Source: Bradyrhizobium sp. SZCCHNS1050
GTDB lineage: Bacteria; Pseudomonadota; Alphaproteobacteria; Rhizobiales; Xanthobacteraceae
Direction of reading: 5' to 3'
Length of the DNA stretch: 64,000 nucleotides
Assembly: GCF_032484785.1 (NCBI RefSeq)
Contig: NZ_JAUETR010000001.1
Coordinates: 5,273,501 to 5,337,500, forward strand
The first letter of the stretch is position 1. Each line of letters starts with the position of its first letter. The notes beneath the pieces were generated by a model. It saw only the letters and a program-made list of their open reading frames with translations, ran no database searches and was not told where the DNA came from. A program made the translations under genes and the position numbers. This document shows positions 1-64,000 of the stretch, piece after piece.

Positions 1-687
1 GCGGGCGGTGTTGACGAAGATCACGCCCTTGCGCATCTGCGCGATGCGCTCGCGCGACAGGAAGCCGCGGGTCTCGTCGTTGAGCAGGAGGTGCAGCGAG
101 ACGACATGGCTCTGCTGCAGCAGCGTGTCGAGGTTGACGAAGTCGACGCCCGGATGGCTCTTCGGCGAGCGGTTCCAGGCGATCACCTTCATGCCGCTGC
201 CCGACGCGATGCGCGCGACCTCGGCGGCGATGCCGCCGAAGCCGATCAGGCCGAGCGTCTTGCCGGTCAGCTGCATGCCGTCGTCGCGCAGCCAGTTGCC
301 GGCGCGCATCTCGCGGTCCATCTGCGCGATGCCGCGCGCCGAGGCCCACATCAGCGCAATGGCGGCTTCGGCAACCGCCGTGTCGCCATAGCCCTTGATC
401 AAATGCACGGTGATGCCGAGCTGGCTAAGCTCCTCGGGGTTCATATAGCTGCGCGCGCCGGTGCCGAGAAAGACGACGTGCTTGAGGCCCTTGCACTGCT
501 TCGCGACCTCGGTGGGCAGGGCGGTGTGATCGACCACGCCGATCTCGGCGCCGTCGAGGATCGTGGGCCAGTCCTCCGGCTTGATGTCCGGATCGAGATG
601 CACGCGCATCTCGGGATCGCCCGATTTGCGCTGCCGCTCGAAGATCTCGGCCAGCGAGTCGTTGGCGTCGATGAATACTCCGCGCAC
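1..687 (-). CDS. D-isomer-specific 2-hydroxyacid dehydrogenase, C-terminus cut off by window edge
   Basis: Reading leftward from a GTG at 687, 229 codons are open to the window edge, so the C-terminal part is missing. The start is supported by an AGGAGGT ribosome binding site at 692-698. The N-terminal half resembles the substrate-binding domain of the D-2-hydroxyacid dehydrogenase family. The following Rossmann segment contains L-I-G-F-G-G-I-A (NAD(P)-binding glycine loop), then W-N-R-S and the R-K-G-V-I-F-V-N-T-A-R stretch typical just before the catalytic Arg/Glu/His residues. The family reduces 2-keto acids or oxidises D-2-hydroxy acids in the cytosol. The substrate cannot be told from this fragment. 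It may be transcribed with the M20 hydrolase and LysR genes upstream, although a repeat lies between them. Confidence 0.85.
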   Translation of the reverse strand, partial: MRGVFIDANDSLAEIFERQRKSGDPEMRVHLDPDIKPEDWPTILDGAEIGVVDHTALPTEVAKQCKGLKHVVFLGTGARSYMNPEELSQLGITVHLIKGYGDTAVAEAAIALMWASARGIAQMDREMRAGNWLRDDGMQLTGKTLGLIGFGGIAAEVARIASGSGMKVIAWNRSPKSHPGVDFVNLDTLLQQSHVVSLHLLLNDETRGFLSRERIAQMRKGVIFVNTAR

Positions 688-734
688 GGATACCTCCTAG
701 TTGTCCTGCCTGGCTAGTGCGGCAACAGAGGCGA

Positions 735-838
735 ACTCCCTCCCCCCTTGTGGGGGAGGGTTGGGGAGGGGGTAGCCCCGGGCGACACCGCCGTTGTGGA
801 CCCCCACCCCCGACCCCTCCCCGCAAGGGGGAGGGGAG
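735..838. repeat. Intergenic imperfect inverted repeat, C/G-run type
   Basis: Two similar modules in opposite orientation, about 735-773 and 800-838, each contain a short hairpin around a run of C then a run of G (ccccttgtgggg and ccccgcaagggg). Together they form one large imperfect inverted repeat between the dehydrogenase and the M20 hydrolase genes. It fits a REP/BIME-like intergenic element. It may also act as a transcription attenuator because it sits between same-strand genes. Confidence 0.7.
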
Positions 839-905
839 CCCAGCATGCCCGCGCTATTCAGGCTTATGATTGATCATTGATATTGGAGTAGATTGAAGCA
901 GTAGA

Positions 906-2156
906 TCACGACGCCACGCCCGCCAGCGACAGGACGGTGTGCAGCAGGACATTCGCGCCGGCGGCGCAGTCGGATTGCGTCGCGTCCTCGAGCTCGTTGT
1001 GGCTGATGCCGTCCTTGCAGGGCACGAACACCATGGCGGCCGGCATGATCGTGTTCAGATTGCAGGCGTCGTGGCCCGCTCCCGACGTGATGCGCCGGTG
1101 CGAATAGCCGAGCGTGCCGGCGGCGCGCTCGACGGCATCGACCAGCTTCGGATCGAAATGCGTCGGCGGCTTGCGCCAGACCTGGTCGATCGCGATCTCG
1201 ACGCGGCGCTTCTTCGCAATTTCACCCGCGGCCGCGCGCAGGCTGGCATCGAGTGCGTCCAGCGTATCGGCATTGGCGCTGCGGCAATCGATGGTGAAGG
1301 CGATCTCGCCGGGGATCACGTTGCGCGAGGGATTGGCGATGACGGCCTCGCCGATGGTCGCGACCGCGTTCGGCCCGAGCTTGATCGCGATCTGCTCCAG
1401 GGTCAGCGCAAACTCCGACAGCGCCAGCAGCGCGTCGCGGCGCAGCGGCATCGGCGTCGAGCCGGCATGGCTCTCGAAGCCCGTGACCTTGCCGTCGTAC
1501 CAGAACACGCCCTGGCCGTGGTCGACCACGCCGATGGTCTTGTTCTCGGCCTCCAGGATCGGACCCTGCTCGATGTGCAGCTCGACGAAACCGGAGAATT
1601 TCTGCGTGCCGACGGCCGTCGCGCCGCGATAGCCGATCTCGTCCAGCGCCGCGCCCACGGTCATGCCTGCGGCATCTGTCCGCGACAAAATGTCCTCGAC
1701 CGTGAAGTCGCCGACATAGGCGGCCGAGGCCATCATGGCCGGCGCGAAGCGCGAGCCTTCCTCATTGGTCCAGTTGACGATGCACAGCGGCGCGTCGGTC
1801 TCGATGCCGGCGTCGTTGAGGGTGCGGATCACCTCCAGCGCGCCGAGCGTGCCCAGAATGCCGTCGAACTTGCCGCCCGTGGGCTGGGTGTCGAGATGCG
1901 AGCCGAGCCCGACCGGCGGCTTCGCCATGTCGCGCCCCTTGCGAAGTGCAAACATCGAGCCGAGCGTGTCGACGCGCACTTCGAGCCCGGCATCCTCGCA
2001 GGCTTTCCGGAACCAGTCGCGGACCTGCTTGTCCTCCTGGCTCAGGGTCAGCCGCCGCACGCCGCCCTTCGGCGTGGCGCCGAACCTGGCGGTCTCGTGG
2101 ATGCTGTCCCAGAGGCGGGCGGAATCGATCTGCAGATTGGTGACGGCGCGGCTCAT
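906..2156 (-). CDS. M20-family Zn-dependent amidohydrolase (N-carbamoyl-L-amino acid hydrolase / allantoate amidohydrolase type)
   Basis: A 416-residue cytosolic metallohydrolase of the usual length for the hydantoinase/carbamoylase branch of M20. Visible motifs are G-S-H-L-D-T (His87, Asp89), G-K-F-D-G (Asp98, bridging metal ligand), N-E-E-G (132-133), H-I-E-Q-G-P (His194), S-H-A-G-S-T-P-M (His230, dimerisation/substrate lid) and a late G-H-D-A / S-H-N-E pair. Family members split N-carbamoyl amino acids, ureidoglycolate/allantoate or beta-ureidopropionate; the motifs do not decide which. The start overlaps the LysR gene by 4 bases (ATGA), so the two are probably translationally coupled. The neighbouring amino-acid importer suggests a role in using an acylated or carbamoylated amino acid. 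Confidence 0.9.
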   Translation of the reverse strand: MSRAVTNLQIDSARLWDSIHETARFGATPKGGVRRLTLSQEDKQVRDWFRKACEDAGLEVRVDTLGSMFALRKGRDMAKPPVGLGSHLDTQPTGGKFDGILGTLGALEVIRTLNDAGIETDAPLCIVNWTNEEGSRFAPAMMASAAYVGDFTVEDILSRTDAAGMTVGAALDEIGYRGATAVGTQKFSGFVELHIEQGPILEAENKTIGVVDHGQGVFWYDGKVTGFESHAGSTPMPLRRDALLALSEFALTLEQIAIKLGPNAVATIGEAVIANPSRNVIPGEIAFTIDCRSANADTLDALDASLRAAAGEIAKKRRVEIAIDQVWRKPPTHFDPKLVDAVERAAGTLGYSHRRITSGAGHDACNLNTIMPAAMVFVPCKDGISHNELEDATQSDCAAGANVLLHTVLSLAGVAS

Positions 2157-3115
2157 GCTTGAATTCCCTGTACTCCGGCATCCTGTCCATCGCGCGCCGC
2201 GACGAGCCCGTCAACCGATGCAGAGGGATGGCTGGCCGTCTGCGCCGTCCGGACTGCGAGCTCGGCGACGCGCTCGATCGCGATCATCTCGGGCGACGAC
2301 AGCCAGCTCGCGGTGAAGGTCAGCGGTGGAATCCTCAGGTCCGTCTTCAACTCCTGCAGGCGGCCGCTCTCGATCTCGTTGGCGACGATCGCGGCCGGAA
2401 TAACGGCGACGCCGAGCCCCTCGACCGCCATGTGGATCACGGTCGCCAGCGAGGCGCTGGCGTGCAGCCGCATCGGCGGCAGATGCGGGCGGTTGAACAG
2501 CGAACGCACGTTGTCATAGGGCTGGGTGTTGCGCGGAAAGGTGATGATCGGAAACCGCGCCATCTGCTCGGCGGTGACCACGCCCGTGCCGAAGCCGAGG
2601 GCAGGGCTGGCGAGGAAGCTGATCGGATAGTCGCACAGCACGCGGCTGCGGATGCCGGACTCGGAGGGCGCGCCCAGCGCGAAGGCGAGCTCGATCTCCT
2701 GCGCCAGCAGCCGCGCGTGCAGATGGGGCGTGACGTCGACCTCGATCTCCAGCGACAGATTCGGATAGCTCTCGTTGACGCTCTTGATTAGCCGCGGCAG
2801 CCAGTCGTGCACGATGGTCTCGGCGACGCCGAGCCGGAGCACGCCGCGCATCGCCGAGCGGTCGCCGACCTCGGCCAGCATCTCCGCGCGCAGGCCGATC
2901 AGCTTCTCGGCATAGACCAGCATCTGCCGGCCGCTCGCGGTCGGGGACGCCACGCGATGATCGCGGTTGAGCAGCTTGACGCCGAGCTCGCGCTCGAGCT
3001 GGGCGATGCGCTGGGAGATGGCGGGCTGGGTCGTATTGAGGCGCTGCGCCGCGCCGCGGAAGCTGCCAAGCTTCACGACCCAGAGGAAGGTCTCGATGGA
3101 ACGGAAATCCAGCAT
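2153..3115 (-). CDS. LysR-family transcriptional regulator
   Basis: 320 residues, normal for LysR. The N-terminus (residues about 4-62) carries the winged helix-turn-helix with the typical S-F-R-G-A-A-Q-R-L-N-T-T-Q-P-A-I-S-Q-R recognition pattern. The rest is a periplasmic-binding-like effector domain. It lies upstream of, and overlaps, the M20 hydrolase gene on the same strand, and diverges from the DUF1445/Liv importer genes. It is therefore a plausible regulator of both sides, controlled from the roughly 100-bp AT-richer gap at 3116-3219. The inducer is unknown. Confidence 0.93.
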   Translation of the reverse strand: MLDFRSIETFLWVVKLGSFRGAAQRLNTTQPAISQRIAQLERELGVKLLNRDHRVASPTASGRQMLVYAEKLIGLRAEMLAEVGDRSAMRGVLRLGVAETIVHDWLPRLIKSVNESYPNLSLEIEVDVTPHLHARLLAQEIELAFALGAPSESGIRSRVLCDYPISFLASPALGFGTGVVTAEQMARFPIITFPRNTQPYDNVRSLFNRPHLPPMRLHASASLATVIHMAVEGLGVAVIPAAIVANEIESGRLQELKTDLRIPPLTFTASWLSSPEMIAIERVAELAVRTAQTASHPSASVDGLVAARDGQDAGVQGIQA

Positions 3116-3219
3116 CGCGCCCCGCTCGGATCAATTTGTCTTATCGATCCTGATTAAAAACGAAGATTAGACTTTATAGCATGGCTGATGTTCAGTGAGT
3201 TTGTCGAGATATTAGGCAA
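3116..3219. promoter_or_regulatory. Divergent promoter region, LysR gene / DUF1445 gene
   Basis: This 104-bp gap separates the LysR gene (leftward) from the DUF1445 gene (rightward) and is clearly AT-richer than its surroundings, for example the stretch around 3135-3180. Both transcripts must start here or nearby, and LysR proteins usually bind such divergent gaps. I could not pick out a convincing T-N11-A operator or -35/-10 pair by eye. Confidence 0.4.
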
Positions 3220-4047
3220 GTGGCACAAATGACTGTTTCTGCGGCAGTGCAGCAATCAGCCGGCGAGACGGATCTTCTCCCGAGCCATCGGGCCCGCCTG
3301 GATTATCGCGCGGGCAGGGGCTGGAGCACGGCGGGCGTCGCCAACGGCTTCGTCCAGGGCAATCTGGCTGTTATCCCCGAGCAGTACGCCGGCGCCTTCC
3401 ACCGCTTCTGCCAGCTCAACCCGAAGCCGTGCCCGATCATCGGCATGTCCGATCCGGGCAATCCGCACATTCCGGCGCTCGGCGCCGATCTCGACATCCG
3501 CACCGACGTGCCGCGCTATCGCGTCTGGCGCGATGGCGAGATGGTCGAGGAGCCGACCGATCTCATGGCGCATTGGCGCGACGACCTCGTCGCCTTCGTG
3601 CTCGGCTGCTCGTTTTCCTTCGAGGAGGCGCTGATGGCCGACGGCCTGCCGATCCGCCACATCGAGCAGGGCTGCCGCGTGCCGATGTATCGCACCAACA
3701 TCGCCTGCACGCCGTCGGGGCCGTTCGCGGGGCCGATGGTGGTGTCGATGCGTCCGTTCAAGCCGGCGCAGGCGATCCGCGCGGTGCAGATCACGACGCG
3801 CTTTCCCGCCGTGCACGGCGCGCCGGTGCATCTCGGCCATCCCGACCAGATCGGCATCGCCGACATCAGCAAGCCGGACTACGGTGACCCGGTGCCGGTT
3901 GGCGCCGACGAAATTCCTGTCTTCTGGGCCTGCGGGGTGACGCCGCAGGCGGTCATCGCTGCGGCCAGGCTGCCCTTCGCCATCACCCACGCACCGGGCC
4001 TGATGCTGATCACCGATCTCAAGAACAAGGATCTCGCCGTCCTCTAA
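3220..4047 (+). CDS. DUF1445 family protein (D-glutamate cyclase-like / putative hydro-lyase)
   Basis: 275 residues from GTG 3220; an in-frame ATG at 3229 is an equally possible start, since neither has a strong ribosome binding site. The sequence has conserved features of the DUF1445/YcsI family: an early H-R-A-R/Y-R-A-G-R-G segment, a G-N-L-A-V-I-P stretch, [10 protein letters not shown], a central [10 protein letters not shown] segment and a late F-W-A-C-G-V-T-P-Q. One mammalian relative (DGLUCY) converts D-glutamate to 5-oxo-D-proline; bacterial members are annotated as putative hydro-lyases. Its place between a LysR/M20 pair and an amino-acid importer suggests a role in processing an imported amino-acid derivative, but no specific reaction is shown. 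Confidence 0.85.
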
Positions 4048-4128
4048 TCAGGCAGCCATGCTGCTCATTGAGCCTTTACCGTCGACCTCAACCGCTTCAT
4101 CGATGCGCTTTCATCAGAGGATCTTGCC

Positions 4129-5373
4129 ATGACCATCACGCGCCGAAACGTCCTGCTTGGAGCCACCGCCGCCGCTGCGCTCGGTCCGATCGCCGCCCGC
4201 GCCCAGACGTCGGAAGTGAAGATCGGCGTCATCTATCCGTTCTCCGGCGCCAGCGCCCAGATCGGCGTCGATGCGCAGCGCGCGTTCGAGACCGCGGCGG
4301 AAATCATCAACGGCAAGTATGATTTCGATCTGCCGCTCGCCCGCACCGAAGGCCTGCCTAGTCTCGGCGGCGCCAAGATCAAGCTGGTGTTCGCCGACCA
4401 CCAGGCCGACCCGCAGAAGGGCCGCGCCGAGGCCGAGCGCCTGATCACCCAGGAGAAGGTCGCAGCCGTCATCGGCTCCTATCAGAGCGCCGTCGCGGTG
4501 ACGGCGAGCCAGATCTGCGAGCGTTACCAGATCCCGTATCTGTCGGCCGACAATTCCTCGCCGAGCCTGCATCGCCGCGGCCTGAAGTATTATTTCCGCG
4601 CCGCCCCGCATGACGAGATGTTCTCGCAGGCGATGTTCGACTTCTTCGACGCGATGAAGAAGAAGGGCACCAAGATCGACACGCTGGCCCTGTTCCACGA
4701 GGACACCATCTTCGGCACCGATTCGAGCAATGCCCAGCTCAAGCTCGCCAACGAGCGCGGCTACAAGATCGTCGCCGACATCAAGTACCGCGCCAACTCG
4801 CCGTCGCTGTCGGCCGAGGTGCAGCAGCTCAAGGCCGCCAATGCCGACGTGCTGATGCCGTCGAGCTACACCACGGACGGCATCCTGCTGGTCAAGACCA
4901 TGGCCGAGCTCGGCTACAAGCCGAATGCGATCGTGGCGCAGGACGCCGGCTTCTCCGAGAAGGCGCTGTATGACGCGGTCGGCGACAAGCTCGAAGGCGT
5001 GATCTCGCGCGGCTCGTTCTCGCTCGATCTCGCCGCCAAGCGGCCGATGGTCGGCAAGATCAACGACATGTTCAAGGCCAAGTCGGGCAAGGACTTCAAC
5101 GACTACTCGTCGCGCCAGTTCATGGGCCTGATCGTGATGGCCGACGCCATCAACCGCGCCAAGTCCACCGACGGCGAGAAGATCCGCGACGCGCTGGCCG
5201 CGACCGACATGCCGGGCGAGCAGACCATCATGCCGTGGAAGCGGGTGAAGTTCGACGAGAACGGCCAGAACAACGACGCCGATCCGGTGCTGCTGCAATA
5301 TGTCGGCGGCAAGTTCGTCACCATCTTCCCGACCCAGGCCGCGGTGGCCCAAGCCACCTGGCCGATGAAGTAA
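4129..5373 (+). CDS. ABC transporter substrate-binding protein, branched-chain amino acid (Liv) type
   Basis: 414 residues, periplasmic. The N-terminus M-T-I-T-R-R-N-V-L-L-G-A followed by an Ala-rich stretch ending A-R-A looks like a twin-arginine signal with cleavage near residue 25. The mature protein starts V-K-I-G-V-I-Y-P-F-S-G, the usual opening of type I periplasmic binding proteins, and includes A-A-V-I-G-S-Y-Q-S-A-V. It starts the importer operon followed by livH, livM, livG and livF. A 147-bp gap containing a palindromic repeat separates it from livH, which would allow higher expression of the binding protein than of the membrane parts. Ligand unknown; the neighbouring catabolic genes suggest an amino-acid derivative or amide. 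Confidence 0.92.
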   Translation: MTITRRNVLLGATAAAALGPIAARAQTSEVKIGVIYPFSGASAQIGVDAQRAFETAAEIINGKYDFDLPLARTEGLPSLGGAKIKLVFADHQADPQKGRAEAERLITQEKVAAVIGSYQSAVAVTASQICERYQIPYLSADNSSPSLHRRGLKYYFRAAPHDEMFSQAMFDFFDAMKKKGTKIDTLALFHEDTIFGTDSSNAQLKLANERGYKIVADIKYRANSPSLSAEVQQLKAANADVLMPSSYTTDGILLVKTMAELGYKPNAIVAQDAGFSEKALYDAVGDKLEGVISRGSFSLDLAAKRPMVGKINDMFKAKSGKDFNDYSSRQFMGLIVMADAINRAKSTDGEKIRDALAATDMPGEQTIMPWKRVKFDENGQNNDADPVLLQYVGGKFVTIFPTQAAVAQATWPMK

Positions 5374-5425
5374 GCGTCTTCGGCCCGAGGGGCGGGGAGA
5401 CCATGGCGGAGCATCTGTCGTGCTC

Positions 5426-5507
5426 CGTCATTGCGGGGAGCGCAGCGACGAAGCAATCCAGGGGCCGCAAAGAAGGTCTGGATTGCTTCGCTTCGCTCGC
5501 AATGACG
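5426..5507. repeat. REP-like palindrome (cgtcattgcg type) inside the Liv operon
   Basis: Begins cgtcattgcgggg and ends cgctcgcaatgacg, with inner arms gaagcaatcca and tggattgcttc, so the unit can fold into a long hairpin. The same motif recurs at 8850-8996, 39069-39155 and 41549-41630. This copy lies between the binding-protein gene and livH, where a hairpin could stabilise the upstream mRNA. Confidence 0.85.
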
Positions 5508-5520
5508 GGGAGCAAGTGAA

Positions 5521-6399
5521 GTGACAGCAGAAACAATCATCCAAAGTCTCGCCAGCGGCCTCTTGATGGGCCTGCTCTACGGGCTGATCGCCGTCGGCCT
5601 GGCGCTCATCTTCGGCCTGATGGACGTCGTGAACTTCGCCCACGGCGAGTTCCTGATGATCGCGATGTACGCGACCTTCTTCCTGTTCGCCTATTTCGCG
5701 CTCGATCCGCTGCTGTCGGCGCCGATCGTCGCCGCTGCTCTCTTCGTGTTCGGCGCGGTGGTCTATCTTCTGATTGTCAGATTTGCGGTCAGGGCGAAGG
5801 CCAATACCGGCATGGTGCAGATCTTCTCCACCTTCGGTCTCGCCGTGCTGATGCGCGGTGTCGCGCAGTACTTCTTCACCCCTGACTATCGCAGCATTCC
5901 GCACTCCTGGCTGGGCGGCAAGACGATCTCGATCGCCGGCATCTATCTGCCGCAGCCGCAGCTGGTCGGTGCCCTCATTGCGATCGCCGCCTTCGCCGGC
6001 CTGTACTTCTTCATCCACCGCACCGATTTCGGCCGCGCGCTGGAGGCGACGCGTGAGGATGCCGGCGCGGTGGCGCTGGTCGGCATCGACAAGAACAAGG
6101 TGTTCGCACTCGGCTGGGGCCTTGGTGCGGCGCTGGTCGGCCTTGCCGGTGCGGTCATGGCGATCTTCTTCTATGTCTTTCCCGACGTCGGCGCGTCGTT
6201 CGCGACCATCGCCTATGTGACGGTGGCGCTCGGCGGCTTCGGCAGCGTATTCGGCGCCTTTGCCGGCGGCATCGTGGTGGGCCTCGTCGAGGCCATCACC
6301 ACGCTGATCCTGCCGCCGTCGCTGAAGACTGTCGGAATCTACGGGGTCTATCTCCTCGTCGTCTTCATCCGCCCGCGCGGCCTGTTCGGATCGATCTGA
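5521..6399 (+). CDS. livH: Branched-chain amino acid ABC transporter permease LivH
   Basis: 292 residues starting at GTG 5521, with a purine-rich GGGGAGC upstream. A hydrophobic inner-membrane protein with about eight membrane segments. It shows the LivH hallmarks: G-L-L-Y-G-L-I-A-V-G-L-A-L-I-F-G near residue 20, D-V-V-N-F-A-H-G-E-F shortly after, and R-A-L-E-A-T-R-E-D near residue 175 in the cytoplasmic coupling loop. It pairs with LivM to form the channel. Its stop codon overlaps the livM start (TGATG), so the two are translationally coupled. Confidence 0.95.
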   Translation: MTAETIIQSLASGLLMGLLYGLIAVGLALIFGLMDVVNFAHGEFLMIAMYATFFLFAYFALDPLLSAPIVAAALFVFGAVVYLLIVRFAVRAKANTGMVQIFSTFGLAVLMRGVAQYFFTPDYRSIPHSWLGGKTISIAGIYLPQPQLVGALIAIAAFAGLYFFIHRTDFGRALEATREDAGAVALVGIDKNKVFALGWGLGAALVGLAGAVMAIFFYVFPDVGASFATIAYVTVALGGFGSVFGAFAGGIVVGLVEAITTLILPPSLKTVGIYGVYLLVVFIRPRGLFGSI

Positions 6400-7403
6400 T
6401 GGACAAGGCATTCATCCAACGCCGTCGGCGCGACCTCGTCCTCGCCGCCTTCCTTGCGGCCATCGCCGCCGTCGTGCCGTTCTTCGTCAAGGACGTCTAC
6501 GTCCAGAACATCATGGTGCTCACCCTGATGTACGCGGCGCTGTCGCAGAGCTGGAACATCCTGTCCGGCTATTGCGGCCAGATCTCGCTCGGGCACGCGC
6601 TGTATTTCGGGCTCGGGGCCTACACCACCGCAATTCTGTTCACCAAGTTCGGCGTGCTGCCGTGGTTCGGCATGCTCGCCGGCGGTCTGATCTCGGCGCT
6701 GATCGCCATGGCGCTCGGCTATCCCTGCTTCCGGCTCGGCGGCCATTACTTCGTCATCGCGACCATCGTCATCGCCGAGATCACGCTGCTCTTGTTCCAG
6801 AACTGGGATTGGGCGGGGGCGGCACTCGGCATCGACATTCCGGTGCGGCGTGACTCGTGGCTGACCTTCCAGTTCACCCGCTCCAAGCTGCCGTACTTCT
6901 ACTTTGCACTCGTGCTCGCCTGCGTCGCCTGGTTCGTGACCTGGTGGCTGGAGGATTCGAAGTGGGGCTATTGGTGGCGCGCGGTGAAGGACAACCCGGT
7001 CGCCGCCGAGAGCCTCGGCGTCGACGTGTTCAACTCCAAGATGGGCGCGGCGGCCGTCTCGGCCTTCCTGGTCGCGATCGGCGGCAGCTTCTATGCGCAG
7101 TTCGTGTCCTACATCGATCCTGAAAGCGTGATGGGATTCCAGTTCTCGCTCTTGATGGCGCTCCCGGCCGTGCTCGGCGGCATCGGCACGCTGTGGGGAC
7201 CGATGCTGGGCGCGGTCATCCTGATCCCGCTGACCGAGTTGACCCGCTCCTTCATCGGCGGCTCCGGCCGCGGCGTCGACCTGATCGTGTATGGCGGCCT
7301 GATCGTTGCGATCTCGCTGGCGCGGCCGCAAGGTCTGGTCAGCCTGTTCTCCCGCAAGCCGAAGCCGGCCGTTCAGCCCGCGAGAGAGGCGGTGGCGTCA
7401 TGA
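6399..7403 (+). CDS. livM: Branched-chain amino acid ABC transporter permease LivM
   Basis: 334 residues. Inner-membrane permease with the LivM core motif S-Q-S-W-N-I-L-S-G-Y-C-G-Q-I-S-L-G-H near residues 48-65 and the coupling-loop pattern W-R-A-V-K-D-N-P-V-A-A-E-S-L-G near 200. It overlaps livH at its start and livG at its end (ATGA at 7400-7403), the tight spacing typical of Liv operons. It partners LivH; the substrate is set by the upstream binding protein. Confidence 0.95.
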   Translation: MDKAFIQRRRRDLVLAAFLAAIAAVVPFFVKDVYVQNIMVLTLMYAALSQSWNILSGYCGQISLGHALYFGLGAYTTAILFTKFGVLPWFGMLAGGLISALIAMALGYPCFRLGGHYFVIATIVIAEITLLLFQNWDWAGAALGIDIPVRRDSWLTFQFTRSKLPYFYFALVLACVAWFVTWWLEDSKWGYWWRAVKDNPVAAESLGVDVFNSKMGAAAVSAFLVAIGGSFYAQFVSYIDPESVMGFQFSLLMALPAVLGGIGTLWGPMLGAVILIPLTELTRSFIGGSGRGVDLIVYGGLIVAISLARPQGLVSLFSRKPKPAVQPAREAVAS

Positions 7404-8131
7404 CCGCGCTGCTGGAAACCCGTAAAATCACCCAGCGCTTCTCGGGCCTGACCGCCAACTCCGACGTCTCCATCAAGGTGGGGCATGGCGAGATCGTTGG
7501 CCTGATCGGTCCGAACGGCGCCGGCAAGTCGACCTTGTTCAACCTGATCGCCGGTGCGTTCAAGCCGACCGAAGGCGCCATCATCTTCGACGGCGAGGAC
7601 GTCACCGCGCTGCCGGCCGCCGAACGCTGCCAGCGCGGCATCGGCCGCACCTTCCAGGTGGTGAAAAGCTTCGAAAGCATGACGGTGATCGAGAACGTCA
7701 TCGTCGGCGCGCTCGTCCGCACCACCAACATGCGCGAGGCGCGGCGGAAGGCGCATGAGGTCTTGGAGTTCTGTGGCCTCGGCGCCCGCGCCGATGTGCT
7801 CGCCAGCGATCTCGTGCCTTCGGAGAAGCGGCGCCTGGAAGTGGCGCGTGCGCTCGCCACTGAGCCGAAGCTGCTGCTGCTCGACGAGGTCCTGACCGGC
7901 CTGACGCCGGTCGAGTCACAGAAGGGCGTCGAGCTCGTGCGCCGCGTGCGCGACACCGGCATCACGGTGCTGATGGTCGAGCATGTCATGGAGATCGTGA
8001 TGCCGCTGGTCGATCGCGCCATCGTGCTCGATCTCGGCAAGGTGCTGATCGAAGGCAAGCCCACGGACGTCGTCCGCGATCCCAAAGTCATTTCCGCCTA
8101 TCTCGGAGACCGCCATGCTGTCGGTGCGTGA
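7400..8131 (+). CDS. livG: Branched-chain amino acid ABC transporter ATP-binding protein LivG (atypical signature)
   Basis: 243 residues from ATG 7400, the start that matches the family's M-T-x-L-L-E-T opening. The Walker A motif G-P-N-G-A-G-K-S-T is at 37-45, and the Q-loop region F-Q-V-V-K-S near 85-90. The ABC signature is unusual: where L-S-x-G-x-Q is expected the sequence reads L-V-P-S-E-K-R-R-L-E (about 138-147), and Walker B continues L-L-L-L-D-E-V instead of D-E-P. I recall a LivG subgroup with this kind of signature, so it is probably functional when paired with LivF. It overlaps livM by 4 and livF by 17 bases. Confidence 0.94.
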   Translation: MTALLETRKITQRFSGLTANSDVSIKVGHGEIVGLIGPNGAGKSTLFNLIAGAFKPTEGAIIFDGEDVTALPAAERCQRGIGRTFQVVKSFESMTVIENVIVGALVRTTNMREARRKAHEVLEFCGLGARADVLASDLVPSEKRRLEVARALATEPKLLLLDEVLTGLTPVESQKGVELVRRVRDTGITVLMVEHVMEIVMPLVDRAIVLDLGKVLIEGKPTDVVRDPKVISAYLGDRHAVGA

Positions 8132-8819
8132 CATCACCACCGCCTATCAGGGCCTGGTTGCGATCTCGAATATCTCGATCGATGTCGAGAAGGGCGAGAT
8201 CGTCTGCGTCGCCGGCGCCAATGGCGCGGGCAAGTCGACCTTGTTGAAGTCGATCGCCGGGGCCGAGCGGCCGCGTGCGGGCAGCATCACCTTCGACGGC
8301 AGCCGCATCGACGGCATGGCGCAGCACCTGATCACGGCCAGGGGCATCGCCTATGTGCCGGAGAACCGCCGGCTGTTCCCGCGGCTCTCGGTGCGCGACA
8401 ATCTGCGGCTCGGCAGCTATCTCTATCGCGGCGAGGCCAACCGCGAGGAGCCGCTCGACTTCGTATTCACACTGTTTCCGCGGCTGTCCGAGCGGCTCGA
8501 GCAGCGCGCCGAGACCTTGTCCGGCGGCGAGCAGCAGATGCTGGCGATCGGCCGCGCTCTGATGACCCGGCCGCGGCTTCTGATGCTCGACGAGCCGTCG
8601 CAGGGCATCATGCCGAAGCTGGTCGACGAGATCTTCCAGGCCGTCAAGCGCATCCGCGACGCCGGCATGACCGTGCTGATCGTCGAGCAACGCATGGCCG
8701 AATGCCTGGAGATCGCCGACCGCGCCTACATCCTCCAGACCGGCCGCGTGCTGATGCAGGGCACGGCAGCGGAGATCAGCGGCAACAAGGATGTGCGGAA
8801 GGCGTATTTGGGGCTGTGA
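8115..8819 (+). CDS. livF: Branched-chain amino acid ABC transporter ATP-binding protein LivF
   Basis: 234 residues, normal for LivF. Walker A G-A-N-G-A-G-K-S-T near residues 34-42, E-N-R-R-L-F-P Q-loop region typical of LivF, canonical signature L-S-G-G-E-Q-Q near 136, Walker B L-L-M-L-D-E-P-S-Q-G. It energises the LivH/LivM channel with LivG. The signature here is complete, in contrast to LivG, so the ATPase pair is asymmetric. It starts 17 bases inside livG and is the last gene of the operon. A degenerate palindromic repeat follows. Confidence 0.95.
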   Translation: MLSVRDITTAYQGLVAISNISIDVEKGEIVCVAGANGAGKSTLLKSIAGAERPRAGSITFDGSRIDGMAQHLITARGIAYVPENRRLFPRLSVRDNLRLGSYLYRGEANREEPLDFVFTLFPRLSERLEQRAETLSGGEQQMLAIGRALMTRPRLLMLDEPSQGIMPKLVDEIFQAVKRIRDAGMTVLIVEQRMAECLEIADRAYILQTGRVLMQGTAAEISGNKDVRKAYLGL

Positions 8820-8849
8820 GGCGATATGTTCAATTGCCTGCTCTGCGTC

Positions 8850-8996
8850 GTTGTGTTCGCGGCGCGTAGCGAAGCCATCTAGAGTCCCGTCCGAGGCCCC
8901 TGGATCGCGTCGCTGCGCTCGCGATGACAGCGTTCGTGGAAGGCGCGGTGTCCGCCACAACCGTCATTGCGAGCGCAGCGAAGCAATCCAGGGGCC
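8850..8996. repeat. Palindromic repeat cluster, cgtcattgcgag type
   Basis: One clear inverted pair: ggcccctggatcgcgtcgc... at 8895-8928 and cgtcattgcgagcgcagcg... at 8962-8996. A more degenerate half-unit with tagcgaagccatctagag precedes it near 8866-8884. It fills the gap between the convergent livF and potC-like genes, where it could serve as a two-way terminator. Confidence 0.75.
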
Positions 8997-9061
8997 AAGG
9001 CAAAGTTCTCTTTGGCTAAGATGTCGAGCAACAGCGGCGACTGTTCGGTCAGCCGCCGCGG

Positions 9062-9964
9062 CTACACCATCCCCTTGCCGGCGTCGGACCCCTGGCGGCG
9101 CTGCCGCGCCTGCAGCATCAGGATCACCGACAGCGCGGCGAAGATCACGACGAAGGACACCGCCGATGTCAGCGTGCCCAGCGCGTAGATGTCGGGCTTG
9201 GTGACGGTCGTCGTCAGGCCCTGCAATTCCAGCGGAAGCGTATTCACCGAGCCGATCGCCTGGCTGGAGCGGGCGAGTTCGTCCCAGGACAGGGTGAAGC
9301 CGAACAGGCCGATGCCGACCACGGATGGCAGGATGATCGGCAGCACGACGTGGCGGAAGGTCTGCCAGGGCGTGGCGCCGAGGTCGCGTGCGGCTTCCTC
9401 CAGCCGGCCGTCGAAGCGGTTGAAGATCGCGAACATGATCAGGAGTCCGAACGGCAAGGTCCAGGTCAGATGCGCGCCGAGGCCCGAGGTGAACAGGCCC
9501 ATCGCGGTGGTGTAGCCGTCTGCGAGCCAGCCGAGCCCGACATCGGCGCCGTGCTTGTTGATGAAGTCGTCGATCAGCCGGAACTCCAGCGCGATGCCGA
9601 GCGAGGTGATGATCGAGGGCATGATCAGGCTGGCGATCGCTGTGTAGAACAGGATCGAGGCGCCACGGAACGGCTTGCGGAACGCCATGCCGGCCGCGAC
9701 CGACAGCACCACCGTGATTACCATCACCACGAGGCCGAGCGCCAGCGAGCGCTTGAACGCGGCGCCGATGTCGACGATGCCGCCGCCGGAAAACACCTTG
9801 CCGAACCAGGTCAGCGACACGCCGTTCATCGGAAACGTCAGGCCGCCATCCGGTCCTTGGAACGACAAGATGTAGATCGCGATCATCGGCCCGTACAGGA
9901 ACAGCACATAGGCTGCGAAGAAGGCCGCAAGGATGTAGAAGGAGCGGGGGCGCTTGTCTCCCAT
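9062..9964 (-). CDS. PotC-like ABC transporter permease (spermidine/putrescine family)
   Basis: 300 residues, inner-membrane permease of the binding-protein-dependent (BPD) type with about six membrane segments. The coupling segment E-E-A-A-R-D-L-G-A-T-P-W-Q-T-F-R-H-V-V-L-P lies near residues 190-210, the EAA loop that contacts the ATPase. The S-W-D-E-L-A-R-S-S segment after it resembles PotC. It starts one base after the PotB-like gene ends and is the last gene of a potA-potD-potB-potC-ordered operon on the minus strand. Polyamine is the default substrate for the family, but the neighbourhood (tetronate catabolism) leaves other organic substrates open. Confidence 0.92.
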   Translation of the reverse strand: MGDKRPRSFYILAAFFAAYVLFLYGPMIAIYILSFQGPDGGLTFPMNGVSLTWFGKVFSGGGIVDIGAAFKRSLALGLVVMVITVVLSVAAGMAFRKPFRGASILFYTAIASLIMPSIITSLGIALEFRLIDDFINKHGADVGLGWLADGYTTAMGLFTSGLGAHLTWTLPFGLLIMFAIFNRFDGRLEEAARDLGATPWQTFRHVVLPIILPSVVGIGLFGFTLSWDELARSSQAIGSVNTLPLELQGLTTTVTKPDIYALGTLTSAVSFVVIFAALSVILMLQARQRRQGSDAGKGMV

Positions 9965-9965
9965 C

Positions 9966-10901
9966 TCAGAGCTCCTTGCGCACGTCGACGATCCGCGTCA
10001 GCGCGGAGATGATGATGATGGTGATGCCGAGCAGGATCACGGCATTGGCCGCGGCGGCCGGGAATTGCAGTGCCGACAGCCGGGACTCGATGATCTTGCC
10101 GGCGGAGGCGATCTGCTGGCCGCCCATCACGCCGACGGTGACGAAGTCGCCCATCACGATGGTGATGACGAAGATCGAGCCGATCACGATGCCGGGCTTC
10201 GACAGCGGAATGACGATGTTGACCAGTGTCTGCCAGCCCGATGCGCCGGCATCATAGGCGGCCTCGATCAGGCGCTTGTCGATGCGGATCATCGAATTGA
10301 AGATCGGCACCACCATGAAGAACGTGAACAGGTGCACCAGCGCCAGCACCACCGAAAATTCGGAGAACAGCAGCCATTCGATCGGCTTGTTGACGATGCC
10401 CACACCTTGCAGGCCCTGATTGACGAGGCCGTTGCGTCCCAGCAGCGGGATCCAGGCGATCATCCGGATCACGTTGGAGGTCCAGAACGGGATCGTGCAC
10501 AACAGCGACAGCACGATCTGCCAGGTCTTGCTGCGAACGTGGAAGGCGAGGAAATAGGCGACCCAGAAGCCGATCATCAACGTCAGGCCCCAGGTCAGCA
10601 GGCACAGCTTCAGCGTCTTCAGATAGGTCTTCAGGATCGTGCACAGTTCGGGCAGGTTGGCGACGCAGCCTTCGAAGGTGTCGGTATAGCCGCGGAAGCT
10701 GAACGCCGGGATCATCTCATATTCGTTGTAGTCCCAGGCGCTGACGACGACGACGAGCACCAGCGGCAACAGGAAGAACAGCGCGAATACCAGCATCATC
10801 GGGCCGGCCTGCAGCCACGCGATCGAGCGCTGGGTCAGCTTGCGGAAGGTGCTCTCCGCGGGCGCTACGGTGTCGGGCGAATTGTCGATCGTCACGGCCA
10901 C
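9966..10901 (-). CDS. PotB-like ABC transporter permease
   Basis: About 311 residues from GTG 10901 (preceded by an AGG about 9 bases upstream; GTG 10895 is also possible). A further in-frame GTG at 10964 lies in the loop of a perfect hairpin and looks unsuitable as a start. The protein has a short cytoplasmic N-terminus, a first membrane helix P-M-M-L-V-F-A-L-F-F-L-L-P, and the BPD coupling segment E-A-A-Y-D-A-G-A-S-G-W-Q-T near residue 220, followed by V-I-P-L-S-K-P-G. It forms the channel with the PotC-like protein. Second permease of the pot-like operon. Confidence 0.9.
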   Translation of the reverse strand: MAVTIDNSPDTVAPAESTFRKLTQRSIAWLQAGPMMLVFALFFLLPLVLVVVVSAWDYNEYEMIPAFSFRGYTDTFEGCVANLPELCTILKTYLKTLKLCLLTWGLTLMIGFWVAYFLAFHVRSKTWQIVLSLLCTIPFWTSNVIRMIAWIPLLGRNGLVNQGLQGVGIVNKPIEWLLFSEFSVVLALVHLFTFFMVVPIFNSMIRIDKRLIEAAYDAGASGWQTLVNIVIPLSKPGIVIGSIFVITIVMGDFVTVGVMGGQQIASAGKIIESRLSALQFPAAAANAVILLGITIIIISALTRIVDVRKEL

Positions 10902-10950
10902 GTGGGGAAACCTGTCGTCCGGTGCGGATGTTTCGAAACGTCTGAGACGA

Positions 10951-10984
10951 GCTGCCGCGCCCACGACGTCGCGGGCGCGGCAGC
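10951..10984 (-). terminator. Intercistronic hairpin between binding-protein and permease genes
   Basis: gctgccgcgccc at 10951-10962 and gggcgcggcagc at 10973-10984 form a perfect 12-bp inverted repeat with a 10-base loop. There is no T-run after it on the minus strand, so it is more likely an mRNA-stabilising or partial-attenuation hairpin than a full terminator. Its place just after the binding-protein stop codon would allow more binding protein than permease, as known for malE-malF type operons. Confidence 0.7.
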
Positions 10985-10997
10985 AATGGCGGTCACA

Positions 10998-12287
10998 TCA
11001 GGCGGCGATGAACTCGTTCCACTTGCGGACCATGTAGTCGTTCTCGTCCATGACGGCGTTCCAGCAGACGACGTTGCCCATGCGGTCCTCGTAGGAGCCG
11101 CCGTCGCGCACGGCGCCGGCCTTTTCCATCAGGGTGCCGTCGGGGGCCTTGATGTCGTTCTTCGCCGGCTTGCCTTCCATCCAGTAGCCCCACTCGTCCT
11201 CGGTCATGTTGGCCTTGGCGGTGGAGAGCACGGCCGAGTAGTAGCCCTGGCGGTTGAGATAGGCGCCGGCCCAGCCGGACAGGTACCAGTTGACGAACTC
11301 ATAGGCCCAGTCGAGCTTCGGGCTGCCGCCCACCGCCTTGGAGACGCAGAAGCCCGAGGCCCAGGAGCGATAGCCTTCCTTGAGCGGCTGGAACACGCAG
11401 GGGATGCCCATCGAGCGCACCTTGGTGACGGCCGGCGACCACATCGACTGGATCACGGTCTCACCCGAGGCCATCAGGTTGACGGACTCGTTGAAGTCCT
11501 TCCAGAACGCGCGGAACTGGCCGGCCTTCTTGGCCTCGGTCAGCACCTTCATCGTCAGGTCGATCTCGGCCTTGGTCATGTTGCCCTTGTCGGCATATTT
11601 GTATTGGCCGGTCGCCTCGACGACGAGGGCGGCATCCATGATGCCAATCGAGGGAATGTTGAGGATCGAGGCCTTGCCCTTGAATTCGGGGTTGAGCAGC
11701 TCGGCCCAGGAGTTGATCGGGCGCTTGATCAGGTCGGGGCGGATGCCGAGCGTGTCGGCGTTGTAGACGGTCGGGATCAGCGTGACCCATTCGGTCGGGG
11801 TTGCCGAGAAGGTCTTGGAGTTTGCGCCGTCGAGATAGAGCACCTTCCAGGGCGCGGTGCCCTGGCCGCCGATCTTCTTGCCGTTCGGCAGCTCGCCCTT
11901 GGTGAAGACGGGCGTGATGTTGTCGAATTCCTTGATCTTGCGCGCGTCGAGCGGGAAGATGTTGCCCGACGGCACCAGCTTCTTGAGCGAGAAATATTCG
12001 GTGTCGAGCACGTCGAAGGAGTTCGGCTGGGTGATGACGCGCTTGGTGACGTCGTCGGTCGTCGCCGTGATGTATTCGATCTTGATGCCGGTGTCGGCGA
12101 GGCACTTCTTGGAGATCTCGTCGCCCTCGTTCACGGCGGTGCCGAGATAGCGCAGCACCTTGGCGTCGGCGGCGTGGACGTAGGGCGCGCTGAGCAGCGT
12201 GCCGGAGCCGGCGAGACCGGCAACGCCCGCCGCGCCCTTGAGCAGCGAGCGGCGGCTGATGGATGTCGTCTTCGATCGATCAGTCAT
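10998..12287 (-). CDS. PotD-like periplasmic substrate-binding protein (extracellular solute-binding family 1)
   Basis: 429 residues from ATG 12287, chosen because AAGGAG (12294-12299) sits six bases upstream; the ATG at 12293 directly abuts it. The N-terminus S-I-S-R-R-S-L-L-K-G-A-A-G-V-A-G is a clear Tat signal, with cleavage after A-P-Y-V-H-A near residue 40. The mature protein resembles polyamine-type binding proteins (V-L-R-Y-L-G-T-A opening, later V-N-W-Y-L-S-G-W-A-G-A-Y). At about 430 residues it is longer than E. coli PotD (348), as for many rhizobial relatives. It is the second gene of the operon and is followed by a strong hairpin. Confidence 0.9.
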   Translation of the reverse strand: MTDRSKTTSISRRSLLKGAAGVAGLAGSGTLLSAPYVHAADAKVLRYLGTAVNEGDEISKKCLADTGIKIEYITATTDDVTKRVITQPNSFDVLDTEYFSLKKLVPSGNIFPLDARKIKEFDNITPVFTKGELPNGKKIGGQGTAPWKVLYLDGANSKTFSATPTEWVTLIPTVYNADTLGIRPDLIKRPINSWAELLNPEFKGKASILNIPSIGIMDAALVVEATGQYKYADKGNMTKAEIDLTMKVLTEAKKAGQFRAFWKDFNESVNLMASGETVIQSMWSPAVTKVRSMGIPCVFQPLKEGYRSWASGFCVSKAVGGSPKLDWAYEFVNWYLSGWAGAYLNRQGYYSAVLSTAKANMTEDEWGYWMEGKPAKNDIKAPDGTLMEKAGAVRDGGSYEDRMGNVVCWNAVMDENDYMVRKWNEFIAA

Positions 12288-12322
12288 GATCATCTCCTTG
12301 GGAAAGAACGAGCAAACGAAAA

Positions 12323-13390
12323 TCAGGTGACCAGCTCCGCAGCCGGAGCGGCTGCGGCAGGGCGGGGCGTCAGTGCGTCAGCGAAGGCCATGTTCCAGGT
12401 GACGACGACGCGCTCGCCGATGCTGTGGGTCTGTGCATCGAACTGATCGTCGCTGAGCTGCGCCGAGATCTCGGGGCCACCGTCGGTCGCGACCGCGACC
12501 AGCACATAGGTGCCCTGATATTCGATCTTGCTGATAGTGCCGGGCACCACCGGGCCGTCGATCGCCGCATTCGGCGCCTTGAGCTGGATGCGGTCGACGC
12601 GCACGGCGAAGGTCTCGCCGTTCAGCGGGATCACGTTGTGGCCGCCGATGAAGCGGGCGGCGAATTCGGTGCGCGGATGATTGAAGATGTCGCGCGGGCT
12701 GCCCTGCTGCTCGATGCGGCCGCCATTCATCAGCACCACGAGGTCGGACAGCGCCATGGCCTCGTCCTGGCCATGGGTGACGTGAACGAAGGTGAGCCCG
12801 AGCTCGCGCTGCAGTCGCTTCAGCTCGGCGCGCATGCGCAGGCGCAGGAACGGGTCGAGCGCCGACAGCGGCTCGTCGAGCAGCAGGATCTGCGGCGAGG
12901 TGATCAGCGCACGGGCCAGCGCCACGCGCTGCTGCTGGCCGCCGGAAAGCTGCGCCGGCAGGCGGCCAGCATAGCTCTGCATGTCCACCAGTTCGAGCAG
13001 CTCGCGTGCCTTGGCGTGGCGCTCGGGCTTGGACACGCCTTTCATCTTCAATGCAAACGCGACGTTGTCGATCACCGACAGATGCGGAAACAGCGCATAG
13101 GACTGGAACATCATCGCGGTGCCGCGTCCTGCGGGCGGCAGCTCGGTCACGTTCCTGGCGCCGACGATGATGTCGCCCGACGTCGCGGATTCGTGGCCGG
13201 CGATCATGCGCAGGGTGGAGGTCTTGCCGCAGCCGGACGGGCCGAGCAGACAGCAATAGGAGCCGGCGGGAATCCGCAGGTCGATTGCGTCGACGGCGGT
13301 GACGTGACCGTACATCTTCGTCACCTTCACCAGTTCCAAGCTCGCGCCCGCCGCCATCCGCCCTCCGTCGTCCTGTCCCGTGTCGGTCAT
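12323..13390 (-). CDS. PotA-like ABC transporter ATP-binding protein
   Basis: 355 residues from ATG 13390; the frame remains open 22 codons upstream, but the downstream start gives the usual length. Walker A G-P-S-G-C-G-K-T-S-T, Q-loop M-F-Q-S-Y-A-L-F-P, signature L-S-G-G-Q-Q-Q-R, Walker B L-L-L-D-E-P-L-S-A-L-D and switch His in V-T-H-G-Q-D-E-A are all intact. The C-terminal 110 residues form the TOBE/OB regulatory domain (residues about 260-345). It is the first gene of the pot-like operon, 35 bases before the binding-protein gene. The C-terminus is Ala/Pro-rich. Confidence 0.93.
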   Translation of the reverse strand: MTDTGQDDGGRMAAGASLELVKVTKMYGHVTAVDAIDLRIPAGSYCCLLGPSGCGKTSTLRMIAGHESATSGDIIVGARNVTELPPAGRGTAMMFQSYALFPHLSVIDNVAFALKMKGVSKPERHAKARELLELVDMQSYAGRLPAQLSGGQQQRVALARALITSPQILLLDEPLSALDPFLRLRMRAELKRLQRELGLTFVHVTHGQDEAMALSDLVVLMNGGRIEQQGSPRDIFNHPRTEFAARFIGGHNVIPLNGETFAVRVDRIQLKAPNAAIDGPVVPGTISKIEYQGTYVLVAVATDGGPEISAQLSDDQFDAQTHSIGERVVVTWNMAFADALTPRPAAAAPAAELVT

Positions 13391-13642
13391 GATCGCAGCT
13401 CGCTCCGTCGGGCGCCCGCGATCCGGCCCGTCTGATGTCTGCAACGGATATGCCAAGGGTCGCCGTGGGCGCGGAGCAGCGCGTGAAAATTGCGCGCTGG
13501 ATGAGATGCGTATGCAACGCTCGAAAGGGCATTCCCCGGTCCCGGCGTCAGTCCGCTCAGATGGGCCGCCGATCCGGCCAAACAGCCGCGCCCACGCCGA
13601 TGTGGAGGCATTTTGCCCTGTCCTTTCGTGCTCCGGGCGTGC
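13391..13642. other. Upstream region of the pot-like operon, no recognised gene
   Basis: I see no protein I recognise here on either strand; the open frames that cross it lack a convincing start and show arginine-rich shadow composition. The promoter of the pot-like operon probably lies in this stretch, but no clear -35/-10 pair or operator was found by eye. Confidence 0.4.
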
Positions 13643-13783
13643 TCAGCGATAGGCTGCAATCGATGGTGGAAGAGCGGGGCGCATCCTCGCGCCGCGGCAG
13701 CGATGAGCTGCCGGTGTTGTCCTTGCTCGACCGATCCGTCCCTGATTGCTACCGAAGTCGCACTTTGCCTGAATATTAGGCAT
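13643..13783 (-). CDS. Possible 46-residue small ORF with strong ribosome binding site
   Basis: ATG at 13783 is preceded by GGGAGGACAACG, an excellent ribosome binding site with about seven bases spacing. The frame starts M-P-N-I-Q-A-K-C-D-F-G-S-N-Q-G-R and ends after 46 codons. The second half is Arg/Ala-rich and looks non-selected, so this may be the 5' stub of a gene truncated by deletion or frameshift. The start codon sits inside a short palindrome (TGCCT-N7-AGGCA at 13767-13783), which could be an operator. Function unknown; it may equally be a leader for the pot-like operon. Confidence 0.3.
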   Translation of the reverse strand: MPNIQAKCDFGSNQGRIGRARTTPAAHRCRGARMRPALPPSIAAYR

Positions 13784-13865
13784 CGTTGTCCTCCCGAGGC
13801 AAGGCAGCTTGATGAGCGACAAGGCGGCGCAGGCTACCTCGCATGCAGGCCAGGCTGGCGGGACG

Positions 13866-14084
13866 CTAGATCCGCCGTGCCCGCGATCTCGCCTGCGCGG
13901 CGGCCACCAGCATGCGCTCGGCAATGCCGCGCAGCTCGCTGACCGCGATCGGATCAGAGGCGGCGAACGCGTCATAGGAGTCGGCTGCGATCGGAAACCA
14001 GCGATAGAAGCGGGCCTCCTCGTAGAGCACCCGGACAGCGGCATCGATCTCGGCCGGCGTTGTTGCGAAATATTGCATGCCCAT
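13866..14084 (-). CDS. Small hypothetical protein downstream of otnC
   Basis: 72 residues, starting 15 bases after the otnC stop and on the same strand, so likely co-transcribed. The composition is protein-like (aromatic-rich M-Q-Y-F-A-T-T-P-A-E-I-D-A-A-V-R-V-L-Y-E-E-A, then a helical stretch and a basic tail), with no membrane segment or signal peptide. ATG 14078 (M-Q-Y-F) is an alternative start. I do not recognise the family. Its coupling to a tetronate-phosphate decarboxylase suggests an accessory role, which is only an inference. Confidence 0.5.
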   Translation of the reverse strand: MGMQYFATTPAEIDAAVRVLYEEARFYRWFPIAADSYDAFAASDPIAVSELRGIAERMLVAAAQARSRARRI

Positions 14085-14099
14085 CCATCCGCCGGCGGA

Positions 14100-14762
14100 T
14101 CAGTGATGATCGTTGTGATCGGGCAGGGTGAGGCCGAAGACTTTGACCAGATCGTCGACCTGCTGCGGCGACAGATGACGCGGGTTGAGTCCGCGCAGCA
14201 GCAGATAGAGCTTTGCGGTCTCCTCGAGCTCCTCCATCGCGAACACGGCGGCTTCCAGCGTGTCACCGGACACGACGGGCCCGTGATTTGCGAGCAGCAC
14301 CGAGGCGTATTTGCCGGCGAGACCCTTGATGGCATCGGCTACCGCGGGATCGCCCGGACGATGATAGGGCACCAGCGCGGTCTGGCCGCAGCGCATCAAG
14401 TAATAAGGTGTCAGCGGCGGCAGCGCGGCGCGCGGATCGATCTCCGGCAGCATCGAGATCGCGACCGAATGGGTCGAGTGCAGATGCACGACGGCGCGCG
14501 CGGCGTCGCGCGTCTGGTACAGCGCCGTGTGCAGCGGCACCTCCTTGGTCGGTGCATCGCCCGAGACCAGTCGCCCTTCGGCATCGAGCCGCGACAAACG
14601 GGCCGGATCGAGGAAGCCGAGCGAGGCATTGGTCGGCGTCACCAGCCAGCCGCCATCATCGAGCCGCACGCTGATGTTGCCGGACGATCCCGGCGTCAGC
14701 CCGCGCTCGAACAGCGAGCGGCCGAACCGGCAGATGGCCTCGCGAATCGCAGTTTCCGCCAC
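14100..14762 (-). CDS. otnC: 3-oxo-tetronate 4-phosphate decarboxylase OtnC (class II aldolase family)
   Basis: 220 residues from GTG 14762, chosen because GAGGAAAGACCC precedes it directly; upstream in-frame sequence has no homology. Class II aldolase/adducin fold: substrate-phosphate loop G-S-S-G-N-I-S near residues 28-34, T-P-T-N-A-S, metal site H-L-H-S-T-H-S (His residues near 93-97) and a third His in L-L-A-N-H-G-P-V-V near 157. Family members decarboxylate 3-oxo-tetronate 4-phosphate to dihydroxyacetone phosphate in C4 sugar-acid breakdown. It diverges from ltnD-otnI-otnK, which supply the upstream steps, so this assignment is firm. Confidence 0.9.
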   Translation of the reverse strand: MAETAIREAICRFGRSLFERGLTPGSSGNISVRLDDGGWLVTPTNASLGFLDPARLSRLDAEGRLVSGDAPTKEVPLHTALYQTRDAARAVVHLHSTHSVAISMLPEIDPRAALPPLTPYYLMRCGQTALVPYHRPGDPAVADAIKGLAGKYASVLLANHGPVVSGDTLEAAVFAMEELEETAKLYLLLRGLNPRHLSPQQVDDLVKVFGLTLPDHNDHH

Positions 14763-14892
14763 GGGTCTTTCCTCGCATGTCGCTGTTTTGCCGCTTTGTC
14801 TCACGCTTTGGCAACGCGGCCAAGCCGTGATACCCAGGGTGCAGTCCGGGGCAACCGGACATTCTCCGGGAAACGCTTCAGGGATCTGCCGC
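14763..14892. promoter_or_regulatory. Divergent promoter region of the tetronate genes
   Basis: The 130-bp gap between otnC (leftward) and ltnD (rightward) must hold both promoters. A short inverted repeat TTGGC-N6-GCCAA at 14808-14823 is a weak candidate operator. No dedicated regulator gene (DeoR, GntR or LysR) is seen beside the cluster, so the controlling protein may be encoded elsewhere. Confidence 0.35.
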
Positions 14893-15807
14893 ATGCCGTC
14901 GCCATCGCAATTGAACGTCGCCGTGATCGGGCTTGGCTCGATGGGATTCGGCATGGCGACCTCGCTGAAGCGCGCAGGCTTCGAGGTGACCGGATGCGAC
15001 GTCTCGGCGGACGCGGTGGCGCGTTTCGTGGCCGACGGCGGCAAGGGCGCGACGACTCCCGCCGAGGCGGCTGATGGCGCCGATATCGTGGTCAGCGTCG
15101 TGGTCAATGCGGCGCAGACGGAAGCCATCCTGTTCGGCCCGGGCGGTGCTGCCGAAACCATGCCGAAGGACGCCGTGTTCGTCTCCTCCGCGACCATGGA
15201 TCCTGACGTTGCGCGGCGGCTGGCGAAGCAGCTCGAAGCCACCGGCCGGCACTACCTCGACGCGCCGATCTCCGGCGGCGCGCAGCGCGCCGCGCAAGGC
15301 GAGCTGACGATCCTGGCCTCGGGCAGCGCGGCGGCGTTTGCCAAGGCGCGGCCGGCGCTCGATGCGATGGCGGCCAAGCTCTATGAGCTCGGCGATGCCG
15401 CCGGGCAGGGCGCTGCGTTCAAGATGATCAACCAGCTTCTCGCCGGCGTTCACATCGCTGCCGCCAGCGAGGCCATCGCCTTCGCCGCCAAGCAGGGTCT
15501 CGATATCAGAAAGGTCTATGAGGTCATCACCGCCTCGGCCGGCAATTCCTGGATGTTCGAGAACCGCATGCCGCACGTGCTCGACGGCGACTACACGCCG
15601 CGCAGCGCGGTCGAGATCTTCGTCAAGGACCTCGGCATCATCCAGGACATGGCACGCAGCCATCGTTTTCCGGTGCCGGTCTCGGCCGCCGCGCTGCAGA
15701 TGTTCCTGATGACGTCGGCCGCCGGCATGGGCCGCGACGACGACGCCTCTGTGGCGCGGATGTATGCGCAGGTCACTGGCACGACGCTGCCGGGCCCCTC
15801 CAAGTAG
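14893..15807 (+). CDS. ltnD: L-threonate dehydrogenase LtnD-like (beta-hydroxyacid dehydrogenase family)
   Basis: 304 residues from ATG 14893, which gives the family's usual length. N-terminal Rossmann motif V-A-V-I-G-L-G-S-M-G-F-G-M-A (residues 9-22), the substrate motif D-A-P-I-S-G-G near 122, catalytic Lys region in A-F-K-M-I-N-Q-L-L near 172 (G-x-x-x-x-K-x-x-N-N type, with Gln in place of the second Asn), and E-I-F-V-K-D-L-G-I near 240. The family oxidises 3-hydroxy acids with NAD; with otnK, otnC and otnI adjacent, oxidation of threonate to 2-oxo-tetronate is the best call. Tartronate semialdehyde reductase is the main alternative by sequence alone. Confidence 0.85.
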   Translation: MPSPSQLNVAVIGLGSMGFGMATSLKRAGFEVTGCDVSADAVARFVADGGKGATTPAEAADGADIVVSVVVNAAQTEAILFGPGGAAETMPKDAVFVSSATMDPDVARRLAKQLEATGRHYLDAPISGGAQRAAQGELTILASGSAAAFAKARPALDAMAAKLYELGDAAGQGAAFKMINQLLAGVHIAAASEAIAFAAKQGLDIRKVYEVITASAGNSWMFENRMPHVLDGDYTPRSAVEIFVKDLGIIQDMARSHRFPVPVSAAALQMFLMTSAAGMGRDDDASVARMYAQVTGTTLPGPSK

Positions 15808-15829
15808 CAGCACGACGAGTATTCACGCC

Positions 15830-16612
15830 ATGCCCCGCTTCGCCGCCAATCTCTCGATGATGTTCACCGAGCATCCGTTCCTCGACCGCTTCACGGCCGC
15901 CGCCAAGGCCGGCTTCACTGCGGTCGAATTCCTGTTTCCGTATGACCATCCGGCCGAGGAGGTCGGCCAACGGCTGCATGGCAACGGCTTGACCCAGGCG
16001 CTGTTCAACCTGCCGCCCGGCAATTGGGATGCCGGCGAGAAGGGCTTTGCGGCGCTGCCGGAGCGCTTCGACGATCTCAAGGCGAGCCTCGAGACCGCGC
16101 TGCCTTATGCCATGGCGACCGGCGTGAAGCGGCTGCACATGATGGCGGGGATCGCCGAGCGCAGCGATCCGAAGGCGGTGGAGGCGTACTACAAATCGGT
16201 CGCATGGGCGGCCGAGTTCTTCGCGCCCCACGGCCTCGACATCGTCATCGAGCCGATCAATCCGCGCAACGTGCCCGGCTACTTCCTCAACGATTTCGGC
16301 TTCGCCCGCGATCTGATCCGCGAGCTGAAGATTCCGAACCTGAAGCTGCAGTTCGACATCTATCATTGCCAGATCATCCATGGCGACGTCACGATGCGGC
16401 TGCGCGAGATGATGGACATCATCGGCCACATCCAGATCGCCAGCATTCCCTCGCGCAACGAGCCCGACGGCGAGGAGCTCAACTATCCGTTCCTGTTCGG
16501 GGAGCTCGACCGGCTCGGCTATGCCGGCTTCGTCGGCTGCGAGTACAATCCGCGCGGCCGCACCGAGGACGGGCTCGGCTGGTTCGCGCCCTACAAGGGA
16601 GTGAAGCCGTGA
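15830..16612 (+). CDS. otnI: 2-oxo-tetronate isomerase OtnI (hydroxypyruvate isomerase-like)
   Basis: 260 residues, TIM-barrel of the xylose isomerase-like family. Visible are F-A-A-N-L-S-M-M-F-T-E near the N-terminus, V-E-F-L-F-P-Y near 33, I-E-P-I-N-P-R-N-V-P-G-Y near residues 142-153 (metal-binding Glu), Q-F-D-I-Y-H-C-Q near 177 and G-C-E-Y-N-P-R near 240. The family includes Hyi (hydroxypyruvate isomerase) and OtnI, which interconverts 2-oxo- and 3-oxo-tetronate. The neighbours ltnD and otnK favour OtnI. The last four bases overlap the otnK start (GTGA), indicating coupled translation. Confidence 0.88.
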   Translation: MPRFAANLSMMFTEHPFLDRFTAAAKAGFTAVEFLFPYDHPAEEVGQRLHGNGLTQALFNLPPGNWDAGEKGFAALPERFDDLKASLETALPYAMATGVKRLHMMAGIAERSDPKAVEAYYKSVAWAAEFFAPHGLDIVIEPINPRNVPGYFLNDFGFARDLIRELKIPNLKLQFDIYHCQIIHGDVTMRLREMMDIIGHIQIASIPSRNEPDGEELNYPFLFGELDRLGYAGFVGCEYNPRGRTEDGLGWFAPYKGVKP

Positions 16613-17886
16613 GCCTGAAGCTCGGCTGCATCGCCGACGACTACACCGGCGCCTCCGATCTCGCCAACACCCTGACCCGCGCCGGCCTGCGCACGGTGCA
16701 GACCATCGGCGTACCGGCTGATGACCTCACGCTGCCCGAGGTCGATGCCGTCGTGGTGTCGCTGAAGAGCCGCTCGATTGAGGCGTCGCTTGCCGTGGCC
16801 CGCTCACGCGAGGCCGACGCATGGCTGCGCGCACGAGGCGCCGACCACGTGCTGTTCAAGATCTGCTCGACGTTCGATTCCACCGACGCCGGCAATATCG
16901 GTCCTGTCATGGACGCGCTGGCGGGCGATGCCGGTGAAACGATCGTGCTGGTGACGCCGGCGTTCCCGGAAACCAGGCGGACCGTCTATCAGGGCAACCT
17001 GTTCGTCGGCGGCGTGCCGCTCAATGAGAGCCCGCTCAAGGATCATCCGCTCAACCCGATGCATGACGCCAATCTGGTGCGCGTGCTCGGCCGGCAAAGC
17101 CGACGGAAGATCGGTCTGGTCGATCTCGCCACCGTGGTGCATGGGCCGGAGGCGATCAGCCACCGGCTGCAGGAACTGGCCGGGCAGGGCATGGGTGCCG
17201 CGATCGTCGACGCCGTGTTCGATGCGGACCTGACCGCGATCGGTGCGGCCGCCTTGAAGAGCCGGGTCTCCGTCGGCGCGTCCGGCATCGGGCTCGGTCT
17301 GGCGCGCGCTTTGGTCGAGGCCGGGCGCGTGCATTCCCACGGCTTGGCGCATCACGCCGATGCCCCCGTCGGCGGCTTGGCCGCCTGCCTCGCCGGCAGC
17401 TGCTCGCAGGCGACGTTGCAGCAGATCGCGCAGGCCGAGACCATCATGCCGGTGCTGCATCTCGATGCGGCGGGTCTGGTCGCCGGTCCGGACGAGACGC
17501 AGCGCGCGCTCGCCTGGGCGCGTGAGCGCATCGCCAAGGGGCCTGTGCTGATTGCCTCCAGCGCGACGCCGGATCAGGTCAGCGCGCTGCAATCCAGGCA
17601 CGGCCGCGAGGCGGCGGGGCACGCCATCGAGCAGGCGATGGCCGATCTCGCCGAGGGGCTGATCCAGGCCGGCGTGCGGCGGTTGATCGTCGCCGGCGGC
17701 GAGACCTCGGGCGCTGTCGTTGATCGGCTGGGGATTCCGGGCTTCCTCGTCGGTCCGGAGATCGCGGCCGGCGTGCCCGTGCTTCGCACGATCGGCGCCG
17801 ACGCAGGCGACATGCTGCTGGCGCTGAAGTCCGGCAATTTCGGTGGGCCGCAGTTTTTCGCCGACGCGCTCGGGCTGATGCGCTAA
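16609..17886 (+). CDS. otnK: 3-oxo-tetronate 4-kinase OtnK (DUF1537 four-carbon acid sugar kinase)
   Basis: 425 residues from GTG 16609, overlapping otnI by four bases and preceded by AAGGGAG. N-terminal substrate domain opens L-G-C-I-A-D-D-Y-T-G-A-S-D-L-A-N, the family signature; F-K-I-C-S-T-F-D-S-T-D-A-G-N-I-G near residues 83-98 and T-P-A-F-P-E-T-R-R-T-V-Y-Q-G-N-L-F-V near 118. The C-terminal nucleotide-binding domain has V-A-G-G-E-T-S-G-A-V near 360 and L-K-S-G-N-F-G-G near 405. It phosphorylates 3-oxo-tetronate, and OtnC then decarboxylates the product to DHAP. All key motifs are intact. Confidence 0.92.
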   Translation: MSLKLGCIADDYTGASDLANTLTRAGLRTVQTIGVPADDLTLPEVDAVVVSLKSRSIEASLAVARSREADAWLRARGADHVLFKICSTFDSTDAGNIGPVMDALAGDAGETIVLVTPAFPETRRTVYQGNLFVGGVPLNESPLKDHPLNPMHDANLVRVLGRQSRRKIGLVDLATVVHGPEAISHRLQELAGQGMGAAIVDAVFDADLTAIGAAALKSRVSVGASGIGLGLARALVEAGRVHSHGLAHHADAPVGGLAACLAGSCSQATLQQIAQAETIMPVLHLDAAGLVAGPDETQRALAWARERIAKGPVLIASSATPDQVSALQSRHGREAAGHAIEQAMADLAEGLIQAGVRRLIVAGGETSGAVVDRLGIPGFLVGPEIAAGVPVLRTIGADAGDMLLALKSGNFGGPQFFADALGLMR

Positions 17887-18164
17887 CTGCGCGTCGGCCG
17901 ACTGCCGGCTGCGTCGGCCTGTGCCGGATTTTGGAACGACGTGCTGAGCCTCGGTCCCGATCTCATCATCTGCTTAGTTTGTGAGCCGTCGCTCGGCGCG
18001 GCAGCGCCGCCGTGCCGCCATAAGCATCGGGACGCACACTGAAAAAGCAGAAGTTTTTTGCGTGTAATGCCCGATAACTCCCGTAAATTAACGGTCTCTA
18101 GGGACCTCACCGCTATACCTCCGGTACGGACCGTCGCGTGACGCGTCCATCTGTGGGTAGGGCA
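17887..18164. promoter_or_regulatory. Upstream region of first chemoreceptor gene
   Basis: This 278-bp gap holds no recognisable gene. From about 18040 it becomes AT-rich. A short palindrome CCGT-N6-ACGG with a central TTA lies at 18081-18094, about 70 bases before the chemoreceptor start, and is a candidate operator or promoter element. No clear terminator for otnK was seen. Confidence 0.35.
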
Positions 18165-20192
18165 ATGAAACTGAATCGGATCGGCTACAAACTCGGGCTC
18201 GCTGGCGCCATCGGCGCATCTCTCGCCGTCGGCATGATCGCTAACCAGTTGATGGCGGAAAGAGCGGTCAACCACGCCAATCAGCAGGCCGAGCGCGCGC
18301 GGCGCGTCGTCGAGAGCGTGCTGTCGGCCAGCATCAACATGCAGCAGACCCAGCTCGGTGGCCGTTCGGCGCGGCTGGCGCGTGCGCCGGCCGAGGCAGA
18401 GAAGGCAGCCGCCGACATTCAGCAGTTCTCGACCGGGATGGTGACGGACATCGACGCCGCACTCGCCAACGTGTCGACCGCCGACAATCGCGCCCGGCTG
18501 ACCCGGATCAAGGAGCTGATGACGAGCTATGCCGCGGGAGCGGTCGATCTCGCCGAGGCGCAGAAGAAGTTGCTGACGCAGATCGAAAAGCGCAGTGCTG
18601 TCTCCAACGACTGGAACACCAGCCTGAAGGCTCTGCTCGCCTCGCCGTCGCTGCCGAAGCTCGCCTTCCGCGAGCGGGTCGAGCGCCAGCTTCACGCTGC
18701 CGATGCCAAGTTGAACTACATGCGGTCGCAGGCCTGGCGGTTCGGTATGACTGGCGATGCCGCGACGATCCTGACGGTGAAGCAGACGGTGCCGGGGCTG
18801 AAGAGCTCGCTGACCGACGCCCGCATGCTGGCCGACGACCGCGAGATCCAGGCCACGATCACCAAGCTCAATGGCCTCGCCTCGGACTTCGTCGCCGCGA
18901 ACGACGAGGTGGTGAAGACCGAGGGGATCAAGGAGGCCGTGCTGCGCGACCGCACGCTCATCTATCTCGGCGAGGCCGGCGAGCTGATGTCCTCTGCGAT
19001 CCAGGACGCGCGCGCGCGCAACGCGAGCGCGCGGTTCGAGGCAGACCAGGTCGCCGCGCAGGCGAGCTATATCACGCTGTTTGTCGGATTGGCGGTTCTG
19101 TTGTCGGTGATCGGTTCGGTCGTGTTCTCGTTCCTCGGGATCGCGCGGCCGTTGACGCGGCTGAACGCGGCGCTCGGCGAGATGGCGCGCGGCCGGCTCG
19201 ACATCGCCATTCCCGGCGCATCGCGGGGTGACGAAATCGGCGATCTCGCCAAGACCGTAACGGTGATTCGTGGCAATGCGGAGGAGAAGGCGCGCGCCGA
19301 GGCCGAGGAAAAGAGCGCGCAGGACGCGATCACGGCGCGCCAGCGCAAGGCCGACATGCAGCGGCTGGCCGAGCAGTTCGAAGCCGCGGTCGGCGAGATC
19401 GTGAACACCGTCTCGTCGGCCTCGAGCCAGCTCGAGCAGTCCGCCACCACGCTGACCCAGGCCGCGACGCGCTCGCAAGGCTTGACGACGGCGGTTGCGT
19501 CCGCCTCGGAGGAAGCCACGACCAACGTCCAGTCGGTGGCGTCTGCGACCGAGCAGATGGCCTCGTCGGTCACCGAGATCAGCCGTCAGGTGCAGGAATC
19601 GGCGCGCATCGCCAACGACGCCGTCGGCCAGGCCCGCACCACGACCGGGCGCGTCAGCGAGCTGTCCAAGGCTGCCACCCGCATCGGCGACGTCGTCGAA
19701 CTGATCAACACGATTGCCGGCCAGACCAACCTGCTGGCGCTCAACGCCACCATCGAGGCCGCACGCGCCGGCGACGCCGGCCGCGGCTTCGCGGTCGTCG
19801 CCTCGGAGGTCAAGGCGCTGGCGGAGCAGACCGCGAGGGCGACTGGCGAGATCGGCCAGCAGATCTCGAGCATCCAGGTCGCAACGCAGGAGTCGGTCAG
19901 CGCGATCAAGGAGATCTCCTCCACGATCGAGAAGCTGTCGGAAATCTCCTCGACCATCGCAGCCGCCGTCGAAGAGCAGGGCGCGGCGACGCAGGAGATC
20001 TCGCGCAACGTCCAGCAGGCGGCGCATGGCACGCAGCAGGTCTCGTCCAACATCGCCGACGTCGAGCGCGGTGCGGCCGAGACCGGGTCGGCCTCGGCCC
20101 AGGTGCTCTCAGCGGCACAGGCGCTGTCCGGCGACAGCAACCGTCTCAAGCAGGAGGTCGCGAGCTTCCTCGGTTCGGTGCGGGCGGCGTAA
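18165..20192 (+). CDS. Methyl-accepting chemotaxis protein with helical periplasmic domain
   Basis: 675 residues from ATG 18165 (GTG 18138 is an alternative). First membrane helix near residues 8-30, then a mostly helical periplasmic domain of about 270 residues with no Cache motifs, second membrane helix near 300-325, and a HAMP domain (I-A-R-P-L-T-R-L-N and G-D-E-I-G-D-L-A). The C-terminal signalling domain has the highly conserved hairpin tip [16 protein letters not shown] near 516-531. It ends F-L-G-S-V-R-A-A without a CheR/CheB-tethering pentapeptide. The ligand is unknown. A strong terminator follows, so it is a single-gene unit. Confidence 0.95.
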
Positions 20193-20235
20193 CGCCGAGA
20201 CGCGGAAGCGGCCAACTCGGATTGCGCAGGGGATT

Positions 20236-20268
20236 AAAAGGCCGGAGCATCGAACGCTCCGGCCTTTT
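20236..20268 (+). terminator. Rho-independent terminator after first chemoreceptor gene
   Basis: aaaaggccggagc (20236-20248) and gctccggcctttt (20256-20268) form a perfect 13-bp inverted repeat with a seven-base loop, ending in a T-run. It lies 44 bases after the stop codon. The A-run on the left arm would also let it act on the minus strand. Confidence 0.92.
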
Positions 20269-20670
20269 GCGTTGTCTCGCGTTGCATCGACGCCGGCAAA
20301 CTAACCTGCGTAGTCAATCTACGTTTTTAACTTGTGTTAAGAATCGGCGCGTAGGGTCCGGACGTTCGCGGCCAACGCGCAGTCGAGTCCCACGGGCAGA
20401 CGGCGCTTCTCTCGTTCGGTCGCATGGCACGAGACGACGCGTCGCACGGCAAGCCGGAGCGCGTTACCGATCTGGACGGGCAACGATCAGTTTTCGATCG
20501 TTGCTCCGTATTTGCACGGACATCGTCTTAACCAGACTTAATATTGGGTTCCGTAGCTTCCACGCGTGGGCTGCGGGCCCGTTTGCGTGACGACGAGGGC
20601 GAGCCCCCCGACCGTCGACGTGATCTGTCCCCGAGCGCCCCAAGCATGAGTCGCGCCCGTGGAGACTGAC
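20269..20670. promoter_or_regulatory. Upstream region of second chemoreceptor: TTAA-N6-TTAA motifs and a 9-bp inverted repeat
   Basis: About 400 bp with no gene. It contains TTAA-CTTGTG-TTAA at 20327-20340, TTAA-CCAGAC-TTAA at 20528-20541, and a perfect 9-bp inverted repeat GCAACGATC-N7-GATCGTTGC at 20480-20504. The TTAA pairs resemble CtrA boxes (usual spacing seven, here six), and CtrA controls motility genes in many Alphaproteobacteria. This is a candidate regulatory region; no transcription start could be placed. Confidence 0.5.
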
Positions 20671-22374
20671 ATGTCGTTTGCAATGCCTCATCGCCTCAAG
20701 CTCACCATCGGGATCAAGATCTACGCCCTGATCGGTCTGAGCTTCCTCGGTCTGATCGGCCTGACTGCCTTCAATTCCCGTGAGCTCGCTGCCGGCCTCA
20801 AGCAGCAGAAGCAGCTCGAGCTGCGGCATCTGACCGAGCTCGCGCTCGCCATCTTCGCCGAGGAGCATGCTGCCGCGCAGAAGGGGACGATCTCGGTCGC
20901 CGACGCGCAGAAGCGCGCTCTGGAGCGCGCCTCCCAGCTCCGCTATGGCGGCAACGAGTATTTCTTCGTCACGGACATGACCGCGAAGATGCTGATGCAT
21001 CCGATCTCGACCAAGCTGATCGGGCAGGACGTCGCGGACATGAAGGATCCGAACGGCAAGAAGCTGTTCCAAGAGATGATCGACGTGGTTCGCCAGCATG
21101 GCCGCGGCTTCGTCGACTACGATTGGCCGAAGCCCGGCTCCGAGACGCCGCAGCCCAAGCTCACCCATGTCGCAGGCTTCGCACCCTGGAATTGGCTGGT
21201 CGGGACCGGCGTCTATATCGATGACCTCTCGGCTCAGGCCTGGGCCTCGACGCGGCAGTCGTTGATGGCGGCCGGGATCGTGCTGCTGATCCTGCTCGTC
21301 GTGTCGACGCTCGTCGGGCGCGGCATCACCAGCCCTCTGCATCGCATGACCAGCGCGATGAAGAGCCTCGCCGGCGGCCGTCTCGACGTCGAGGTCCCCG
21401 GCGTAGGACGCGGCGACGAGATCGGCGAGATGGCCGGCGCCGTCGAGGTGTTCAAGAGCAATGCGGTCGCACGTCACGCGCTGGAAGCGGAGCAGAAGGA
21501 AGCCGAGCAGCGGGCGCTGGCCCGCCGCAAGGCCGACATGCACAAGATGGCCGACGACTTCGAAAGCGCCGTTGGCGAGATCGTCGAGACGGTCTCGTCG
21601 GCTTCGTCCAGACTGGAAGTCTCGGCGGATACCTTGAGCAAGACGGCGGTCCGCGCCGGCGAGCTCGCAACCACGGTGGCGGCTGCGTCGGAGGAAGCGT
21701 CGACCAACGTGCAATCCGTCGCCTCGGCCACCGAGGAGATGACGTCCTCGGTCACCGAGATCGGCCGCCAGGTGCATGAATCGGCGCGCATGGCCAACGA
21801 AGCGGTCGAGCAGGCGAAGAAGACCAACGAGCGGGTGAGCGAGCTGTCGCGCGCGGCGAGCCGCATCGGCGACGTGGTCGAGCTGATCAACAGCATTGCC
21901 GGGCAGACCAATCTGCTGGCGCTGAACGCCACGATCGAGGCGGCGCGTGCCGGCGAGGCGGGGCGGGGCTTCGCCGTGGTCGCCGCCGAGGTCAAGGCGC
22001 TGGCGGAGCAGACCGCCAAGGCGACCGATGAGATCGGCCAGCAGGTGGCCGGCATCCAGGCGGCGACACAGGAATCGGTTGCGGCGATCAGGCTGATCTC
22101 CGGCAGCATCGAGCGGCTGTCGGAGGTTTCCTCGACGATTGCAGCCGCTGTCGAAGAGCAGAACGCCGCGACCAAGGAGATCTCGCGCAACGTGCAGCAG
22201 GCGGCGCACGGCACGCAGCAGGTCTCCGTCAACATCACCGACGTGCAGCGCGGCGCCACCGAGACCGGCTCGGCCTCGACCCAGGTGCTGGAGGCGGCCC
22301 AGGGGCTGTCGACAGACAGCAACCGCCTCAAGCGCGAGGTCAGCCGCTTCCTGCAGACGGTCCGCGCGGCCTGA
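20671..22374 (+). CDS. Methyl-accepting chemotaxis protein with single Cache (sCache_2-like) sensor
   Basis: 567 residues from ATG 20671, supported by GGAG seven bases upstream; GTG 20659 is in frame but has no such site. Membrane helix near 11-33, periplasmic sensor near 35-190 with the Cache pattern [16 protein letters not shown] and a later [10 protein letters not shown], second helix near 196-215, HAMP to about 270, and the signalling domain with [11 protein letters not shown] near 409. Cache domains of this type usually sense small carboxylates. No C-terminal pentapeptide. It is followed 118 bases later by a Liv-type binding protein. Confidence 0.95.
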
Positions 22375-22492
22375 CAGGCCGGGGCAATCTCACTAGCTCA
22401 ATTAACGATCCGACCAGCGTGTCTCAACGAGTTCAAATCCCGTCATGATGGCCTTCCTTGACCTCCGGCCCCGCCACGAGGTGGTGAACCGG

Positions 22493-24049
22493 ATGCGATC
22501 GCTCGCGACTTCCTCGGTGATCATCCTCACCCTCATGCTCACGACCTCGGTCGGTGCCGCGCCCGGCGACAACCTCGCCGTCGTGCGCGACCTCGGCGGC
22601 AGGATCGGTCCCGCCATCGGAGCGGCCCTTGCCTGCAGCGAGATCCCTCGGCCGCGGATCCAGGCCATCATCGGCAAGTTCCAGGCCGTCATCCGGGAGG
22701 CGTCGAGCGACGACGGCGATCGCAACGAGCTGACGCGCGAGTTCGACCGCTCCATCGCCGACGGTCGCGCGGCCGTGGCGAGTGGCCGTCAGGACTGCCG
22801 GCGGGCCGAGCTTCAGCTCGCAGACATCGAGCGATCGATCGGCGCGCCCGCAACGGCGGCCGGCGCGCTGCCGGACTCTGCGCCCTCCATCGCTGCGGCT
22901 GGTGCGACGAGCGCCGTGCCTGCTCCATCGGTTCGCGGCGTCACGGAGCGCGACATCACGTTCGGCAGCGTCTTGCCACTGTCGGGCGCGAACAAGGAAT
23001 CGGGTCGGCTGCTCAAGGTCGGCATCGAAGCCGCCTTCAACCGCGCCAACGACGCCGGCGGGGTCAATGGCCGGATGTTCAAGCTCGTCGTCGCCGATGA
23101 CGGCTATGATCCGAACCGCACGCTCGACGCCATGAAGCAGCTCTACGAAAAGGAGCGCGTGTTCGGCTTCGTCGGCAGTTTCGGGACCGCGACGGCGGCC
23201 GTCGCGATCCCATATTCGCTCGAGCGCCGGATGCTGTTCTTCAGCCCCTATACCGGTGCGAACGTCTCGCGCCACGATCCGCCGGACCGCTACGTCTTCA
23301 ACTATCGTCCGAGCTATTCGGAAGAAGCTGATGCGCTGGTCCGTTACCTGGTGAAGCTGCGCCGCGTGCCGCCACGCCAGATTGCGCTGTTCGCGCAGGA
23401 CGATTCGTTCGGCGATGCAGGCTTTGCCGGCGTGGCAAAGGCGTTTCGCGTCCTCGGCCTCAGCGACGCCGCGATCCTGCGCGTCAACTACACCCGCAAC
23501 ACCGTGGATGTGGAGCCGGCGATCAACCAGCTCAAGGCCCAGAAGGTGCCCGTCCGCGCGGTCATCATGGTCGCGACCTCGCGCGCGGCGGCGAAGTTCA
23601 TCGAAAAGGCGCGCGATGCGCTTCCCGGCGTCCTCTTCGTCAATGTGTCGGCGGTCGGCGCATCGGCGCTTGCCAATGAGCTCATGCTGCTCGGTTCGCG
23701 CTACGCGGCCGGGGTCGTCGTGACCCAGACCGTTCCCGCCGTCTCCGGCTATTCGAGCGTGGTGCTCGACTACAAGGCCGCGCTGGCTCGACACTTCCCC
23801 GGCGAACCGCCGGACTACACCTCGCTCGAGGGCTACATCGAGGCGAGTATCCTGGTTCAGGCCCTGAAGCAGGCCGGTCCGCAGCTCGATACCGAGCGGC
23901 TGATCGATACGCTGGAGTCGATGCGCAACATCGATCTCGGTCTTGGCGCCTCGCTCAACTTCGGCCCCGCCGAACATCAGGCCTCGCACAAGATCTGGGG
24001 CACGGCGCTCGACGAGACCGGCGCCTATCAGCCGATCGAGCTGGAATGA
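22493..24049 (+). CDS. Liv-type periplasmic binding protein with N-terminal extension
   Basis: 518 residues from ATG 22493, chosen because GAGGTGG lies about nine bases upstream and because a good Sec signal peptide follows (ending near S-V-G-A-A). ATG 22445 is in frame but has no ribosome binding site. After the signal there is an extra helical segment of about 110 residues with two Cys, then the type I binding fold opening D-I-T-F-G-S-V-L-P-L-S-G-A-N and continuing G-G-V-N-G-R-M-F-K-L-V-V-A-D-D-G-Y-D-P. No permease or ATPase gene is nearby; it stands between chemoreceptor genes, so it may present a ligand to a receptor or serve a distant transporter. Confidence 0.85.
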   Translation: MRSLATSSVIILTLMLTTSVGAAPGDNLAVVRDLGGRIGPAIGAALACSEIPRPRIQAIIGKFQAVIREASSDDGDRNELTREFDRSIADGRAAVASGRQDCRRAELQLADIERSIGAPATAAGALPDSAPSIAAAGATSAVPAPSVRGVTERDITFGSVLPLSGANKESGRLLKVGIEAAFNRANDAGGVNGRMFKLVVADDGYDPNRTLDAMKQLYEKERVFGFVGSFGTATAAVAIPYSLERRMLFFSPYTGANVSRHDPPDRYVFNYRPSYSEEADALVRYLVKLRRVPPRQIALFAQDDSFGDAGFAGVAKAFRVLGLSDAAILRVNYTRNTVDVEPAINQLKAQKVPVRAVIMVATSRAAAKFIEKARDALPGVLFVNVSAVGASALANELMLLGSRYAAGVVVTQTVPAVSGYSSVVLDYKAALARHFPGEPPDYTSLEGYIEASILVQALKQAGPQLDTERLIDTLESMRNIDLGLGASLNFGPAEHQASHKIWGTALDETGAYQPIELE

Positions 24050-24197
24050 CGCGGCTATCGCCGGGGTGCAGCGCGGCTCCGGCGAGACCGGCTCGGCGTC
24101 GTCCCAGGTGCTCTCGGCGGCGCAAATGCTGTCCGGCGACAGCAACCGACTGAAGCTCGAGGTTGGACGTTTCCTGGACACCGTGCGCGCAGCCTGA
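24050..24197 (+). pseudogene. Remnant: C-terminal end of a chemoreceptor gene
   Basis: In a frame different from the binding-protein gene that ends at 24049, the sequence encodes G-V-Q-R-G-S-G-E-T-G-S-A-S-S-Q-V-L-S-A-A and continues to a tail F-L-D-T-V-R-A-A and a stop. This matches the last 45 or so residues of the intact chemoreceptors at 18165, 20671 and 24699 almost residue for residue. There is no start and no upstream receptor, so it is a broken copy whose 5' part was replaced by the binding-protein gene or lost. A terminator follows at 24225. Confidence 0.85.
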
Positions 24198-24224
24198 TCC
24201 CGGCGCGCAGATCCCGACCAGACC

Positions 24225-24256
24225 AGGGCGTGGCCGCGAGGCCGCGCCCTTTTTTC
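24225..24256 (+). terminator. Rho-independent terminator after chemoreceptor remnant
   Basis: agggcgtggc (24225-24234) pairs with gccgcgccct (24241-24250), with one G-T wobble, and is followed by a run of six T. It lies 28 bases after the stop of the chemoreceptor remnant and was presumably the terminator of the lost gene. It now probably ends the binding-protein transcript. Confidence 0.85.
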
Positions 24257-24276
24257 GTGGGCCGGTCGGCGCGGAT

Positions 24277-24442
24277 GGCGGGCGAGGCAGCCGGCCAGGC
24301 GCGCGCGACCACCGATCGCCTCGGCGGGCTGTCGAAGGCCGCGACCCGCATCGGCAAAATCGTCGAGCCGATCAACATCACCGCCGGCCGAACCAACCTG
24401 CTGGCGCTCTTGCGCTTCCTGCAAACGGTTCGCACCGATTGA
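24277..24442 (+). pseudogene. Second chemoreceptor remnant with internal deletion
   Basis: The frame reads [23 protein letters not shown] then I-V-E-P-I-N-I-T-A-G-R-T-N-L-L-A-L, matching the signalling-hairpin region of the intact receptors with several substitutions. It then jumps directly to L-R-F-L-Q-T-V-R-T-D and a stop, which is the extreme C-terminus. About 140 residues that lie between these parts in intact receptors are missing. This is a second decayed copy in tandem with the one ending at 24197. Confidence 0.8.
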
Positions 24443-24587
24443 TCCAGTTTCCTGCATCAACGGCGGCAACATGGTTGGGCCGTTCTGTCTGGCTCGTATC
24501 GAGGAGACACGCCGGCGACAGGTCTTGTGAGATTGCGGCCGTCCGTGAACGGGGTCCAGCGACCCGTATTTCAACGGTTGCGGCATT

Positions 24588-24601
24588 TTATCTTAGGTTA
24601 A
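24588..24601. promoter_or_regulatory. TTAT-N6-TTAA motif upstream of PAS chemoreceptor
   Basis: TTAT-CTTAGG-TTAA about 100 bases before the chemoreceptor start resembles the TTAA-N6-TTAA sites upstream of the second chemoreceptor, with one mismatch. It is a candidate binding site for the same regulator, possibly CtrA. Confidence 0.35.
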
Positions 24602-24698
24602 TCGGCGACTGCGACAATCGATGCATCGTTTGCAGCAAAATTAGTCATGCCGATGCCGGCATGACTCGCGGCCATCATCGTCGATTGAAAGACTCGCC

Positions 24699-26390
24699 AT
24701 GCGTAAGAATTTGCCCGTCACCAACGTCGAGTATCCGATCACGGATGACACGCTGATCGTGTCCAAGACCGACACGAAGGGCAAGTTGACCTTCTTCAAC
24801 CAGGATTTTGTCGATGCGGCCGGCTTCACCGAAGCCGAGCTGATGGGGCAGCCGCACAACATCGTGCGTCATCCGGACATGCCGCCTGAAGCCTTCGACA
24901 ATCTCTGGACCACGCTCAAGGCCGGCCGTCCCTGGGTCGGCGCGGTCAAGAACCGCCGCAAGAACGGCGACTATTACTGGGTGCTGGCGACGGCGTCGCC
25001 GATCTGCAAAGACGGCCAGGTCGTCGGCTACACCTCGGTGCGCACCAAGCTGCCCGCCGACCAGCGCGCAGAGGCCGAGCAGGTCTATGCGGCGATCCGC
25101 GAAAAGCGGCCACATGGTTACAAGATCGACGACGGCATCGTCCGCCGCCGCTCGGTGTTCGACCATCTCTCGATGTTCACCGGCACGATCGCGGCACGGC
25201 TGCGAACGCTGGTCGGATTGCAGACGCTGTTCCTGCTCGTGCTTGGTGTCATCTCGTTCGGGGAGGGCGGGCTCGCCGGAATGACCGCCGTGGCGATTGC
25301 TGCCACCGGTGTCGTGCTGTGTGGCCTGGTCGGGCTGCGCACAATGAACGTGATCGTGGCGCCGCTCGATCATGTGAACGAGACGATGGAAAGCATCACC
25401 CAGGGCAAGCTCGACACCCGCATGCACATCGAGCGCGACGACGAGATCGGCCGCGCCTTGCGTAACCTGCAGACCGTCCAGACGATGGTGCGGTTCAACG
25501 CCAGGGAGCTCGGTGAGCAGGAGCGGCGAGCAGCCGCCTCGCGCAAGCGGGAGATGTCGGAGCTCGCCAACAGTTTCGAAGGCGCCATCGGCAACATCGT
25601 CAATACGGTGTCCTCGGCCTCCAGCGAGCTCGAGAGCTCGGCCAACTCGCTGTCGAGCACCGCCGTGCGAGGGCAGGAGCTTTCCACCACCGTCGCTGCG
25701 GCCTCCGAAGAGGCGTCGGCCAATGTTCAGGCCGTCGCCTCGGCGACCGAGGAGCTCACTTCGTCGGTCCGTGAGATCAGCCGCCAGGTGCAGGAGTCCG
25801 CGCGCATCGCCTCCGATGCGGTCGAGCAGGCACGCCGCACCAATGATCGTGTCGGCGAGCTGTCGAAGGCGGCGACCCGCATTGGCGACGTCGTCGAACT
25901 GATCAACACGATCGCCGGGCAGACCAATCTGCTGGCGCTCAATGCCACGATCGAGGCCGCGCGGGCGGGCGAAGCCGGCCGCGGCTTTGCCGTCGTCGCC
26001 TCCGAGGTCAAGGCGCTGGCCGAACAGACCGCCAAGGCGACCGGCGAGATCGGCCAACAGATTTCCGGCATCCAGGGGGCCACGCAGGAGTCGGTCGGCG
26101 CCATCAGGGAGATCTCGACGACGATCGAGCGGCTGTCGGAGATCGCCGCGACGGTGGCGGCCGCGGTCGAGGAGCAGGGCGCAGCAACCGCCGAGATCTC
26201 GCGCAACATCCAGCACGCCGCCGCGGGTACACAGCAGGTGTCCGCCAACATTTCCAATGTCCAGCGCGGCGCCAGCGAGACCGGCGACACCTCGGGGCAA
26301 GTGCTCAGCGCCGCGCGCCAGCTCTCCGGTGATAGCCAGCGTCTCAAGCAGGAAGTCAGCCGCTTCCTGCAATCGGTTCGCGCCGCCTGA
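24699..26390 (+). CDS. Methyl-accepting chemotaxis protein with N-terminal PAS domain (Aer-like)
   Basis: 563 residues. The N-terminus is cytoplasmic and holds a PAS domain (about 10-125) with the Aer-type pattern [13 protein letters not shown], then [21 protein letters not shown] and [11 protein letters not shown]. Two closely spaced membrane helices (about 167-212) form a hairpin with almost no periplasmic loop, followed by HAMP and a signalling domain with the [11 protein letters not shown] tip near 405. E. coli Aer binds FAD in this PAS domain and mediates energy taxis; a similar role is likely. It ends F-L-Q-S-V-R-A-A. Confidence 0.95.
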
Positions 26391-26689
26391 CCCAAGACAT
26401 GACGAAGCGGAGGACAGCGGCCGAGATTGGCCGCTGTCGCATCCGATAGTCGAACGACACAGCCCTACCGATAGCCGCGGACAGAGCCGACGACGCCCCC
26501 GCGAACCACGTCGACGCTCATGCGTGCGCCGTTCGTCAGGCGGCGCCCCGCTCGACCGGATCATCCCCCACCGTTGCAGACTCCCCACACCTGACGCCCC
26601 GGCCAGAAAGGCCGTTGTCGCGCCATAATCCCGCTAAGGTGCGGAGATTAACTTGTGTTAGGCATTTATTCAACCGACGGTATATTTGA
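26391..26689. promoter_or_regulatory. Intergenic region with hairpin (26413-26438) and a TTAACTTGTGTTA element
   Basis: A perfect 10-bp inverted repeat gacagcggcc / ggccgctgtc at 26413-26438 without T-run follows the chemoreceptor stop and may end or protect its mRNA. At 26648-26660 the 13-mer TTAACTTGTGTTA is identical to one at 20327-20339 upstream of the second chemoreceptor. It lies about 30 bases before the metallo-hydrolase start, so it probably overlaps the promoter. No gene is seen in between. Confidence 0.5.
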
Positions 26690-27700
26690 GTGGCAGGCAA
26701 TGTGATTGCGGGTGGTTTTTCGCGAAGGACCCTGGTGCTATCGGCCGCGACGGCCGCGGCTGCTTTGGGTCTCGATGCGGGACTAGCCGTCGTTGCCGCC
26801 AAGCCGCACCGCCGCACTGAGGATCCCGCACGCGGCTATCGCCGGATCACGATCGGCGAGGCGGAGGTGATCGCCCTCTACGACGGCGTGTGGGAAAAGC
26901 CGCACGAGGCCGGCTTCATCAGCAATGCCAGCATCAGCGACGTGAAGGACGCACTGCGCGCCGCTGGTCTGAGCCCAGCCTTCGTCCCGGTCCCGATCTC
27001 CACCTTCGTGGTGCGGCTGAAGGGCAAGACCGTGCTCTGCGATGCCGGCGGCGGTGGTCAGGTGCAGGGCTACAATTCCGACTCGATCTTCGTTTCGGGT
27101 CGCATGCTGGACAATCTGAAAGCAGCCGGCATTCGCCCGGAAGACATCGACACCATCCTGATCTCGCACTTCCATCCCGATCATATCTTCGGCCTGCTCG
27201 GCGAGAACACCGACGCGCCGGTGTTTCCCACCGCCGAGATCATCGTGGCTGCGGCCGAGTACAAATTCTGGACCGATGCATCTCTGACCAGCCGGCTGCC
27301 GCCGTGGCGGCAGGCGCTGGCGCGCCGCATCCAGAGCGTGATCCCGGGCTGGAAGAACGTGCTGCCGGTCGAGGGCGAGGACGAGGTGGTGCCCGGCATC
27401 CGCTTCGTCAGCGTCCCCGGTCATACCCCGGGGCACACCGCGTTTCATCTCGGCTCCGGAGCGGAGCAACTGATGATCTCCGGCGACACCGCCTATGTGC
27501 CGGCGTTGTGCCTGCGCCATCCGGAATGGCACGGCGCCTATGACCAGGACGGCGCGGCTGCCGAGGTCAGCCGGCGCAGATTGCTCGATCGTATCGTTGC
27601 AGAAAAGATGTTGGTTTGTGGATCTCATTTTCCGTGGGCCGCGTTCGGTCGGCTCACCCGCGATGGCGCCCATTATGCGCTCGACCTGCTCCCCGCGTGA
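26690..27700 (+). CDS. Exported metallo-beta-lactamase-fold hydrolase
   Basis: 336 residues from GTG 26690 (GTG 26702 also possible). The N-terminus contains F-S-R-R-T-L-V-L-S-A followed by an Ala-rich stretch, a twin-arginine signal, so the protein is likely periplasmic. The zinc site H-F-H-P-D-H is near residues 163-168, P-G-H-T-P-G-H near 245, and S-G-D-T-A near 264, giving a complete two-metal set. The family covers lactonases, thioesterases and other hydrolases; this version resembles exported quorum-quenching-like lactonases only in fold. Substrate unknown. The next gene (J-domain/TPR) starts 39 bases on and may be co-transcribed. Confidence 0.88.
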   Translation: MAGNVIAGGFSRRTLVLSAATAAAALGLDAGLAVVAAKPHRRTEDPARGYRRITIGEAEVIALYDGVWEKPHEAGFISNASISDVKDALRAAGLSPAFVPVPISTFVVRLKGKTVLCDAGGGGQVQGYNSDSIFVSGRMLDNLKAAGIRPEDIDTILISHFHPDHIFGLLGENTDAPVFPTAEIIVAAAEYKFWTDASLTSRLPPWRQALARRIQSVIPGWKNVLPVEGEDEVVPGIRFVSVPGHTPGHTAFHLGSGAEQLMISGDTAYVPALCLRHPEWHGAYDQDGAAAEVSRRRLLDRIVAEKMLVCGSHFPWAAFGRLTRDGAHYALDLLPA

Positions 27701-27739
27701 TCCCGGACCGGCCTCGGAAGAGAGGTTCGGGATCGCGCC

Positions 27740-28846
27740 ATGACGACGCATTATGAGGTGCTCGGCGTATCGCCGCGGGCCGATCTCGACACGATCAAGC
27801 GGGCGTTCCGCCAGGCCGCCAAGGCGCACCATCCCGACCTCCGGGGCAGCGCCGATGCGGCGTCGGAGCATCAGCTCAAGCTGATCATCGTCGCCTACAA
27901 CGTGCTGCGCGACGCGGGCCTGCGTGCCGAATACGACGCCCATCTCGCCTCCGAGCGCGACCGCGTCCGCCGCGAACGCTGGGACGCCATCCTGCAGTTT
28001 ACCGCGGCGACCGCCGTGCTCAGCGCGGTCCTGATCGGCCTCGAGATTCTGCTGTTGCCCTCCGCCGGTGACTGGATGAGCAGGCAGGCGACGCGCTCGA
28101 TCGTGACACCGTCGCCGCAGGCCCGATCGGGGCCGCAGCGCAAGGTCGCAGGTGAGACCGTCCCGGCGCCTGCCGTCCAGGACGCGACCGGAGCCGTGCT
28201 CCCGGTGCCGCCTCCGGCGGCGGAGGCCCCCGCGCCGCCTCCGCCGGCAGAGCCGAAAGCGGCAGAGCCGGTCGTGCCGCCTGCGCCGATGACCGCCGCA
28301 TCCTTGGTGAAGCGCGCGATGGACCGCAGCCGACAGGGCGATCTTGAGGGCGCCGTCGCCGATTTCGACGAAGCAATCCGGCTCGCGCCCCGCAATGCCG
28401 ATCTCTATCACTACCGCGCCAAGGATCTGGTCCGCATGGGTCGCTTCGACCGGGCGCTTGGCGATTATGAGCGGGCGATCCGGCTGGATCCGCACAACCC
28501 GATGCTGTTCCACGATCGTGGACTTGCGTTCCAGCGCAAGGGAGATCTCGACGAAGCCCTTGTCGATCTCGACCACGCCGTGCGCATGGGCTTCAGCGAT
28601 GCCGCAACGTACAGCGACCGGGGCACGGTGTGGCTGGCAAAGGGGCACTACGACCGCGCGCTCGCCGACTTCAACCAGGCGCTCAAGCTGGATCCGGAAT
28701 TGGCGGTCGCGGCCGCCCGGCGTGACGAGGCGCTCGCGCGCAAGCGCGACCAGCAATTGGCGGGCGACGACAGCGCGCCTCCGGCGGCTGCGGAGACCAC
28801 GGGCACGGTGCCTGCCAACGTGAAGCCCAGGCGAAGTGGGCGCTGA
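27740..28846 (+). CDS. J-domain protein with membrane anchor and TPR repeats
   Basis: 368 residues. The J domain at residues 4-65 has the H-P-D motif at 31-33 needed to stimulate DnaK. A single membrane helix near 85-108 follows, then a Pro/Ala-rich linker (about 140-185), then three or four TPR units (about 190-325), for example G-D-L-E-G-A-V-A-D-F-D-E-A-I-R-L-A-P and Y-D-R-A-L-A-D-F-N-Q-A-L-K-L-D-P. The J domain would be cytoplasmic and the TPR part on the other side of the membrane. It could recruit DnaK to a membrane complex. No partner is evident from neighbours. Confidence 0.88.
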   Translation: MTTHYEVLGVSPRADLDTIKRAFRQAAKAHHPDLRGSADAASEHQLKLIIVAYNVLRDAGLRAEYDAHLASERDRVRRERWDAILQFTAATAVLSAVLIGLEILLLPSAGDWMSRQATRSIVTPSPQARSGPQRKVAGETVPAPAVQDATGAVLPVPPPAAEAPAPPPPAEPKAAEPVVPPAPMTAASLVKRAMDRSRQGDLEGAVADFDEAIRLAPRNADLYHYRAKDLVRMGRFDRALGDYERAIRLDPHNPMLFHDRGLAFQRKGDLDEALVDLDHAVRMGFSDAATYSDRGTVWLAKGHYDRALADFNQALKLDPELAVAAARRDEALARKRDQQLAGDDSAPPAAAETTGTVPANVKPRRSGR

Positions 28847-28958
28847 GCGCCGGCCCGTGATCCGCACTCGACATCCAGGACGCGGTGGGCAGCGTTGTGC
28901 TCACACCTGTCGGCGCGACCGTTCCATCGCGCGGCGGTTTGCGATCCAGGAGCGCGCC

Positions 28959-29297
28959 ATGAGCGTCTACGTGTCCGTCACCGGCTTCCGCCCGCATCGC
29001 GGCCTCACGCGGCTGGCGCGATTCTGGTGGCACACGCTGCGCGCCGTCCGCCAGGCGCGTGCGGCTCCCGGGAATCTGCGCGTCGAGCTTCGTCCGGTGA
29101 ATGGCATCTATCACACGCTGACGGTCTGGACCGACGAAGCCAGCATGCGCGCCTATGTCAGAAGCGGCGCGCACCGCCGCGCCATGATCGGCTTCCGCGA
29201 CCTCGGTGGCGGCAGGACGCTCGGCTTCGCGGCGGAGCGCGATCCCGATTGGGAGACGGCCTATGCGCGCTGGCAGCACGAGGCGCGGGAGGTGTGA
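28959..29297 (+). CDS. Small ABM/DUF3291-like protein
   Basis: 112 residues from ATG 28959, supported by AGGAG six bases upstream. The sequence has the look of an alpha+beta-barrel (antibiotic-biosynthesis-monooxygenase-like) domain: M-S-V-Y-V-S-V-T-G-F at the first strand, G-I-Y-H-T-L-T-V-W-T-D-E-A-S-M-R-A-Y near the middle and S-G-A-H-R-R-A-M after it. There are no membrane segments. The family assignment is a judgement from pattern, and no substrate can be named. It follows the J-domain gene by about 110 bases and converges on the thiolase-like gene. Confidence 0.75.
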   Translation: MSVYVSVTGFRPHRGLTRLARFWWHTLRAVRQARAAPGNLRVELRPVNGIYHTLTVWTDEASMRAYVRSGAHRRAMIGFRDLGGGRTLGFAAERDPDWETAYARWQHEAREV

Positions 29298-29312
29298 GGC
29301 GACGGAAGCGAA

Positions 29313-30824
29313 CTAATTCGTCCGCCACTCCGGCACACCATCGGCGGCCATCGTGATCGTGCCGAGCGCGCCGACCGGCGACCGGTCCTGATCCATCAGC
29401 CGCGCCAGCGTGGCTGCGTCCTGCGCCGGCACGCGCGCCAGCGTGCGCGTGTCCTGCTCGGTGCGCAGCATCACCACGCCATGCTCGACCTCGCCGTTGC
29501 GATCGAACAGCGCGGTGAAGCTCTCGACCCTGCCGCCGCCGCCGGCCTCGCTGACGAACTCCGGCGTTGCGGCGCGATGCCGATCGGCCTCGGCCTGCAC
29601 GCTCACCTCCTGCGACAGCGATGACGGCGGCTCGCGCGAGATCACCAGCGCATGATGCTTGGTGACGAAGCCGCCCTGGCCGTACAGCAGGCCGCGCCTG
29701 GCGCCGCCGCGCAGCCGCCGCACCATCGCGCAGGCGGCATGCGTCATGTAGGTGTTGAGCGGCGCGCCGAAGAAGGTCAGCCCGCCGGTGACGGTCGGCT
29801 CCACGTCAGCGCCGAGGCCGAGGATCCGCCGCGCCATCTTCGGCACGCAGGGAAAGCAGCTGTAGAGCTCAATGACGTCGAACGCCGCGCCGTTGCCGCC
29901 GACGATGTTCATCGCGGCCCGCAGCACGGCGTTCTGCGGATGACTTTCGGCGAACTGATCGCGCGTGAGGTAGTCGCGCGGATCCTCCGCCGATGCGCCG
30001 CCGAGCGGATAGATCATGCGGCTGTCGGCAATGCCCGCCGCACGCGCCTTGGCCAGGCTGGTCAGGATCAGCGCCGCGCCCATGTTGACCATGGGATTGG
30101 CGACCATCAGCTTGGTGTAGGGCCAGGCGATCGGGCGGTTGTCGGCCGACGGCGTCGTGATCTCCTCGGGCGCGAAGTGCCGCTTCAGCCAGGCGTTGGG
30201 ATTGTAGGCGGCAACCGCGGAAAAGCGCGACCACAGCTCGCAGGATTCGGCGAGCGCCTGCCGCGTCGTCTGGCCCCATTTGGCTGCGCTCGCGACTTCG
30301 TAGAACGGATAGACCGTGACCGGACGGAACACGCCGAGCTTCACCGCCAGCGGCTTCTGGAATGCAGCGCCGCGCTTCGGCTCCTCGACGTCATGCGCGA
30401 ACGGCGTCCACGGCAGGGGCACGCCGGCGCGTTCGGCCTTGGTCGCCGTCGATTGCGCCTCGGCGCCGCAGACCACCGCGACCTCGCATTCGCCGCGCGC
30501 GATGCGCAAGGCGGCCTCGTGCAGAAAGCTGATCGGGCTCTCGCCGCCGACGGGACCGTAGTGGCAGTGCGCCGGCGTCACGCCGAGCCGCTGCGCGAGA
30601 AGCTGCTCGGGATCGCGGTAGCGCCAGCTCAGGAAGTTGACGACGTCGAGCGAGCCGGTGTCCTGGATGAGCTTGGCGCCCGCGTCATTTTCCGCGCGGC
30701 GGATCGCCTGTTCGAGCAGCGCCAGCGGCTCGAGACCGTCGCCGATGTCCTTGGGGCGATCGACGATCTCGCCCACGCCGACGATCACGGGAATGCGGTC
30801 GGGGGGCAGGGGACTTGCAGCCAT
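29313..30824 (-). CDS. Thiolase-fold protein lacking the usual nucleophilic cysteine
   Basis: 503 residues, related to the SCP-x/acetyl-CoA acetyltransferase branch of thiolases and longer than normal thiolases (about 390) because of a C-terminal extra domain. Where the nucleophile is normally found (a G-G-C-S type motif), this protein reads G-P-V-G-G-E-S-P-I-S-F, with Glu95 in place of Cys. Later segments (N-M-G-A-A-L-I-L-T, V-I-E-L-Y-S-C-F-P, L-N-T-Y-M-T-H-A-A) follow the family. The C-terminal part (about 390-503) resembles an OB-like domain. Without the Cys it may not do Claisen or thiolysis chemistry. It ends 15 bases from the convergent small gene. Confidence 0.85.
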   Translation of the reverse strand: MAASPLPPDRIPVIVGVGEIVDRPKDIGDGLEPLALLEQAIRRAENDAGAKLIQDTGSLDVVNFLSWRYRDPEQLLAQRLGVTPAHCHYGPVGGESPISFLHEAALRIARGECEVAVVCGAEAQSTATKAERAGVPLPWTPFAHDVEEPKRGAAFQKPLAVKLGVFRPVTVYPFYEVASAAKWGQTTRQALAESCELWSRFSAVAAYNPNAWLKRHFAPEEITTPSADNRPIAWPYTKLMVANPMVNMGAALILTSLAKARAAGIADSRMIYPLGGASAEDPRDYLTRDQFAESHPQNAVLRAAMNIVGGNGAAFDVIELYSCFPCVPKMARRILGLGADVEPTVTGGLTFFGAPLNTYMTHAACAMVRRLRGGARRGLLYGQGGFVTKHHALVISREPPSSLSQEVSVQAEADRHRAATPEFVSEAGGGGRVESFTALFDRNGEVEHGVVMLRTEQDTRTLARVPAQDAATLARLMDQDRSPVGALGTITMAADGVPEWRTN

Positions 30825-31003
30825 CGGCGTTTCCAGGAGCCGGCCCGCGACGGACCGTCATTGTTGTCTTGTCTCCGTTCTGTCATCGCAGGTTCGACCG
30901 CGCAATGCAGAAAATGCTGATGGCGCCCGCGCGCAGCGTGGCTTCCGCTCGACGGCATATGCGCCTAAAACGCTCGCTCCTGACGCTCACGCCGGAGTCT
31001 GCC

Positions 31004-31879
31004 GTGTCTGAACAGAACAGCTATGTGCCGCCCAAGGTCTGGACCTGGAACAAGGCCAGCGGCGGCCGCTTCGCCAACATCAACCGGCCGATCGCAGGTC
31101 CGACGCACGAGAAGGAATTGCCTGTCGGTCGTCATCCCTTGCAGCTTTATTCTCTGGGAACGCCGAACGGCGTAAAGGTCACAGTGATGCTCGAGGAGCT
31201 GCTGGCGCTCGGCCACAGCGGCGCCGAATACGACGCCTGGCTGATCCGGATCGGCGAGGGCGATCAGTTCGGTTCGGGCTTCGTCGCCATCAATCCCAAT
31301 TCTAAGATCCCGGCGCTGCTGGATCGCAGCGGGCCGGAACCGATCCGCGTGTTCGAGTCCGGCGCGATCCTGGTTTATCTGGCCGAGAAGTTCGGCGCCT
31401 TCCTGCCGACCGAGCCGGCCAAGCGCGCCGAATGCCTGTCCTGGCTGTTCTGGCAGATGGGGGCTGCGCCCTATCTCGGCGGCGGCTTCGGCCATTTCTA
31501 TGCCTATGCGCCGACCAAGATCGAGTATGCCATCGACCGCTTCGCGATGGAGGTGAAGCGCCAGCTCGACGTGCTCGACCGCCGCCTGGCCGAAAGCGAG
31601 TATCTCGCCGGCCCCGACTACACCATCGCCGACATCGCGGTGTGGCCGTGGTACGGCGCGCTCGCCAAGGGCCTGCTCTACGAAGGCGGCGAGTTTCTCT
31701 CGGTGCAGGACTACAGGAATGTCCAGCGCTGGACCGACCAGATCGCGCAGCGCACCGCTGTGAAGCGCGGCCGCATGGTCAACCGCGTCTCCGGCGATCC
31801 CAAGAGCCAGCTCCACGAGCGCCACGACGCCAGCGACTTCGAGACCAAGACGCAGGACAAGATCGGGCAGGGCACGTAG
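31004..31879 (+). CDS. yghU: Glutathione-dependent disulfide-bond oxidoreductase YghU
   Basis: 291 residues from GTG 31004, chosen because GGAG lies seven bases upstream and the N-terminus then matches E. coli YghU (Y-x-P-x-K-V-W-T-W-x-K). The similarity is close throughout: F-A-N-I-N-R-P-I-A-G-P-T-H-E-K, S-L-G-T-P-N-G-V-K-V-T, N-P-N-S-K-I-P-A-L, and the C-terminal L-H-E-R-H-D-A-S-D-F-E-T. YghU is a glutathione-transferase-fold protein that binds two glutathione molecules and reduces disulfides and organic hydroperoxides in the cytosol. It stands alone between a divergent thiolase-like gene and the sulfite dehydrogenase genes. Confidence 0.95.
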   Translation: MSEQNSYVPPKVWTWNKASGGRFANINRPIAGPTHEKELPVGRHPLQLYSLGTPNGVKVTVMLEELLALGHSGAEYDAWLIRIGEGDQFGSGFVAINPNSKIPALLDRSGPEPIRVFESGAILVYLAEKFGAFLPTEPAKRAECLSWLFWQMGAAPYLGGGFGHFYAYAPTKIEYAIDRFAMEVKRQLDVLDRRLAESEYLAGPDYTIADIAVWPWYGALAKGLLYEGGEFLSVQDYRNVQRWTDQIAQRTAVKRGRMVNRVSGDPKSQLHERHDASDFETKTQDKIGQGT

Positions 31880-32227
31880 TTGCGCGTGTGGGGGTGCACA
31901 AAGGAGCGGCGAGCTCATCGCGGCGTGCAACAACCGTGGAGCGCGCCGTGCCCAACGTCGTCCCTCGCCGGCGCCGTCGGTGGGCACGCGCCGCCTGACG
32001 GCCCCGATTGCCCGCCCCTGCGGTTCGATGCACGATTGCTCTTGTTGCACGTGCGAAGTCTCGGCCGTTGCCGCGCTGCGATGCTATGATTGCTGACGTT
32101 CGCGGCTTTTCTCGCAGTGAGAGAATGTGCAACGATCAATTCGCAGCGGCCGTGCATGCCGCCAGATTTCGATGAGAGCCGGCGGTGATGACCGCGGGTT
32201 CAAAACGACCACTCCGGAGGGAGTTGC
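31880..32227. other. 348-bp intergenic region, no gene seen
   Basis: Between yghU and sorA I find no convincing coding frame, repeat or terminator. The last part contains the promoter and the ribosome binding site (GGAGGGAG at about 32214-32221) of sorA. Short frames here are GC-rich shadows. Confidence 0.5.
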
Positions 32228-33427
32228 ATGATCGACAGACGTGATCTGCTCAAGGGAGCAGGGCTGGCGGCGCTGCTGGGCGGGTTTGGCGCGACTCGCG
32301 CGCTGGCCGAGGACACCGTGACGTTGCCCTTCGCCAACGGCGAGCGCCCGCTGGTGAAGTATCCGCAGAAGCGGCCGATGATCGGCCTGACCAGCCGGCC
32401 GCCGCAACTCGAAACGCCATTCGGGGTGTTCAATGACGGCGTGATCACGCCGAACAATGCCTTCTTCGTCCGCTATCATCTGGCGGGCCTGCCTTACGAT
32501 CTCGATCCGGACAGGTTCACGCTCGCGATCAAGGGGAAGGTCGACAAGCCGCTCAAGCTGTCGCTCAAGGACATCCGGAAGATGAAGGCGACCGAGATCG
32601 TCGCCGTCAACCAATGCTCCGGCAACAGCCGCGGCTTCTTCGAGCCGCGCGTCGCAGGTGGCCAGCTTGGCAACGGCGCCATGGGCAATGCGCGCTGGCG
32701 GGGCGTGCCGCTCAAGACCGTGCTCGACATGGCGGGCGTCCAGGCCGGCGCCAGACAGGTCACCTTCGGCGGCATGGACGGACCGGTGATCGACAAGACG
32801 CCGGACTTCGTCAAGGCGCTCGACCTCGATCACGCCATGAATGGCGAGGTGATGCTGGCCTACGGCATGAACGGCGAGGATCTGCCGTTCCTCAACGGCT
32901 TTCCGTTGCGCCTGATCGTGCCCGGCTATTACGGCACCTACTGGGTCAAGCACCTCAACGAGATCACCGTCATCGACAACGTGTTCGACGGCTTCTGGAT
33001 GAAATCGGCCTATCGAATTCCAGACACGCCGAACAACGCCGTCGAGCCCGGCACCACACCGAGAGCGACGATCCCGATCAACCGCTTCACGGTCCGCTCG
33101 TTCATCACCAGCCTGGCCGATGGCGCGAAGCTCAAGGCGGGCAGGGCGGTGCTGCGCGGCATCGCATTCGACGGCAGGGCGGGAATCAAGCAGGTCGCGG
33201 TCTCGACCGACGGCGGCAAGACCTGGACCGACGCCAAGCTCGGCAGGGATCTCGGGAAATATTCCTTCCGCGAGTGGAAGCTGGCGGTGAAGCTTGCCGC
33301 GGGATCCCACGATCTCAAGGTGCGTGCCACCAGCAATTCCGGCGAGACGCAGCCGGAGACGCCGCGCTGGAATCCGGCCGGCTATCTGCGCAACGTCATC
33401 GAAACCGTCCGCGTCACGGCGGCCTGA
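32228..33427 (+). CDS. sorA: Sulfite dehydrogenase molybdenum subunit SorA-like
   Basis: 399 residues with a Tat signal (M-I-D-R-R-D-L-L-K-G-A-G, cleavage near A-L-A at 25-27), consistent with export of a folded molybdenum-cofactor enzyme. The oxidoreductase molybdopterin domain has N-Q-C-S-G-N-S-R-G, where Cys130 would ligate Mo, and P-G-Y-Y-G-T-Y-W-V-K-H-L-N-E-I near 235-250. A C-terminal immunoglobulin-like dimerisation domain follows (I-K-Q-V-A-V-S-T-D-G-G-K-T-W near 320). SorA oxidises sulfite to sulfate in the periplasm and passes electrons to SorB, whose gene follows 12 bases later. Confidence 0.92.
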   Translation: MIDRRDLLKGAGLAALLGGFGATRALAEDTVTLPFANGERPLVKYPQKRPMIGLTSRPPQLETPFGVFNDGVITPNNAFFVRYHLAGLPYDLDPDRFTLAIKGKVDKPLKLSLKDIRKMKATEIVAVNQCSGNSRGFFEPRVAGGQLGNGAMGNARWRGVPLKTVLDMAGVQAGARQVTFGGMDGPVIDKTPDFVKALDLDHAMNGEVMLAYGMNGEDLPFLNGFPLRLIVPGYYGTYWVKHLNEITVIDNVFDGFWMKSAYRIPDTPNNAVEPGTTPRATIPINRFTVRSFITSLADGAKLKAGRAVLRGIAFDGRAGIKQVAVSTDGGKTWTDAKLGRDLGKYSFREWKLAVKLAAGSHDLKVRATSNSGETQPETPRWNPAGYLRNVIETVRVTAA

Positions 33428-33439
33428 GGAGCAGCACCC

Positions 33440-33763
33440 ATGCAGCGGACGTTTTTCCTCGTCGCCACGCTAGCCACCGGACTTGGCTGCCTTGCGGGCA
33501 GCCCCATCGCCCTGACCGCGGCGCCGGTCAACTACCAGGTTCCGCAGGAGACTGCCGCCTTCAAGCCCGGGCCCGATCTCGCCGTAGTGCAGGGCAACTG
33601 CACGGCCTGTCACTCCTCCGACTATATCAAGACGCAACCGCCGATGCAGAACAAGAAGGAGTTCTGGCAGGCCGAAGTCACCAAGATGATCAAGGTTTAT
33701 GGCGCCCCGATCGACGCGGCCGATGTCGGCAAGATCGTCGACTATCTCGCCGCAACCTACTGA
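33440..33763 (+). CDS. sorB: Sulfite dehydrogenase cytochrome c subunit SorB-like
   Basis: 107 residues with a Sec signal peptide (hydrophobic residues about 5-25). One haem-binding motif C-T-A-C-H at residues 54-58. The rest is a compact class I cytochrome with P-P-M-Q-N near residue 68 (possible axial Met) and a C-terminal helix V-G-K-I-V-D-Y-L-A-A-T-Y. It starts 12 bases after sorA, so the two form an operon, and it would accept electrons from SorA and hand them to cytochrome c or an oxidase. It is somewhat longer than the mature SorB of Starkeya, as expected with its signal peptide. Confidence 0.9.
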   Translation: MQRTFFLVATLATGLGCLAGSPIALTAAPVNYQVPQETAAFKPGPDLAVVQGNCTACHSSDYIKTQPPMQNKKEFWQAEVTKMIKVYGAPIDAADVGKIVDYLAATY

Positions 33764-33788
33764 CGCCCGGGCCCGGCGGCCAGGGCGT

Positions 33789-34400
33789 TCAGCCAGCGCC
33801 CTTCGCCGGCGGGAAATCCATCCGGTCGTCGGTGCGGCAATAGCGGTCGGCGAACATGCGCCCGACAGGATGGAATAACTCCATCTCGACCCGCATCTTC
33901 TCGGTGTCCCACAATTCGTCACGGATGTGGAAGGCGAGGCCTTCGCCGAGCACCAGCACGCGATCGCCATTGACGTCGATGAGCTGCCAGGTCTTGCACT
34001 CCATCGCGAACGGTGCCTCCGCCAACCGCGGAACGCCGATCATCCGGGACGGTTTGAGCTTGAGCCCAAGGTGATCCGGCTCGCCGATCTCGGGCGGAAA
34101 GTCGCCGCCGGTCTCGTGCATCGCCTGCGCCAGGGGCTCGTCGGTGATGTGGACCACGAACTCGCCTGAGCTGCGGATGTTGACCAGCGTGTCCTTGATC
34201 CGGCCGTCCGGCCGCAGGTTGATCGCGAACACGCACAGCGGCGGGTCCTCGCCGAGCACGTTGAAGAAAGAGAACGGTGCGGCGTTGACCACCCCGGTCT
34301 CGCCTCTCGTCGTAACCCAGGCGATCGGCCGTGGCAGCACGAAGGAGGTCAGGATCTTGTAGCGCTCGCGCGCGCTGAGATCGGTGGCGAGGTATTCCAT
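33789..34400 (-). CDS. Flavin reductase-domain protein (FMN-binding split barrel)
   Basis: 203 residues from ATG 34400, supported by a GAGG seven bases upstream. The fold is the flavin-reductase-like split barrel of the DIM6/NTAB group: Y-K-I-L-T-S-F-V-L-P-R-P-I-A-W-V-T-T at the N-terminus, N-A-A-P-F-S-F-F-N-V-L near residue 40 and V-V-H-I-T-D near 85. Such proteins bind FMN and either reduce flavin for a partner oxygenase or act alone. No partner monooxygenase is adjacent. It converges with sorB, leaving only 25 bases between stops. Confidence 0.88.
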   Translation of the reverse strand: MEYLATDLSARERYKILTSFVLPRPIAWVTTRGETGVVNAAPFSFFNVLGEDPPLCVFAINLRPDGRIKDTLVNIRSSGEFVVHITDEPLAQAMHETGGDFPPEIGEPDHLGLKLKPSRMIGVPRLAEAPFAMECKTWQLIDVNGDRVLVLGEGLAFHIRDELWDTEKMRVEMELFHPVGRMFADRYCRTDDRMDFPPAKGAG

Positions 34401-34578
34401 GTAGAGGCCTCTGATGCGTCGGTTCCCCGACCGTAGTGGGCCGTGACGCGATCCGGAAGCCAATAAAGCGGGCAGGAGTGCGCCCCTCGGCGTCGTCGCG
34501 GGAAATTCCCATGTTTCCGGGAACGGCTCCGCCAGCGCCACGTTCGGACAGCACGGCAACTACAAATGGAGGTCGCCC

Positions 34579-34869
34579 ATGAAACAAATGATCAGTCTGG
34601 TTGCTTGCGCATTCGTCGTCTCGGCCACGCCAGCGCTGGCGCAGGGCAGCCCACAGACCACGCCGCCGCCGAGTGCGCAGAATTCCGGAGCAGGCATCCA
34701 GGGCGCGCCTGGCAACAAGAACGGACCGGGCACTGAGAGGAAAGGCGGCACCGTCGGCTCGTCCACGATCAACCGCCATAATCCGGACGTCAGCGCTCAG
34801 GACCCGTCGAACATCAAGGGCATGCCGGGGAATAAGAACGGCCCACCGGCCAAGAAACCGCAGGACTGA
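34579..34869 (+). CDS. Small secreted protein with duplicated PGNKNGP motif
   Basis: 96 residues, preceded by a good ribosome binding site (TGGAGG). Sec signal peptide at 1-22 (ends A-L-A-Q), leaving a 74-residue mature protein rich in Gly, Pro, Asn, Lys and Ser and probably disordered. The motif G-x-P-G-N-K-N-G-P occurs twice (about residues 43-51 and 80-88). No Cys and no enzyme motif. I recognise similar small exported proteins in Bradyrhizobium only as hypothetical. A perfect 16-bp hairpin lies just after the stop. Confidence 0.75.
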   Translation: MKQMISLVACAFVVSATPALAQGSPQTTPPPSAQNSGAGIQGAPGNKNGPGTERKGGTVGSSTINRHNPDVSAQDPSNIKGMPGNKNGPPAKKPQD

Positions 34870-34874
34870 CGCCT

Positions 34875-34910
34875 GCGATGGCAGCTGCGCGATTGCGCAG
34901 CTGCCATCGC
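34875..34910. terminator. Perfect 16-bp hairpin between convergent genes
   Basis: gcgatggcagctgcgc (34875-34890) and gcgcagctgccatcgc (34895-34910) are exact inverse complements around a four-base loop gatt. It sits between two convergent genes, five bases after the first stop and 25 before the second. No T-run follows on either side, but stem strength and position fit a bidirectional terminator. Confidence 0.8.
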
Positions 34911-34935
34911 ACGCCAGCGCTGAGGTGTCGTCAGA

Positions 34936-35769
34936 TCAGGGCAGGGCCGCTGCGCCGTTGGTCACGATCAGATTGTCGGTGTCTGCCGGGGCCAGTTCGC
35001 TCGTCGCATCGCCACCGAGATATTTGTCGAGCGTCGCCTGGATCCGTTCCCGCGCCGTGTAGGGGCCGCGGTCGCTCATCCAGGTGTGCTGGAACTCGGT
35101 CTTGATGATGTCGATGCCGCTCTTCTTGTCGACATGCGTTGGCAGCACGCCGGGGTCGGTCTTGAACTGCGGATCATCCGAGCGGAACGACAGGATCTTG
35201 AGCTTGTCCCTGATGACGAAAGGAACGCGCAGATTGTCGAGCGTCACCACCTGCGAGACGATGTTCGGATGCTCCTTGGCGAAATACATCGCGGTATCGC
35301 CGCCATTGGAGTGGCCGACCAGGGTCAGGTGATCGTAGTCGGCATTCGGATGACGCTTCTTCATCTCGTTCAGCACGCAGAGGATGTTGGCCTCGCCTTT
35401 CCGGTAGACGTCGAGCCGGCCGACATAAGGCATCCCGACCTTGGTGACGAGCGGCGGATCAGTCGGAAGGTCCTGCTGGACGCTGGCGACAAGGTAGCCG
35501 CGCGCGGCGAACACGTTCGCGAGGAAGGAGTACTCGGTGTTCTTCACTGTGTTGCCGTTGCTGATGATGGCGACCGGCAGCCGCCACAGCCCGGCATTGG
35601 CCTTCATCTCGTAGTCCTTGCGCACGGCGACATCGACATTGATCGACCGCTGCCGCGCGGCATCGAAGAACTCGCGGCTTTCGTGCTGAATGCCCCATTT
35701 GGCCATTGCAAAGTAACCGGCCACAGCCAGGGCAGACACACAGGCCAAAACCGTCACACCGCGCTTCAT
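34936..35769 (-). CDS. Membrane-anchored or exported alpha/beta hydrolase
   Basis: 277 residues from ATG 35769, preceded by AAGGAAGG. An N-terminal hydrophobic segment (about 5-22) acts as signal peptide or anchor. The alpha/beta-hydrolase core has the nucleophile elbow G-H-S-N-G-G-D (Ser near residue 147), an upstream oxyanion/strand region V-A-I-I-S-N-G-N-T, and plausible Asp and His further on (F-Q-H-T-W-M-S-D near 240). The family includes dienelactone hydrolases, lipases and PET-hydrolase-like enzymes. Substrate unknown. It stands alone, with a hairpin at its end. Confidence 0.82.
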   Translation of the reverse strand: MKRGVTVLACVSALAVAGYFAMAKWGIQHESREFFDAARQRSINVDVAVRKDYEMKANAGLWRLPVAIISNGNTVKNTEYSFLANVFAARGYLVASVQQDLPTDPPLVTKVGMPYVGRLDVYRKGEANILCVLNEMKKRHPNADYDHLTLVGHSNGGDTAMYFAKEHPNIVSQVVTLDNLRVPFVIRDKLKILSFRSDDPQFKTDPGVLPTHVDKKSGIDIIKTEFQHTWMSDRGPYTARERIQATLDKYLGGDATSELAPADTDNLIVTNGAAALP

Positions 35770-35935
35770 GGTATCCTTCCTTGGACGTCTCTCCGTTATG
35801 TGATGGAAGACAACGCCCGGGTCACGGGGGTGTGGCAGCCAGGGGTGGATTAAATTTCCGAAATCTTGCAGTGCAGCACGGGAACAATCCGCGGTTGGTG
35901 AACCGGCGCGCCGGCTCACCTCCCACTGCGAGGAG

Positions 35936-36715
35936 TCAGAATGCGGTATAGCCGCCGTCGATCACGAGGCAGTCTGCGGTGTGATAGGACGACGCCTTGC
36001 TCATGAGGTAGACGGCGATGCCGCCGAAATCCGACGGCTCGCCGAAGCGGCGCACCGGGATACGCGGCATGACGTTGGCAACGAACTTCTCGTTTCCCAT
36101 GATGCCTGCGGTCATGTCGCTCTTGATCCAGCCAGGCAGGATCGCATTCGCGGTGACGCCGTGGCGTGCGAGTTCGACGGCGAGCGCGCGGCACAGCGCA
36201 TTGATTGCCGCCTTGGTTGCCGCATAGTGCTCGTTCCGCGCGGTGCCGAACAGCGAGGCGAGGCTCGAGGTCGCGACCAGGCGGCCGAACGGATCGCCGG
36301 CTTCGGCGCGCGCGGTCATGTGCTTGGCGGCGGCCTGGAAGGCATGGAAGACGCCGTCGAGATTGGTCGCGAACATTGTGCGCCATTCCTCCTCGCTGCG
36401 CTCGATGAAGGGCTTGCGGCCGCCGCCGCCGATGCCGGCGTTGGCAAAGCAGCCGTCGACGCGACCGAAGGTGTCGAGTGTCGCCTTCATCGCCTCGTTG
36501 ACGGACGCAGGGCTCGTCACGTCGCAGACATGGGTATCGACCCTGCCGGGCCCCGCGGCCATCGACGCCGCAGCCGCCTTGTTCTTCTCGGCGTTGCGGC
36601 CCCAGATCGAGACGTTGCAGCCACTGGACGCAAGTGCCTGGGCGATTCCGAGGCCTATGCCTCCATTGCCGCCGGTGACGACGGCCACACGGCCGGTGAG
36701 GTCGAACATGCTCAT
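35936..36715 (-). CDS. Short-chain dehydrogenase/reductase
   Basis: 259 residues. Classical SDR: cofactor loop T-G-G-N-G-G-I-G near residues 15-22, N-A-G near 90, catalytic Ser in S-S-L-A-S and Y-A-A-T-K near 163-167, and P-G-W-I-K-S-D after the active site. The Arg-Asn pair after the second strand suggests NADP. It diverges from the crotonase/kinase operon at 36894, sharing a 178-bp promoter region. By analogy with the P. putida lva set it could reduce or oxidise a 4-oxo/4-hydroxyacyl group, but this rests on context only. Confidence 0.92.
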   Translation of the reverse strand: MSMFDLTGRVAVVTGGNGGIGLGIAQALASSGCNVSIWGRNAEKNKAAAASMAAGPGRVDTHVCDVTSPASVNEAMKATLDTFGRVDGCFANAGIGGGGRKPFIERSEEEWRTMFATNLDGVFHAFQAAAKHMTARAEAGDPFGRLVATSSLASLFGTARNEHYAATKAAINALCRALAVELARHGVTANAILPGWIKSDMTAGIMGNEKFVANVMPRIPVRRFGEPSDFGGIAVYLMSKASSYHTADCLVIDGGYTAF

Positions 36716-36893
36716 GGGGTTCTCTTGGGCGTTTCCGTGATGATGTGAGCGCGCTGCGCGCCGCTTCGGTTATTGGGATGATCCAACCATGGACAAGCGA
36801 AGCGCAAAAATCAAATATGCTGACAGAACCATGCCGCGCTTCAAATTTCCGCGGCGAAGAATGCACTGACCGAAAAGCTCTTGAGAGGAAAAC

Positions 36894-37688
36894 ATGCAGT
36901 TCAAGCACGTCACGCTCGATTTCGACGGGCCCGTCGCCGTCCTCACGCTCGATCATCAGGAGGTCATGAACGCGGTCTCGATCGACATGCTTGGCGGGCT
37001 CGCCGAGGCGCTCGACGAGATCGAGGAGAAGAAGGCCGAGGTGCGCTGCCTGGTCGTAACCGGCGCGGGGCGGGCGTTCTGCACCGGTGCCAATCTGCAG
37101 GGCCGCAATGCGCAGGCGAAGCCCGGCCGCAGCAATGCCGGCGCCGCGCTCGAGACCGCCTTTCATCCGTTCCTGCGCCGCTTGCGCAATCTGCATTGCC
37201 CGATCGTGACGTCGGTCAACGGCCCGGCCGCCGGTGCTGGCATGAGCTTCGCGCTGATGGGCGACATGATCCTGTGCGCGAAGTCCGCGTATTTCCTGCA
37301 AGCCTTCCGCCGCATCGGTCTCGTTCCCGACTGCGGCTCGACCTGGCTGTTGCCGCGCCTCGTCGGCAAGGCGCGCGCGATCGAGCTGTCGCTGCTCGGC
37401 GAGAAGCTGCCGGCCGAGACGGCACTGCAATGGGGCCTCGTCAACCGCGTCTATGACGATGCGGCCCTCAAGGAGGAAACGATGAAGCTCGCGCGCGAGC
37501 TCGCCAACGGGCCGACGGTGGCGCTGGCGCAGATCCGCAAGCTTTACTGGGACAGCCCGGAGAACTCGTTCGAGGAGCAGCTCAACGCCGAATTCCAGTC
37601 GCAGCGCATCGCGGGCGGCACGTCGGATTTCAAGGAGGGCGTCACCGCGTTCCTCGAAAAGCGCCCGGCCAAGTTCAAGGGCCAATGA
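36894..37688 (+). CDS. Enoyl-CoA hydratase/isomerase, PaaG-like
   Basis: 264 residues, crotonase fold. The oxyanion-hole segments are A-F-C-T-G-A-N-L near 60-68 and G-P-A-A-G-A-G-M-S-F-A-L near 107-118. The later F-L-Q-A-F-R-R-I-G-L-V-P-D-C-G-S-T-W-L-L-P is the PaaG-like pattern, with an Asp as catalytic acid rather than the paired Glu of ordinary hydratases, which favours isomerisation of a double bond. It is the first gene of an operon and overlaps the next gene (kinase) by four bases. Confidence 0.9.
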   Translation: MQFKHVTLDFDGPVAVLTLDHQEVMNAVSIDMLGGLAEALDEIEEKKAEVRCLVVTGAGRAFCTGANLQGRNAQAKPGRSNAGAALETAFHPFLRRLRNLHCPIVTSVNGPAAGAGMSFALMGDMILCAKSAYFLQAFRRIGLVPDCGSTWLLPRLVGKARAIELSLLGEKLPAETALQWGLVNRVYDDAALKEETMKLARELANGPTVALAQIRKLYWDSPENSFEEQLNAEFQSQRIAGGTSDFKEGVTAFLEKRPAKFKGQ

Positions 37689-38674
37689 TCGAGGCCAAGC
37701 TGTCGCGCTGCGTCGCCTCGTTCATGCCGGGGGCGACTGGCGTGCGCGGCGCCGCGAAACTCTCCGGCGGCGCCAGCCAGGAGACGTGGCGCTTCGACAT
37801 CGTCCATCCCGGTGGTGATGTCGGCGCCATCCTGCGCCGCTCGCCGAAGGGCTACGGCGCCGCGCCCGGGCGTGCCGCCGGGCTCGACAACGAGGCGGCG
37901 CTGATGCGGCTCGCTTGTGCGGCCGGCGTGCCGTCGCCCGAGGTACTGCACGTGCTACGGCCGGAGGACGATCTCGGCGCCGGTTTCATCATGCGCCGCG
38001 TCGAGGGCGAGACCATCGCGCGCAAGATCCTGCGCGATGCTGAATTCGCCGAGGCGCGGCCGCGCCTCGCGCGCCAGCTCGGCGGCATCGCTGCCGGCAT
38101 CCACGGGATTCGACGCGAGACGCTGCCCGCGTTGCGCGAGATGAACGCGACCAGGGAGATCGCGGAGCTCGCGCGCGAATATCAAAGCTTCGACTGGCCG
38201 CGCCCGGTGTTCGATCTCGCGCTGCGCTGGCTGTCGCACAACGATCCCGGCCCCTCGGCGGAGGTGACGCTGGTGCATGGCGATTTCCGCAACGGCAATC
38301 TCATCATCGGCCCCGACGGGGTGCGCGCTGTGCTCGACTGGGAGCTCGCCCATCTCGGCGATCCCATGGAGGATCTCGGCTGGATCTGCGTCAACTCCTG
38401 GCGCTTCGGCGAGATCGACAAGCCCGTCGGCGGCTTTGGCTCGCGCGAGGAGCTGTACGCGGGCTACGAGGCCGCTGGCCGCAAGGTCGATGCCGGCAGG
38501 GTGAAGTTCTGGGAGGTCATGGGCACGTTGCGCTGGGGCGTGATGTGTTGCGGCATGATGCAGCGGTTTCGCTTGGGTCCCGACCACTCGATGGAGCGCG
38601 CCATGATCGGCCGCCGCGCGTCGGAGACAGAGATCGATCTGCTGCGGCTGCTGGCGCCGAGAGGAGAGGGCTGA
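37685..38674 (+). CDS. Aminoglycoside-phosphotransferase-like acyl-CoA kinase (LvaA / ACAD10-11 kinase type)
   Basis: 329 residues. The kinase core shows the Brenner motif L-V-H-G-D-F-R-N-G-N-L-I-I (catalytic Asp near 200, metal-binding Asn near 204) and the D-W-E-L-A-H-L-G-D-P-M-E-D-L-G-W motif near 218-233, typical of the acyl-CoA-dehydrogenase-associated kinase branch. In human ACAD10/11 this domain is fused to an acyl-CoA dehydrogenase; in P. putida LvaA it phosphorylates 4-hydroxyacyl-CoA. Here it is followed at once by a DUF6285 protein and, 1.6 kb on, by an acyl-CoA dehydrogenase. A true antibiotic kinase is unlikely. Confidence 0.9.
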   Translation: MIEAKLSRCVASFMPGATGVRGAAKLSGGASQETWRFDIVHPGGDVGAILRRSPKGYGAAPGRAAGLDNEAALMRLACAAGVPSPEVLHVLRPEDDLGAGFIMRRVEGETIARKILRDAEFAEARPRLARQLGGIAAGIHGIRRETLPALREMNATREIAELAREYQSFDWPRPVFDLALRWLSHNDPGPSAEVTLVHGDFRNGNLIIGPDGVRAVLDWELAHLGDPMEDLGWICVNSWRFGEIDKPVGGFGSREELYAGYEAAGRKVDAGRVKFWEVMGTLRWGVMCCGMMQRFRLGPDHSMERAMIGRRASETEIDLLRLLAPRGEG

Positions 38675-39060
38675 TGCAGGACGAACCGACGGCGACGGAG
38701 CTGGCGAAGGCGGTCGCGGATTTCCTGCGCACCGACATCGCGCCGCTGATCTCCGGGCACCCGGCGTTCAAGCTGCGCGTGGGAATCAACGCGCTCGATC
38801 TGGTGGTGCGGCAGTTGACGCAGGCTGCTCCGGCGGATGCCGCGGAGCACGCGCGGCTGAAACAGCTATTGAGACGAGACGGTGACTTGCTCGAACTGAA
38901 TCGTGCGCTTTCCGAGCAGATCGCCAGTGGTGCCGTCGATCTCGGCACGCCGGGCCTGAAGGACCACCTCTGGCAGACCACGCTCGACAAGCTCGCTGTC
39001 GATCAGCCCAACTACGCGTCCTACAGGCGCGAGGCGGGGAGGGGCACCAGCGATGCTTAG
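38674..39060 (+). CDS. DUF6285 small protein, likely partner of the kinase (LvaB-like)
   Basis: 128 residues. Its start overlaps the kinase stop (TGATG), so the two are translationally coupled. Helical, with E-L-A-K-A-V-A-D-F-L-R-T-D-I-A-P near the N-terminus, F-K-L-R-V-G-I-N-A-L-D-L-V-V-R-Q near 40-55 and a late L-W-Q-T-T-L-D-K-L-A-V-D-Q-P-N-Y. I recall this family next to APH-like kinases, and the small protein LvaB being needed for LvaA activity in P. putida. The family name DUF6285 and this equivalence are from memory and not tested here. Confidence 0.8.
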   Translation: MQDEPTATELAKAVADFLRTDIAPLISGHPAFKLRVGINALDLVVRQLTQAAPADAAEHARLKQLLRRDGDLLELNRALSEQIASGAVDLGTPGLKDHLWQTTLDKLAVDQPNYASYRREAGRGTSDA

Positions 39061-39068
39061 CTCTCCGC

Positions 39069-39155
39069 CGTCATTGCGAGGAGCGCCAGCGCCGAAGCAA
39101 TCCAGACTGCTTCGGCGGTGGGACTCTGGATTGCTTCGCTTCGCTCGCAATGACG
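39069..39155. repeat. REP-like palindrome, cgtcattgcgag type
   Basis: Starts cgtcattgcgagg and ends cgctcgcaatgacg, with internal aagcaatccaga and tctggattgctt arms. It matches the element at 5426-5507. It lies just after the DUF6285 gene. Confidence 0.88.
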
Positions 39156-39192
39156 GCGGCGGGAGCTGGACAGGCGTTGCGATCACCTCGGC

Positions 39193-39290
39193 CGTCGTCC
39201 CGGGGCGCGACGCAGTCGCGAGCCTGGAATCCAGACTCCCGTTCGTGGTCACGGATTCCGGGCGCGCGCTCCGCGTGTCCCGGAATGATC
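39193..39290. repeat. Palindromic repeat, cgtcgtcccggg / cccggaatgat type
   Basis: Starts cgtcgtcccgggg and ends cgtgtcccggaatgatc, with inner cctggaatccaga and acggattccggg arms. It is related to the copies at 45219 and 56702. It is placed directly after the previous repeat, between convergent genes. Confidence 0.75.
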
Positions 39291-39304
39291 ACCTTGGCGA
39301 TGCG

Positions 39305-40084
39305 CTACCGCCCCAGCCATTTCGGCGGTCGCTTCTCGGAAAACGCCTTCGGCCCCTCAATATAGTCCTGCGAGTGGATCATCGCCTGCACCGCCGCGTA
39401 GTCGCGCTGCTCGGTGATGGCCTGCTCCAGCGACACCGCGAGGCCCTTCTCGATCGCCTGTTTGGAGGCGCGGATCGACATCGGCGAGTTCTTGGCGATG
39501 GTCTCGGCCCAACGCTCCGCGGCCGCCAGCGCCTCGCCCTGCGGTACGACCTCGTTGACGAAGCCGAGCTCGTGGCCCTCGCGGGCGCCGACGTGGCGGC
39601 CGGTCAGGATCATGCCCATCGCGCGCTTCAGGCCGATCTGGCGCGGCAGCCGCTGCAGCCCGCCGGCGAGCGCGGCGAGGCCGACGCGCGGCTCGGGCAA
39701 CGCGAAGGTCGCGTTCTCGGAGGCGATGATCAGGTCGCAGGCCAGCGCGATCTCGAAGCCGCCGCCCATCGCAACGCCGTTGACGGCCGCGATCAGCGGC
39801 TTGTCGCAATCGAAGCGCGAGGTCAGTCCACCGAAGCCGCTTTTGCCCCAGCCACGCGCGCCGCCGGCCGCCTGCCATTTCAGATCGTTGCCGGCGCAGA
39901 ATGCCTTGTCGCCCTCGCCGGTGACGATCGCCACCCATTGCTCGGGATCGGCGGCGAAGCCGTCGAACACGCGCTCGAGCTCGTAATGCGCCTCGATGTG
40001 CAGGGCGTTGTAGACCTCGGGGCGCGCCAGGGTGACGATCGTGATCGGCCCCTTGCGCGTCACTCTCGAAAACTTCAGCTCCAT
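39305..40084 (-). CDS. Enoyl-CoA hydratase / CaiD-like crotonase
   Basis: 259 residues, crotonase fold. F-C-A-G-N-D-L-K-W near 60-68 and N-G-V-A-M-G-G-G-F-E-I-A-L-A-C-D near 105-120 form the oxyanion hole. A-L-P-E-P-R-V-G-L-A-A-L-A-G-G near 132-146 carries the first catalytic Glu. The pattern resembles carnitinyl-CoA dehydratase CaiD and ordinary hydratases. It is transcribed divergently from the acyl-CoA dehydrogenase gene, whose enoyl-CoA product it could hydrate. Confidence 0.9.
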   Translation of the reverse strand: MELKFSRVTRKGPITIVTLARPEVYNALHIEAHYELERVFDGFAADPEQWVAIVTGEGDKAFCAGNDLKWQAAGGARGWGKSGFGGLTSRFDCDKPLIAAVNGVAMGGGFEIALACDLIIASENATFALPEPRVGLAALAGGLQRLPRQIGLKRAMGMILTGRHVGAREGHELGFVNEVVPQGEALAAAERWAETIAKNSPMSIRASKQAIEKGLAVSLEQAITEQRDYAAVQAMIHSQDYIEGPKAFSEKRPPKWLGR

Positions 40085-40250
40085 CGGCCGTTCCTCCTGT
40101 TTTCTGATTGGTTGTCGCGCATCAACTTAGCGCCTGCGCAGGTGTCGCAGTCATCCAAATACGCAACGGCGCTGCGCGCCACAAGCGCGCGACGGGAGGT
40201 CGCGCCCATCAGGACCAAGAACAACAACGAAACGCACAGGGAGACACGCC

Positions 40251-41525
40251 ATGGATTTTTCCTTGCCGAAGGAATTGGTCGCCTACCTCGACGAGCTCGA
40301 TCGCTTCATCGCCGCCGAGATCAAGCCGCTGGAGCAGGCCGACGACAACATCCGCTTCTTCGATCATCGTCGCGAATGGGCGCGCACCGATTTCGAGAAT
40401 GGCGGCCTGCCGCGGCATGAGTGGGAGCAGCTGCTGCGCAAGGCCAAGGATCGTGCCGACGCGGCCGGGCACCTGCGCTTCGCGATCCCAAAACGCTACG
40501 GCGGCAAGGACGGCTCGAACCTCTGGATGGCGGTGATCCGCGAGCATTTCGCCTCGAAGGGCCTCGGCCTGCACAACGACCTGCAGAACGAGCACTCGAT
40601 CGTCGGCAATCTGCCGATCGTCACCATGCTCGACCGCTATGGCCGCGACGACCAGAAAGCGATGATCGACGGCTCGATCACCGGCAAGTACCGCATCACC
40701 TTCGGTCTCACCGAGCCGCATCACGGCTCGGACGCAACCCACATGGAGACGAAGGCCGTCCCAGCCACCCGCGACAACGTCAAGGGCTGGCTGATCAACG
40801 GCGAGAAGATGTGGACGACGGGAATGCACGTCGCCACCCATTGCGCGCTGTTCGCGCGCACCTCGGGCAATGACGGCGATGCGCGCGGCATCACCTGCTT
40901 CCTGGTGCCGGCCAAGAGCGAGGGCGTCAAGGTCGAGGAGTATCTCTGGACCTTCAACATGCCGACCGACCATCCGCGGGTCAGCTTCACCGACGTGTTC
41001 GTGCCGGAGGATGCGCAGTTCGGCGAAGTCGGTCGCGGCCTGTCGCTGGCGCAGTGCTTCGTGCACGAGAACCGCATCCGGCAGGCGGCGAGCTCGCTCG
41101 GTGCGGCCGTATTCTGCATCAATGAGAGCGTGAACTACGCGCGTGAGCGCAAACCGTTCGGAAAGGCGCTGGCCGAGAACCAGGCGATCCAGTGGCCGCT
41201 GGTCGAGCTGGCGACGCAGGCCGAGATGCTGCGGCTGCTGATCCGCAAGACCGCCTGGGAGATGGACCAGCTCACCCAGGCGCAGGTCGAGCACACACTC
41301 TCCGACAAGGTCTCGATGTGCAACTACTGGGCTAACCGTCTGTGCTGCGAGGCGGCCGATCGCGCCATCCAGGTTCATGGCGGCATGGGCTATTCGCGCC
41401 ACAAGCCGTTCGAGCACATCTACCGCCACCACCGCCGCTACCGCATCACCGAAGGCAGCGAGGAGATCCAGATGCGCAAGGTGGCGGGCTTCCTGTTCGG
41501 GTATATGGGGGTGAACAAGAGGTGA
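40251..41525 (+). CDS. Acyl-CoA dehydrogenase (ACAD11/LvaC-like context)
   Basis: 424 residues, somewhat longer than the common 380-residue enzymes. FAD-binding and active-site patterns are seen: I-T-F-G-L-T-E-P-H-H-G-S-D near 145-158 (FAD/substrate loop), W-L-I-N-G-E-K-M-W-T-T-G near 178-189, and the C-terminal V-H-G-G-M-G-Y-S-R-H-K-P-F-E-H-I-Y-R-H-H-R-R-Y (in two pieces) with I-T-E-G-S-E-E-I-Q, the family's FAD-contact and catalytic-Glu region. Normally it makes enoyl-CoA from acyl-CoA. Near an APH-like kinase and DUF6285 it could instead eliminate phosphate from a 4-phosphoacyl-CoA. Confidence 0.9.
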   Translation: MDFSLPKELVAYLDELDRFIAAEIKPLEQADDNIRFFDHRREWARTDFENGGLPRHEWEQLLRKAKDRADAAGHLRFAIPKRYGGKDGSNLWMAVIREHFASKGLGLHNDLQNEHSIVGNLPIVTMLDRYGRDDQKAMIDGSITGKYRITFGLTEPHHGSDATHMETKAVPATRDNVKGWLINGEKMWTTGMHVATHCALFARTSGNDGDARGITCFLVPAKSEGVKVEEYLWTFNMPTDHPRVSFTDVFVPEDAQFGEVGRGLSLAQCFVHENRIRQAASSLGAAVFCINESVNYARERKPFGKALAENQAIQWPLVELATQAEMLRLLIRKTAWEMDQLTQAQVEHTLSDKVSMCNYWANRLCCEAADRAIQVHGGMGYSRHKPFEHIYRHHRRYRITEGSEEIQMRKVAGFLFGYMGVNKR

Positions 41526-41548
41526 GGCGGTTGTAGTTTGAAGGCGGC

Positions 41549-41686
41549 CATCGTGAGCGTCAGCCAGCAATCCAGACCTTGTTGTTTGGCCCCTGGATTG
41601 CTTCGGCGCAAGGGCGCCTCGCAATGACGGCGTGGAAGGAGCGTACCCTCTCTCCACGCCATCGCGAGCGTGGCGAAGCGATCCAG
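41549..41686. repeat. Palindromic repeats, cgtcattgcgag type (one unit plus half-unit)
   Basis: One unit at 41549-41630 has catcgtgagcg at the left, inner cagcaatccaga and ctggattgcttc arms, and cctcgcaatgacgg at the right. A half-unit ccatcgcgagcgtggcgaag lies at 41659-41678 and beyond. They sit between the convergent acyl-CoA dehydrogenase and acyl-CoA ligase genes. Confidence 0.75.
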
Positions 41687-41714
41687 AATGTCTCAGCGAG
41701 CACCTCGTTCTTGA

Positions 41715-43295
41715 TCAATTCACCTGCCGATCCTTGCCCGCCCAGTACGGGTCGCGCAGATTCCGCCGCAGGATCTTGCCGGAGGGATTGCGCGGCAGGG
41801 CGTCGAGGAAGTCCACGCTCTTCGGCGTCTTGAAGCCGGCGATGCGGGTGCGGGTGAAATTGATGATGTCGGTCTCGGTGGCGCGCTTGCCGGGCTTCAT
41901 CACGACGATCGCCTTGACGGCCTCGCCCCATTTCTCGTCGGGAATGCCGATCACGGCGGCCTCGGCGACATCGGGGTGGTCGCAGATCGCGCTCTCGACC
42001 TCGGCCGGATAGATGTTCTCGCCGCCGGAGATGATCATGTCCTTGATGCGGTCGTGGATGTAGACGTAGCCGTCCTCGTCCATGTAGCCGGCATCACCCG
42101 TGCGCAGCCAGCCGTCCTTACCGAGCGTGCGTGCGGTCGCCTCCGGCAGGTTCCAGTAGCCGGTCATGTTGGAGCCGGAGCGGGTGGCGATCTCGCCGAC
42201 CTGCCGCGGCGGCAGCGGGTTGCCCGAGGGATCGATGATCGCGACTTCGACGCCCGGCAGCGGCTTGCCGGCCGAGCGCATCCGCTCCAGCCCTTCGACG
42301 TGATCCTCGGGCGGCAGCGCGATGATGGTGCCCGTGGTCTCGGTCATGCCGTACATCTGCACGAAGCCGCATTTGAACACCTCGATGCATTCCTTCAGCA
42401 GCGCCGCCGGGATCGGCGAGGCGCCGTAGAGCATGTATTTGAGCCGCGAGAAGTCGACCTGCCGCGCTCGCGGCTGCCGGACCACGAACTGCATCGCGGC
42501 GGGCACCATGAACAGCTTGGTGATGCCGGACTGTTCGAAGAAGTCGAGGATCTTCGTGGGATCGAACTCGCGCGCGATCACGCCGCGGGCGCCGTGGTAA
42601 AGGCTCATCAGGCCCCAGCCGGAGCCGCCGATGTGGAAGATCGGCATCGCGATCAGCGAGACGTCGTCGGTCGTCCATTTATTCCAGTCCGGCTTCTCCT
42701 CGGGATTGCCGGTGTTGACGAGGTTGAGGAAGTTGGCGTGCGACAGCATCGCGCCTTTCGGCTTGCCGGTGGTGCCGGAGGTGTAGAGCTGCAGCGCGAT
42801 GTCCTGCGGCGTGATCGCCTCGCCGGGATCGTCGGCGCTCTGCGCGTCGCGCCAAGCCGTGTAGTCCTGCCATTCCGGCGCGCCGCCTTCGGTGGTGATG
42901 ATGTGCCGCACGCTCGGAATCTGGTCGCGGATGTTGCGGATCATCGTGACGAACTCGGGACCGACGAACAGGGCAGGCGCCTTGCAGTCCTCGACGATGA
43001 AGGCGACCTCGGGACCGGCGAGGCGCCAGTTCACCGGCGCCATCACGACGTTGGCCTTCATGGCGCCGACCAGCAGCTCGAAATAGATGTCGCTGTTCTT
43101 GCCGAAATAGGCGATCCGCTCATGCGGCTTGATGCCGATCGCCTTCAGCGCGTTGGCAACCTGGTTGGTCTTGCGGTCGAATGCGGCGAAGCTGGTGAGG
43201 CGGCCTTCGAACTCATAGGCGGTGGCGGAGCCAAGCGCTTCCGCCTGCCTGCGCACGACGTCGACGAGCGTCGACGCTGCCGTCGTGACGGACAT
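41715..43295 (-). CDS. Acyl-CoA synthetase (AMP-forming, fatty-acid CoA ligase type)
   Basis: 526 residues from ATG 43295, preceded by GGAGGGGAAAC; sequence upstream in the same frame is not conserved. ANL-superfamily motifs in order: Y-T-S-G-T-T-G-K-P-K-G (P-loop-like, near 170), Q-M-Y-G-M-T-E-T-T-G near 315, W-L-R-T-G-D-A-G-Y near 395, the hinge D-R-I-K-D-M-I-I-S-G-G-E-N-I-Y-P near 415-430, and G-K-I-L-R-R with the catalytic C-terminal Lys near 512. It activates a carboxylic acid to acyl-CoA. It is the last gene of a minus-strand pair with the SDR at 43428 and could feed the kinase/dehydrogenase pathway. Confidence 0.93.
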   Translation of the reverse strand: MSVTTAASTLVDVVRRQAEALGSATAYEFEGRLTSFAAFDRKTNQVANALKAIGIKPHERIAYFGKNSDIYFELLVGAMKANVVMAPVNWRLAGPEVAFIVEDCKAPALFVGPEFVTMIRNIRDQIPSVRHIITTEGGAPEWQDYTAWRDAQSADDPGEAITPQDIALQLYTSGTTGKPKGAMLSHANFLNLVNTGNPEEKPDWNKWTTDDVSLIAMPIFHIGGSGWGLMSLYHGARGVIAREFDPTKILDFFEQSGITKLFMVPAAMQFVVRQPRARQVDFSRLKYMLYGASPIPAALLKECIEVFKCGFVQMYGMTETTGTIIALPPEDHVEGLERMRSAGKPLPGVEVAIIDPSGNPLPPRQVGEIATRSGSNMTGYWNLPEATARTLGKDGWLRTGDAGYMDEDGYVYIHDRIKDMIISGGENIYPAEVESAICDHPDVAEAAVIGIPDEKWGEAVKAIVVMKPGKRATETDIINFTRTRIAGFKTPKSVDFLDALPRNPSGKILRRNLRDPYWAGKDRQVN

Positions 43296-43427
43296 GTTTC
43301 CCCTCCGATTGCGTCTTGTTCTTTGTTCGATGTCTTGTCGTGGTCCTCGCCCCGGATTGCGCCGGAGCAAGCATCTCTCGATCAGTCTACAGGGAGCAGA
43401 TCGCCGATCAACAGGGTGATTGCGCCA

Positions 43428-44303
43428 TCAGCTCGTGCGCGTCGCGCGATCCTTTTCGTTCTGCGCCTTGATCGACTCCTTGGCCTTGGTCCAGTCGTCG
43501 TCGCTCCAGTCGCGCAGCTGATAGAAGTTGCCGCCCATCGCCAGCGCCTGGGCACCGTCCATCGCGATTGTCTCGCCGTTGATCCAGTTGCAGCCGCCGG
43601 AGATCAGGAACACCGCGAGGTTCTGCAGCTCCTCCATGGTGCCGACCCGACCCATCGGGTTCATCGCCTTGGTCCGCGCGCCGGCCTCGTCACCGGGCTT
43701 GATGCGCTTGCTCATGCCTTCGGTCGGGATTTCGCCGGGTGCGATGGTGTTGAGGCGGATGCCGTAGCGGCCCCATTCAGTCGCGAGCGACATCGTCATG
43801 GCGTGGATCGCCGACTTGCTCATCGCCGAGGGCACCACGTAAGGCGAGCCGTTGCGCACCCAGGTTACCGTGATCGAGACGACGTTGCCCGGCTGCTTCG
43901 CGGCGATCCAGCGCTTGCCGACGGCGTGCGTCACGTAGAACGTGCCGTGCATCACGATGTTGGCGACCGCGTCGAAGCCGCGCGGGCTCAATTCCTCGGT
44001 GCGGGAAATGAAGTTGCCGGCCGCGTTGTTGATGAGATCGGTGAGACCGCCTTCCTGGAAGATGGCCTCGATCATGTCCTCCACCGCCATGGCATTGCGG
44101 ATGTCGACGCCATGGCTGGCCACACGGCCGCCGTAGAGGTCCATGAGTTCGGTCGCGGTCTCGTCGCAGACGATTTTCCGCCGGCCGCAAATATGCACTT
44201 CGGCGCCGAGTTGCAGGAAGCGTGCAGCCATCGCTTTGCCAAGGCCCGTGCCGCCGCCGGTCACCAGAATGCGTCGACCTTCGAGGAGATTGTCCTTGAA
44301 CAT
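43428..44303 (-). CDS. SDR of the 2,4-dienoyl-CoA reductase type
   Basis: 291 residues. The cofactor loop is T-G-G-G-T-G-L-G near 15-22, with N-N-A-A-G-N near 92. The usual Y-x-x-x-K is S-A-M-S-K, with Ser where Tyr is normal; the dienoyl-CoA reductase (DECR/FadH-SDR) branch is known to use a different Tyr and keep the Lys. Together with its acyl-CoA neighbours this supports reduction of a 2,4-dienoyl-CoA or similar thioester. It diverges from the crotonase at 44406, with a near-palindrome between them. Confidence 0.87.
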   Translation of the reverse strand: MFKDNLLEGRRILVTGGGTGLGKAMAARFLQLGAEVHICGRRKIVCDETATELMDLYGGRVASHGVDIRNAMAVEDMIEAIFQEGGLTDLINNAAGNFISRTEELSPRGFDAVANIVMHGTFYVTHAVGKRWIAAKQPGNVVSITVTWVRNGSPYVVPSAMSKSAIHAMTMSLATEWGRYGIRLNTIAPGEIPTEGMSKRIKPGDEAGARTKAMNPMGRVGTMEELQNLAVFLISGGCNWINGETIAMDGAQALAMGGNFYQLRDWSDDDWTKAKESIKAQNEKDRATRTS

Positions 44304-44334
44304 GGGAGTTTCCGCCTGACATGTTGTGAGTTAA

Positions 44335-44350
44335 TTGGTCGATTGACTAA
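44335..44350. promoter_or_regulatory. Candidate operator TTGGTC-N4-GACTAA in divergent promoter
   Basis: In the 102-bp gap between divergent SDR and crotonase genes, TTGGTC (44335-44340) and GACTAA (44345-44350) form an inverted repeat with one mismatch around a four-base centre, in an AT-rich stretch. Size and symmetry suit a TetR-family repressor of acyl-CoA genes. No such regulator gene is in the window. Confidence 0.4.
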
Positions 44351-44405
44351 ATCGCTCCGACAGCCTTCTGTAAAGTCACAAAGACATCCGTAGGGAGACC
44401 GCTCG

Positions 44406-45215
44406 ATGGACAACCGCCTCGCGATCGAGATCAAGGACGGCGTCGCCGATGTTCGCCTGGTTCGCGCCGACAAGATGAATGCGTTGGACATGGAGATGTT
44501 CGAGGCGCTGGTCGCGGCGACCGACCGGCTGTCGAAGGAGAAGGGCCTGCGGGCGGTGGTGCTGTCCGGCGAGGGCCGCGCCTTCTGCGCTGGCCTCGAC
44601 ATGGGCCGCTTCGCGGCGATGAAGGATTCCGGCGGCAACGGCATACCCGGCGGCGAGAAGCGCGACCTCACCGTTCGCACCCACGGCAAGGCCAACTTCG
44701 CGCAGCAAGCGGTATGGGGCTGGCGGCAGTTGCCGGTGCCGGTGATTGCTGCAGTGCATGGCGTCGCCTATGGCGGCGGCTTCCAGCTCGCACTCGGCGC
44801 CGACATGCGCTACGTCGCGCCGGACACCAAGATGTCGATCATGGAGATCAAGTGGGGTCTGGTGCCCGACATGGCGGGCACGCCGATCCTGGCCACCCTG
44901 ATGCGCGACGACATCCTGCGCGAGCTGACCTACACGGGCCGGGTGTTCTCGCCGGAGGAAGGCCAGTCCTACGGCCTCGTCACCCGCATCTGCGCCGATC
45001 CGCGCGCGGCTGCGCTGGAGACCGCGCGTGAGATCGCCGGCAAGAATCCGGATGCGATCCGCGCCGCCAAGCGGATGCTGAACAATCTCTCGGTCGATCC
45101 GGGGCCGGCGCTGCTCGCCGAATCGGTCGAGCAGCAGAAGCTGATCGGCAGCCCGAACCAGCTCGAATCGGTGCGCGCCAACATCGAGAAGCGCGCGCCG
45201 AAGTTTGCGGACTGA
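44406..45215 (+). CDS. Crotonase/enoyl-CoA hydratase family protein
   Basis: 269 residues. G-R-A-F-C-A-G-L-D-M-G near residues 56-66 and H-G-V-A-Y-G-G-G-F-Q-L-A-L-G-A-D near 116-131 form the oxyanion hole; K-M-S-I-M-E-I-K-W-G-L-V-P-D-M-A-G-T near 140-157 carries Glu and Asp at the catalytic positions. Substrate not clear from sequence. It diverges from the dienoyl-CoA reductase-like gene and is followed by a repeat and an acyl-CoA synthetase on the same strand. Confidence 0.9.
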   Translation: MDNRLAIEIKDGVADVRLVRADKMNALDMEMFEALVAATDRLSKEKGLRAVVLSGEGRAFCAGLDMGRFAAMKDSGGNGIPGGEKRDLTVRTHGKANFAQQAVWGWRQLPVPVIAAVHGVAYGGGFQLALGADMRYVAPDTKMSIMEIKWGLVPDMAGTPILATLMRDDILRELTYTGRVFSPEEGQSYGLVTRICADPRAAALETAREIAGKNPDAIRAAKRMLNNLSVDPGPALLAESVEQQKLIGSPNQLESVRANIEKRAPKFAD

Positions 45216-45218
45216 GTC

Positions 45219-45350
45219 CGTCATTCCGGGATGCTCCGAAGGAGCAGGCCCGGAATCTCGAGATTCTCCGGTGCGCAACTGCGCACCTGAGTTCGATGCT
45301 CCGCGCAAAACGGCACCGCCGTTTTGTCGCGGCGCATCGCCCCGGATTGA
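45219..45350. repeat. Palindromic repeat, cgtcattccggg type, with internal hairpin
   Basis: Starts cgtcattccgggatgc and carries gcccggaatct in the inverse sense. An exact 9-bp inverted repeat caaaacggc / gccgttttg lies at 45306-45326. The right end is catcgccccggattgatgg. It is related to the copies at 39193 and 56702. It lies between the crotonase and acyl-CoA synthetase genes. Confidence 0.7.
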
Positions 45351-45392
45351 TGGCGGAAACTCAAACCGACGCCAGATCGGATAACAAAGAAA

Positions 45393-46937
45393 ATGGAAAC
45401 GTCCTCCCTGTTCTGCGGCATCATCTCCGGCGAGCGCCGGCGCAGCCACGCCGAAATCGCCGACCGCGCCGCGCGGATCGCCAGCGGCCTCGCGCAACTC
45501 GGCGTACGCCAGGGCGATTGCGTCTGCATGCTGATGCGCAACGACATCGCCTTCATCGAGGCGGCCTATGGCGCGATGCGGCTGGGCGCCTATGGCGTGC
45601 CGGTGAACTGGCACTTCAAGCCGGAGGAGATCGACTACATCCTCAAGGACTCCGCGACGCGCGTGCTGATCGGTCACGCCGATCTGCTGCATCAGCTTCG
45701 CGGCCTGATTCCACCTGGAGGCACCGTGCTCAGCGTGCCGACGCCGCCGGAGATCCTGTCCAACTACAAGATCGACGCGGATCTGCTCGCAACACCGGAG
45801 TTCGCGACCGACCTGGAAAGCTGGCTGACACAGCAGAGCCCGTACGAGGGGCCGCAGGTGCCGCAGCCGCAGAACATGATCTACACCTCCGGCACGACCG
45901 GTCATCCCAAGGGCGTCCGCCGCAGTGCGCCGACGGTGGAGCAGGCCGCCTCGGCCGAGCGCATGCGCGCGTTGATCTACGGGCTGAAGCCGAACGCGCG
46001 CGCGCTGCTGCCGGGGCCGCTGTATCATTCGGCGCCGAACGCCTTCGGCCTGCGGGCGGGCCGGCTCGGCGGCGCGCTGGTGCTGATGCCGCGCTTCGAG
46101 CCGGAGGCGTTTCTCGACGTCATCCAGACAGAGCGGATCGATACCATCTTCATGGTGCCGACCATGTTCATCCGGCTGATGAAGCTGCCGGAGGAGGTTC
46201 GCCGCCGCTACGACGTCTCGTCGTTGCGCCATGTCATTCACGCTGCCGCGCCGTGCCCGGCCGACGTCAAGCGCGCGATGATCGACTGGTGGGGGCCGGT
46301 CATCTACGAGTTCTACGGCTCGACCGAATCCGGTGCCGTGACCTTCGCGACCTCCGAGGACGCGCTGCGCAAGCCCGGCACCGTCGGCAAGGTCTCGCCG
46401 GGCGCGGAGCTGCGCTTTCTCGGCGAGGACGGTCGCATCCTGCCGCAGGGCGAGATCGGCGAGATCTATTCGCGCATCGCGGGCAATCCGGATTTCACCT
46501 ATCACAACAAGCCGGAGAAGCGTGCCGAGATCGACCGCGACGGCTTCATCACCTCGGGCGATGTCGGCTACATCGATGCCGAGGGCTACGTCTTCCTGTG
46601 CGACCGCAAGCGCGACATGGTGATCTCTGGCGGCGTAAACATCTATCCCGCCGAGATCGAAGCCGTGCTGCATGCCGTGCCCGGCGTGCATGATTGCGCC
46701 GTGTTCGGCATCCCAGATGCCGAGTTCGGAGAAGCCCTGATGGCCGTGGTCGAGCCGCAGCCGGGCGTGACGCTTGACATTGGGGAGATGAGGGCCCGGC
46801 TGAGAGCGTCGCTGGCCGATTACAAGGTGCCCAAGCACATCGAGATCCACGAGAAGCTGCCGCGCGAGGACTCCGGCAAGATCTTCAAGCGGCGGCTGCG
46901 CGATCCCCATTGGGAGCAGGCGGGGCGGAAAATATGA
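45393..46937 (+). CDS. Acyl-CoA synthetase (AMP-forming), second copy
   Basis: 514 residues. ANL motifs: Y-T-S-G-T-T-G-H-P-K-G-V near 166-177, E-F-Y-G-S-T-E-S-G near 308, F-I-T-S-G-D-V-G-Y near 385, D-R-K-R-D-M-V-I-S-G-G-V-N-I-Y-P near 403-418 and the C-terminal G-K-I-F-K-R-R near 500. The N-terminal domain is a little short compared with long-chain ligases, and the ribosome binding site upstream of ATG 45393 is weak, so the start is less sure. It is clearly different from the ligase at 41715 and probably has another chain-length or structural preference. Confidence 0.9.
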   Translation: METSSLFCGIISGERRRSHAEIADRAARIASGLAQLGVRQGDCVCMLMRNDIAFIEAAYGAMRLGAYGVPVNWHFKPEEIDYILKDSATRVLIGHADLLHQLRGLIPPGGTVLSVPTPPEILSNYKIDADLLATPEFATDLESWLTQQSPYEGPQVPQPQNMIYTSGTTGHPKGVRRSAPTVEQAASAERMRALIYGLKPNARALLPGPLYHSAPNAFGLRAGRLGGALVLMPRFEPEAFLDVIQTERIDTIFMVPTMFIRLMKLPEEVRRRYDVSSLRHVIHAAAPCPADVKRAMIDWWGPVIYEFYGSTESGAVTFATSEDALRKPGTVGKVSPGAELRFLGEDGRILPQGEIGEIYSRIAGNPDFTYHNKPEKRAEIDRDGFITSGDVGYIDAEGYVFLCDRKRDMVISGGVNIYPAEIEAVLHAVPGVHDCAVFGIPDAEFGEALMAVVEPQPGVTLDIGEMRARLRASLADYKVPKHIEIHEKLPREDSGKIFKRRLRDPHWEQAGRKI

Positions 46938-47075
46938 TGATGGGCCCGCACTTGGCGGCGAAAGGAGGCGAGACCGACATTGAATAGGGCAGGCGACGCC
47001 TCTTTCTTGATCTTGCGCTGCGGTATAGATACGGCAGACTGACCCGTAAATGGGCAGCTGCTGGAGAGCGCATCC

Positions 47076-49859
47076 ATGTCGCCGCAAGCCATGACAGAGG
47101 AAATCCGTCCCAACCGCGCCGCCGAGGCGCAGGCCATGGAGGAGGACGCGCGGCTCCGGGACGATATCCGGCTGCTCGGCCGCATCCTCGGCGATACCGT
47201 CCGCGACCAGGAAGGCGCCGAATTGTTCGACCTCGTCGAGCGCATCCGCCAGACCTCGGTGCGCTTCCACCGCGACGAGGACCGCCAGGCGCGGCGCGAG
47301 CTGGAGCAGATCCTCGACGGCATGACGACGGCTGAGACGGTCCGCATCGTCCGCGCCTTCAGCTATTTCTCGCACCTCGCCAACATTGCCGAGGACCAGA
47401 ACAACATCCGACGCATGCGTGCCAGGAGCGACTCCAATGGCGGGTCCGGCATGCTGGCGGCGACGCTCGCTCACGCCAAATCCGCCGGGTTCGAGGCTTC
47501 CGATCTGCGCAAGTTCTTCTCGACGGCGCTGGTCAGTCCGGTCCTGACCGCGCACCCGACCGAGGTGCGGCGCAAGAGCACGATGGATCGCGAGATGGAG
47601 ATCGCGATGCTGCTCGACCGCCGCGAGCGGATGCAGTTGACGCCGGACGAGCGCGAGGCCAATGACGAGGCGCTGCGCCGCGCCGTGCTGACCTTGTGGC
47701 AGACCAACCTGCTGCGCCGGACCAAGCTGACGGTGCTCGACGAGGTCACCAACGGGCTGTCGTTCTACGACTACACGTTTCTGCGTGAGGTGCCGCGTCT
47801 GCTGTGCTCGCTCGAGGATCGGCTCAATGACGGAGCGGAGGTGGCAGGCGATCTCGCCTCGTTCCTGCGAATGGGGAGCTGGATCGGCGGCGACCGGGAC
47901 GGCAATCCGTTCGTCACCGCCGAGGTGATGCGCGGGACGCTCAAGCTGCAATCCAGCCTGGCGCTGCACTACTATCTCGAGGAACTGCATCTGCTCGGCA
48001 GCGAGCTGTCCATCGCCGCGCATCTCGCCGATGTCTCCGAGGAGCTGCGTGCGCTGGCCGAGCGCTCGCCGGACACGTCGCCGCATCGTCGCGGCGAGCC
48101 ATATCGTCTGGCGGTGTCCGGCATCTATGCGCGCTTGGCGGCGACGGCGAAGAAGCTCGGTATCCAGATCAGCCGCCTTCCCGTGGCGGCGGTGGCGCCT
48201 TACGACAGCGTCAAGCAGATGCAGGATGATCTCGACGTGCTGCATCACTCGCTGATCGCCAACAATGCCGAGGTGATCGCCCGCGGGCGGCTGCGGCTGC
48301 TGCGGCGTGCAGTGGATTGCTTCGGCTTCCATCTGGCCCGGCTCGACATCCGCCAGAATTCGGCGGTGCACGAGCGCACCGTCGCCGAGCTGATCGACAC
48401 CGCGATGCCCGGCATGTCCTATATGGCGCTGAGCGAGGATGCCAGGGTCGGCCTGCTTGTCAGCGAGCTGCGCAATGCGCGGCCGCTGGTGTCGCAATTC
48501 GTCAAGTACAGCGACGAGACCGTCGGCGAGCTCGCGCTGTTCCGCGCGGCCGCCGAGGCGCACGCGACGTTCGGTGCCGACGTGATTCCCCAGTGCATCA
48601 TCTCGATGTGCAAGGGCATGTCGGACATGCTCGAGGTGGCACTGCTGCTCAAGGAGGTCGGCCTGATCGACCCTTCGGGCCGCTGCGCCGTCAACATCGT
48701 GCCGCTGTTCGAGACGATCGAGGACCTGCAGGCGTCCAGCGGCATCATGGACCGCATGCTGGCGCTGCACGATTACCGCCGCCTGGTCGACAGCCGCGGC
48801 GCCGTGCAGGAGGTCATGCTCGGCTATTCCGACAGCAACAAGGACGGCGGTTTCGTCACCTCGGGCTGGGAGCTCTACAAGGCGGAGATCGGCCTCGTCG
48901 ACATCTTCGAGCGCCACGGCATCCGGCTCAGGCTGTTCCACGGCCGCGGTGGATCGGTCGGCCGCGGCGGCGGACCGAGCTACGACGCCATCATCGCCCA
49001 GCCGGGCGGCGCGGTGAACGGCCAGATCCGCATCACCGAGCAGGGCGAGATCATCTCCAGCAAATATTCCAACGCCGAGGTCGGACGTAACAATCTGGAA
49101 ATTCTCGCCGCCGCGACGCTCGAGGCCAGCCTGCTGCATCCGCGGCAGCCGGCGCCGAAGCGCGAATATCTCACCGCGATGGACCGGCTCTCGGAGCTCG
49201 CGTTCAAGGCCTATCGCGGCCTGGTCTACGAGACCGACGGCTTCGTCGACTATTTCTGGGCCTCGACCGTCATCAACGAGATCGCGACCTTGAACATCGG
49301 CAGCCGCCCGGCCTCGCGCAAGAAAACCCGCGCGATCGAGGACCTGCGTGCGATCCCCTGGGTGTTCTCCTGGGCGCAGTGCCGGCTGATGCTGCCGGGC
49401 TGGTACGGCTTCGGCAGCGCGGTCGAGACCTGGATCGCGGAAAATCCGGAGCAGGGCATGCCGTTCCTGCGCGAACTTTATCAGGAATGGCCGTTCTTCC
49501 GCATGCTGCTGTCGAACATGGACATGGTGCTCGCCAAGAGCTCGATCGCCATAGCCTCGCGCTATGCCGAGCTGGTCCCGGACGAGGCCCTGCGCGAAAA
49601 GATCTTCGGCCGCATCCGGCGCGAATGGAATCTGGTGATCGAGACTTTGCTCGACATCACGGGGCAGGAGCGGCTGCTGCAGGGCAACCCGCTGCTGGAG
49701 CGCTCGGTGCGCAACCGCTTTCCCTATCTCGATCCGCTCAACCACGTGCAGGTCGAGCTGCTCAAGGAGCATCGCGCGCAGAACCCGGACGAGCAGGTGC
49801 TGCGCGGGATTCAACTAACGATCAACGGCATCTCGGCGGGGTTGAGAAATACGGGATGA
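47076..49859 (+). CDS. ppc: Phosphoenolpyruvate carboxylase
   Basis: 927 residues, the normal size. Catalytic motifs are intact: [13 protein letters not shown] (essential His), [12 protein letters not shown] near 270, [11 protein letters not shown] near 585, the flexible [13 protein letters not shown] loop near 620, and C-terminal I-S-A-G-L-R-N-T-G, whose last residues form the allosteric aspartate site. The enzyme makes oxaloacetate from PEP and bicarbonate to refill the TCA cycle. ATG 47091 is a possible alternative start. It is transcribed alone; a hairpin-forming repeat lies at the end. Confidence 0.98.
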
Positions 49860-49861
49860 GG

Positions 49862-49918
49862 GCGAGTGGCGAGTAGCGAATAGAGGGTCTATTCGCTACT
49901 CCCTATTCGCCATTCGCT
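49862..49918. repeat. Hairpin repeat gagtagcgaatag / ctattcgctactc
   Basis: An exact 13-bp inverted repeat (49871-49883 and 49889-49901) with a five-base centre, flanked by further near-copies of the same word (gcgagtggcgag at left, tattcgccattcgct at right). It is AT-richer than its surroundings and different from the other repeat families here. It lies between the convergent ppc and SMP-30 genes and may terminate both. Confidence 0.8.
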
Positions 49919-49922
49919 ATCT

Positions 49923-51095
49923 TCAGGGCTTCAGCGCACCCTGCGCACTCGTATAGACCGCATAGAGCGACGTCGAGCCGCAGATGTAGAGCCGATTACG
50001 CTGCTGGCCGCCGAAGCACAGATTGGCGACGGTTTCCGGAATGTGAATCTTGCCCAGCAACGTTCCGTCCGGGGCATAGCAACGTACGCCGTCCTCGTTC
50101 GGATCGCCCCAGCCGACCGAGCACCAGACCCGCCCGTCGCGATCACATCGGACGCCGTCGGAGATGCTGGGCTTAGGCATTTCGGCGAAGACCTTGCTGT
50201 TCGTCAGCTTGCCGGCGGCGTGATCGACGTCGAACACGCGGATATGCGCGGGATTGTCGGGCCCGTCGGTGAAGCCAGTGTCGATGACGTAAAGCTTCGT
50301 TTCGTCGGGTGAGAAGGCGAGCCCATTGGGCTCGACGAAGTCGTCGGCAACGACCTTGACCTCTCCCGATTTCGGATCGACCCGATAGACATTGTGCTTG
50401 TCCTGCTCGGGCGCCGCCTTGAGGCCCTCATAGAAGCCACCGATGCCGTAGACCGGATCGGTGAACCATATTGCGCCGTCGGCCGCGACCACTGCATCGT
50501 TCGGCGAATTCAATCGCTTTCCATTATAGCTGTCGGCGATGATCGTGATCGAGCCATCGAGCTCGGTGCGAGTGACCCGCCGACCGCTATGTTCACACGT
50601 GATCAGCCGTCCTTCTCGATCGATGGTGTTGCCGTTGGAATTCATCGACGGCTGCCGATAGACGCTGAGGTGACCATCGTCCTCGGAGAACCGCATGATG
50701 CGATTGTTCGGGATGTCGCTGAACAGCAGATAGCGACCGGCGGCAAAATAGACCGGGCCTTCGGCCCAGCGCATTCCGGTCGCGACGCGTTCTACGGCCA
50801 TCGTGCCCGCGAAGGCCGGAAACTCCGCCGGCCCGAATGACAGCTTGGGCTTTTTCGACGACTCCAGGTGAGAGTCCGGATAGCGGCTGCCCGGCAAGGG
50901 ACCGAGAGGCAGCGGATCTGTCGAGATTGTCGGTGCCCCGGTCTGGCCGAAGGGCGTGACGGTTGCAGCCGATGCTGACGTCACGGTTGCCGCGGCAGCG
51001 GCGAATGCCGCGGCTCCTTTCAGCAATCTGCGCCTGTCGAAGCCATCTGCTCCGACCAGCGAGTTTTGCGCGACGTCGTGTCGTGGAGTCGTCAT
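49923..51095 (-). CDS. Exported SMP-30/gluconolactonase family protein
   Basis: 390 residues from ATG 51095, preceded by GGGAGGACACAT. A Tat signal is clear: D-R-R-R-L-L-K-G-A-A-A-F-A-A-A-A near residues 20-35. The rest is a six-bladed beta-propeller of the SMP-30/lactonase type with W-A-E-G-P-V-Y-F near 120 (metal-binding Glu), N-S-P-N-D-A-V near 200 and the Asp in S-D-G-V-R-C-D-R-D-G-R-V-W near 325. The family opens sugar or other lactones using a divalent metal. A periplasmic sugar-lactonase role is likely; substrate unknown. Confidence 0.9.
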   Translation of the reverse strand: MTTPRHDVAQNSLVGADGFDRRRLLKGAAAFAAAAATVTSASAATVTPFGQTGAPTISTDPLPLGPLPGSRYPDSHLESSKKPKLSFGPAEFPAFAGTMAVERVATGMRWAEGPVYFAAGRYLLFSDIPNNRIMRFSEDDGHLSVYRQPSMNSNGNTIDREGRLITCEHSGRRVTRTELDGSITIIADSYNGKRLNSPNDAVVAADGAIWFTDPVYGIGGFYEGLKAAPEQDKHNVYRVDPKSGEVKVVADDFVEPNGLAFSPDETKLYVIDTGFTDGPDNPAHIRVFDVDHAAGKLTNSKVFAEMPKPSISDGVRCDRDGRVWCSVGWGDPNEDGVRCYAPDGTLLGKIHIPETVANLCFGGQQRNRLYICGSTSLYAVYTSAQGALKP

Positions 51096-51221
51096 ATGTG
51101 TCCTCCCATTTTTTTGTTGGGAGGCGACCATACGACAGAATCGTGGCGACGTGCGGGTCGTCTCGATAAAAAACAACTTGAGAGTGTGTGCGCTGCGAAT
51201 GGACTTTGCGCGCTGCAAATC

Positions 51222-52136
51222 TCAGATCGGGTCCCAGCCGAACACGTCGGCGGAACGATCGAGCTTGTAGAACGACGGCTTCAGTGCCGGCATGCCATGC
51301 TCCGCAATGGTCTGCGGCGTCCAGCCTTCGCCGCGGTGCACCGAGCGCAATGGGCGCGACTGGCTCATCAGGAAGATCTCGTTCATGCGAACGGCGAAGA
51401 TCTGGCCGGTGACGTCTTTCGAGGCATCGCTGAGCAGATAGGCGACGACGGGCGCGATCTTCTCGGGCCCCATCCGCTTCATGCGTTCGACGCGTTCCTT
51501 CTCGGCCTCGGTCTCCGCCGGGATGGTGCCGATCATTCGGCTCCAGGCAAACGGCGAGACGCAATTGGAACGCACGTTGAAGCGGCCCATGTCGAGCGCG
51601 ATCGACTTCGACAGGCCGACGATGCCGAGCTTCGCCGCGGCGTAATTGGCCTGGCCATAATTGCCGATCAGGCCCGAAGTCGAGGTGAAATGGACGAAGG
51701 AACCGCTCTCCTGCTCGCGGAACAGCCGTGCGGCCGAGTGGGCGACGTAGAACGAGCCCATCAAATGGACCTTGATCACCTGCTCGAACGCCTCGATGCT
51801 CATCTTGTGGAAGATCATGTCGCGCAGGATGCCGGCATTGTTGACCACGCCATCGAGCTTGCCGAAATGGTCGGTGGCGGCCTTCACGATCTTGCTGGCC
51901 GGGATCGCTTCGGACACGCTCTCGAAATTCGCCACCGCCGTGCCGCCGCGCTTCTTGATTTCCTCGACCACTTCCTCCGCCGGCGCTGCGCTGGTGCCCG
52001 AGCCGTCGGAGGCGACGCCGGGATCGTTGACCACGACCTTGGCGCCTTCGGCGGCGCACAGCAGCGCGATCTCGCGCCCGATGCCGCGGCCGGCGCCGGT
52101 GACGATGACGACTTTGTCCTGCAGCGATTTGGTCAT
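51222..52136 (-). CDS. SDR family acyl-CoA dehydrogenase-like oxidoreductase (MFE-2 type)
   Basis: 304 residues. N-terminal V-V-I-V-T-G-A-G-R-G-I-G (cofactor), then the insertion V-N-D-P-G-V-A-S-D-G-S-G-T-S near 37-50 typical of the multifunctional-enzyme-2 / 17beta-HSD4 branch, N-N-A-G-I-L-R-D near 95, and Y-A-A-A-K near 165. This branch oxidises 3-hydroxyacyl-CoA. A non-SDR C-terminal tail of about 40 residues is present. It follows a thiolase and a DUF35 gene on the same strand, which fits the last steps of beta-oxidation of an unusual acyl chain. Confidence 0.9.
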   Translation of the reverse strand: MTKSLQDKVVIVTGAGRGIGREIALLCAAEGAKVVVNDPGVASDGSGTSAAPAEEVVEEIKKRGGTAVANFESVSEAIPASKIVKAATDHFGKLDGVVNNAGILRDMIFHKMSIEAFEQVIKVHLMGSFYVAHSAARLFREQESGSFVHFTSTSGLIGNYGQANYAAAKLGIVGLSKSIALDMGRFNVRSNCVSPFAWSRMIGTIPAETEAEKERVERMKRMGPEKIAPVVAYLLSDASKDVTGQIFAVRMNEIFLMSQSRPLRSVHRGEGWTPQTIAEHGMPALKPSFYKLDRSADVFGWDPI

Positions 52137-52247
52137 GAGAGGTTCTCCTTAGCGTGATGTGCTGTTCATCCTGCCCCGTTTGCGTCAGGGCTATTGCATT
52201 TGACGAGACGGCTCAGATCAGCCGGGCTGCCTGCCGATATGTTGCTC

Positions 52248-52333
52248 CGTCATGCCCGGGCTTGTCCCGGGCATCCACGTCGTTCCGAGGGCACCGGACG
52301 ACGTGGATGGCCGGGACAAGCCCGGCCATGACG
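52248..52333. repeat. Palindromic repeat, cgtcatgcccgggc type
   Basis: Starts cgtcatgcccgggcttgtcc and ends in its inverse complement form ggacaagcccggccatgacg, with inner atccacgtcg and cgacgtggat arms: a nearly perfect 86-bp inverted repeat. It separates the SDR and thiolase genes of the same strand. Confidence 0.9.
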
Positions 52334-52370
52334 ACAAAACGAAAGAGAGCGACCGGAACGGCGAGCGTCG

Positions 52371-53510
52371 TTACCTCTCGTTGGTGAAGATGATCGTCCC
52401 CGATGCGGCGAACATGCCGCCGACGCCGTGGCACACCGAGATCTTGGCTCCTGGTACCTGCGCCGGGGCGATGCCACGCATCTGGCGCACGCTCTCCTGC
52501 AACGCATACATGCCGTACATGCCCGAATGCATGTAGGATAGGCCGCCGCCGTTGGTGTTGAGCGGCAGCTTGCCGCCTGGCCGTGTGTGACCGGCTGCGA
52601 TGAACGGCCCGGTCTCCTCATGCGGCATGAAGCCGAGATCACCGAGACCGAACAGCGGCAGATGCGCGAACGCGTCGTAGATCATGAGATGGTCGACGTC
52701 GGCATGGCCGATGCCGGCCTCCTTGAAGGCGAGGGGGCCCGCGACCTTGAAGGCGCGCGATGAATTGAACGTCTCCATCTGGCTGACCATCGGCGTCTCC
52801 ACGCTTTCGCCGGTGCCGAGAACATAGACTGGCCTCTGCGGAAAATCCTTGGCGCGATCGGCCGAGGTCAGGATCAGCGCGCCGCCGCCATCGGTGACGA
52901 GGCAGCATTGCAGCAGCCGGAACGGGTAGGCGATCATGCGCGAGTTCAGCACGTCCTCGACGGTGATCGGGTCCTTCATCATCGCGCGCGGGTTCTTTGC
53001 CGCCCATTCGCGCTGTACGACGGCAACCATCGCCAACTGCTCATGGGTGATGCCGTACGTCTTCATGTAGCGCAGCACGGGGATCGGGAACATGCTGGGC
53101 GGCCCGTAGACGCCGAACGGCGCCTCGAACTGGCCCTGCAGGCTGTCCGGCGGGATCGAGCGCGGCAGCTTGCCGATCATCGATTTGCCGCTCTCGGCGT
53201 GGGTGATCAGCACGGTCTTGCATAGGCCGGCCTCGATCGCAGCCGCGGCGTGGCGGACATGCAGCATGAAGGAGCAGCCGCCGACCGAGGTGCCATCGAC
53301 CCAGGTCGGCGTGATGCCGAGATAATGACAGATCTGCTGCGGCGTCTCGACCGCGGTGGCGAAGCCGTCGATGTCCGACAGCTTGAGCCCGGCATCGGCG
53401 ATGGCATTCAGCGCCGCGTCCGCATGCAGCTGGATCTGCGACATCGTCGGGATGATTCCGAGCTCGGTGGTCTCGGCCGCGCCGACCACGGCCACCTGGT
53501 TTCGACGCAT
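52371..53510 (-). CDS. Thiolase (SCP-x / acetyl-CoA acetyltransferase type)
   Basis: 379 residues. The nucleophilic Cys is at residue 79 in T-S-V-G-G-C-S-F-M. Further family motifs are H-A-D-V-D-H-L-M-I-Y-D-A-F-A-H near 265-280, N-T-N-G-G-G-L-S-Y-M-H-S-G near 320-332 and a late V-C-H-G-V-G-G-M-F with the second Cys/His pair. This branch usually cleaves 3-ketoacyl-CoA with bulky or branched side chains and works with a DUF35 partner, whose gene lies four bases upstream. Confidence 0.92.
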   Translation of the reverse strand: MRRNQVAVVGAAETTELGIIPTMSQIQLHADAALNAIADAGLKLSDIDGFATAVETPQQICHYLGITPTWVDGTSVGGCSFMLHVRHAAAAIEAGLCKTVLITHAESGKSMIGKLPRSIPPDSLQGQFEAPFGVYGPPSMFPIPVLRYMKTYGITHEQLAMVAVVQREWAAKNPRAMMKDPITVEDVLNSRMIAYPFRLLQCCLVTDGGGALILTSADRAKDFPQRPVYVLGTGESVETPMVSQMETFNSSRAFKVAGPLAFKEAGIGHADVDHLMIYDAFAHLPLFGLGDLGFMPHEETGPFIAAGHTRPGGKLPLNTNGGGLSYMHSGMYGMYALQESVRQMRGIAPAQVPGAKISVCHGVGGMFAASGTIIFTNER

Positions 53511-53514
53511 GGCG

Positions 53515-53928
53515 CTATCCTTTCGCCGGCCGGAACAGGGGCAGGGTGATCTGCTCGTCCATTTTCTCGAATGTGACTTCGAGGGCCATGTCGAGCTCCA
53601 ATGCCTCCGGTGTCTGCGGGCAGCCCGTGATGTTGCTCATCATGCGCGGGCCCTCTTCGAGCGCCACGACGGCAATGGCGTAGGGCGGCGTGAAGCCGGG
53701 CGCAGGGGGACGATGGTTGATGACGTAGCTGTAGAGCGTGCCTTTGCCCGTGGCCTTGAAGACGCTGACCTTGCGGCTGGCGCAGGCCGGACAGAATGGG
53801 CGCGGCGGGAAGTAGACGTGGGCACAGGCGTCGCAGCGCTGCAGCCGCAATTCGCCGGCGCGGGTACCGTCCCAGAAATGCTGCGTCTCGGGTGTCGGTT
53901 TGGGGCGTGCACGCATAGGCTCGGCCAT
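53515..53928 (-). CDS. DUF35 OB-fold/zinc-ribbon protein, thiolase partner
   Basis: 137 residues from ATG 53928, preceded by GGGAGGA at some distance. The N-terminal zinc ribbon has C-D-A-C (32, 35) and C-P-A-C (46, 49), then an OB-fold with G-K-G-T-L-Y-S-Y-V near 63-71. Such proteins pair with SCP-x-type thiolases or with MaoC-type hydratases and may bind the acyl-CoA. Its stop is four bases from the thiolase start, so DUF35, thiolase and SDR form one operon. Confidence 0.92.
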   Translation of the reverse strand: MAEPMRARPKPTPETQHFWDGTRAGELRLQRCDACAHVYFPPRPFCPACASRKVSVFKATGKGTLYSYVINHRPPAPGFTPPYAIAVVALEEGPRMMSNITGCPQTPEALELDMALEVTFEKMDEQITLPLFRPAKG

Positions 53929-54119
53929 CCCGGTTGATCCTCCCTGCGGCGGGCTCCGTCGCCCGCTCCTTTGCATCCGTGATGCGCCATTTGACGCAGA
54001 CGCGTCAACGGTCCATCACGCCACGCATGCGGCCCTCCGGGAGGCGCAGAGGTGTTTGGACGGCAATTGCCGCCTGATGAAAATTGGTCTTTGATGCTGG
54101 GAGTATGATCGGAGCCGAG

Positions 54120-54443
54120 ATGAAGCTGCGTGACATCGCCCATTCCAGAACCGGCGACAAGGGTGACACCTCGAACATCTCGGTCATCGCCTACGACCCC
54201 AAGGATTACCCGCTGTTGCTCGCACAAGTCACGGCCGAGCGGGTGAAGGCGCACTTCGCCGGCATTGTCCAGGGCGAGGTGGTCCGCTATGAGCTGCCCA
54301 ACATTGCGGCGCTGAATTTCGTGATGAGCCGGGCGCTCGGCGGCGGGGTCACCCGGTCGCTCGCGCTGGATGCGCACGGCAAGTCGCTGAGTTCCGCGCT
54401 GCTCGATCTGGACATCGCGGCCGATGCCGCAGACACGCTATAG
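54120..54443 (+). CDS. AtuA C-terminal-domain-like protein
   Basis: 107 residues from ATG 54120 (GGAG five bases upstream; ATG 54105 is possible). It contains I-A-H-S-R-T-G-D-K-G-D-T-S-N-I-S-V near residues 6-22, the signature of the C-terminal domain of AtuA, which in Pseudomonas takes part in acyclic-terpene degradation. Here it is a stand-alone domain, as also seen in other proteobacteria. Its biochemical role is not known. It is followed six bases later by an amidase and diverges from the DUF35/thiolase operon. Confidence 0.82.
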   Translation: MKLRDIAHSRTGDKGDTSNISVIAYDPKDYPLLLAQVTAERVKAHFAGIVQGEVVRYELPNIAALNFVMSRALGGGVTRSLALDAHGKSLSSALLDLDIAADAADTL

Positions 54444-54449
54444 GATGCC

Positions 54450-55802
54450 ATGACCGTTTCGAATCCGACCCTGGCCGCGCTGGCCGACGATCTCGCCGCC
54501 GGTCGCACCACGTCCCGCAAGTTGGTGGAGGAGTGTCTCGCCCGGATCGCCGATCCCGCCGGCGAGGGCCAGCGCGCCTTCATCCATGTCGACAAGGAGG
54601 CCGCGCTGGCGGCGGCCGACGGCATGGATGCGCTGCGCAAGGCCAATGCGGCGCCGTCGCCCTACGCCGGCATTCCGGTCTCGATCAAGGACCTGTTCGA
54701 CATCAAGGGCCAGGTCACCCGCGCCGGCTCGCGGGCGCTGGAGGATTCCGCGCCGGCCGAGGCCGATGCGCCGGCGGTGGTGCGGCTGCGCCGGGCCGGC
54801 TTCGTCGTGATCGGCCGCACCAACATGACCGAGTTCGCTTATTCCGGCATCGGCATCAACCCGCACTACGGCACGCCGAAGAGCGCCTGGAAGCGCGACG
54901 TCGGCCATGTGCCCGGCGGCTCGTCGTCGGGCGCCGCGGTCTCGATCGTCGATCGCATGGCCTATGGCGCGCTCGGCACCGACACCGGCGGCTCCTGCCG
55001 CATTCCCGCGGCCTTCAACGGCATCACGGGCTACAAGCCGACGCAGGCCCGCGTGCCGCTCGACGGCGGCGTGCCGCTGTCGACCACGCTCGACAGCTTT
55101 GGGCCGCTCGCCAACACGGTCGCCTGCTGTGCCGTCCTCGATTCCGTGCTGGCCGACGAGCCGGTCCGCCCGCTCGCGTCGCGCCCGGTGAAGGGTTTGC
55201 GGCTTGCGGTGCCCACCACGGTCGTGCTCGACGAGCTCGATGTCGAGGTCGCCGAGACCTTTGAGCGGGCGCTGCAGACGCTGGCGAAGCAGGGGGCGCT
55301 GATCGAGCGTATCGAATTCCCCGAGTTCCTCGACGTCGGCCTGATCGGCATGAAGGGCGGCTTCGCCGCCGCCGAGAGCTATGCCTGGCACCGCTTCCTG
55401 CTGACAGCCAAGGGCGACGTCTACGATCCGCGCGTGTCCGTCCGCATCATGCGCGGCGAGGCGATCACCGTGCCGGATTACATCGAGATGCTCAACGCGC
55501 GCCGCTCGCTGGTGAAGCGCGCCGCTGCACGCATCGCGCCCCACGATGCGCTGGCGATGCCGACCACGGCCAACGCGCCGCCTGTCATCGCCGATCTCGC
55601 CGACGACCAGGCCTTCGCCCGCGAGAACATCCGCGCTTTGCGCAACTGCACCTTCATCAACATGATCGACGGCTGCGCCATCTCGCTGCCGGCGCACCGC
55701 CACGGCGAGGTCCCGGTCGGCCTGATGCTGGCGCAGTCCGGCGGCCAGGACCGCAAACTGCTGGAGATCGCGGCTGGGGTCGAGGGCGTGGTGCGGGGCT
55801 GA
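54450..55802 (+). CDS. Amidase (amidase signature family)
   Basis: 450 residues. The Ser-cisSer-Lys triad is intact: Lys80 in V-S-I-K-D-L-F-D, the cis-Ser in P-G-G-S-S-S-G-A-A (158-160) and the nucleophile Ser182 in D-T-G-G-S-C-R-I-P. The length matches aryl/alkyl amidases and aspartyl-tRNA amidotransferase A relatives, but GatB/GatC are absent, so it is a stand-alone hydrolase. Substrate not set by sequence. It starts six bases after the AtuA-C-like gene, so the two are co-transcribed. Confidence 0.9.
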   Translation: MTVSNPTLAALADDLAAGRTTSRKLVEECLARIADPAGEGQRAFIHVDKEAALAAADGMDALRKANAAPSPYAGIPVSIKDLFDIKGQVTRAGSRALEDSAPAEADAPAVVRLRRAGFVVIGRTNMTEFAYSGIGINPHYGTPKSAWKRDVGHVPGGSSSGAAVSIVDRMAYGALGTDTGGSCRIPAAFNGITGYKPTQARVPLDGGVPLSTTLDSFGPLANTVACCAVLDSVLADEPVRPLASRPVKGLRLAVPTTVVLDELDVEVAETFERALQTLAKQGALIERIEFPEFLDVGLIGMKGGFAAAESYAWHRFLLTAKGDVYDPRVSVRIMRGEAITVPDYIEMLNARRSLVKRAAARIAPHDALAMPTTANAPPVIADLADDQAFARENIRALRNCTFINMIDGCAISLPAHRHGEVPVGLMLAQSGGQDRKLLEIAAGVEGVVRG

Positions 55803-55817
55803 GCTGGCCGAACGCGA

Positions 55818-56585
55818 TCAGGGTTTGTGTGACGGGCCATCGATCGGGGGCAGAGGCGCGGCCTTGGCGGCGATCGCCTGGGCCTGGTCGATGAGACCGG
55901 CGGCCAGCATCCTGTCGAGCATGCGATCGCGCCACTCGCTGTCGTGCTCAGAGGTCCACGGCCTTCGGAAACGCGCGAGGAGAAAGGCAAGCTCGCCGAT
56001 GTCGAGGCTTGCGAGGGCTTTGCCGAAATAGGTTGTGGCTGCGTCTGCAGCACCATAGGTCCGGCGGCCAAGATAGGCATTGTTCAGATAGGCCTCCAGG
56101 ATGCGATCGCGCGTGAACGTGCGCTCGATGCGGCCCATGAACACCTCTGTGCCAATCTGCCATTCGAGGTTCGGCCCTTTGTAACAGTCCGGAACGAGGG
56201 TACAGAGACAATCTCGGCTAACCGAGTGGATGATGTTCGACCGGCCCGGCCGGCGACCCGCCGCCATGTCGGATGCGAGCCGGGCCAGCGGGCCGACATA
56301 GGGTCGCGCGTAGAAGTCACGGTCTTCAGACGCCACGACGGCGTTCCGGACCAGAGGCGGAATCTCCGAGAGCGGCACAAAGGAGCTTCTCGGGTTCGCC
56401 GAACAGAGTGGACCTGTCGTCGGGAGAGCCGCAAGCTGGCTCTCCGTAGGGAGTCCGAGGCCGTATTCGAAGTACCAGATCACATAGCCTTCGGCGTAGA
56501 GCAGCAGCACGACAGCGATCGAGAGCATAGCCAGGATCGACTTGCCGAACAGGATGAAGAGCCGTTTGGTGCGCGGAGATCGCAT
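55818..56585 (-). CDS. Atypical GT51 transglycosylase-domain protein, membrane-anchored
   Basis: 255 residues. One N-terminal membrane helix (about 10-32), then a GT51-like domain with A-S-E-D-R-D-F-Y near 85-92 (catalytic Glu region) and, further on, I-E-R-T-F-T-R-D-R-I-L-E-A-Y-L-N and Y-G-A-A-D-A-A-T-T-Y-F-G-K near 165-195. The second conserved motif, normally G-G-S-T-I-x-Q-Q, is not recognisable: the place reads G-R-S-N-I-I-H-S-V-S. No transpeptidase domain follows. MtgA-like glycan synthesis is possible, but the altered motif makes activity uncertain. Confidence 0.82.
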   Translation of the reverse strand: MRSPRTKRLFILFGKSILAMLSIAVVLLLYAEGYVIWYFEYGLGLPTESQLAALPTTGPLCSANPRSSFVPLSEIPPLVRNAVVASEDRDFYARPYVGPLARLASDMAAGRRPGRSNIIHSVSRDCLCTLVPDCYKGPNLEWQIGTEVFMGRIERTFTRDRILEAYLNNAYLGRRTYGAADAATTYFGKALASLDIGELAFLLARFRRPWTSEHDSEWRDRMLDRMLAAGLIDQAQAIAAKAAPLPPIDGPSHKP

Positions 56586-56701
56586 CGTCAGAAGTTGGTT
56601 CCTGCATGAGCGTTCCGGTTCACTGGATGGTTTCAGGAAACCGTGATGCGAAGAATTGTCCGGAAAACGGGTGGCCACTAGCGTGCGTTTCATGACACGC
56701 T

Positions 56702-56803
56702 CGTCATTCCGGGATGCGCGCCCTTGCGCGCAGGCCCGGAATCCATAACCACGATCGTGCGTATGGATTCCGGGCTCGTCGCTTCGCGCCGCCCCGGAAT
56801 GAC
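56702..56803. repeat. Palindromic repeat, cgtcattccggg type
   Basis: Starts cgtcattccgggatgcgcg and ends cgccccggaatgac, with inner gcccggaatccata and tatggattccgggc arms. It is one long inverted repeat in the gap upstream of the dioxygenase gene, related to those at 39193 and 45219. Confidence 0.88.
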
Positions 56804-56819
56804 ATCTGGGATGAATCGC

Positions 56820-57563
56820 ATGGCCAGACTCAAGCACGCAGTGCCCGAAGTCGACTTTTCCGCCGCCACCGGGATCGATGCAATCGACTGGGCGATGGTC
56901 GAACGCGACCTCGATGCCGGCGGCTGCGCCGTGTTGACGCAGCTGCTGTCGCCCGACGATTGCCGCGCCCTGGCGGCGCTCTATCCGGACGACCGGCACT
57001 TCCGCAGCCGCGTCGTCATGGCGCGGCATGGTTTCGGCCGCGGCGAGTACAAATATTTCAGTTATCCGCTGCCCGATCCGATCGCGCAGTTGCGGCCGCG
57101 GCTCTATTCGCATCTGGTGGCGATCGCCAACCGCTGGAATGCGACGATGGGGATCGACATCCAATTTCCCGCCGAGCACGACGACTTCCTGGCGCGCTGT
57201 CATGAGGCCGGCCAGACGCGGCCAACGCCGCTTTTGCTGCAATATGTCGAGGGCGACTACAACTGCCTGCACCAGGATCTCTATGGCGAGCACGTGTTTC
57301 CGCTGCAGGTCGCGATCCTGCTGTCGGAGCCGGGGCGCGATTTCGAGGGAGGCGAGTTCGTGCTGACCGAGCAGCGGCCGCGCATGCAGTCGCGCGCCGA
57401 GGTGGTGCCGCTCCGGCAGGGCGATGCGGTGGTGTTCGCGGTCCACAATCGCCCGGTCCAGGGCACGCGCGGCAGCTACCGTGTCAACATGCGTCATGGC
57501 GTGAGCCGGCTGCGTTCCGGCCGGCGGCATACGCTCGGCGTGATCTTTCACGATGCGAAGTAG
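56820..57563 (+). CDS. Fe(II)/2-oxoglutarate dioxygenase, prolyl-4-hydroxylase-like
   Basis: 247 residues from ATG 56820; ATG 56811 lies directly on the GGG that would serve as ribosome binding site. The iron ligands are His151 and Asp153 in N-C-L-H-Q-D-L-Y and probably His226 in M-R-H-G-V-S-R, with the 2-oxoglutarate Arg at 235 or 236. G-G-E-F near 177-180 follows the double-stranded beta-helix pattern. Cytosolic, no signal. It hydroxylates an unknown substrate (protein, amino acid or nucleic acid). It is four bases from alkB, so the two dioxygenases are one transcription unit. Confidence 0.88.
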   Translation: MARLKHAVPEVDFSAATGIDAIDWAMVERDLDAGGCAVLTQLLSPDDCRALAALYPDDRHFRSRVVMARHGFGRGEYKYFSYPLPDPIAQLRPRLYSHLVAIANRWNATMGIDIQFPAEHDDFLARCHEAGQTRPTPLLLQYVEGDYNCLHQDLYGEHVFPLQVAILLSEPGRDFEGGEFVLTEQRPRMQSRAEVVPLRQGDAVVFAVHNRPVQGTRGSYRVNMRHGVSRLRSGRRHTLGVIFHDAK

Positions 57564-57566
57564 CAT

Positions 57567-58217
57567 ATGACGGATCTGTTCGATGGATTTGAGATCGCCG
57601 GACCGGCGCGCGAGCCGCTCGCGCCCGGCGCGGTGCTGCTGCGTGGTTTTGCGCAGCCACATGCGACGGAGCTTCTGGCCGCGATCGAGGCGATCACCGC
57701 GCAGGCGCCGTTCCGCCGGATGATCACGCCCGGCGGGCACCAGATGTCGGTGGCCATGACGAATTGCGGCTCGGTCGGCTGGGTGACGGACCGCAGCGGC
57801 TATCGCTACGATCCCGTTGATCCAGACAGCGGACAGAGGTGGCCGGCGATGCCGCCGCTGTTGCGACAGCTCGCCGAGCAGGCGGCGAGCGAGGCAGGCT
57901 TTGCCGCCTTCGCGCCCGATGCCTGCCTGATCAATTGCTACGAGCCCGGCGCCAAGATGTCGCTGCATCAGGATCGCGACGAGCGCGACGTCGGCGCGCC
58001 GATCGTCTCGGTGTCATTGGGCCTTCCCGCGACGTTCCTGTTCGGCGGCCTCAAGCGCTCCGACAAGACGCAACGCTATCGGCTGGCCCATGGCGACGTC
58101 GTCGTCTGGGGCGGCCCGGCGCGGCTCGCCTTTCACGGCGTCGCGCCGCTCGCCGATGGCGAGCATGCTCGGCTCGGCCGCCGGCGCATCAACCTGACGT
58201 TCCGCCGCGCCCGATAG
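57567..58217 (+). CDS. alkB: DNA oxidative demethylase AlkB
   Basis: 216 residues, the length of E. coli AlkB, and closely similar. Iron ligands His134 and Asp136 in S-L-H-Q-D-R-D-E, distal His190 in A-F-H-G-V, and the 2-oxoglutarate-binding Arg pair in R-R-R-I-N-L-T-F-R near 205-213. The nucleotide-recognition lid has W-V-T-D-R-S-G-Y-R-Y near 72-81. AlkB removes methyl groups from 1-methyladenine and 3-methylcytosine. It lies four bases downstream of another dioxygenase gene. No ada box or ada gene is nearby. Confidence 0.95.
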   Translation: MTDLFDGFEIAGPAREPLAPGAVLLRGFAQPHATELLAAIEAITAQAPFRRMITPGGHQMSVAMTNCGSVGWVTDRSGYRYDPVDPDSGQRWPAMPPLLRQLAEQAASEAGFAAFAPDACLINCYEPGAKMSLHQDRDERDVGAPIVSVSLGLPATFLFGGLKRSDKTQRYRLAHGDVVVWGGPARLAFHGVAPLADGEHARLGRRRINLTFRRAR

Positions 58218-58291
58218 TCCTGGCCGCTCTGTGACGTTCCTCATTTTGCAGCGGGCATCCCTGGCTCTATGCTGCGCCCGGGAGAGGGGCC

Positions 58292-59515
58292 ATGAGCACT
58301 GTCGAACTTGCGGACGAGCGGGCGCCTGCGGCGGCGCGAATGGGACTTCACCTTGCGCTGCTGCAGCTGGTGTTCACGCTGCTGTGGACGACCTACGTGA
58401 TCTATCTGCCGAAGCTCGCCGCCCAGGCCGGCATCGCGCCCTCCGCCGTCGTTCTGATCCTGATGCTGGACCAGGCGATCTTCACATTGTCCGATACCGC
58501 GATGGGACTTGCGGCCGATCGCATCGGGCGCGCCGCCGCGCGGTTCGGTCTCTTCATCGGCCTGCTGACTGCGGTATCCTGCGCCGCCTTTGTCGCGCTG
58601 CCTTTCGTGGCGGCGTCCGCAGGTCCAGCGGTCTTCATCGGACTGATCGCGATCTGGGCGCTGACCTCGTCGGTCTTGCGCGCGCCGCCCTTGACGCTGC
58701 TCGGGCGCCATGCGGCCCGGCCGGCCATTCCGTTCCTGGCAGCGCTGGTCATGCTCGGCTATGGCGTGGCCGGCGCCGTGTCGCCCTACCTCGGCGTGAT
58801 CCTGCGCGACTACGATCCGCGCCTGCCGTTCGTCATCTCATCGGCCGTGCTGCTGCTGACGGCGCTCGGTCTCTCGCGCATTCCGCAGGATAGCGGTCGG
58901 GCAGCGCAAGCAGCTGCCAAGCCCGAGCCCAGGCCGCTGCGGGGACTCCCGCTGCTGTTCATCGGCGCCATGGTGATCCTCGCGCTCGGCTACCAGCTGC
59001 ATTTCAGCATCAACAGCTCGGCGTTCTATCTCCGCTTCGCCAGGCCGGAGGACCTTTCCTGGCTGATGCCGGTGTTCTGGATCGGCTTCAACCTCGTGCT
59101 GTTCCCGGCCAGCGTGGTCGTCAAGCATAGCGGCGGGCTCATCGTGATGGGATTCGCCGGTCTGCTCGGTGCGCTCGCGATCGTGATCGCCGAGCTCGCG
59201 GGCGCATTGACCGTGCTGATCGTGGCGCAGTTCATCGCCGGGGCGGCCTGGGGCTGCATGATGATGAGCGCCATTTCCGCGGCGCTCGCGATCGGGACGA
59301 CCGGCGCCGAGGGCAAGGTGACCGGGCTCGTGTTCTCGGCGCTGGCGCTGGCAACCTTCGCGCGGATCGCTGCCGTCGCCGGCGGTCTGCAGAAGTTGCC
59401 AGACTATGCGCCGCTGGTGCAGTGGGCGCCGGTCGCGTGCTGGCTCGTGGCCGGCGCGGGCCTGCTGGCGATGGCCGCCGCCGGATTGCAGGGACGCCGC
59501 GCGTCCCCGCCGTGA
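58292..59515 (+). CDS. MFS transporter
   Basis: 407 residues, about twelve membrane helices. The loop between helices 2 and 3 reads G-L-A-A-D-R-I-G-R-A-A-A-R, the MFS signature (G-x-x-x-D-R-x-G-R). A long cytoplasmic loop near 200-220 (Q-A-A-A-K-P-E-P-R-P) separates the two halves. Substrate unknown; the length and motif fit drug/metabolite exporters. It follows alkB by 74 bases and converges on the ThDP enzyme gene. Confidence 0.9.
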   Translation: MSTVELADERAPAAARMGLHLALLQLVFTLLWTTYVIYLPKLAAQAGIAPSAVVLILMLDQAIFTLSDTAMGLAADRIGRAAARFGLFIGLLTAVSCAAFVALPFVAASAGPAVFIGLIAIWALTSSVLRAPPLTLLGRHAARPAIPFLAALVMLGYGVAGAVSPYLGVILRDYDPRLPFVISSAVLLLTALGLSRIPQDSGRAAQAAAKPEPRPLRGLPLLFIGAMVILALGYQLHFSINSSAFYLRFARPEDLSWLMPVFWIGFNLVLFPASVVVKHSGGLIVMGFAGLLGALAIVIAELAGALTVLIVAQFIAGAAWGCMMMSAISAALAIGTTGAEGKVTGLVFSALALATFARIAAVAGGLQKLPDYAPLVQWAPVACWLVAGAGLLAMAAAGLQGRRASPP

Positions 59516-59521
59516 GGTCGA

Positions 59522-61156
59522 TCAGATCCCTGGAGGCTTCGACGGATGGATGAAGGCCCAGGGCGAGACCTCGGAGTCGCGCGGCACCTCGATGTCGATC
59601 AGATATGGCCCGCCATGCGCCAGCGCCGTCTCGAGCGCGGATTTGAACTGATCGGGTGACGTGACCTTGCTGGCGGCGACGCCGAAGGATTCGGCGAGCG
59701 TGACGAAATCCGGATTGACGAGATCGGAGGCGACGACGCGGCCGTCGAAGCGCTCACGCTGGTCGCGCCGGACATTGCCATAGGAATTGTTGTTGAACAC
59801 CAGGGTGACGACGCCGATGTTGTATTGCACGGCAGTCGCCAGCTCCTGCACGGCGAACATGAAACCGCCATCGCCGGTGATCGCGACCACAGGTCTGTCG
59901 GGATGCGCCACCTTGGCACCGAGCGCGGTGGGAAAACCCGCGCCGAGCGTGCCCTGATAGCCCGAGGTGATGAAGGTGCGCGGCTCGTAGACGGGAAAGC
60001 CGTACCAGGAGGCGAAGCCGACCTGCGACAGTTCGTCGGTGACGATGGCGTCGCGCGGCAGCACCTCGCGGAGCACGTTCAGATAGGCCATCTGCGGCTG
60101 GACCTTCTGGATCTCCTGCAAGGTCGCTGCGGTGACCTCCCGGATCGCGGCGCGGCGTCCCGAGCTCTTGCGGTACCCCGCCTTGCTCACAGCAGCGATG
60201 AGCGCGGCCGTGCCCGCCTTGGCATCGGCGACGATGCCGGCGTCGACGATCAGGCGCCGCATCTCCACCGGGTCGATGTCGATGCGGATCGACTTCAATC
60301 CATCCGGCTTGAACGGCCAGCGGAACGTGGTCGGCAGCTCCATGCGGGTGCCGATGCCGATCATCAGATCGGTGGTCGGCCACAGCTTGTAGGCTGAGGC
60401 CATGGTAAGCCCGAGCTCGTGTGCATTGGAGACGATGCCGCGTCCTGACCGGAAGGCGACGACCGGCGCGTCGATCATCTCGGCGAGCTCGAGGATGTCC
60501 TCGCGCGCCTCGATTGCGCCTGAGCCGACGAAGATCATCGGCGCCTTCGCGGACGTGATCAGCCCGGCCGCCTTGGCGATGCGGTCGGGATCGGGCTGCG
60601 GCGGCGCGAACTGTGCCAGCGGCATCGCCGCGGCGGTGGCCGCCTTCTGCGTGAACACGTCCCACGGCATCTCGAGCGCAGCGGGGCCGCGCCGCCCCGA
60701 CATCATCTCCTGGAACGCGCGCGCGACCTGCGTCGGCGCGCAGTCGGGATATTCGATGCGCTCGGCCCATTTGACGAAGGTGCGCAGGGTCGCGAGCTGG
60801 TCCGGCATCTCGTGCAGATGGCCGCGGCCGCGGCCGAGATAGTCGGTCGGCACCTGGCCCGTGAGGCACAGCACCGGCTCGTTGCAGCCGAAGGCGGTGA
60901 GCAGTGCCGCGCCGGCGTTGAGCACGCCGGGACCCGGCACGACGCTGAACACGCCGGGCCTGCCGCTGGCGCGGGCATAGCCGAACGCCATGTAGCCGCA
61001 GGCCTGTTCGTGGCGGGCGCCGACGACCTTGAGCTGCGCCTGGTGGAAGGCATCGAACAGGCCATAGACCTGCGCTCCAGGCAGGCCGAACACGGTGTCG
61101 ACGCCGTGGGCGACGAGCCCGCTGACGATGGCTTCGCCGCCGGTCATGGTGGTCAT
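59522..61156 (-). CDS. Thiamine-diphosphate enzyme, acetolactate synthase/decarboxylase type
   Basis: 544 residues. N-terminal pyrimidine-binding domain with the cofactor-activating Glu in G-A-R-H-E-Q-A (near 50), a central domain, and the C-terminal diphosphate-binding motif G-D-G-G-F-M-F followed by N-N-N-S-Y-G-N near 425-455. No regulatory subunit (ilvN) is adjacent, so it is probably not the biosynthetic acetolactate synthase. It is the last gene of the homoprotocatechuate-type operon. Possible roles are a benzoylformate/phenylpyruvate-type decarboxylase or another 2-keto-acid lyase; the sequence does not decide. Confidence 0.88.
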   Translation of the reverse strand: MTTMTGGEAIVSGLVAHGVDTVFGLPGAQVYGLFDAFHQAQLKVVGARHEQACGYMAFGYARASGRPGVFSVVPGPGVLNAGAALLTAFGCNEPVLCLTGQVPTDYLGRGRGHLHEMPDQLATLRTFVKWAERIEYPDCAPTQVARAFQEMMSGRRGPAALEMPWDVFTQKAATAAAMPLAQFAPPQPDPDRIAKAAGLITSAKAPMIFVGSGAIEAREDILELAEMIDAPVVAFRSGRGIVSNAHELGLTMASAYKLWPTTDLMIGIGTRMELPTTFRWPFKPDGLKSIRIDIDPVEMRRLIVDAGIVADAKAGTAALIAAVSKAGYRKSSGRRAAIREVTAATLQEIQKVQPQMAYLNVLREVLPRDAIVTDELSQVGFASWYGFPVYEPRTFITSGYQGTLGAGFPTALGAKVAHPDRPVVAITGDGGFMFAVQELATAVQYNIGVVTLVFNNNSYGNVRRDQRERFDGRVVASDLVNPDFVTLAESFGVAASKVTSPDQFKSALETALAHGGPYLIDIEVPRDSEVSPWAFIHPSKPPGI

Positions 61157-61177
61157 GCTGACATTCCGTTGCTGACT

Positions 61178-62050
61178 TTACAGAGCTTCGTCGACGACGC
61201 CATTGCGCAAGGTGCCGACGCCGTCGGCTTCGATCTCGATGACGTCGCCGGGCTTCAGATAACGCGGCGGATCGAACCGTGCACCGGCGCCGGTGGGCGT
61301 GCCCGTCACGATCACGTCACCGGGGACGAGCGTGGTGAAGGTCGAGATGTAGTTGATGAGGTAGCGGAAGCCGAAGATCAGCCGTGACGTGCGGTCGTCC
61401 TGGCGCAATTCGCCATTGACGCGCGTCGTCAGCCGGATATCGGCAATCTGGCTCTCATTCGTGTAGGGCACGATCCAAGGCCCGAGGCTGCCGGTCGAAT
61501 CGAAGTTCTTGCCTTGGGTGACGTTGAACTTGGCATGCCGCACCCAGTCGCGGATGGTGCCCTCGTTGCAAAGCGTGAGTGCGGCGATGTGATCCAGCGC
61601 CTGGGCCTCCGGGATGTGACGGCCGGCCTTGCCGATGATCAGCACGAGCTCGCCTTCATAGTCGAGCTGCGGCGAGGCGCGGGGACGCACCAGGGGCGTT
61701 TCATGACCGACGAAGGAGCGCGGCGTCCGCATGAACATCGACGGATATTTCGGCGCGTCCTGGCCATCCTTGTATTCGGCATTGCGGTCAGGATAATTGA
61801 CGCCGATGCAGATGATCTTCTCGGGCGAAGCGATCGGCGGCAGCCAGGTGATGGCATCGAGGCCGTGATCGGGCGACAGCCCGGCTGCGGCATCGATCAA
61901 CCGGGGCAGGGCGCCCGCGGCGATCACCTCACGCAAGGTCGGATAATCCCTGGCGAACCGCGCGGAGAGATCGACGAGGCCGGTGTCGGTCACGAGCCCG
62001 TAGCGGACCGAACCATCGACGGCATAGGTGGCGAGGCGAGCGGAGGTCAT
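61178..62050 (-). CDS. Fumarylacetoacetate hydrolase family protein (HpaG/HpcE-like)
   Basis: 290 residues. FAH-fold metal site D-Y-E-G-E-L near residues 130-135 and conserved T-G-T-P-T-G-A-G near 245-252; I-C-I-G-V-N-Y opens the domain near 80. With hpaF and hpaE directly upstream, the best role is decarboxylation/isomerisation of the 5-oxo-pent-3-ene-1,2,5-tricarboxylate intermediate in homoprotocatechuate breakdown. Other FAH-family hydrolases remain possible. Twelve bases separate it from hpaE and 21 from the ThDP enzyme. Confidence 0.88.
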   Translation of the reverse strand: MTSARLATYAVDGSVRYGLVTDTGLVDLSARFARDYPTLREVIAAGALPRLIDAAAGLSPDHGLDAITWLPPIASPEKIICIGVNYPDRNAEYKDGQDAPKYPSMFMRTPRSFVGHETPLVRPRASPQLDYEGELVLIIGKAGRHIPEAQALDHIAALTLCNEGTIRDWVRHAKFNVTQGKNFDSTGSLGPWIVPYTNESQIADIRLTTRVNGELRQDDRTSRLIFGFRYLINYISTFTTLVPGDVIVTGTPTGAGARFDPPRYLKPGDVIEIEADGVGTLRNGVVDEAL

Positions 62051-62062
62051 GGGCAGTTCTCC

Positions 62063-63601
62063 TTAGACGCCGAGCCGCTGGATCTTGTGGGTGCCGCGCG
62101 CGAGCGAAACGTGCTTGGTCTCCATGTAGAAGTCGAACGAATAGTCGCCGCCGTCGCGGCCGATGCCCGATGCCTTCATGCCGCCGAACGGGGTTGGCAG
62201 GTGGCGGACATTCTCCGAGTTCAGCCAGATCATGCCGGCTTCCAGCGCGTCGGCGACGCGCAGCGCGCGGCCCATGTCGCCGGTCCAGACATAGCCGGTG
62301 AGGCCGTATTGCACGTCATTGGCGACCGCGATCGCGTCAGCCTCGTCGCGGAACGGGATCACGGTGAGGAACGGCCCGAACACCTCTTCTTGCGCCACGC
62401 GCATGGTCTGGCGCGCGCCGGTCACCAGTGTCGGCTCGACGTAATGCCCGCCGCCCGGGCCGTCGAACCGCTTGCCGCCGACGGCGATGATCGCACCGTC
62501 CTCGCGTGCAACGTCGACATAGGAGCAGACCTTGGCGAGATGCCGTTCGTGGATCAGCGGCCCGATCTCGGTGGCGGGATCGAGCGGATGACCCACTTTC
62601 AGCGCACGCACGCGCGCCGCAAGCTTGGCCGTAAAGGTCTCGGCGATACTCTGCTGCACCAGCAGGCGGCTGGATGAGGTGCAGCGCTCACCGTTGAGCG
62701 AGTAGATCATGAACACGACGGCATCGAGCGCGCGGTCGAGATCGGCATCGTCGAACACGATCACCGGGTTCTTGCCGCCGAGTTCGAAATGCACCCGCTT
62801 CAGGGTCGGTGCGCCCTGCGCCATGATCGCAGATCCCGTCGAGCTCTCGCCGACGAAGCCGATTGCCTTGATCGCGGGATGCTCGGTCAGCGCCTTGCCG
62901 GCCTCCTCCCCGAAGCCATGAACGGTGTTGAGGACGCCGTCGGGAATGCCGGCGTCCTTGGCGAGCTTGGCCAGCCACTGCGCCGTGATCGGCGACCATT
63001 CCGCCGGCTTGTGTACGACCGTGCAGCCGGCCGCGAGCGCCGGGGCGATCTTCCAGGTCGACAGCATGAACGGCGTGTTCCATGGCGTGATCACGCCGAC
63101 CGGGCCGATCGGCACCCGCGTCGAGATGTTCCAATGCTCGTCGCTCGGCGTACTCAGGCCGTCACGCGCCTCGGTGCATTTGTCGGCGAAGAAGCGGAAG
63201 TTTTCCGCCGCGCGGACCGCGGCCTTGGCCATGAAGCGATAGGCCTGCCCGGTGTCGATGCATTCGAGCACGGCGATGTCGTCGGCATGATCCTCGATCG
63301 CGTCGGCCACGCGATGCAGTAGCTTGCGCCGCATCGCCGGCGCCATGTCGCGCCAGGATCTGAAGGCGAGTGCGGCCGATGTCGCCGCGCGGTCGATGTC
63401 CTCTGCATTGCCGCGAGCGACCTTGGCCAGAACAGTGCCGTCGATCGGGGACTTCGTCTCGAACGTCGTGCCCGAGATCGCCGGCACCACCTTGCCGTCG
63501 ATGAAGTGGCCGATGCCCTCGTCCTTCAGCTTCGCGAGCAGGGGAGCGGCACGGTCGAGATTGGCCTTGTAGATGTCGGTCTTGGGGCTGGCCTTATCCA
63601 T
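62063..63601 (-). CDS. hpaE: 5-carboxymethyl-2-hydroxymuconate semialdehyde dehydrogenase
   Basis: 512 residues, aldehyde dehydrogenase superfamily. N-terminal NAD-binding domain with P-W-N-T-P near 173-177 (Asn of the oxyanion hole), general base Glu273 in F-E-L-G-G-K-N-P and nucleophile Cys307 in G-E-R-C-T-S-S-S. It oxidises the ring-cleavage product semialdehyde to 5-carboxymethyl-2-hydroxymuconate. Assignment to HpaE rests on overlap with hpaF (eight bases) and the FAH gene downstream; without context it would be a generic aldehyde dehydrogenase. Confidence 0.9.
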   Translation of the reverse strand: MDKASPKTDIYKANLDRAAPLLAKLKDEGIGHFIDGKVVPAISGTTFETKSPIDGTVLAKVARGNAEDIDRAATSAALAFRSWRDMAPAMRRKLLHRVADAIEDHADDIAVLECIDTGQAYRFMAKAAVRAAENFRFFADKCTEARDGLSTPSDEHWNISTRVPIGPVGVITPWNTPFMLSTWKIAPALAAGCTVVHKPAEWSPITAQWLAKLAKDAGIPDGVLNTVHGFGEEAGKALTEHPAIKAIGFVGESSTGSAIMAQGAPTLKRVHFELGGKNPVIVFDDADLDRALDAVVFMIYSLNGERCTSSSRLLVQQSIAETFTAKLAARVRALKVGHPLDPATEIGPLIHERHLAKVCSYVDVAREDGAIIAVGGKRFDGPGGGHYVEPTLVTGARQTMRVAQEEVFGPFLTVIPFRDEADAIAVANDVQYGLTGYVWTGDMGRALRVADALEAGMIWLNSENVRHLPTPFGGMKASGIGRDGGDYSFDFYMETKHVSLARGTHKIQRLGV

Positions 63602-63992
63602 GGGATGCCTCCGCTTTCAGGGCGTCGTGGATGTTGTTGCGCTTCCAGCTGGTCGCGGCGTCGTTGATCTGCATGTCGAAGGACAATGCGAACTTGGTGC
63701 TTGCGAAGACCGGATCGAGATACGCCGAGAGTGCCTTGAAGACGTGCTCGCCGGCCTTCTGCCGTGCCGCGAGGTCGCGGCCTTCGCCGAGCCGCAGCAG
63801 CATGGCGAGGAAGGCGGAGTCGGGCTTGCCGTCGGCGATCGCGTAGTGCTCGCAGCGGATCGCGCGCACGCGGATGCCGCCGATCGGAAAGATCCCGGTC
63901 TCGCTGGCGGCCTTGCGGACCACTTCGCAGACGTTGGCCATCACGACAAAGGCGTCGAGATTGGCGGAGTATTCGATGCTGAAATGCGGCAT
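63594..63992 (-). CDS. hpaF: 5-carboxymethyl-2-hydroxymuconate delta-isomerase
   Basis: 132 residues, complete at the window's right end. It starts M-P-H-F-S-I-E-Y-S-A-N, so that after Met removal Pro1 is the catalytic base, as in the tautomerase-fold CHMI enzymes; length fits. It isomerises 5-carboxymethyl-2-hydroxymuconate in the homoprotocatechuate pathway. It overlaps hpaE by eight bases. The ring-cleavage dioxygenase (hpaD) and others would be expected further upstream, outside the window. Confidence 0.92.
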   Translation of the reverse strand: MPHFSIEYSANLDAFVVMANVCEVVRKAASETGIFPIGGIRVRAIRCEHYAIADGKPDSAFLAMLLRLGEGRDLAARQKAGEHVFKALSAYLDPVFASTKFALSFDMQINDAATSWKRNNIHDALKAEASHG

Positions 63993-64000
63993 GATGCGGT

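Follow-up and report, generated by a model that had tools for sequence, protein, structure and literature searches.

A recurrent kinase–DUF6285–acyl-CoA dehydrogenase module in Bradyrhizobium and beyond as a candidate system for hydroxyacyl-CoA dehydroxylation

Results

Does a rhizobial gene block that resembles the pseudomonad levulinate operon remove hydroxyl groups from acyl chains, and if so by what chemistry? Enzymes that strip C4-hydroxyls have been identified only recently, namely ACAD10/11 in mammals and the lva system in pseudomonads, the latter being the lvaABCDE levulinate operon of Pseudomonas putida KT2440 that Rand et al. reportedly described in 2017. The available passages of two published accounts place in this operon the kinase LvaA and a 12-kDa protein, LvaB (PMC6692424, PMC12440821). 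We analyzed a 64,000-nucleotide stretch of Bradyrhizobium sp. SZCCHNS1050 (the window) and recovered at 35936–46937 all ten genes of an original prediction that had proposed an lva-like pathway, encoded on both strands:

35936–36715, minus strand: SDR oxidoreductase (PF13561, E 1.2e-60), divergent from the crotonase–kinase–DUF6285 run
36894–37688, plus strand: PaaG-type enoyl-CoA isomerase, a crotonase (4fzw_C, E 2.6e-66; PRK05981, 503 bits)
37685–38674, plus strand: APH-fold kinase KINB (PF01636, E 1.8e-35)
38674–39060, plus strand: DUF6285 small protein, 128 aa (PF19802, E 1.3e-30)
39305–40084, minus strand: enoyl-CoA hydratase-like crotonase with two Glu (PF00378, E 4.4e-61; GGGFE and LPEP motifs)
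40251–41525, plus strand: acyl-CoA dehydrogenase (ACAD) of the P3 clade (Glu base E401; RIRQAAS replacing RIHHCMR)
41715–43370, minus strand: acyl-CoA ligase, PRK06187 subfamily (657.7 bits, cut-off 476)
43428–44303, minus strand: 2,4-dienoyl-CoA reductase-like SDR (human DECR1 1w6u, E 7.8e-62)
44406–45215, plus strand: crotonase PRK07509 (362.6 bits, cut-off 249; 4og1_A, E 1.5e-80)
45393–46937, plus strand: acyl-CoA ligase, PRK12406 subfamily (935.9 bits, cut-off 701)

The kinase gene shares 4 bases with the crotonase gene upstream of it and, as predicted, overlaps the DUF6285 gene, by 1 base. The block is preserved in many Bradyrhizobium records and is therefore more than a chance arrangement.

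KINB belongs to the ACAD10/11-type kinase superfamily, in agreement with the original prediction, and its catalytic residues H198, D200, N205 and D218 are intact and fall in columns invariant among 17 aligned kinases (HGD..N and DWE PKL residues). It matches 3dxp with E 1.2e-15, the ACAD11 kinase domain (8v3v) with E 9.4e-12 and 25-hydroxysteroid kinase (25-HSK) with E 8.4e-8. We rejected KINB as an orthologue of the ACAD11 kinase domain, since a second kinase of this genome matches that domain with E 1.3e-78; this kinase is part of a separate ACAD11-type kinase–ACAD pair on another contig (C2), and C2-type kinases form their own branch of the kinase tree (support 100/100). The small protein encoded alongside KINB scores 106.3 bits against PF19802 (cut-off 28.1), is the sole DUF6285 match in this genome and is modeled as all helix (pLDDT 88.5). 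Its size and position fit LvaB as the available descriptions present that 12-kDa partner of LvaA, and the name DUF6285 was absent from the literature searched.

The dehydrogenase is not the LvaC-like enzyme that had been expected. Where ACAD11 has the base D753 (mouse numbering) together with R626, H634 and R637, the window ACAD has E401, F270, Q278 and S281, so that the Asp base, the HCMR motif (the Arg/His/Arg phosphate site) and any R626 equivalent are all missing. The catalytic base is Glu in 111/111 P3 ORFs and Asp in 61/62 HCMR ORFs (no residue was called in the remaining one), and QAAS stands in place of HCMR in the window ACAD and in 6/6 P3 proteins. Among 28 aligned P3 proteins F270 and Q278 are invariant and S281 is not fully so; all 28 share the stretch FDHRRE..RT as well as RIRQA, and R40, R41, R45, R277 and R398 are invariant in the alignment. 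Rather than grouping with ACAD10/11 orthologues, the enzyme falls in the P3 clade, which the ACAD tree separates from the HCMR clade with support of 100/100 and 100/99, respectively, in a sampling that includes few ordinary ACADs and leaves their sisterhood unsure. By sequence score the nearest solved ACADs are CarC (caffeyl-CoA reductase; E 6.9e-47) and short- and medium-chain ACADs, which differ from the P3 clade with its conserved FDHRRE..RT and RIRQA; ACAD11 is a poorer match to the window ACAD (E 2.4e-24), whereas it matches the C2 ACAD with E 5.8e-137. To our knowledge, CarC has no kinase partner. Among 120 matches listed, P3-clade ACADs carry generic names such as acyl-CoA dehydrogenase, butyryl-CoA dehydrogenase or AidB-like.

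We next surveyed the distribution of the kinase–DUF6285–P3 ACAD triad. In a class-level sample of 289 genomes, with P3-type ACADs called at E <= 1e-120, 41 genomes carry such an enzyme and 40 of these 41 also encode DUF6285, compared with 26 of the 248 others. In at least 19 of those 26, as counted by eye from positions, an HCMR-profile ACAD lies next to DUF6285. A phylum-level sample, which overlaps the first, gives 29 of 30, and at the one exception (L233) a fused kinase–DUF6285 ORF adjoins the P3 ACAD. Counted by family, the two occur together in 23 of 24, and within families f14, f20, f44, f92 and f94 their presence covaries. Kinase and DUF6285 both lie within the fetched stretch of 63 of 80 named P3 loci, about half of which are from Bradyrhizobium and near kin. 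In Chelatococcus, Novosphingobium, Erythrobacter and Sphingopyxis the three genes lie immediately next to one another, and kinase and DUF6285 are often fused into one; one crotonase intervenes in Bradyrhizobium, Nocardia also has the complete triad, and three haloarchaea show the kinase–ACAD link without DUF6285. The module is thus wider than the rhizobial version that had been predicted, extending to sphingomonads, roseobacters, Nocardia and, in the form that lacks DUF6285, haloarchaea. The association has exceptions: genome G125 has a P3 ACAD without DUF6285; 16 of the 80 loci have no nearby kinase, some on short contigs, though at L136 the flanking sequence reaches 10 kb upstream; a P3 ACAD also lacks a nearby kinase at two plasmid loci, L201 and L202; and in Cupriavidus and Variovorax (L042, L043) kinase–DUF6285 adjoins ACADs of neither P3 nor HCMR type. 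Because the association recurs far outside the genus, the block is more than a chance assembly, and the kinase–ACAD partnership is well supported.

Two of the accessory enzymes would suit passage through a dienoyl-CoA. The predicted PaaG-type isomerase has E. coli PaaG as its best solved match, exceeds the NCBIfam PRK05981 cut-off of 351 bits, carries GLVPDCG where the PaaG alignment has GLIPDCG, and lacks Glu at both of what we take to be the hydratase Glu positions. In the crotonase at 39305–40084, GGGFE and LPEP are presumably the sites of the two hydratase-like Glu. The SDR at 43428–44303 has 2,4-dienoyl-CoA reductase PRK07677 as its best NCBIfam match, at 235.4 bits and below the cut-off of 318; among the loci looked at, only those of Bradyrhizobium and its close relatives have such a reductase next to the triad.

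Discussion

As read from sequence, the module is an intact APH-fold kinase, an adjacent or fused DUF6285 protein and a recurrent, distinct-clade Glu-base ACAD without the LvaC/ACAD11 phosphate site. We tentatively favor the view that it works like lvaABC with a different ACAD, the kinase phosphorylating a hydroxyacyl-CoA and the non-LvaC ACAD removing the oxygen. The block shares with lvaABCDE a kinase, small partner and ACAD accompanied by SDR and ligase, and a CoA-bound hydroxy acid as likely substrate; it differs in its Glu-base, non-HCMR ACAD, its genes on both strands, and an extra PaaG-type isomerase and 2,4-dienoyl-CoA reductase. With mammalian ACAD10/ACAD11 (8v3u, 8v3v) it shares a kinase of the same superfamily partnered with an ACAD. 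In the proposed pathway, a ligase would load a hydroxy acid, or an oxo acid followed by SDR reduction, onto CoA, and the kinase–DUF6285 pair would phosphorylate the acyl hydroxyl, probably at C4. The P3 ACAD would then act on C2–C3 as a conventional Glu/FAD dehydrogenase with ETF as its electron acceptor. Loss of the gamma-phosphate would accompany the formation of 2,4-dienoyl-CoA, which the reductase and isomerase would convert to 2-enoyl-CoA for beta-oxidation. Overall, the cycle proposed for ACAD10/11 would here be distributed across several enzymes; for ACAD10, the proposed course runs through 4-phospho-2-enoyl-CoA and 2,4-dienoyl-CoA (PMC11342911). The related 25-HSK of Sterolibacterium denitrificans (9fsg, 9ft5), likewise an APH-like kinase, also phosphorylates an alcohol and so enables phosphate elimination; its substrate is a steroid, and the available passages name no ACAD partner and no candidate eliminating lyase near its gene (PMC8449060). 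Given the 2,4-dienoyl-CoA reductase and PaaG-type isomerase of the block, we hypothesize that the one-enzyme cycle is split over separate enzymes. A wider proposal is rather doubtful: that bacteria and haloarchaea share a second, undescribed ATP-dependent route of hydroxyacyl-CoA dehydroxylation, in which the phosphate ester would be formed by a kinase, joined in bacteria by DUF6285, its elimination begun by a Glu-type, ETF-linked ACAD, and the remainder carried out by reductase and isomerase, splitting the one-site internal redox cycle of ACAD10/11 and LvaC.

The alternative that survives best, possible if on the unlikely side, is that kinase–DUF6285 makes 4-phosphoacyl-CoA, an LvaC-type (HCMR/Asp) ACAD encoded elsewhere removes the phosphate, and the P3 ACAD performs another step of the same catabolism. 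In this genome, which has no HCMR ACAD beside the block, that enzyme would be the one on contig C2; many Bradyrhizobium have one beside the block. In 25 Bradyrhizobium records and at locus L195 an HCMR ACAD and the P3 ACAD are no more than 10 kb apart (motif in 26/26), and at L195 a single gene run contains the two kinases as well as the two ACADs; 6/6 other Bradyrhizobium genomes drawn have an HCMR-profile ACAD within ~8 kb of DUF6285, and 40/41 P3 genomes have one somewhere in the genome (E <= 1e-120, by profile match). The kinases of both partnerships intermix, HCMR and P3 labels each needing 3 changes on the tree, so they may catalyze one reaction for both ACAD types. However, the C2 HCMR ACAD already comes with an ACAD11-type kinase, and outside Bradyrhizobium and near kin kinase–DUF6285 adjoins the P3 ACAD, or is fused, with no HCMR ACAD match in the stretch except at L195.

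It is improbable that the kinase acts on another alcohol, for instance a terpenoid or steroid-like acid whose hydroxyl sits on a ring or a tertiary carbon, with ACAD and crotonases serving ordinary side-chain degradation: by sequence, KINB is somewhat nearer the ACAD11 kinase than 25-HSK. About as improbable is that the block is a generic beta-oxidation island for unsaturated fatty acids in which the kinase has ended up by chance. The 2,4-dienoyl-CoA reductase, isomerase and hydratases would suit such an island, and for the crotonases and ligases on the flanks this reading may yet be right, but for the triad it is contradicted by co-occurrence, fused or adjacent, across many families and by the haloarchaeal kinase–ACAD links. 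The same kinds of parts, and similar kinase–DUF6285 pairs beside HCMR ACADs elsewhere (11 of 45 DUF6285 loci), might suggest an lvaABC orthologue whose action is identical to that in P. putida; this is very unlikely given the residues and closer ordinary-ACAD matches of the window ACAD and the genome's separate ACAD11-type pair.

Returning to the favored lvaABC-like module, the triad suggests a second, undescribed way to strip awkward hydroxyls from fatty acids. If true, so widespread a triad built around another type of ACAD would imply that hydroxy acids, once phospho-activated, can be processed by more than one chemistry, and would give a likely role to DUF6285 and to a large ACAD clade now under generic names.

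Results

All ten genes of the block at 35936..46937, for which the original prediction proposed an lva-like pathway (after P. putida lvaABCDE) acting on 4-hydroxy and 4-oxo acids, were recovered by Pfam and NCBIfam searches. The genome carrying the 64-kb window is 7.6 Mb, and Bradyrhizobium sp. SRS-191 is the nearest named relative among the matches listed (98% identity in the acyl-CoA dehydrogenase, ACAD). The genes at the center of the block are:

36894-37688, crotonase
37685-38674, APH-fold kinase
38674-39060, small partner protein DUF6285 (PF19802)
40251-41525, same strand as the kinase run and beyond a convergent crotonase, ACAD defining the clade P3

Overlaps of 4 bases (crotonase and kinase) and 1 base (kinase and DUF6285) make a single transcript for these three genes probable.

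We compared the window ACAD with LvaC/ACAD11-type ACADs, termed HCMR after their phosphate-site motif. In mouse ACAD11, residues R626, H634 and R637 hold the substrate phosphate and D753 is the base (PMC12440821). In contrast, alignment with eight HCMR-type ACADs and six P3 proteins places F270, Q278, S281 and E401 of the window ACAD at these positions. Counting near-copies, the ORFs from the fetched loci have Glu as the base in 111 of 111 P3 proteins and Asp in 61 of 62 HCMR proteins, the remaining one having no residue call. The P3 and HCMR proteins fall into two distinct clades (support 100/100 and 100/99), and the closest solved structure to the window ACAD is CarC (E 6.9e-47), with ACAD11 far weaker (E 2.4e-24). 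The expectation of an LvaC-like dehydrogenase was thus not borne out, and for this reason we set the block apart as a variant of lva kinase–ACAD systems; the lva-like reading is otherwise supported in part, in that the block appears to work like such a system as far as its anatomy shows.

The genome has a single exact HCMR DNA match, on another contig, C2, adjoining the one further kinase retrieved by a search with the window kinase. This pair matches mouse ACAD11 strongly (kinase E 1.3e-78, ACAD E 5.8e-137); the window kinase matches it at E 9.4e-12. DUF6285 is absent at the C2 pair, and its sole match in the genome is in the window.

Genome sampling demonstrates that the block is a real module. 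A window-like kinase adjoins DUF6285 in all 45 loci examined (40 chosen from the class sample, five from plasmids), fused with it into one open frame in seven. The fetched stretches contain an HCMR ACAD in 11 loci, a P3 ACAD in five and neither in the remainder, including Cupriavidus and Variovorax (L042, L043), where the nearby ACADs belong to neither type. Of the 289 genomes in the class sample, 41 have P3 and 66 have DUF6285, with DUF6285 in 40 of the 41 P3 genomes (Fisher p 3e-30, kinship of genomes ignored) and in 23 of 24 P3 families among 101 families with known labels. P3 and DUF6285 vary together in families f14, f20, f44, f92 and f94, with f126 the exception. An HCMR-profile ACAD adjoins DUF6285 in at least 19 of the 26 DUF6285 genomes without P3 (positions counted by eye). 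In an overlapping phylum sample of 398 genomes, 29 of 30 P3 genomes have DUF6285; the exception, G565, carries a fused kinase–DUF6285 ORF next to the P3 gene (L233).

From a genome scan using the P3 alignment we retained the best 80 named P3 loci, about half of them from Bradyrhizobium and near kin. The fetched stretch includes both kinase and DUF6285 at 63 of these loci and a kinase with no DUF6285 match at one; it includes neither at the other 16, of which some are on short contigs, although L136 has 10 kb of flanking sequence upstream. An opposite-strand crotonase separates DUF6285 from the ACAD in Bradyrhizobium and near kin, as in the window. The ACAD directly follows kinase–DUF6285, often fused, in Chelatococcus, Vineibacter, Novosphingobium, Erythrobacter, Sphingopyxis and an Ectothiorhodospiraceae MAG. 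The triad of kinase, DUF6285 and P3 ACAD also occurs on a Sulfitobacter plasmid and, in the order DUF6285 (56 bits with a profile built here), kinase, P3, on a Nocardia farcinica plasmid; plasmid P3 loci L201 and L202 have no adjacent window-type kinase. Two such kinases stand in tandem beside one DUF6285 gene at L078 9380-11395 and L082 7075-9105. On Thermus (L041) and Azospirillum (L044) plasmids, a histidine phosphatase follows HCMR ACAD–kinase–DUF6285, and one likewise lies near the lvaA homologue of P. citronellolis.

In three haloarchaea the kinase adjoins the P3 ACAD, and 157-159-aa ORFs without a DUF6285 match (L199 8287-8766, L200 8283-8756, L198 6403-6882) take the partner's place; these may be unrelated replacements or far-diverged DUF6285 relatives. 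The L199 pair is flanked, at 1533-6841 and 9997-13748, by hydantoinase/oxoprolinase genes, an acetone carboxylase gamma subunit and an acetoacetate decarboxylase-family gene, which may hint at the substrate.

P3 and HCMR ACADs are themselves linked. In 25 Bradyrhizobium records, as well as in L195 (an Ectothiorhodospiraceae MAG), the P3 gene has an HCMR ACAD no more than 10 kb away; the motif is present in all 26 such ACADs scoring above 200 bits, and L142 has a partial one at a contig end. Both kinases, both ACADs and DUF6285 form one run in L195:

3649-11281, ACAD11-type kinase, SDR, HCMR ACAD, ligase, second kinase, DUF6285, P3 ACAD

In each of the six other Bradyrhizobium genomes drawn, the distance between DUF6285 and an HCMR-profile ACAD is at most about 8 kb; the window and several records (e.g. 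L117, L118, L121, L122, L153, L163) have no HCMR ACAD near the P3 gene. In L225 an HCMR ACAD is flanked by stretches corresponding to window 34401 and 35936; at this place the window carries an ORF with weak hydrolase similarity (34936-35919). This ORF and a molybdopterin oxidoreductase (32228-33427, within sequence unmatched by L225) lie near the HCMR site of other Bradyrhizobium. Scored by profile (E <= 1e-120) rather than motif, HCMR ACADs occur somewhere in 40 of 41 P3 genomes versus 96 of 248 others in the class sample, and the kinase tree is not sorted by ACAD partner, each label (P3, HCMR) requiring three changes. Kinase–DUF6285 might make a 4-phosphoacyl-CoA from which an LvaC-type ACAD encoded elsewhere removes phosphate, with the P3 ACAD performing another step of the same catabolism. 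We retain this rather unlikely alternative mainly because these observations are equally compatible with two enzymes acting in one catabolism and with two parallel pathways.

Discussion

In our preferred but tentative reading, the P3 block may divide a kinase–ACAD cycle among separate proteins. The ACAD10 study proposes conversion of 4-phosphoacyl-CoA to 4-phospho-2-enoyl-CoA and FADH2, then to 2,4-dienoyl-CoA and phosphate, which the same flavin finally reduces to 2-enoyl-CoA (PMC11342911). Each step has a candidate enzyme of its own in the window block: kinase and DUF6285 for phosphorylation, the Glu-base ACAD for dehydrogenation and, for reduction, an enzyme closely homologous to human 2,4-dienoyl-CoA reductase (E 7.8e-62). 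A PaaG-type isomerase and a hydratase-like crotonase would be further enzymes of the scheme. The isomerase (E 2.6e-66) keeps the PaaG-like motif GLVPDCG and lacks the Glu pair of hydratases; the crotonase has both of these Glu. These parts are present, and we infer step order and substrate. We place less weight on this wider scheme than on the triad because the loci examined show linkage of the reductase to the triad in Bradyrhizobium and near relatives only.

DUF6285, a P3 ACAD and an HCMR-profile ACAD are also retained together in small genomes (G049, G174, G270 (about 1.4 Mb), G018, G249 (1.7 Mb)), and the substrate may therefore be a common one.
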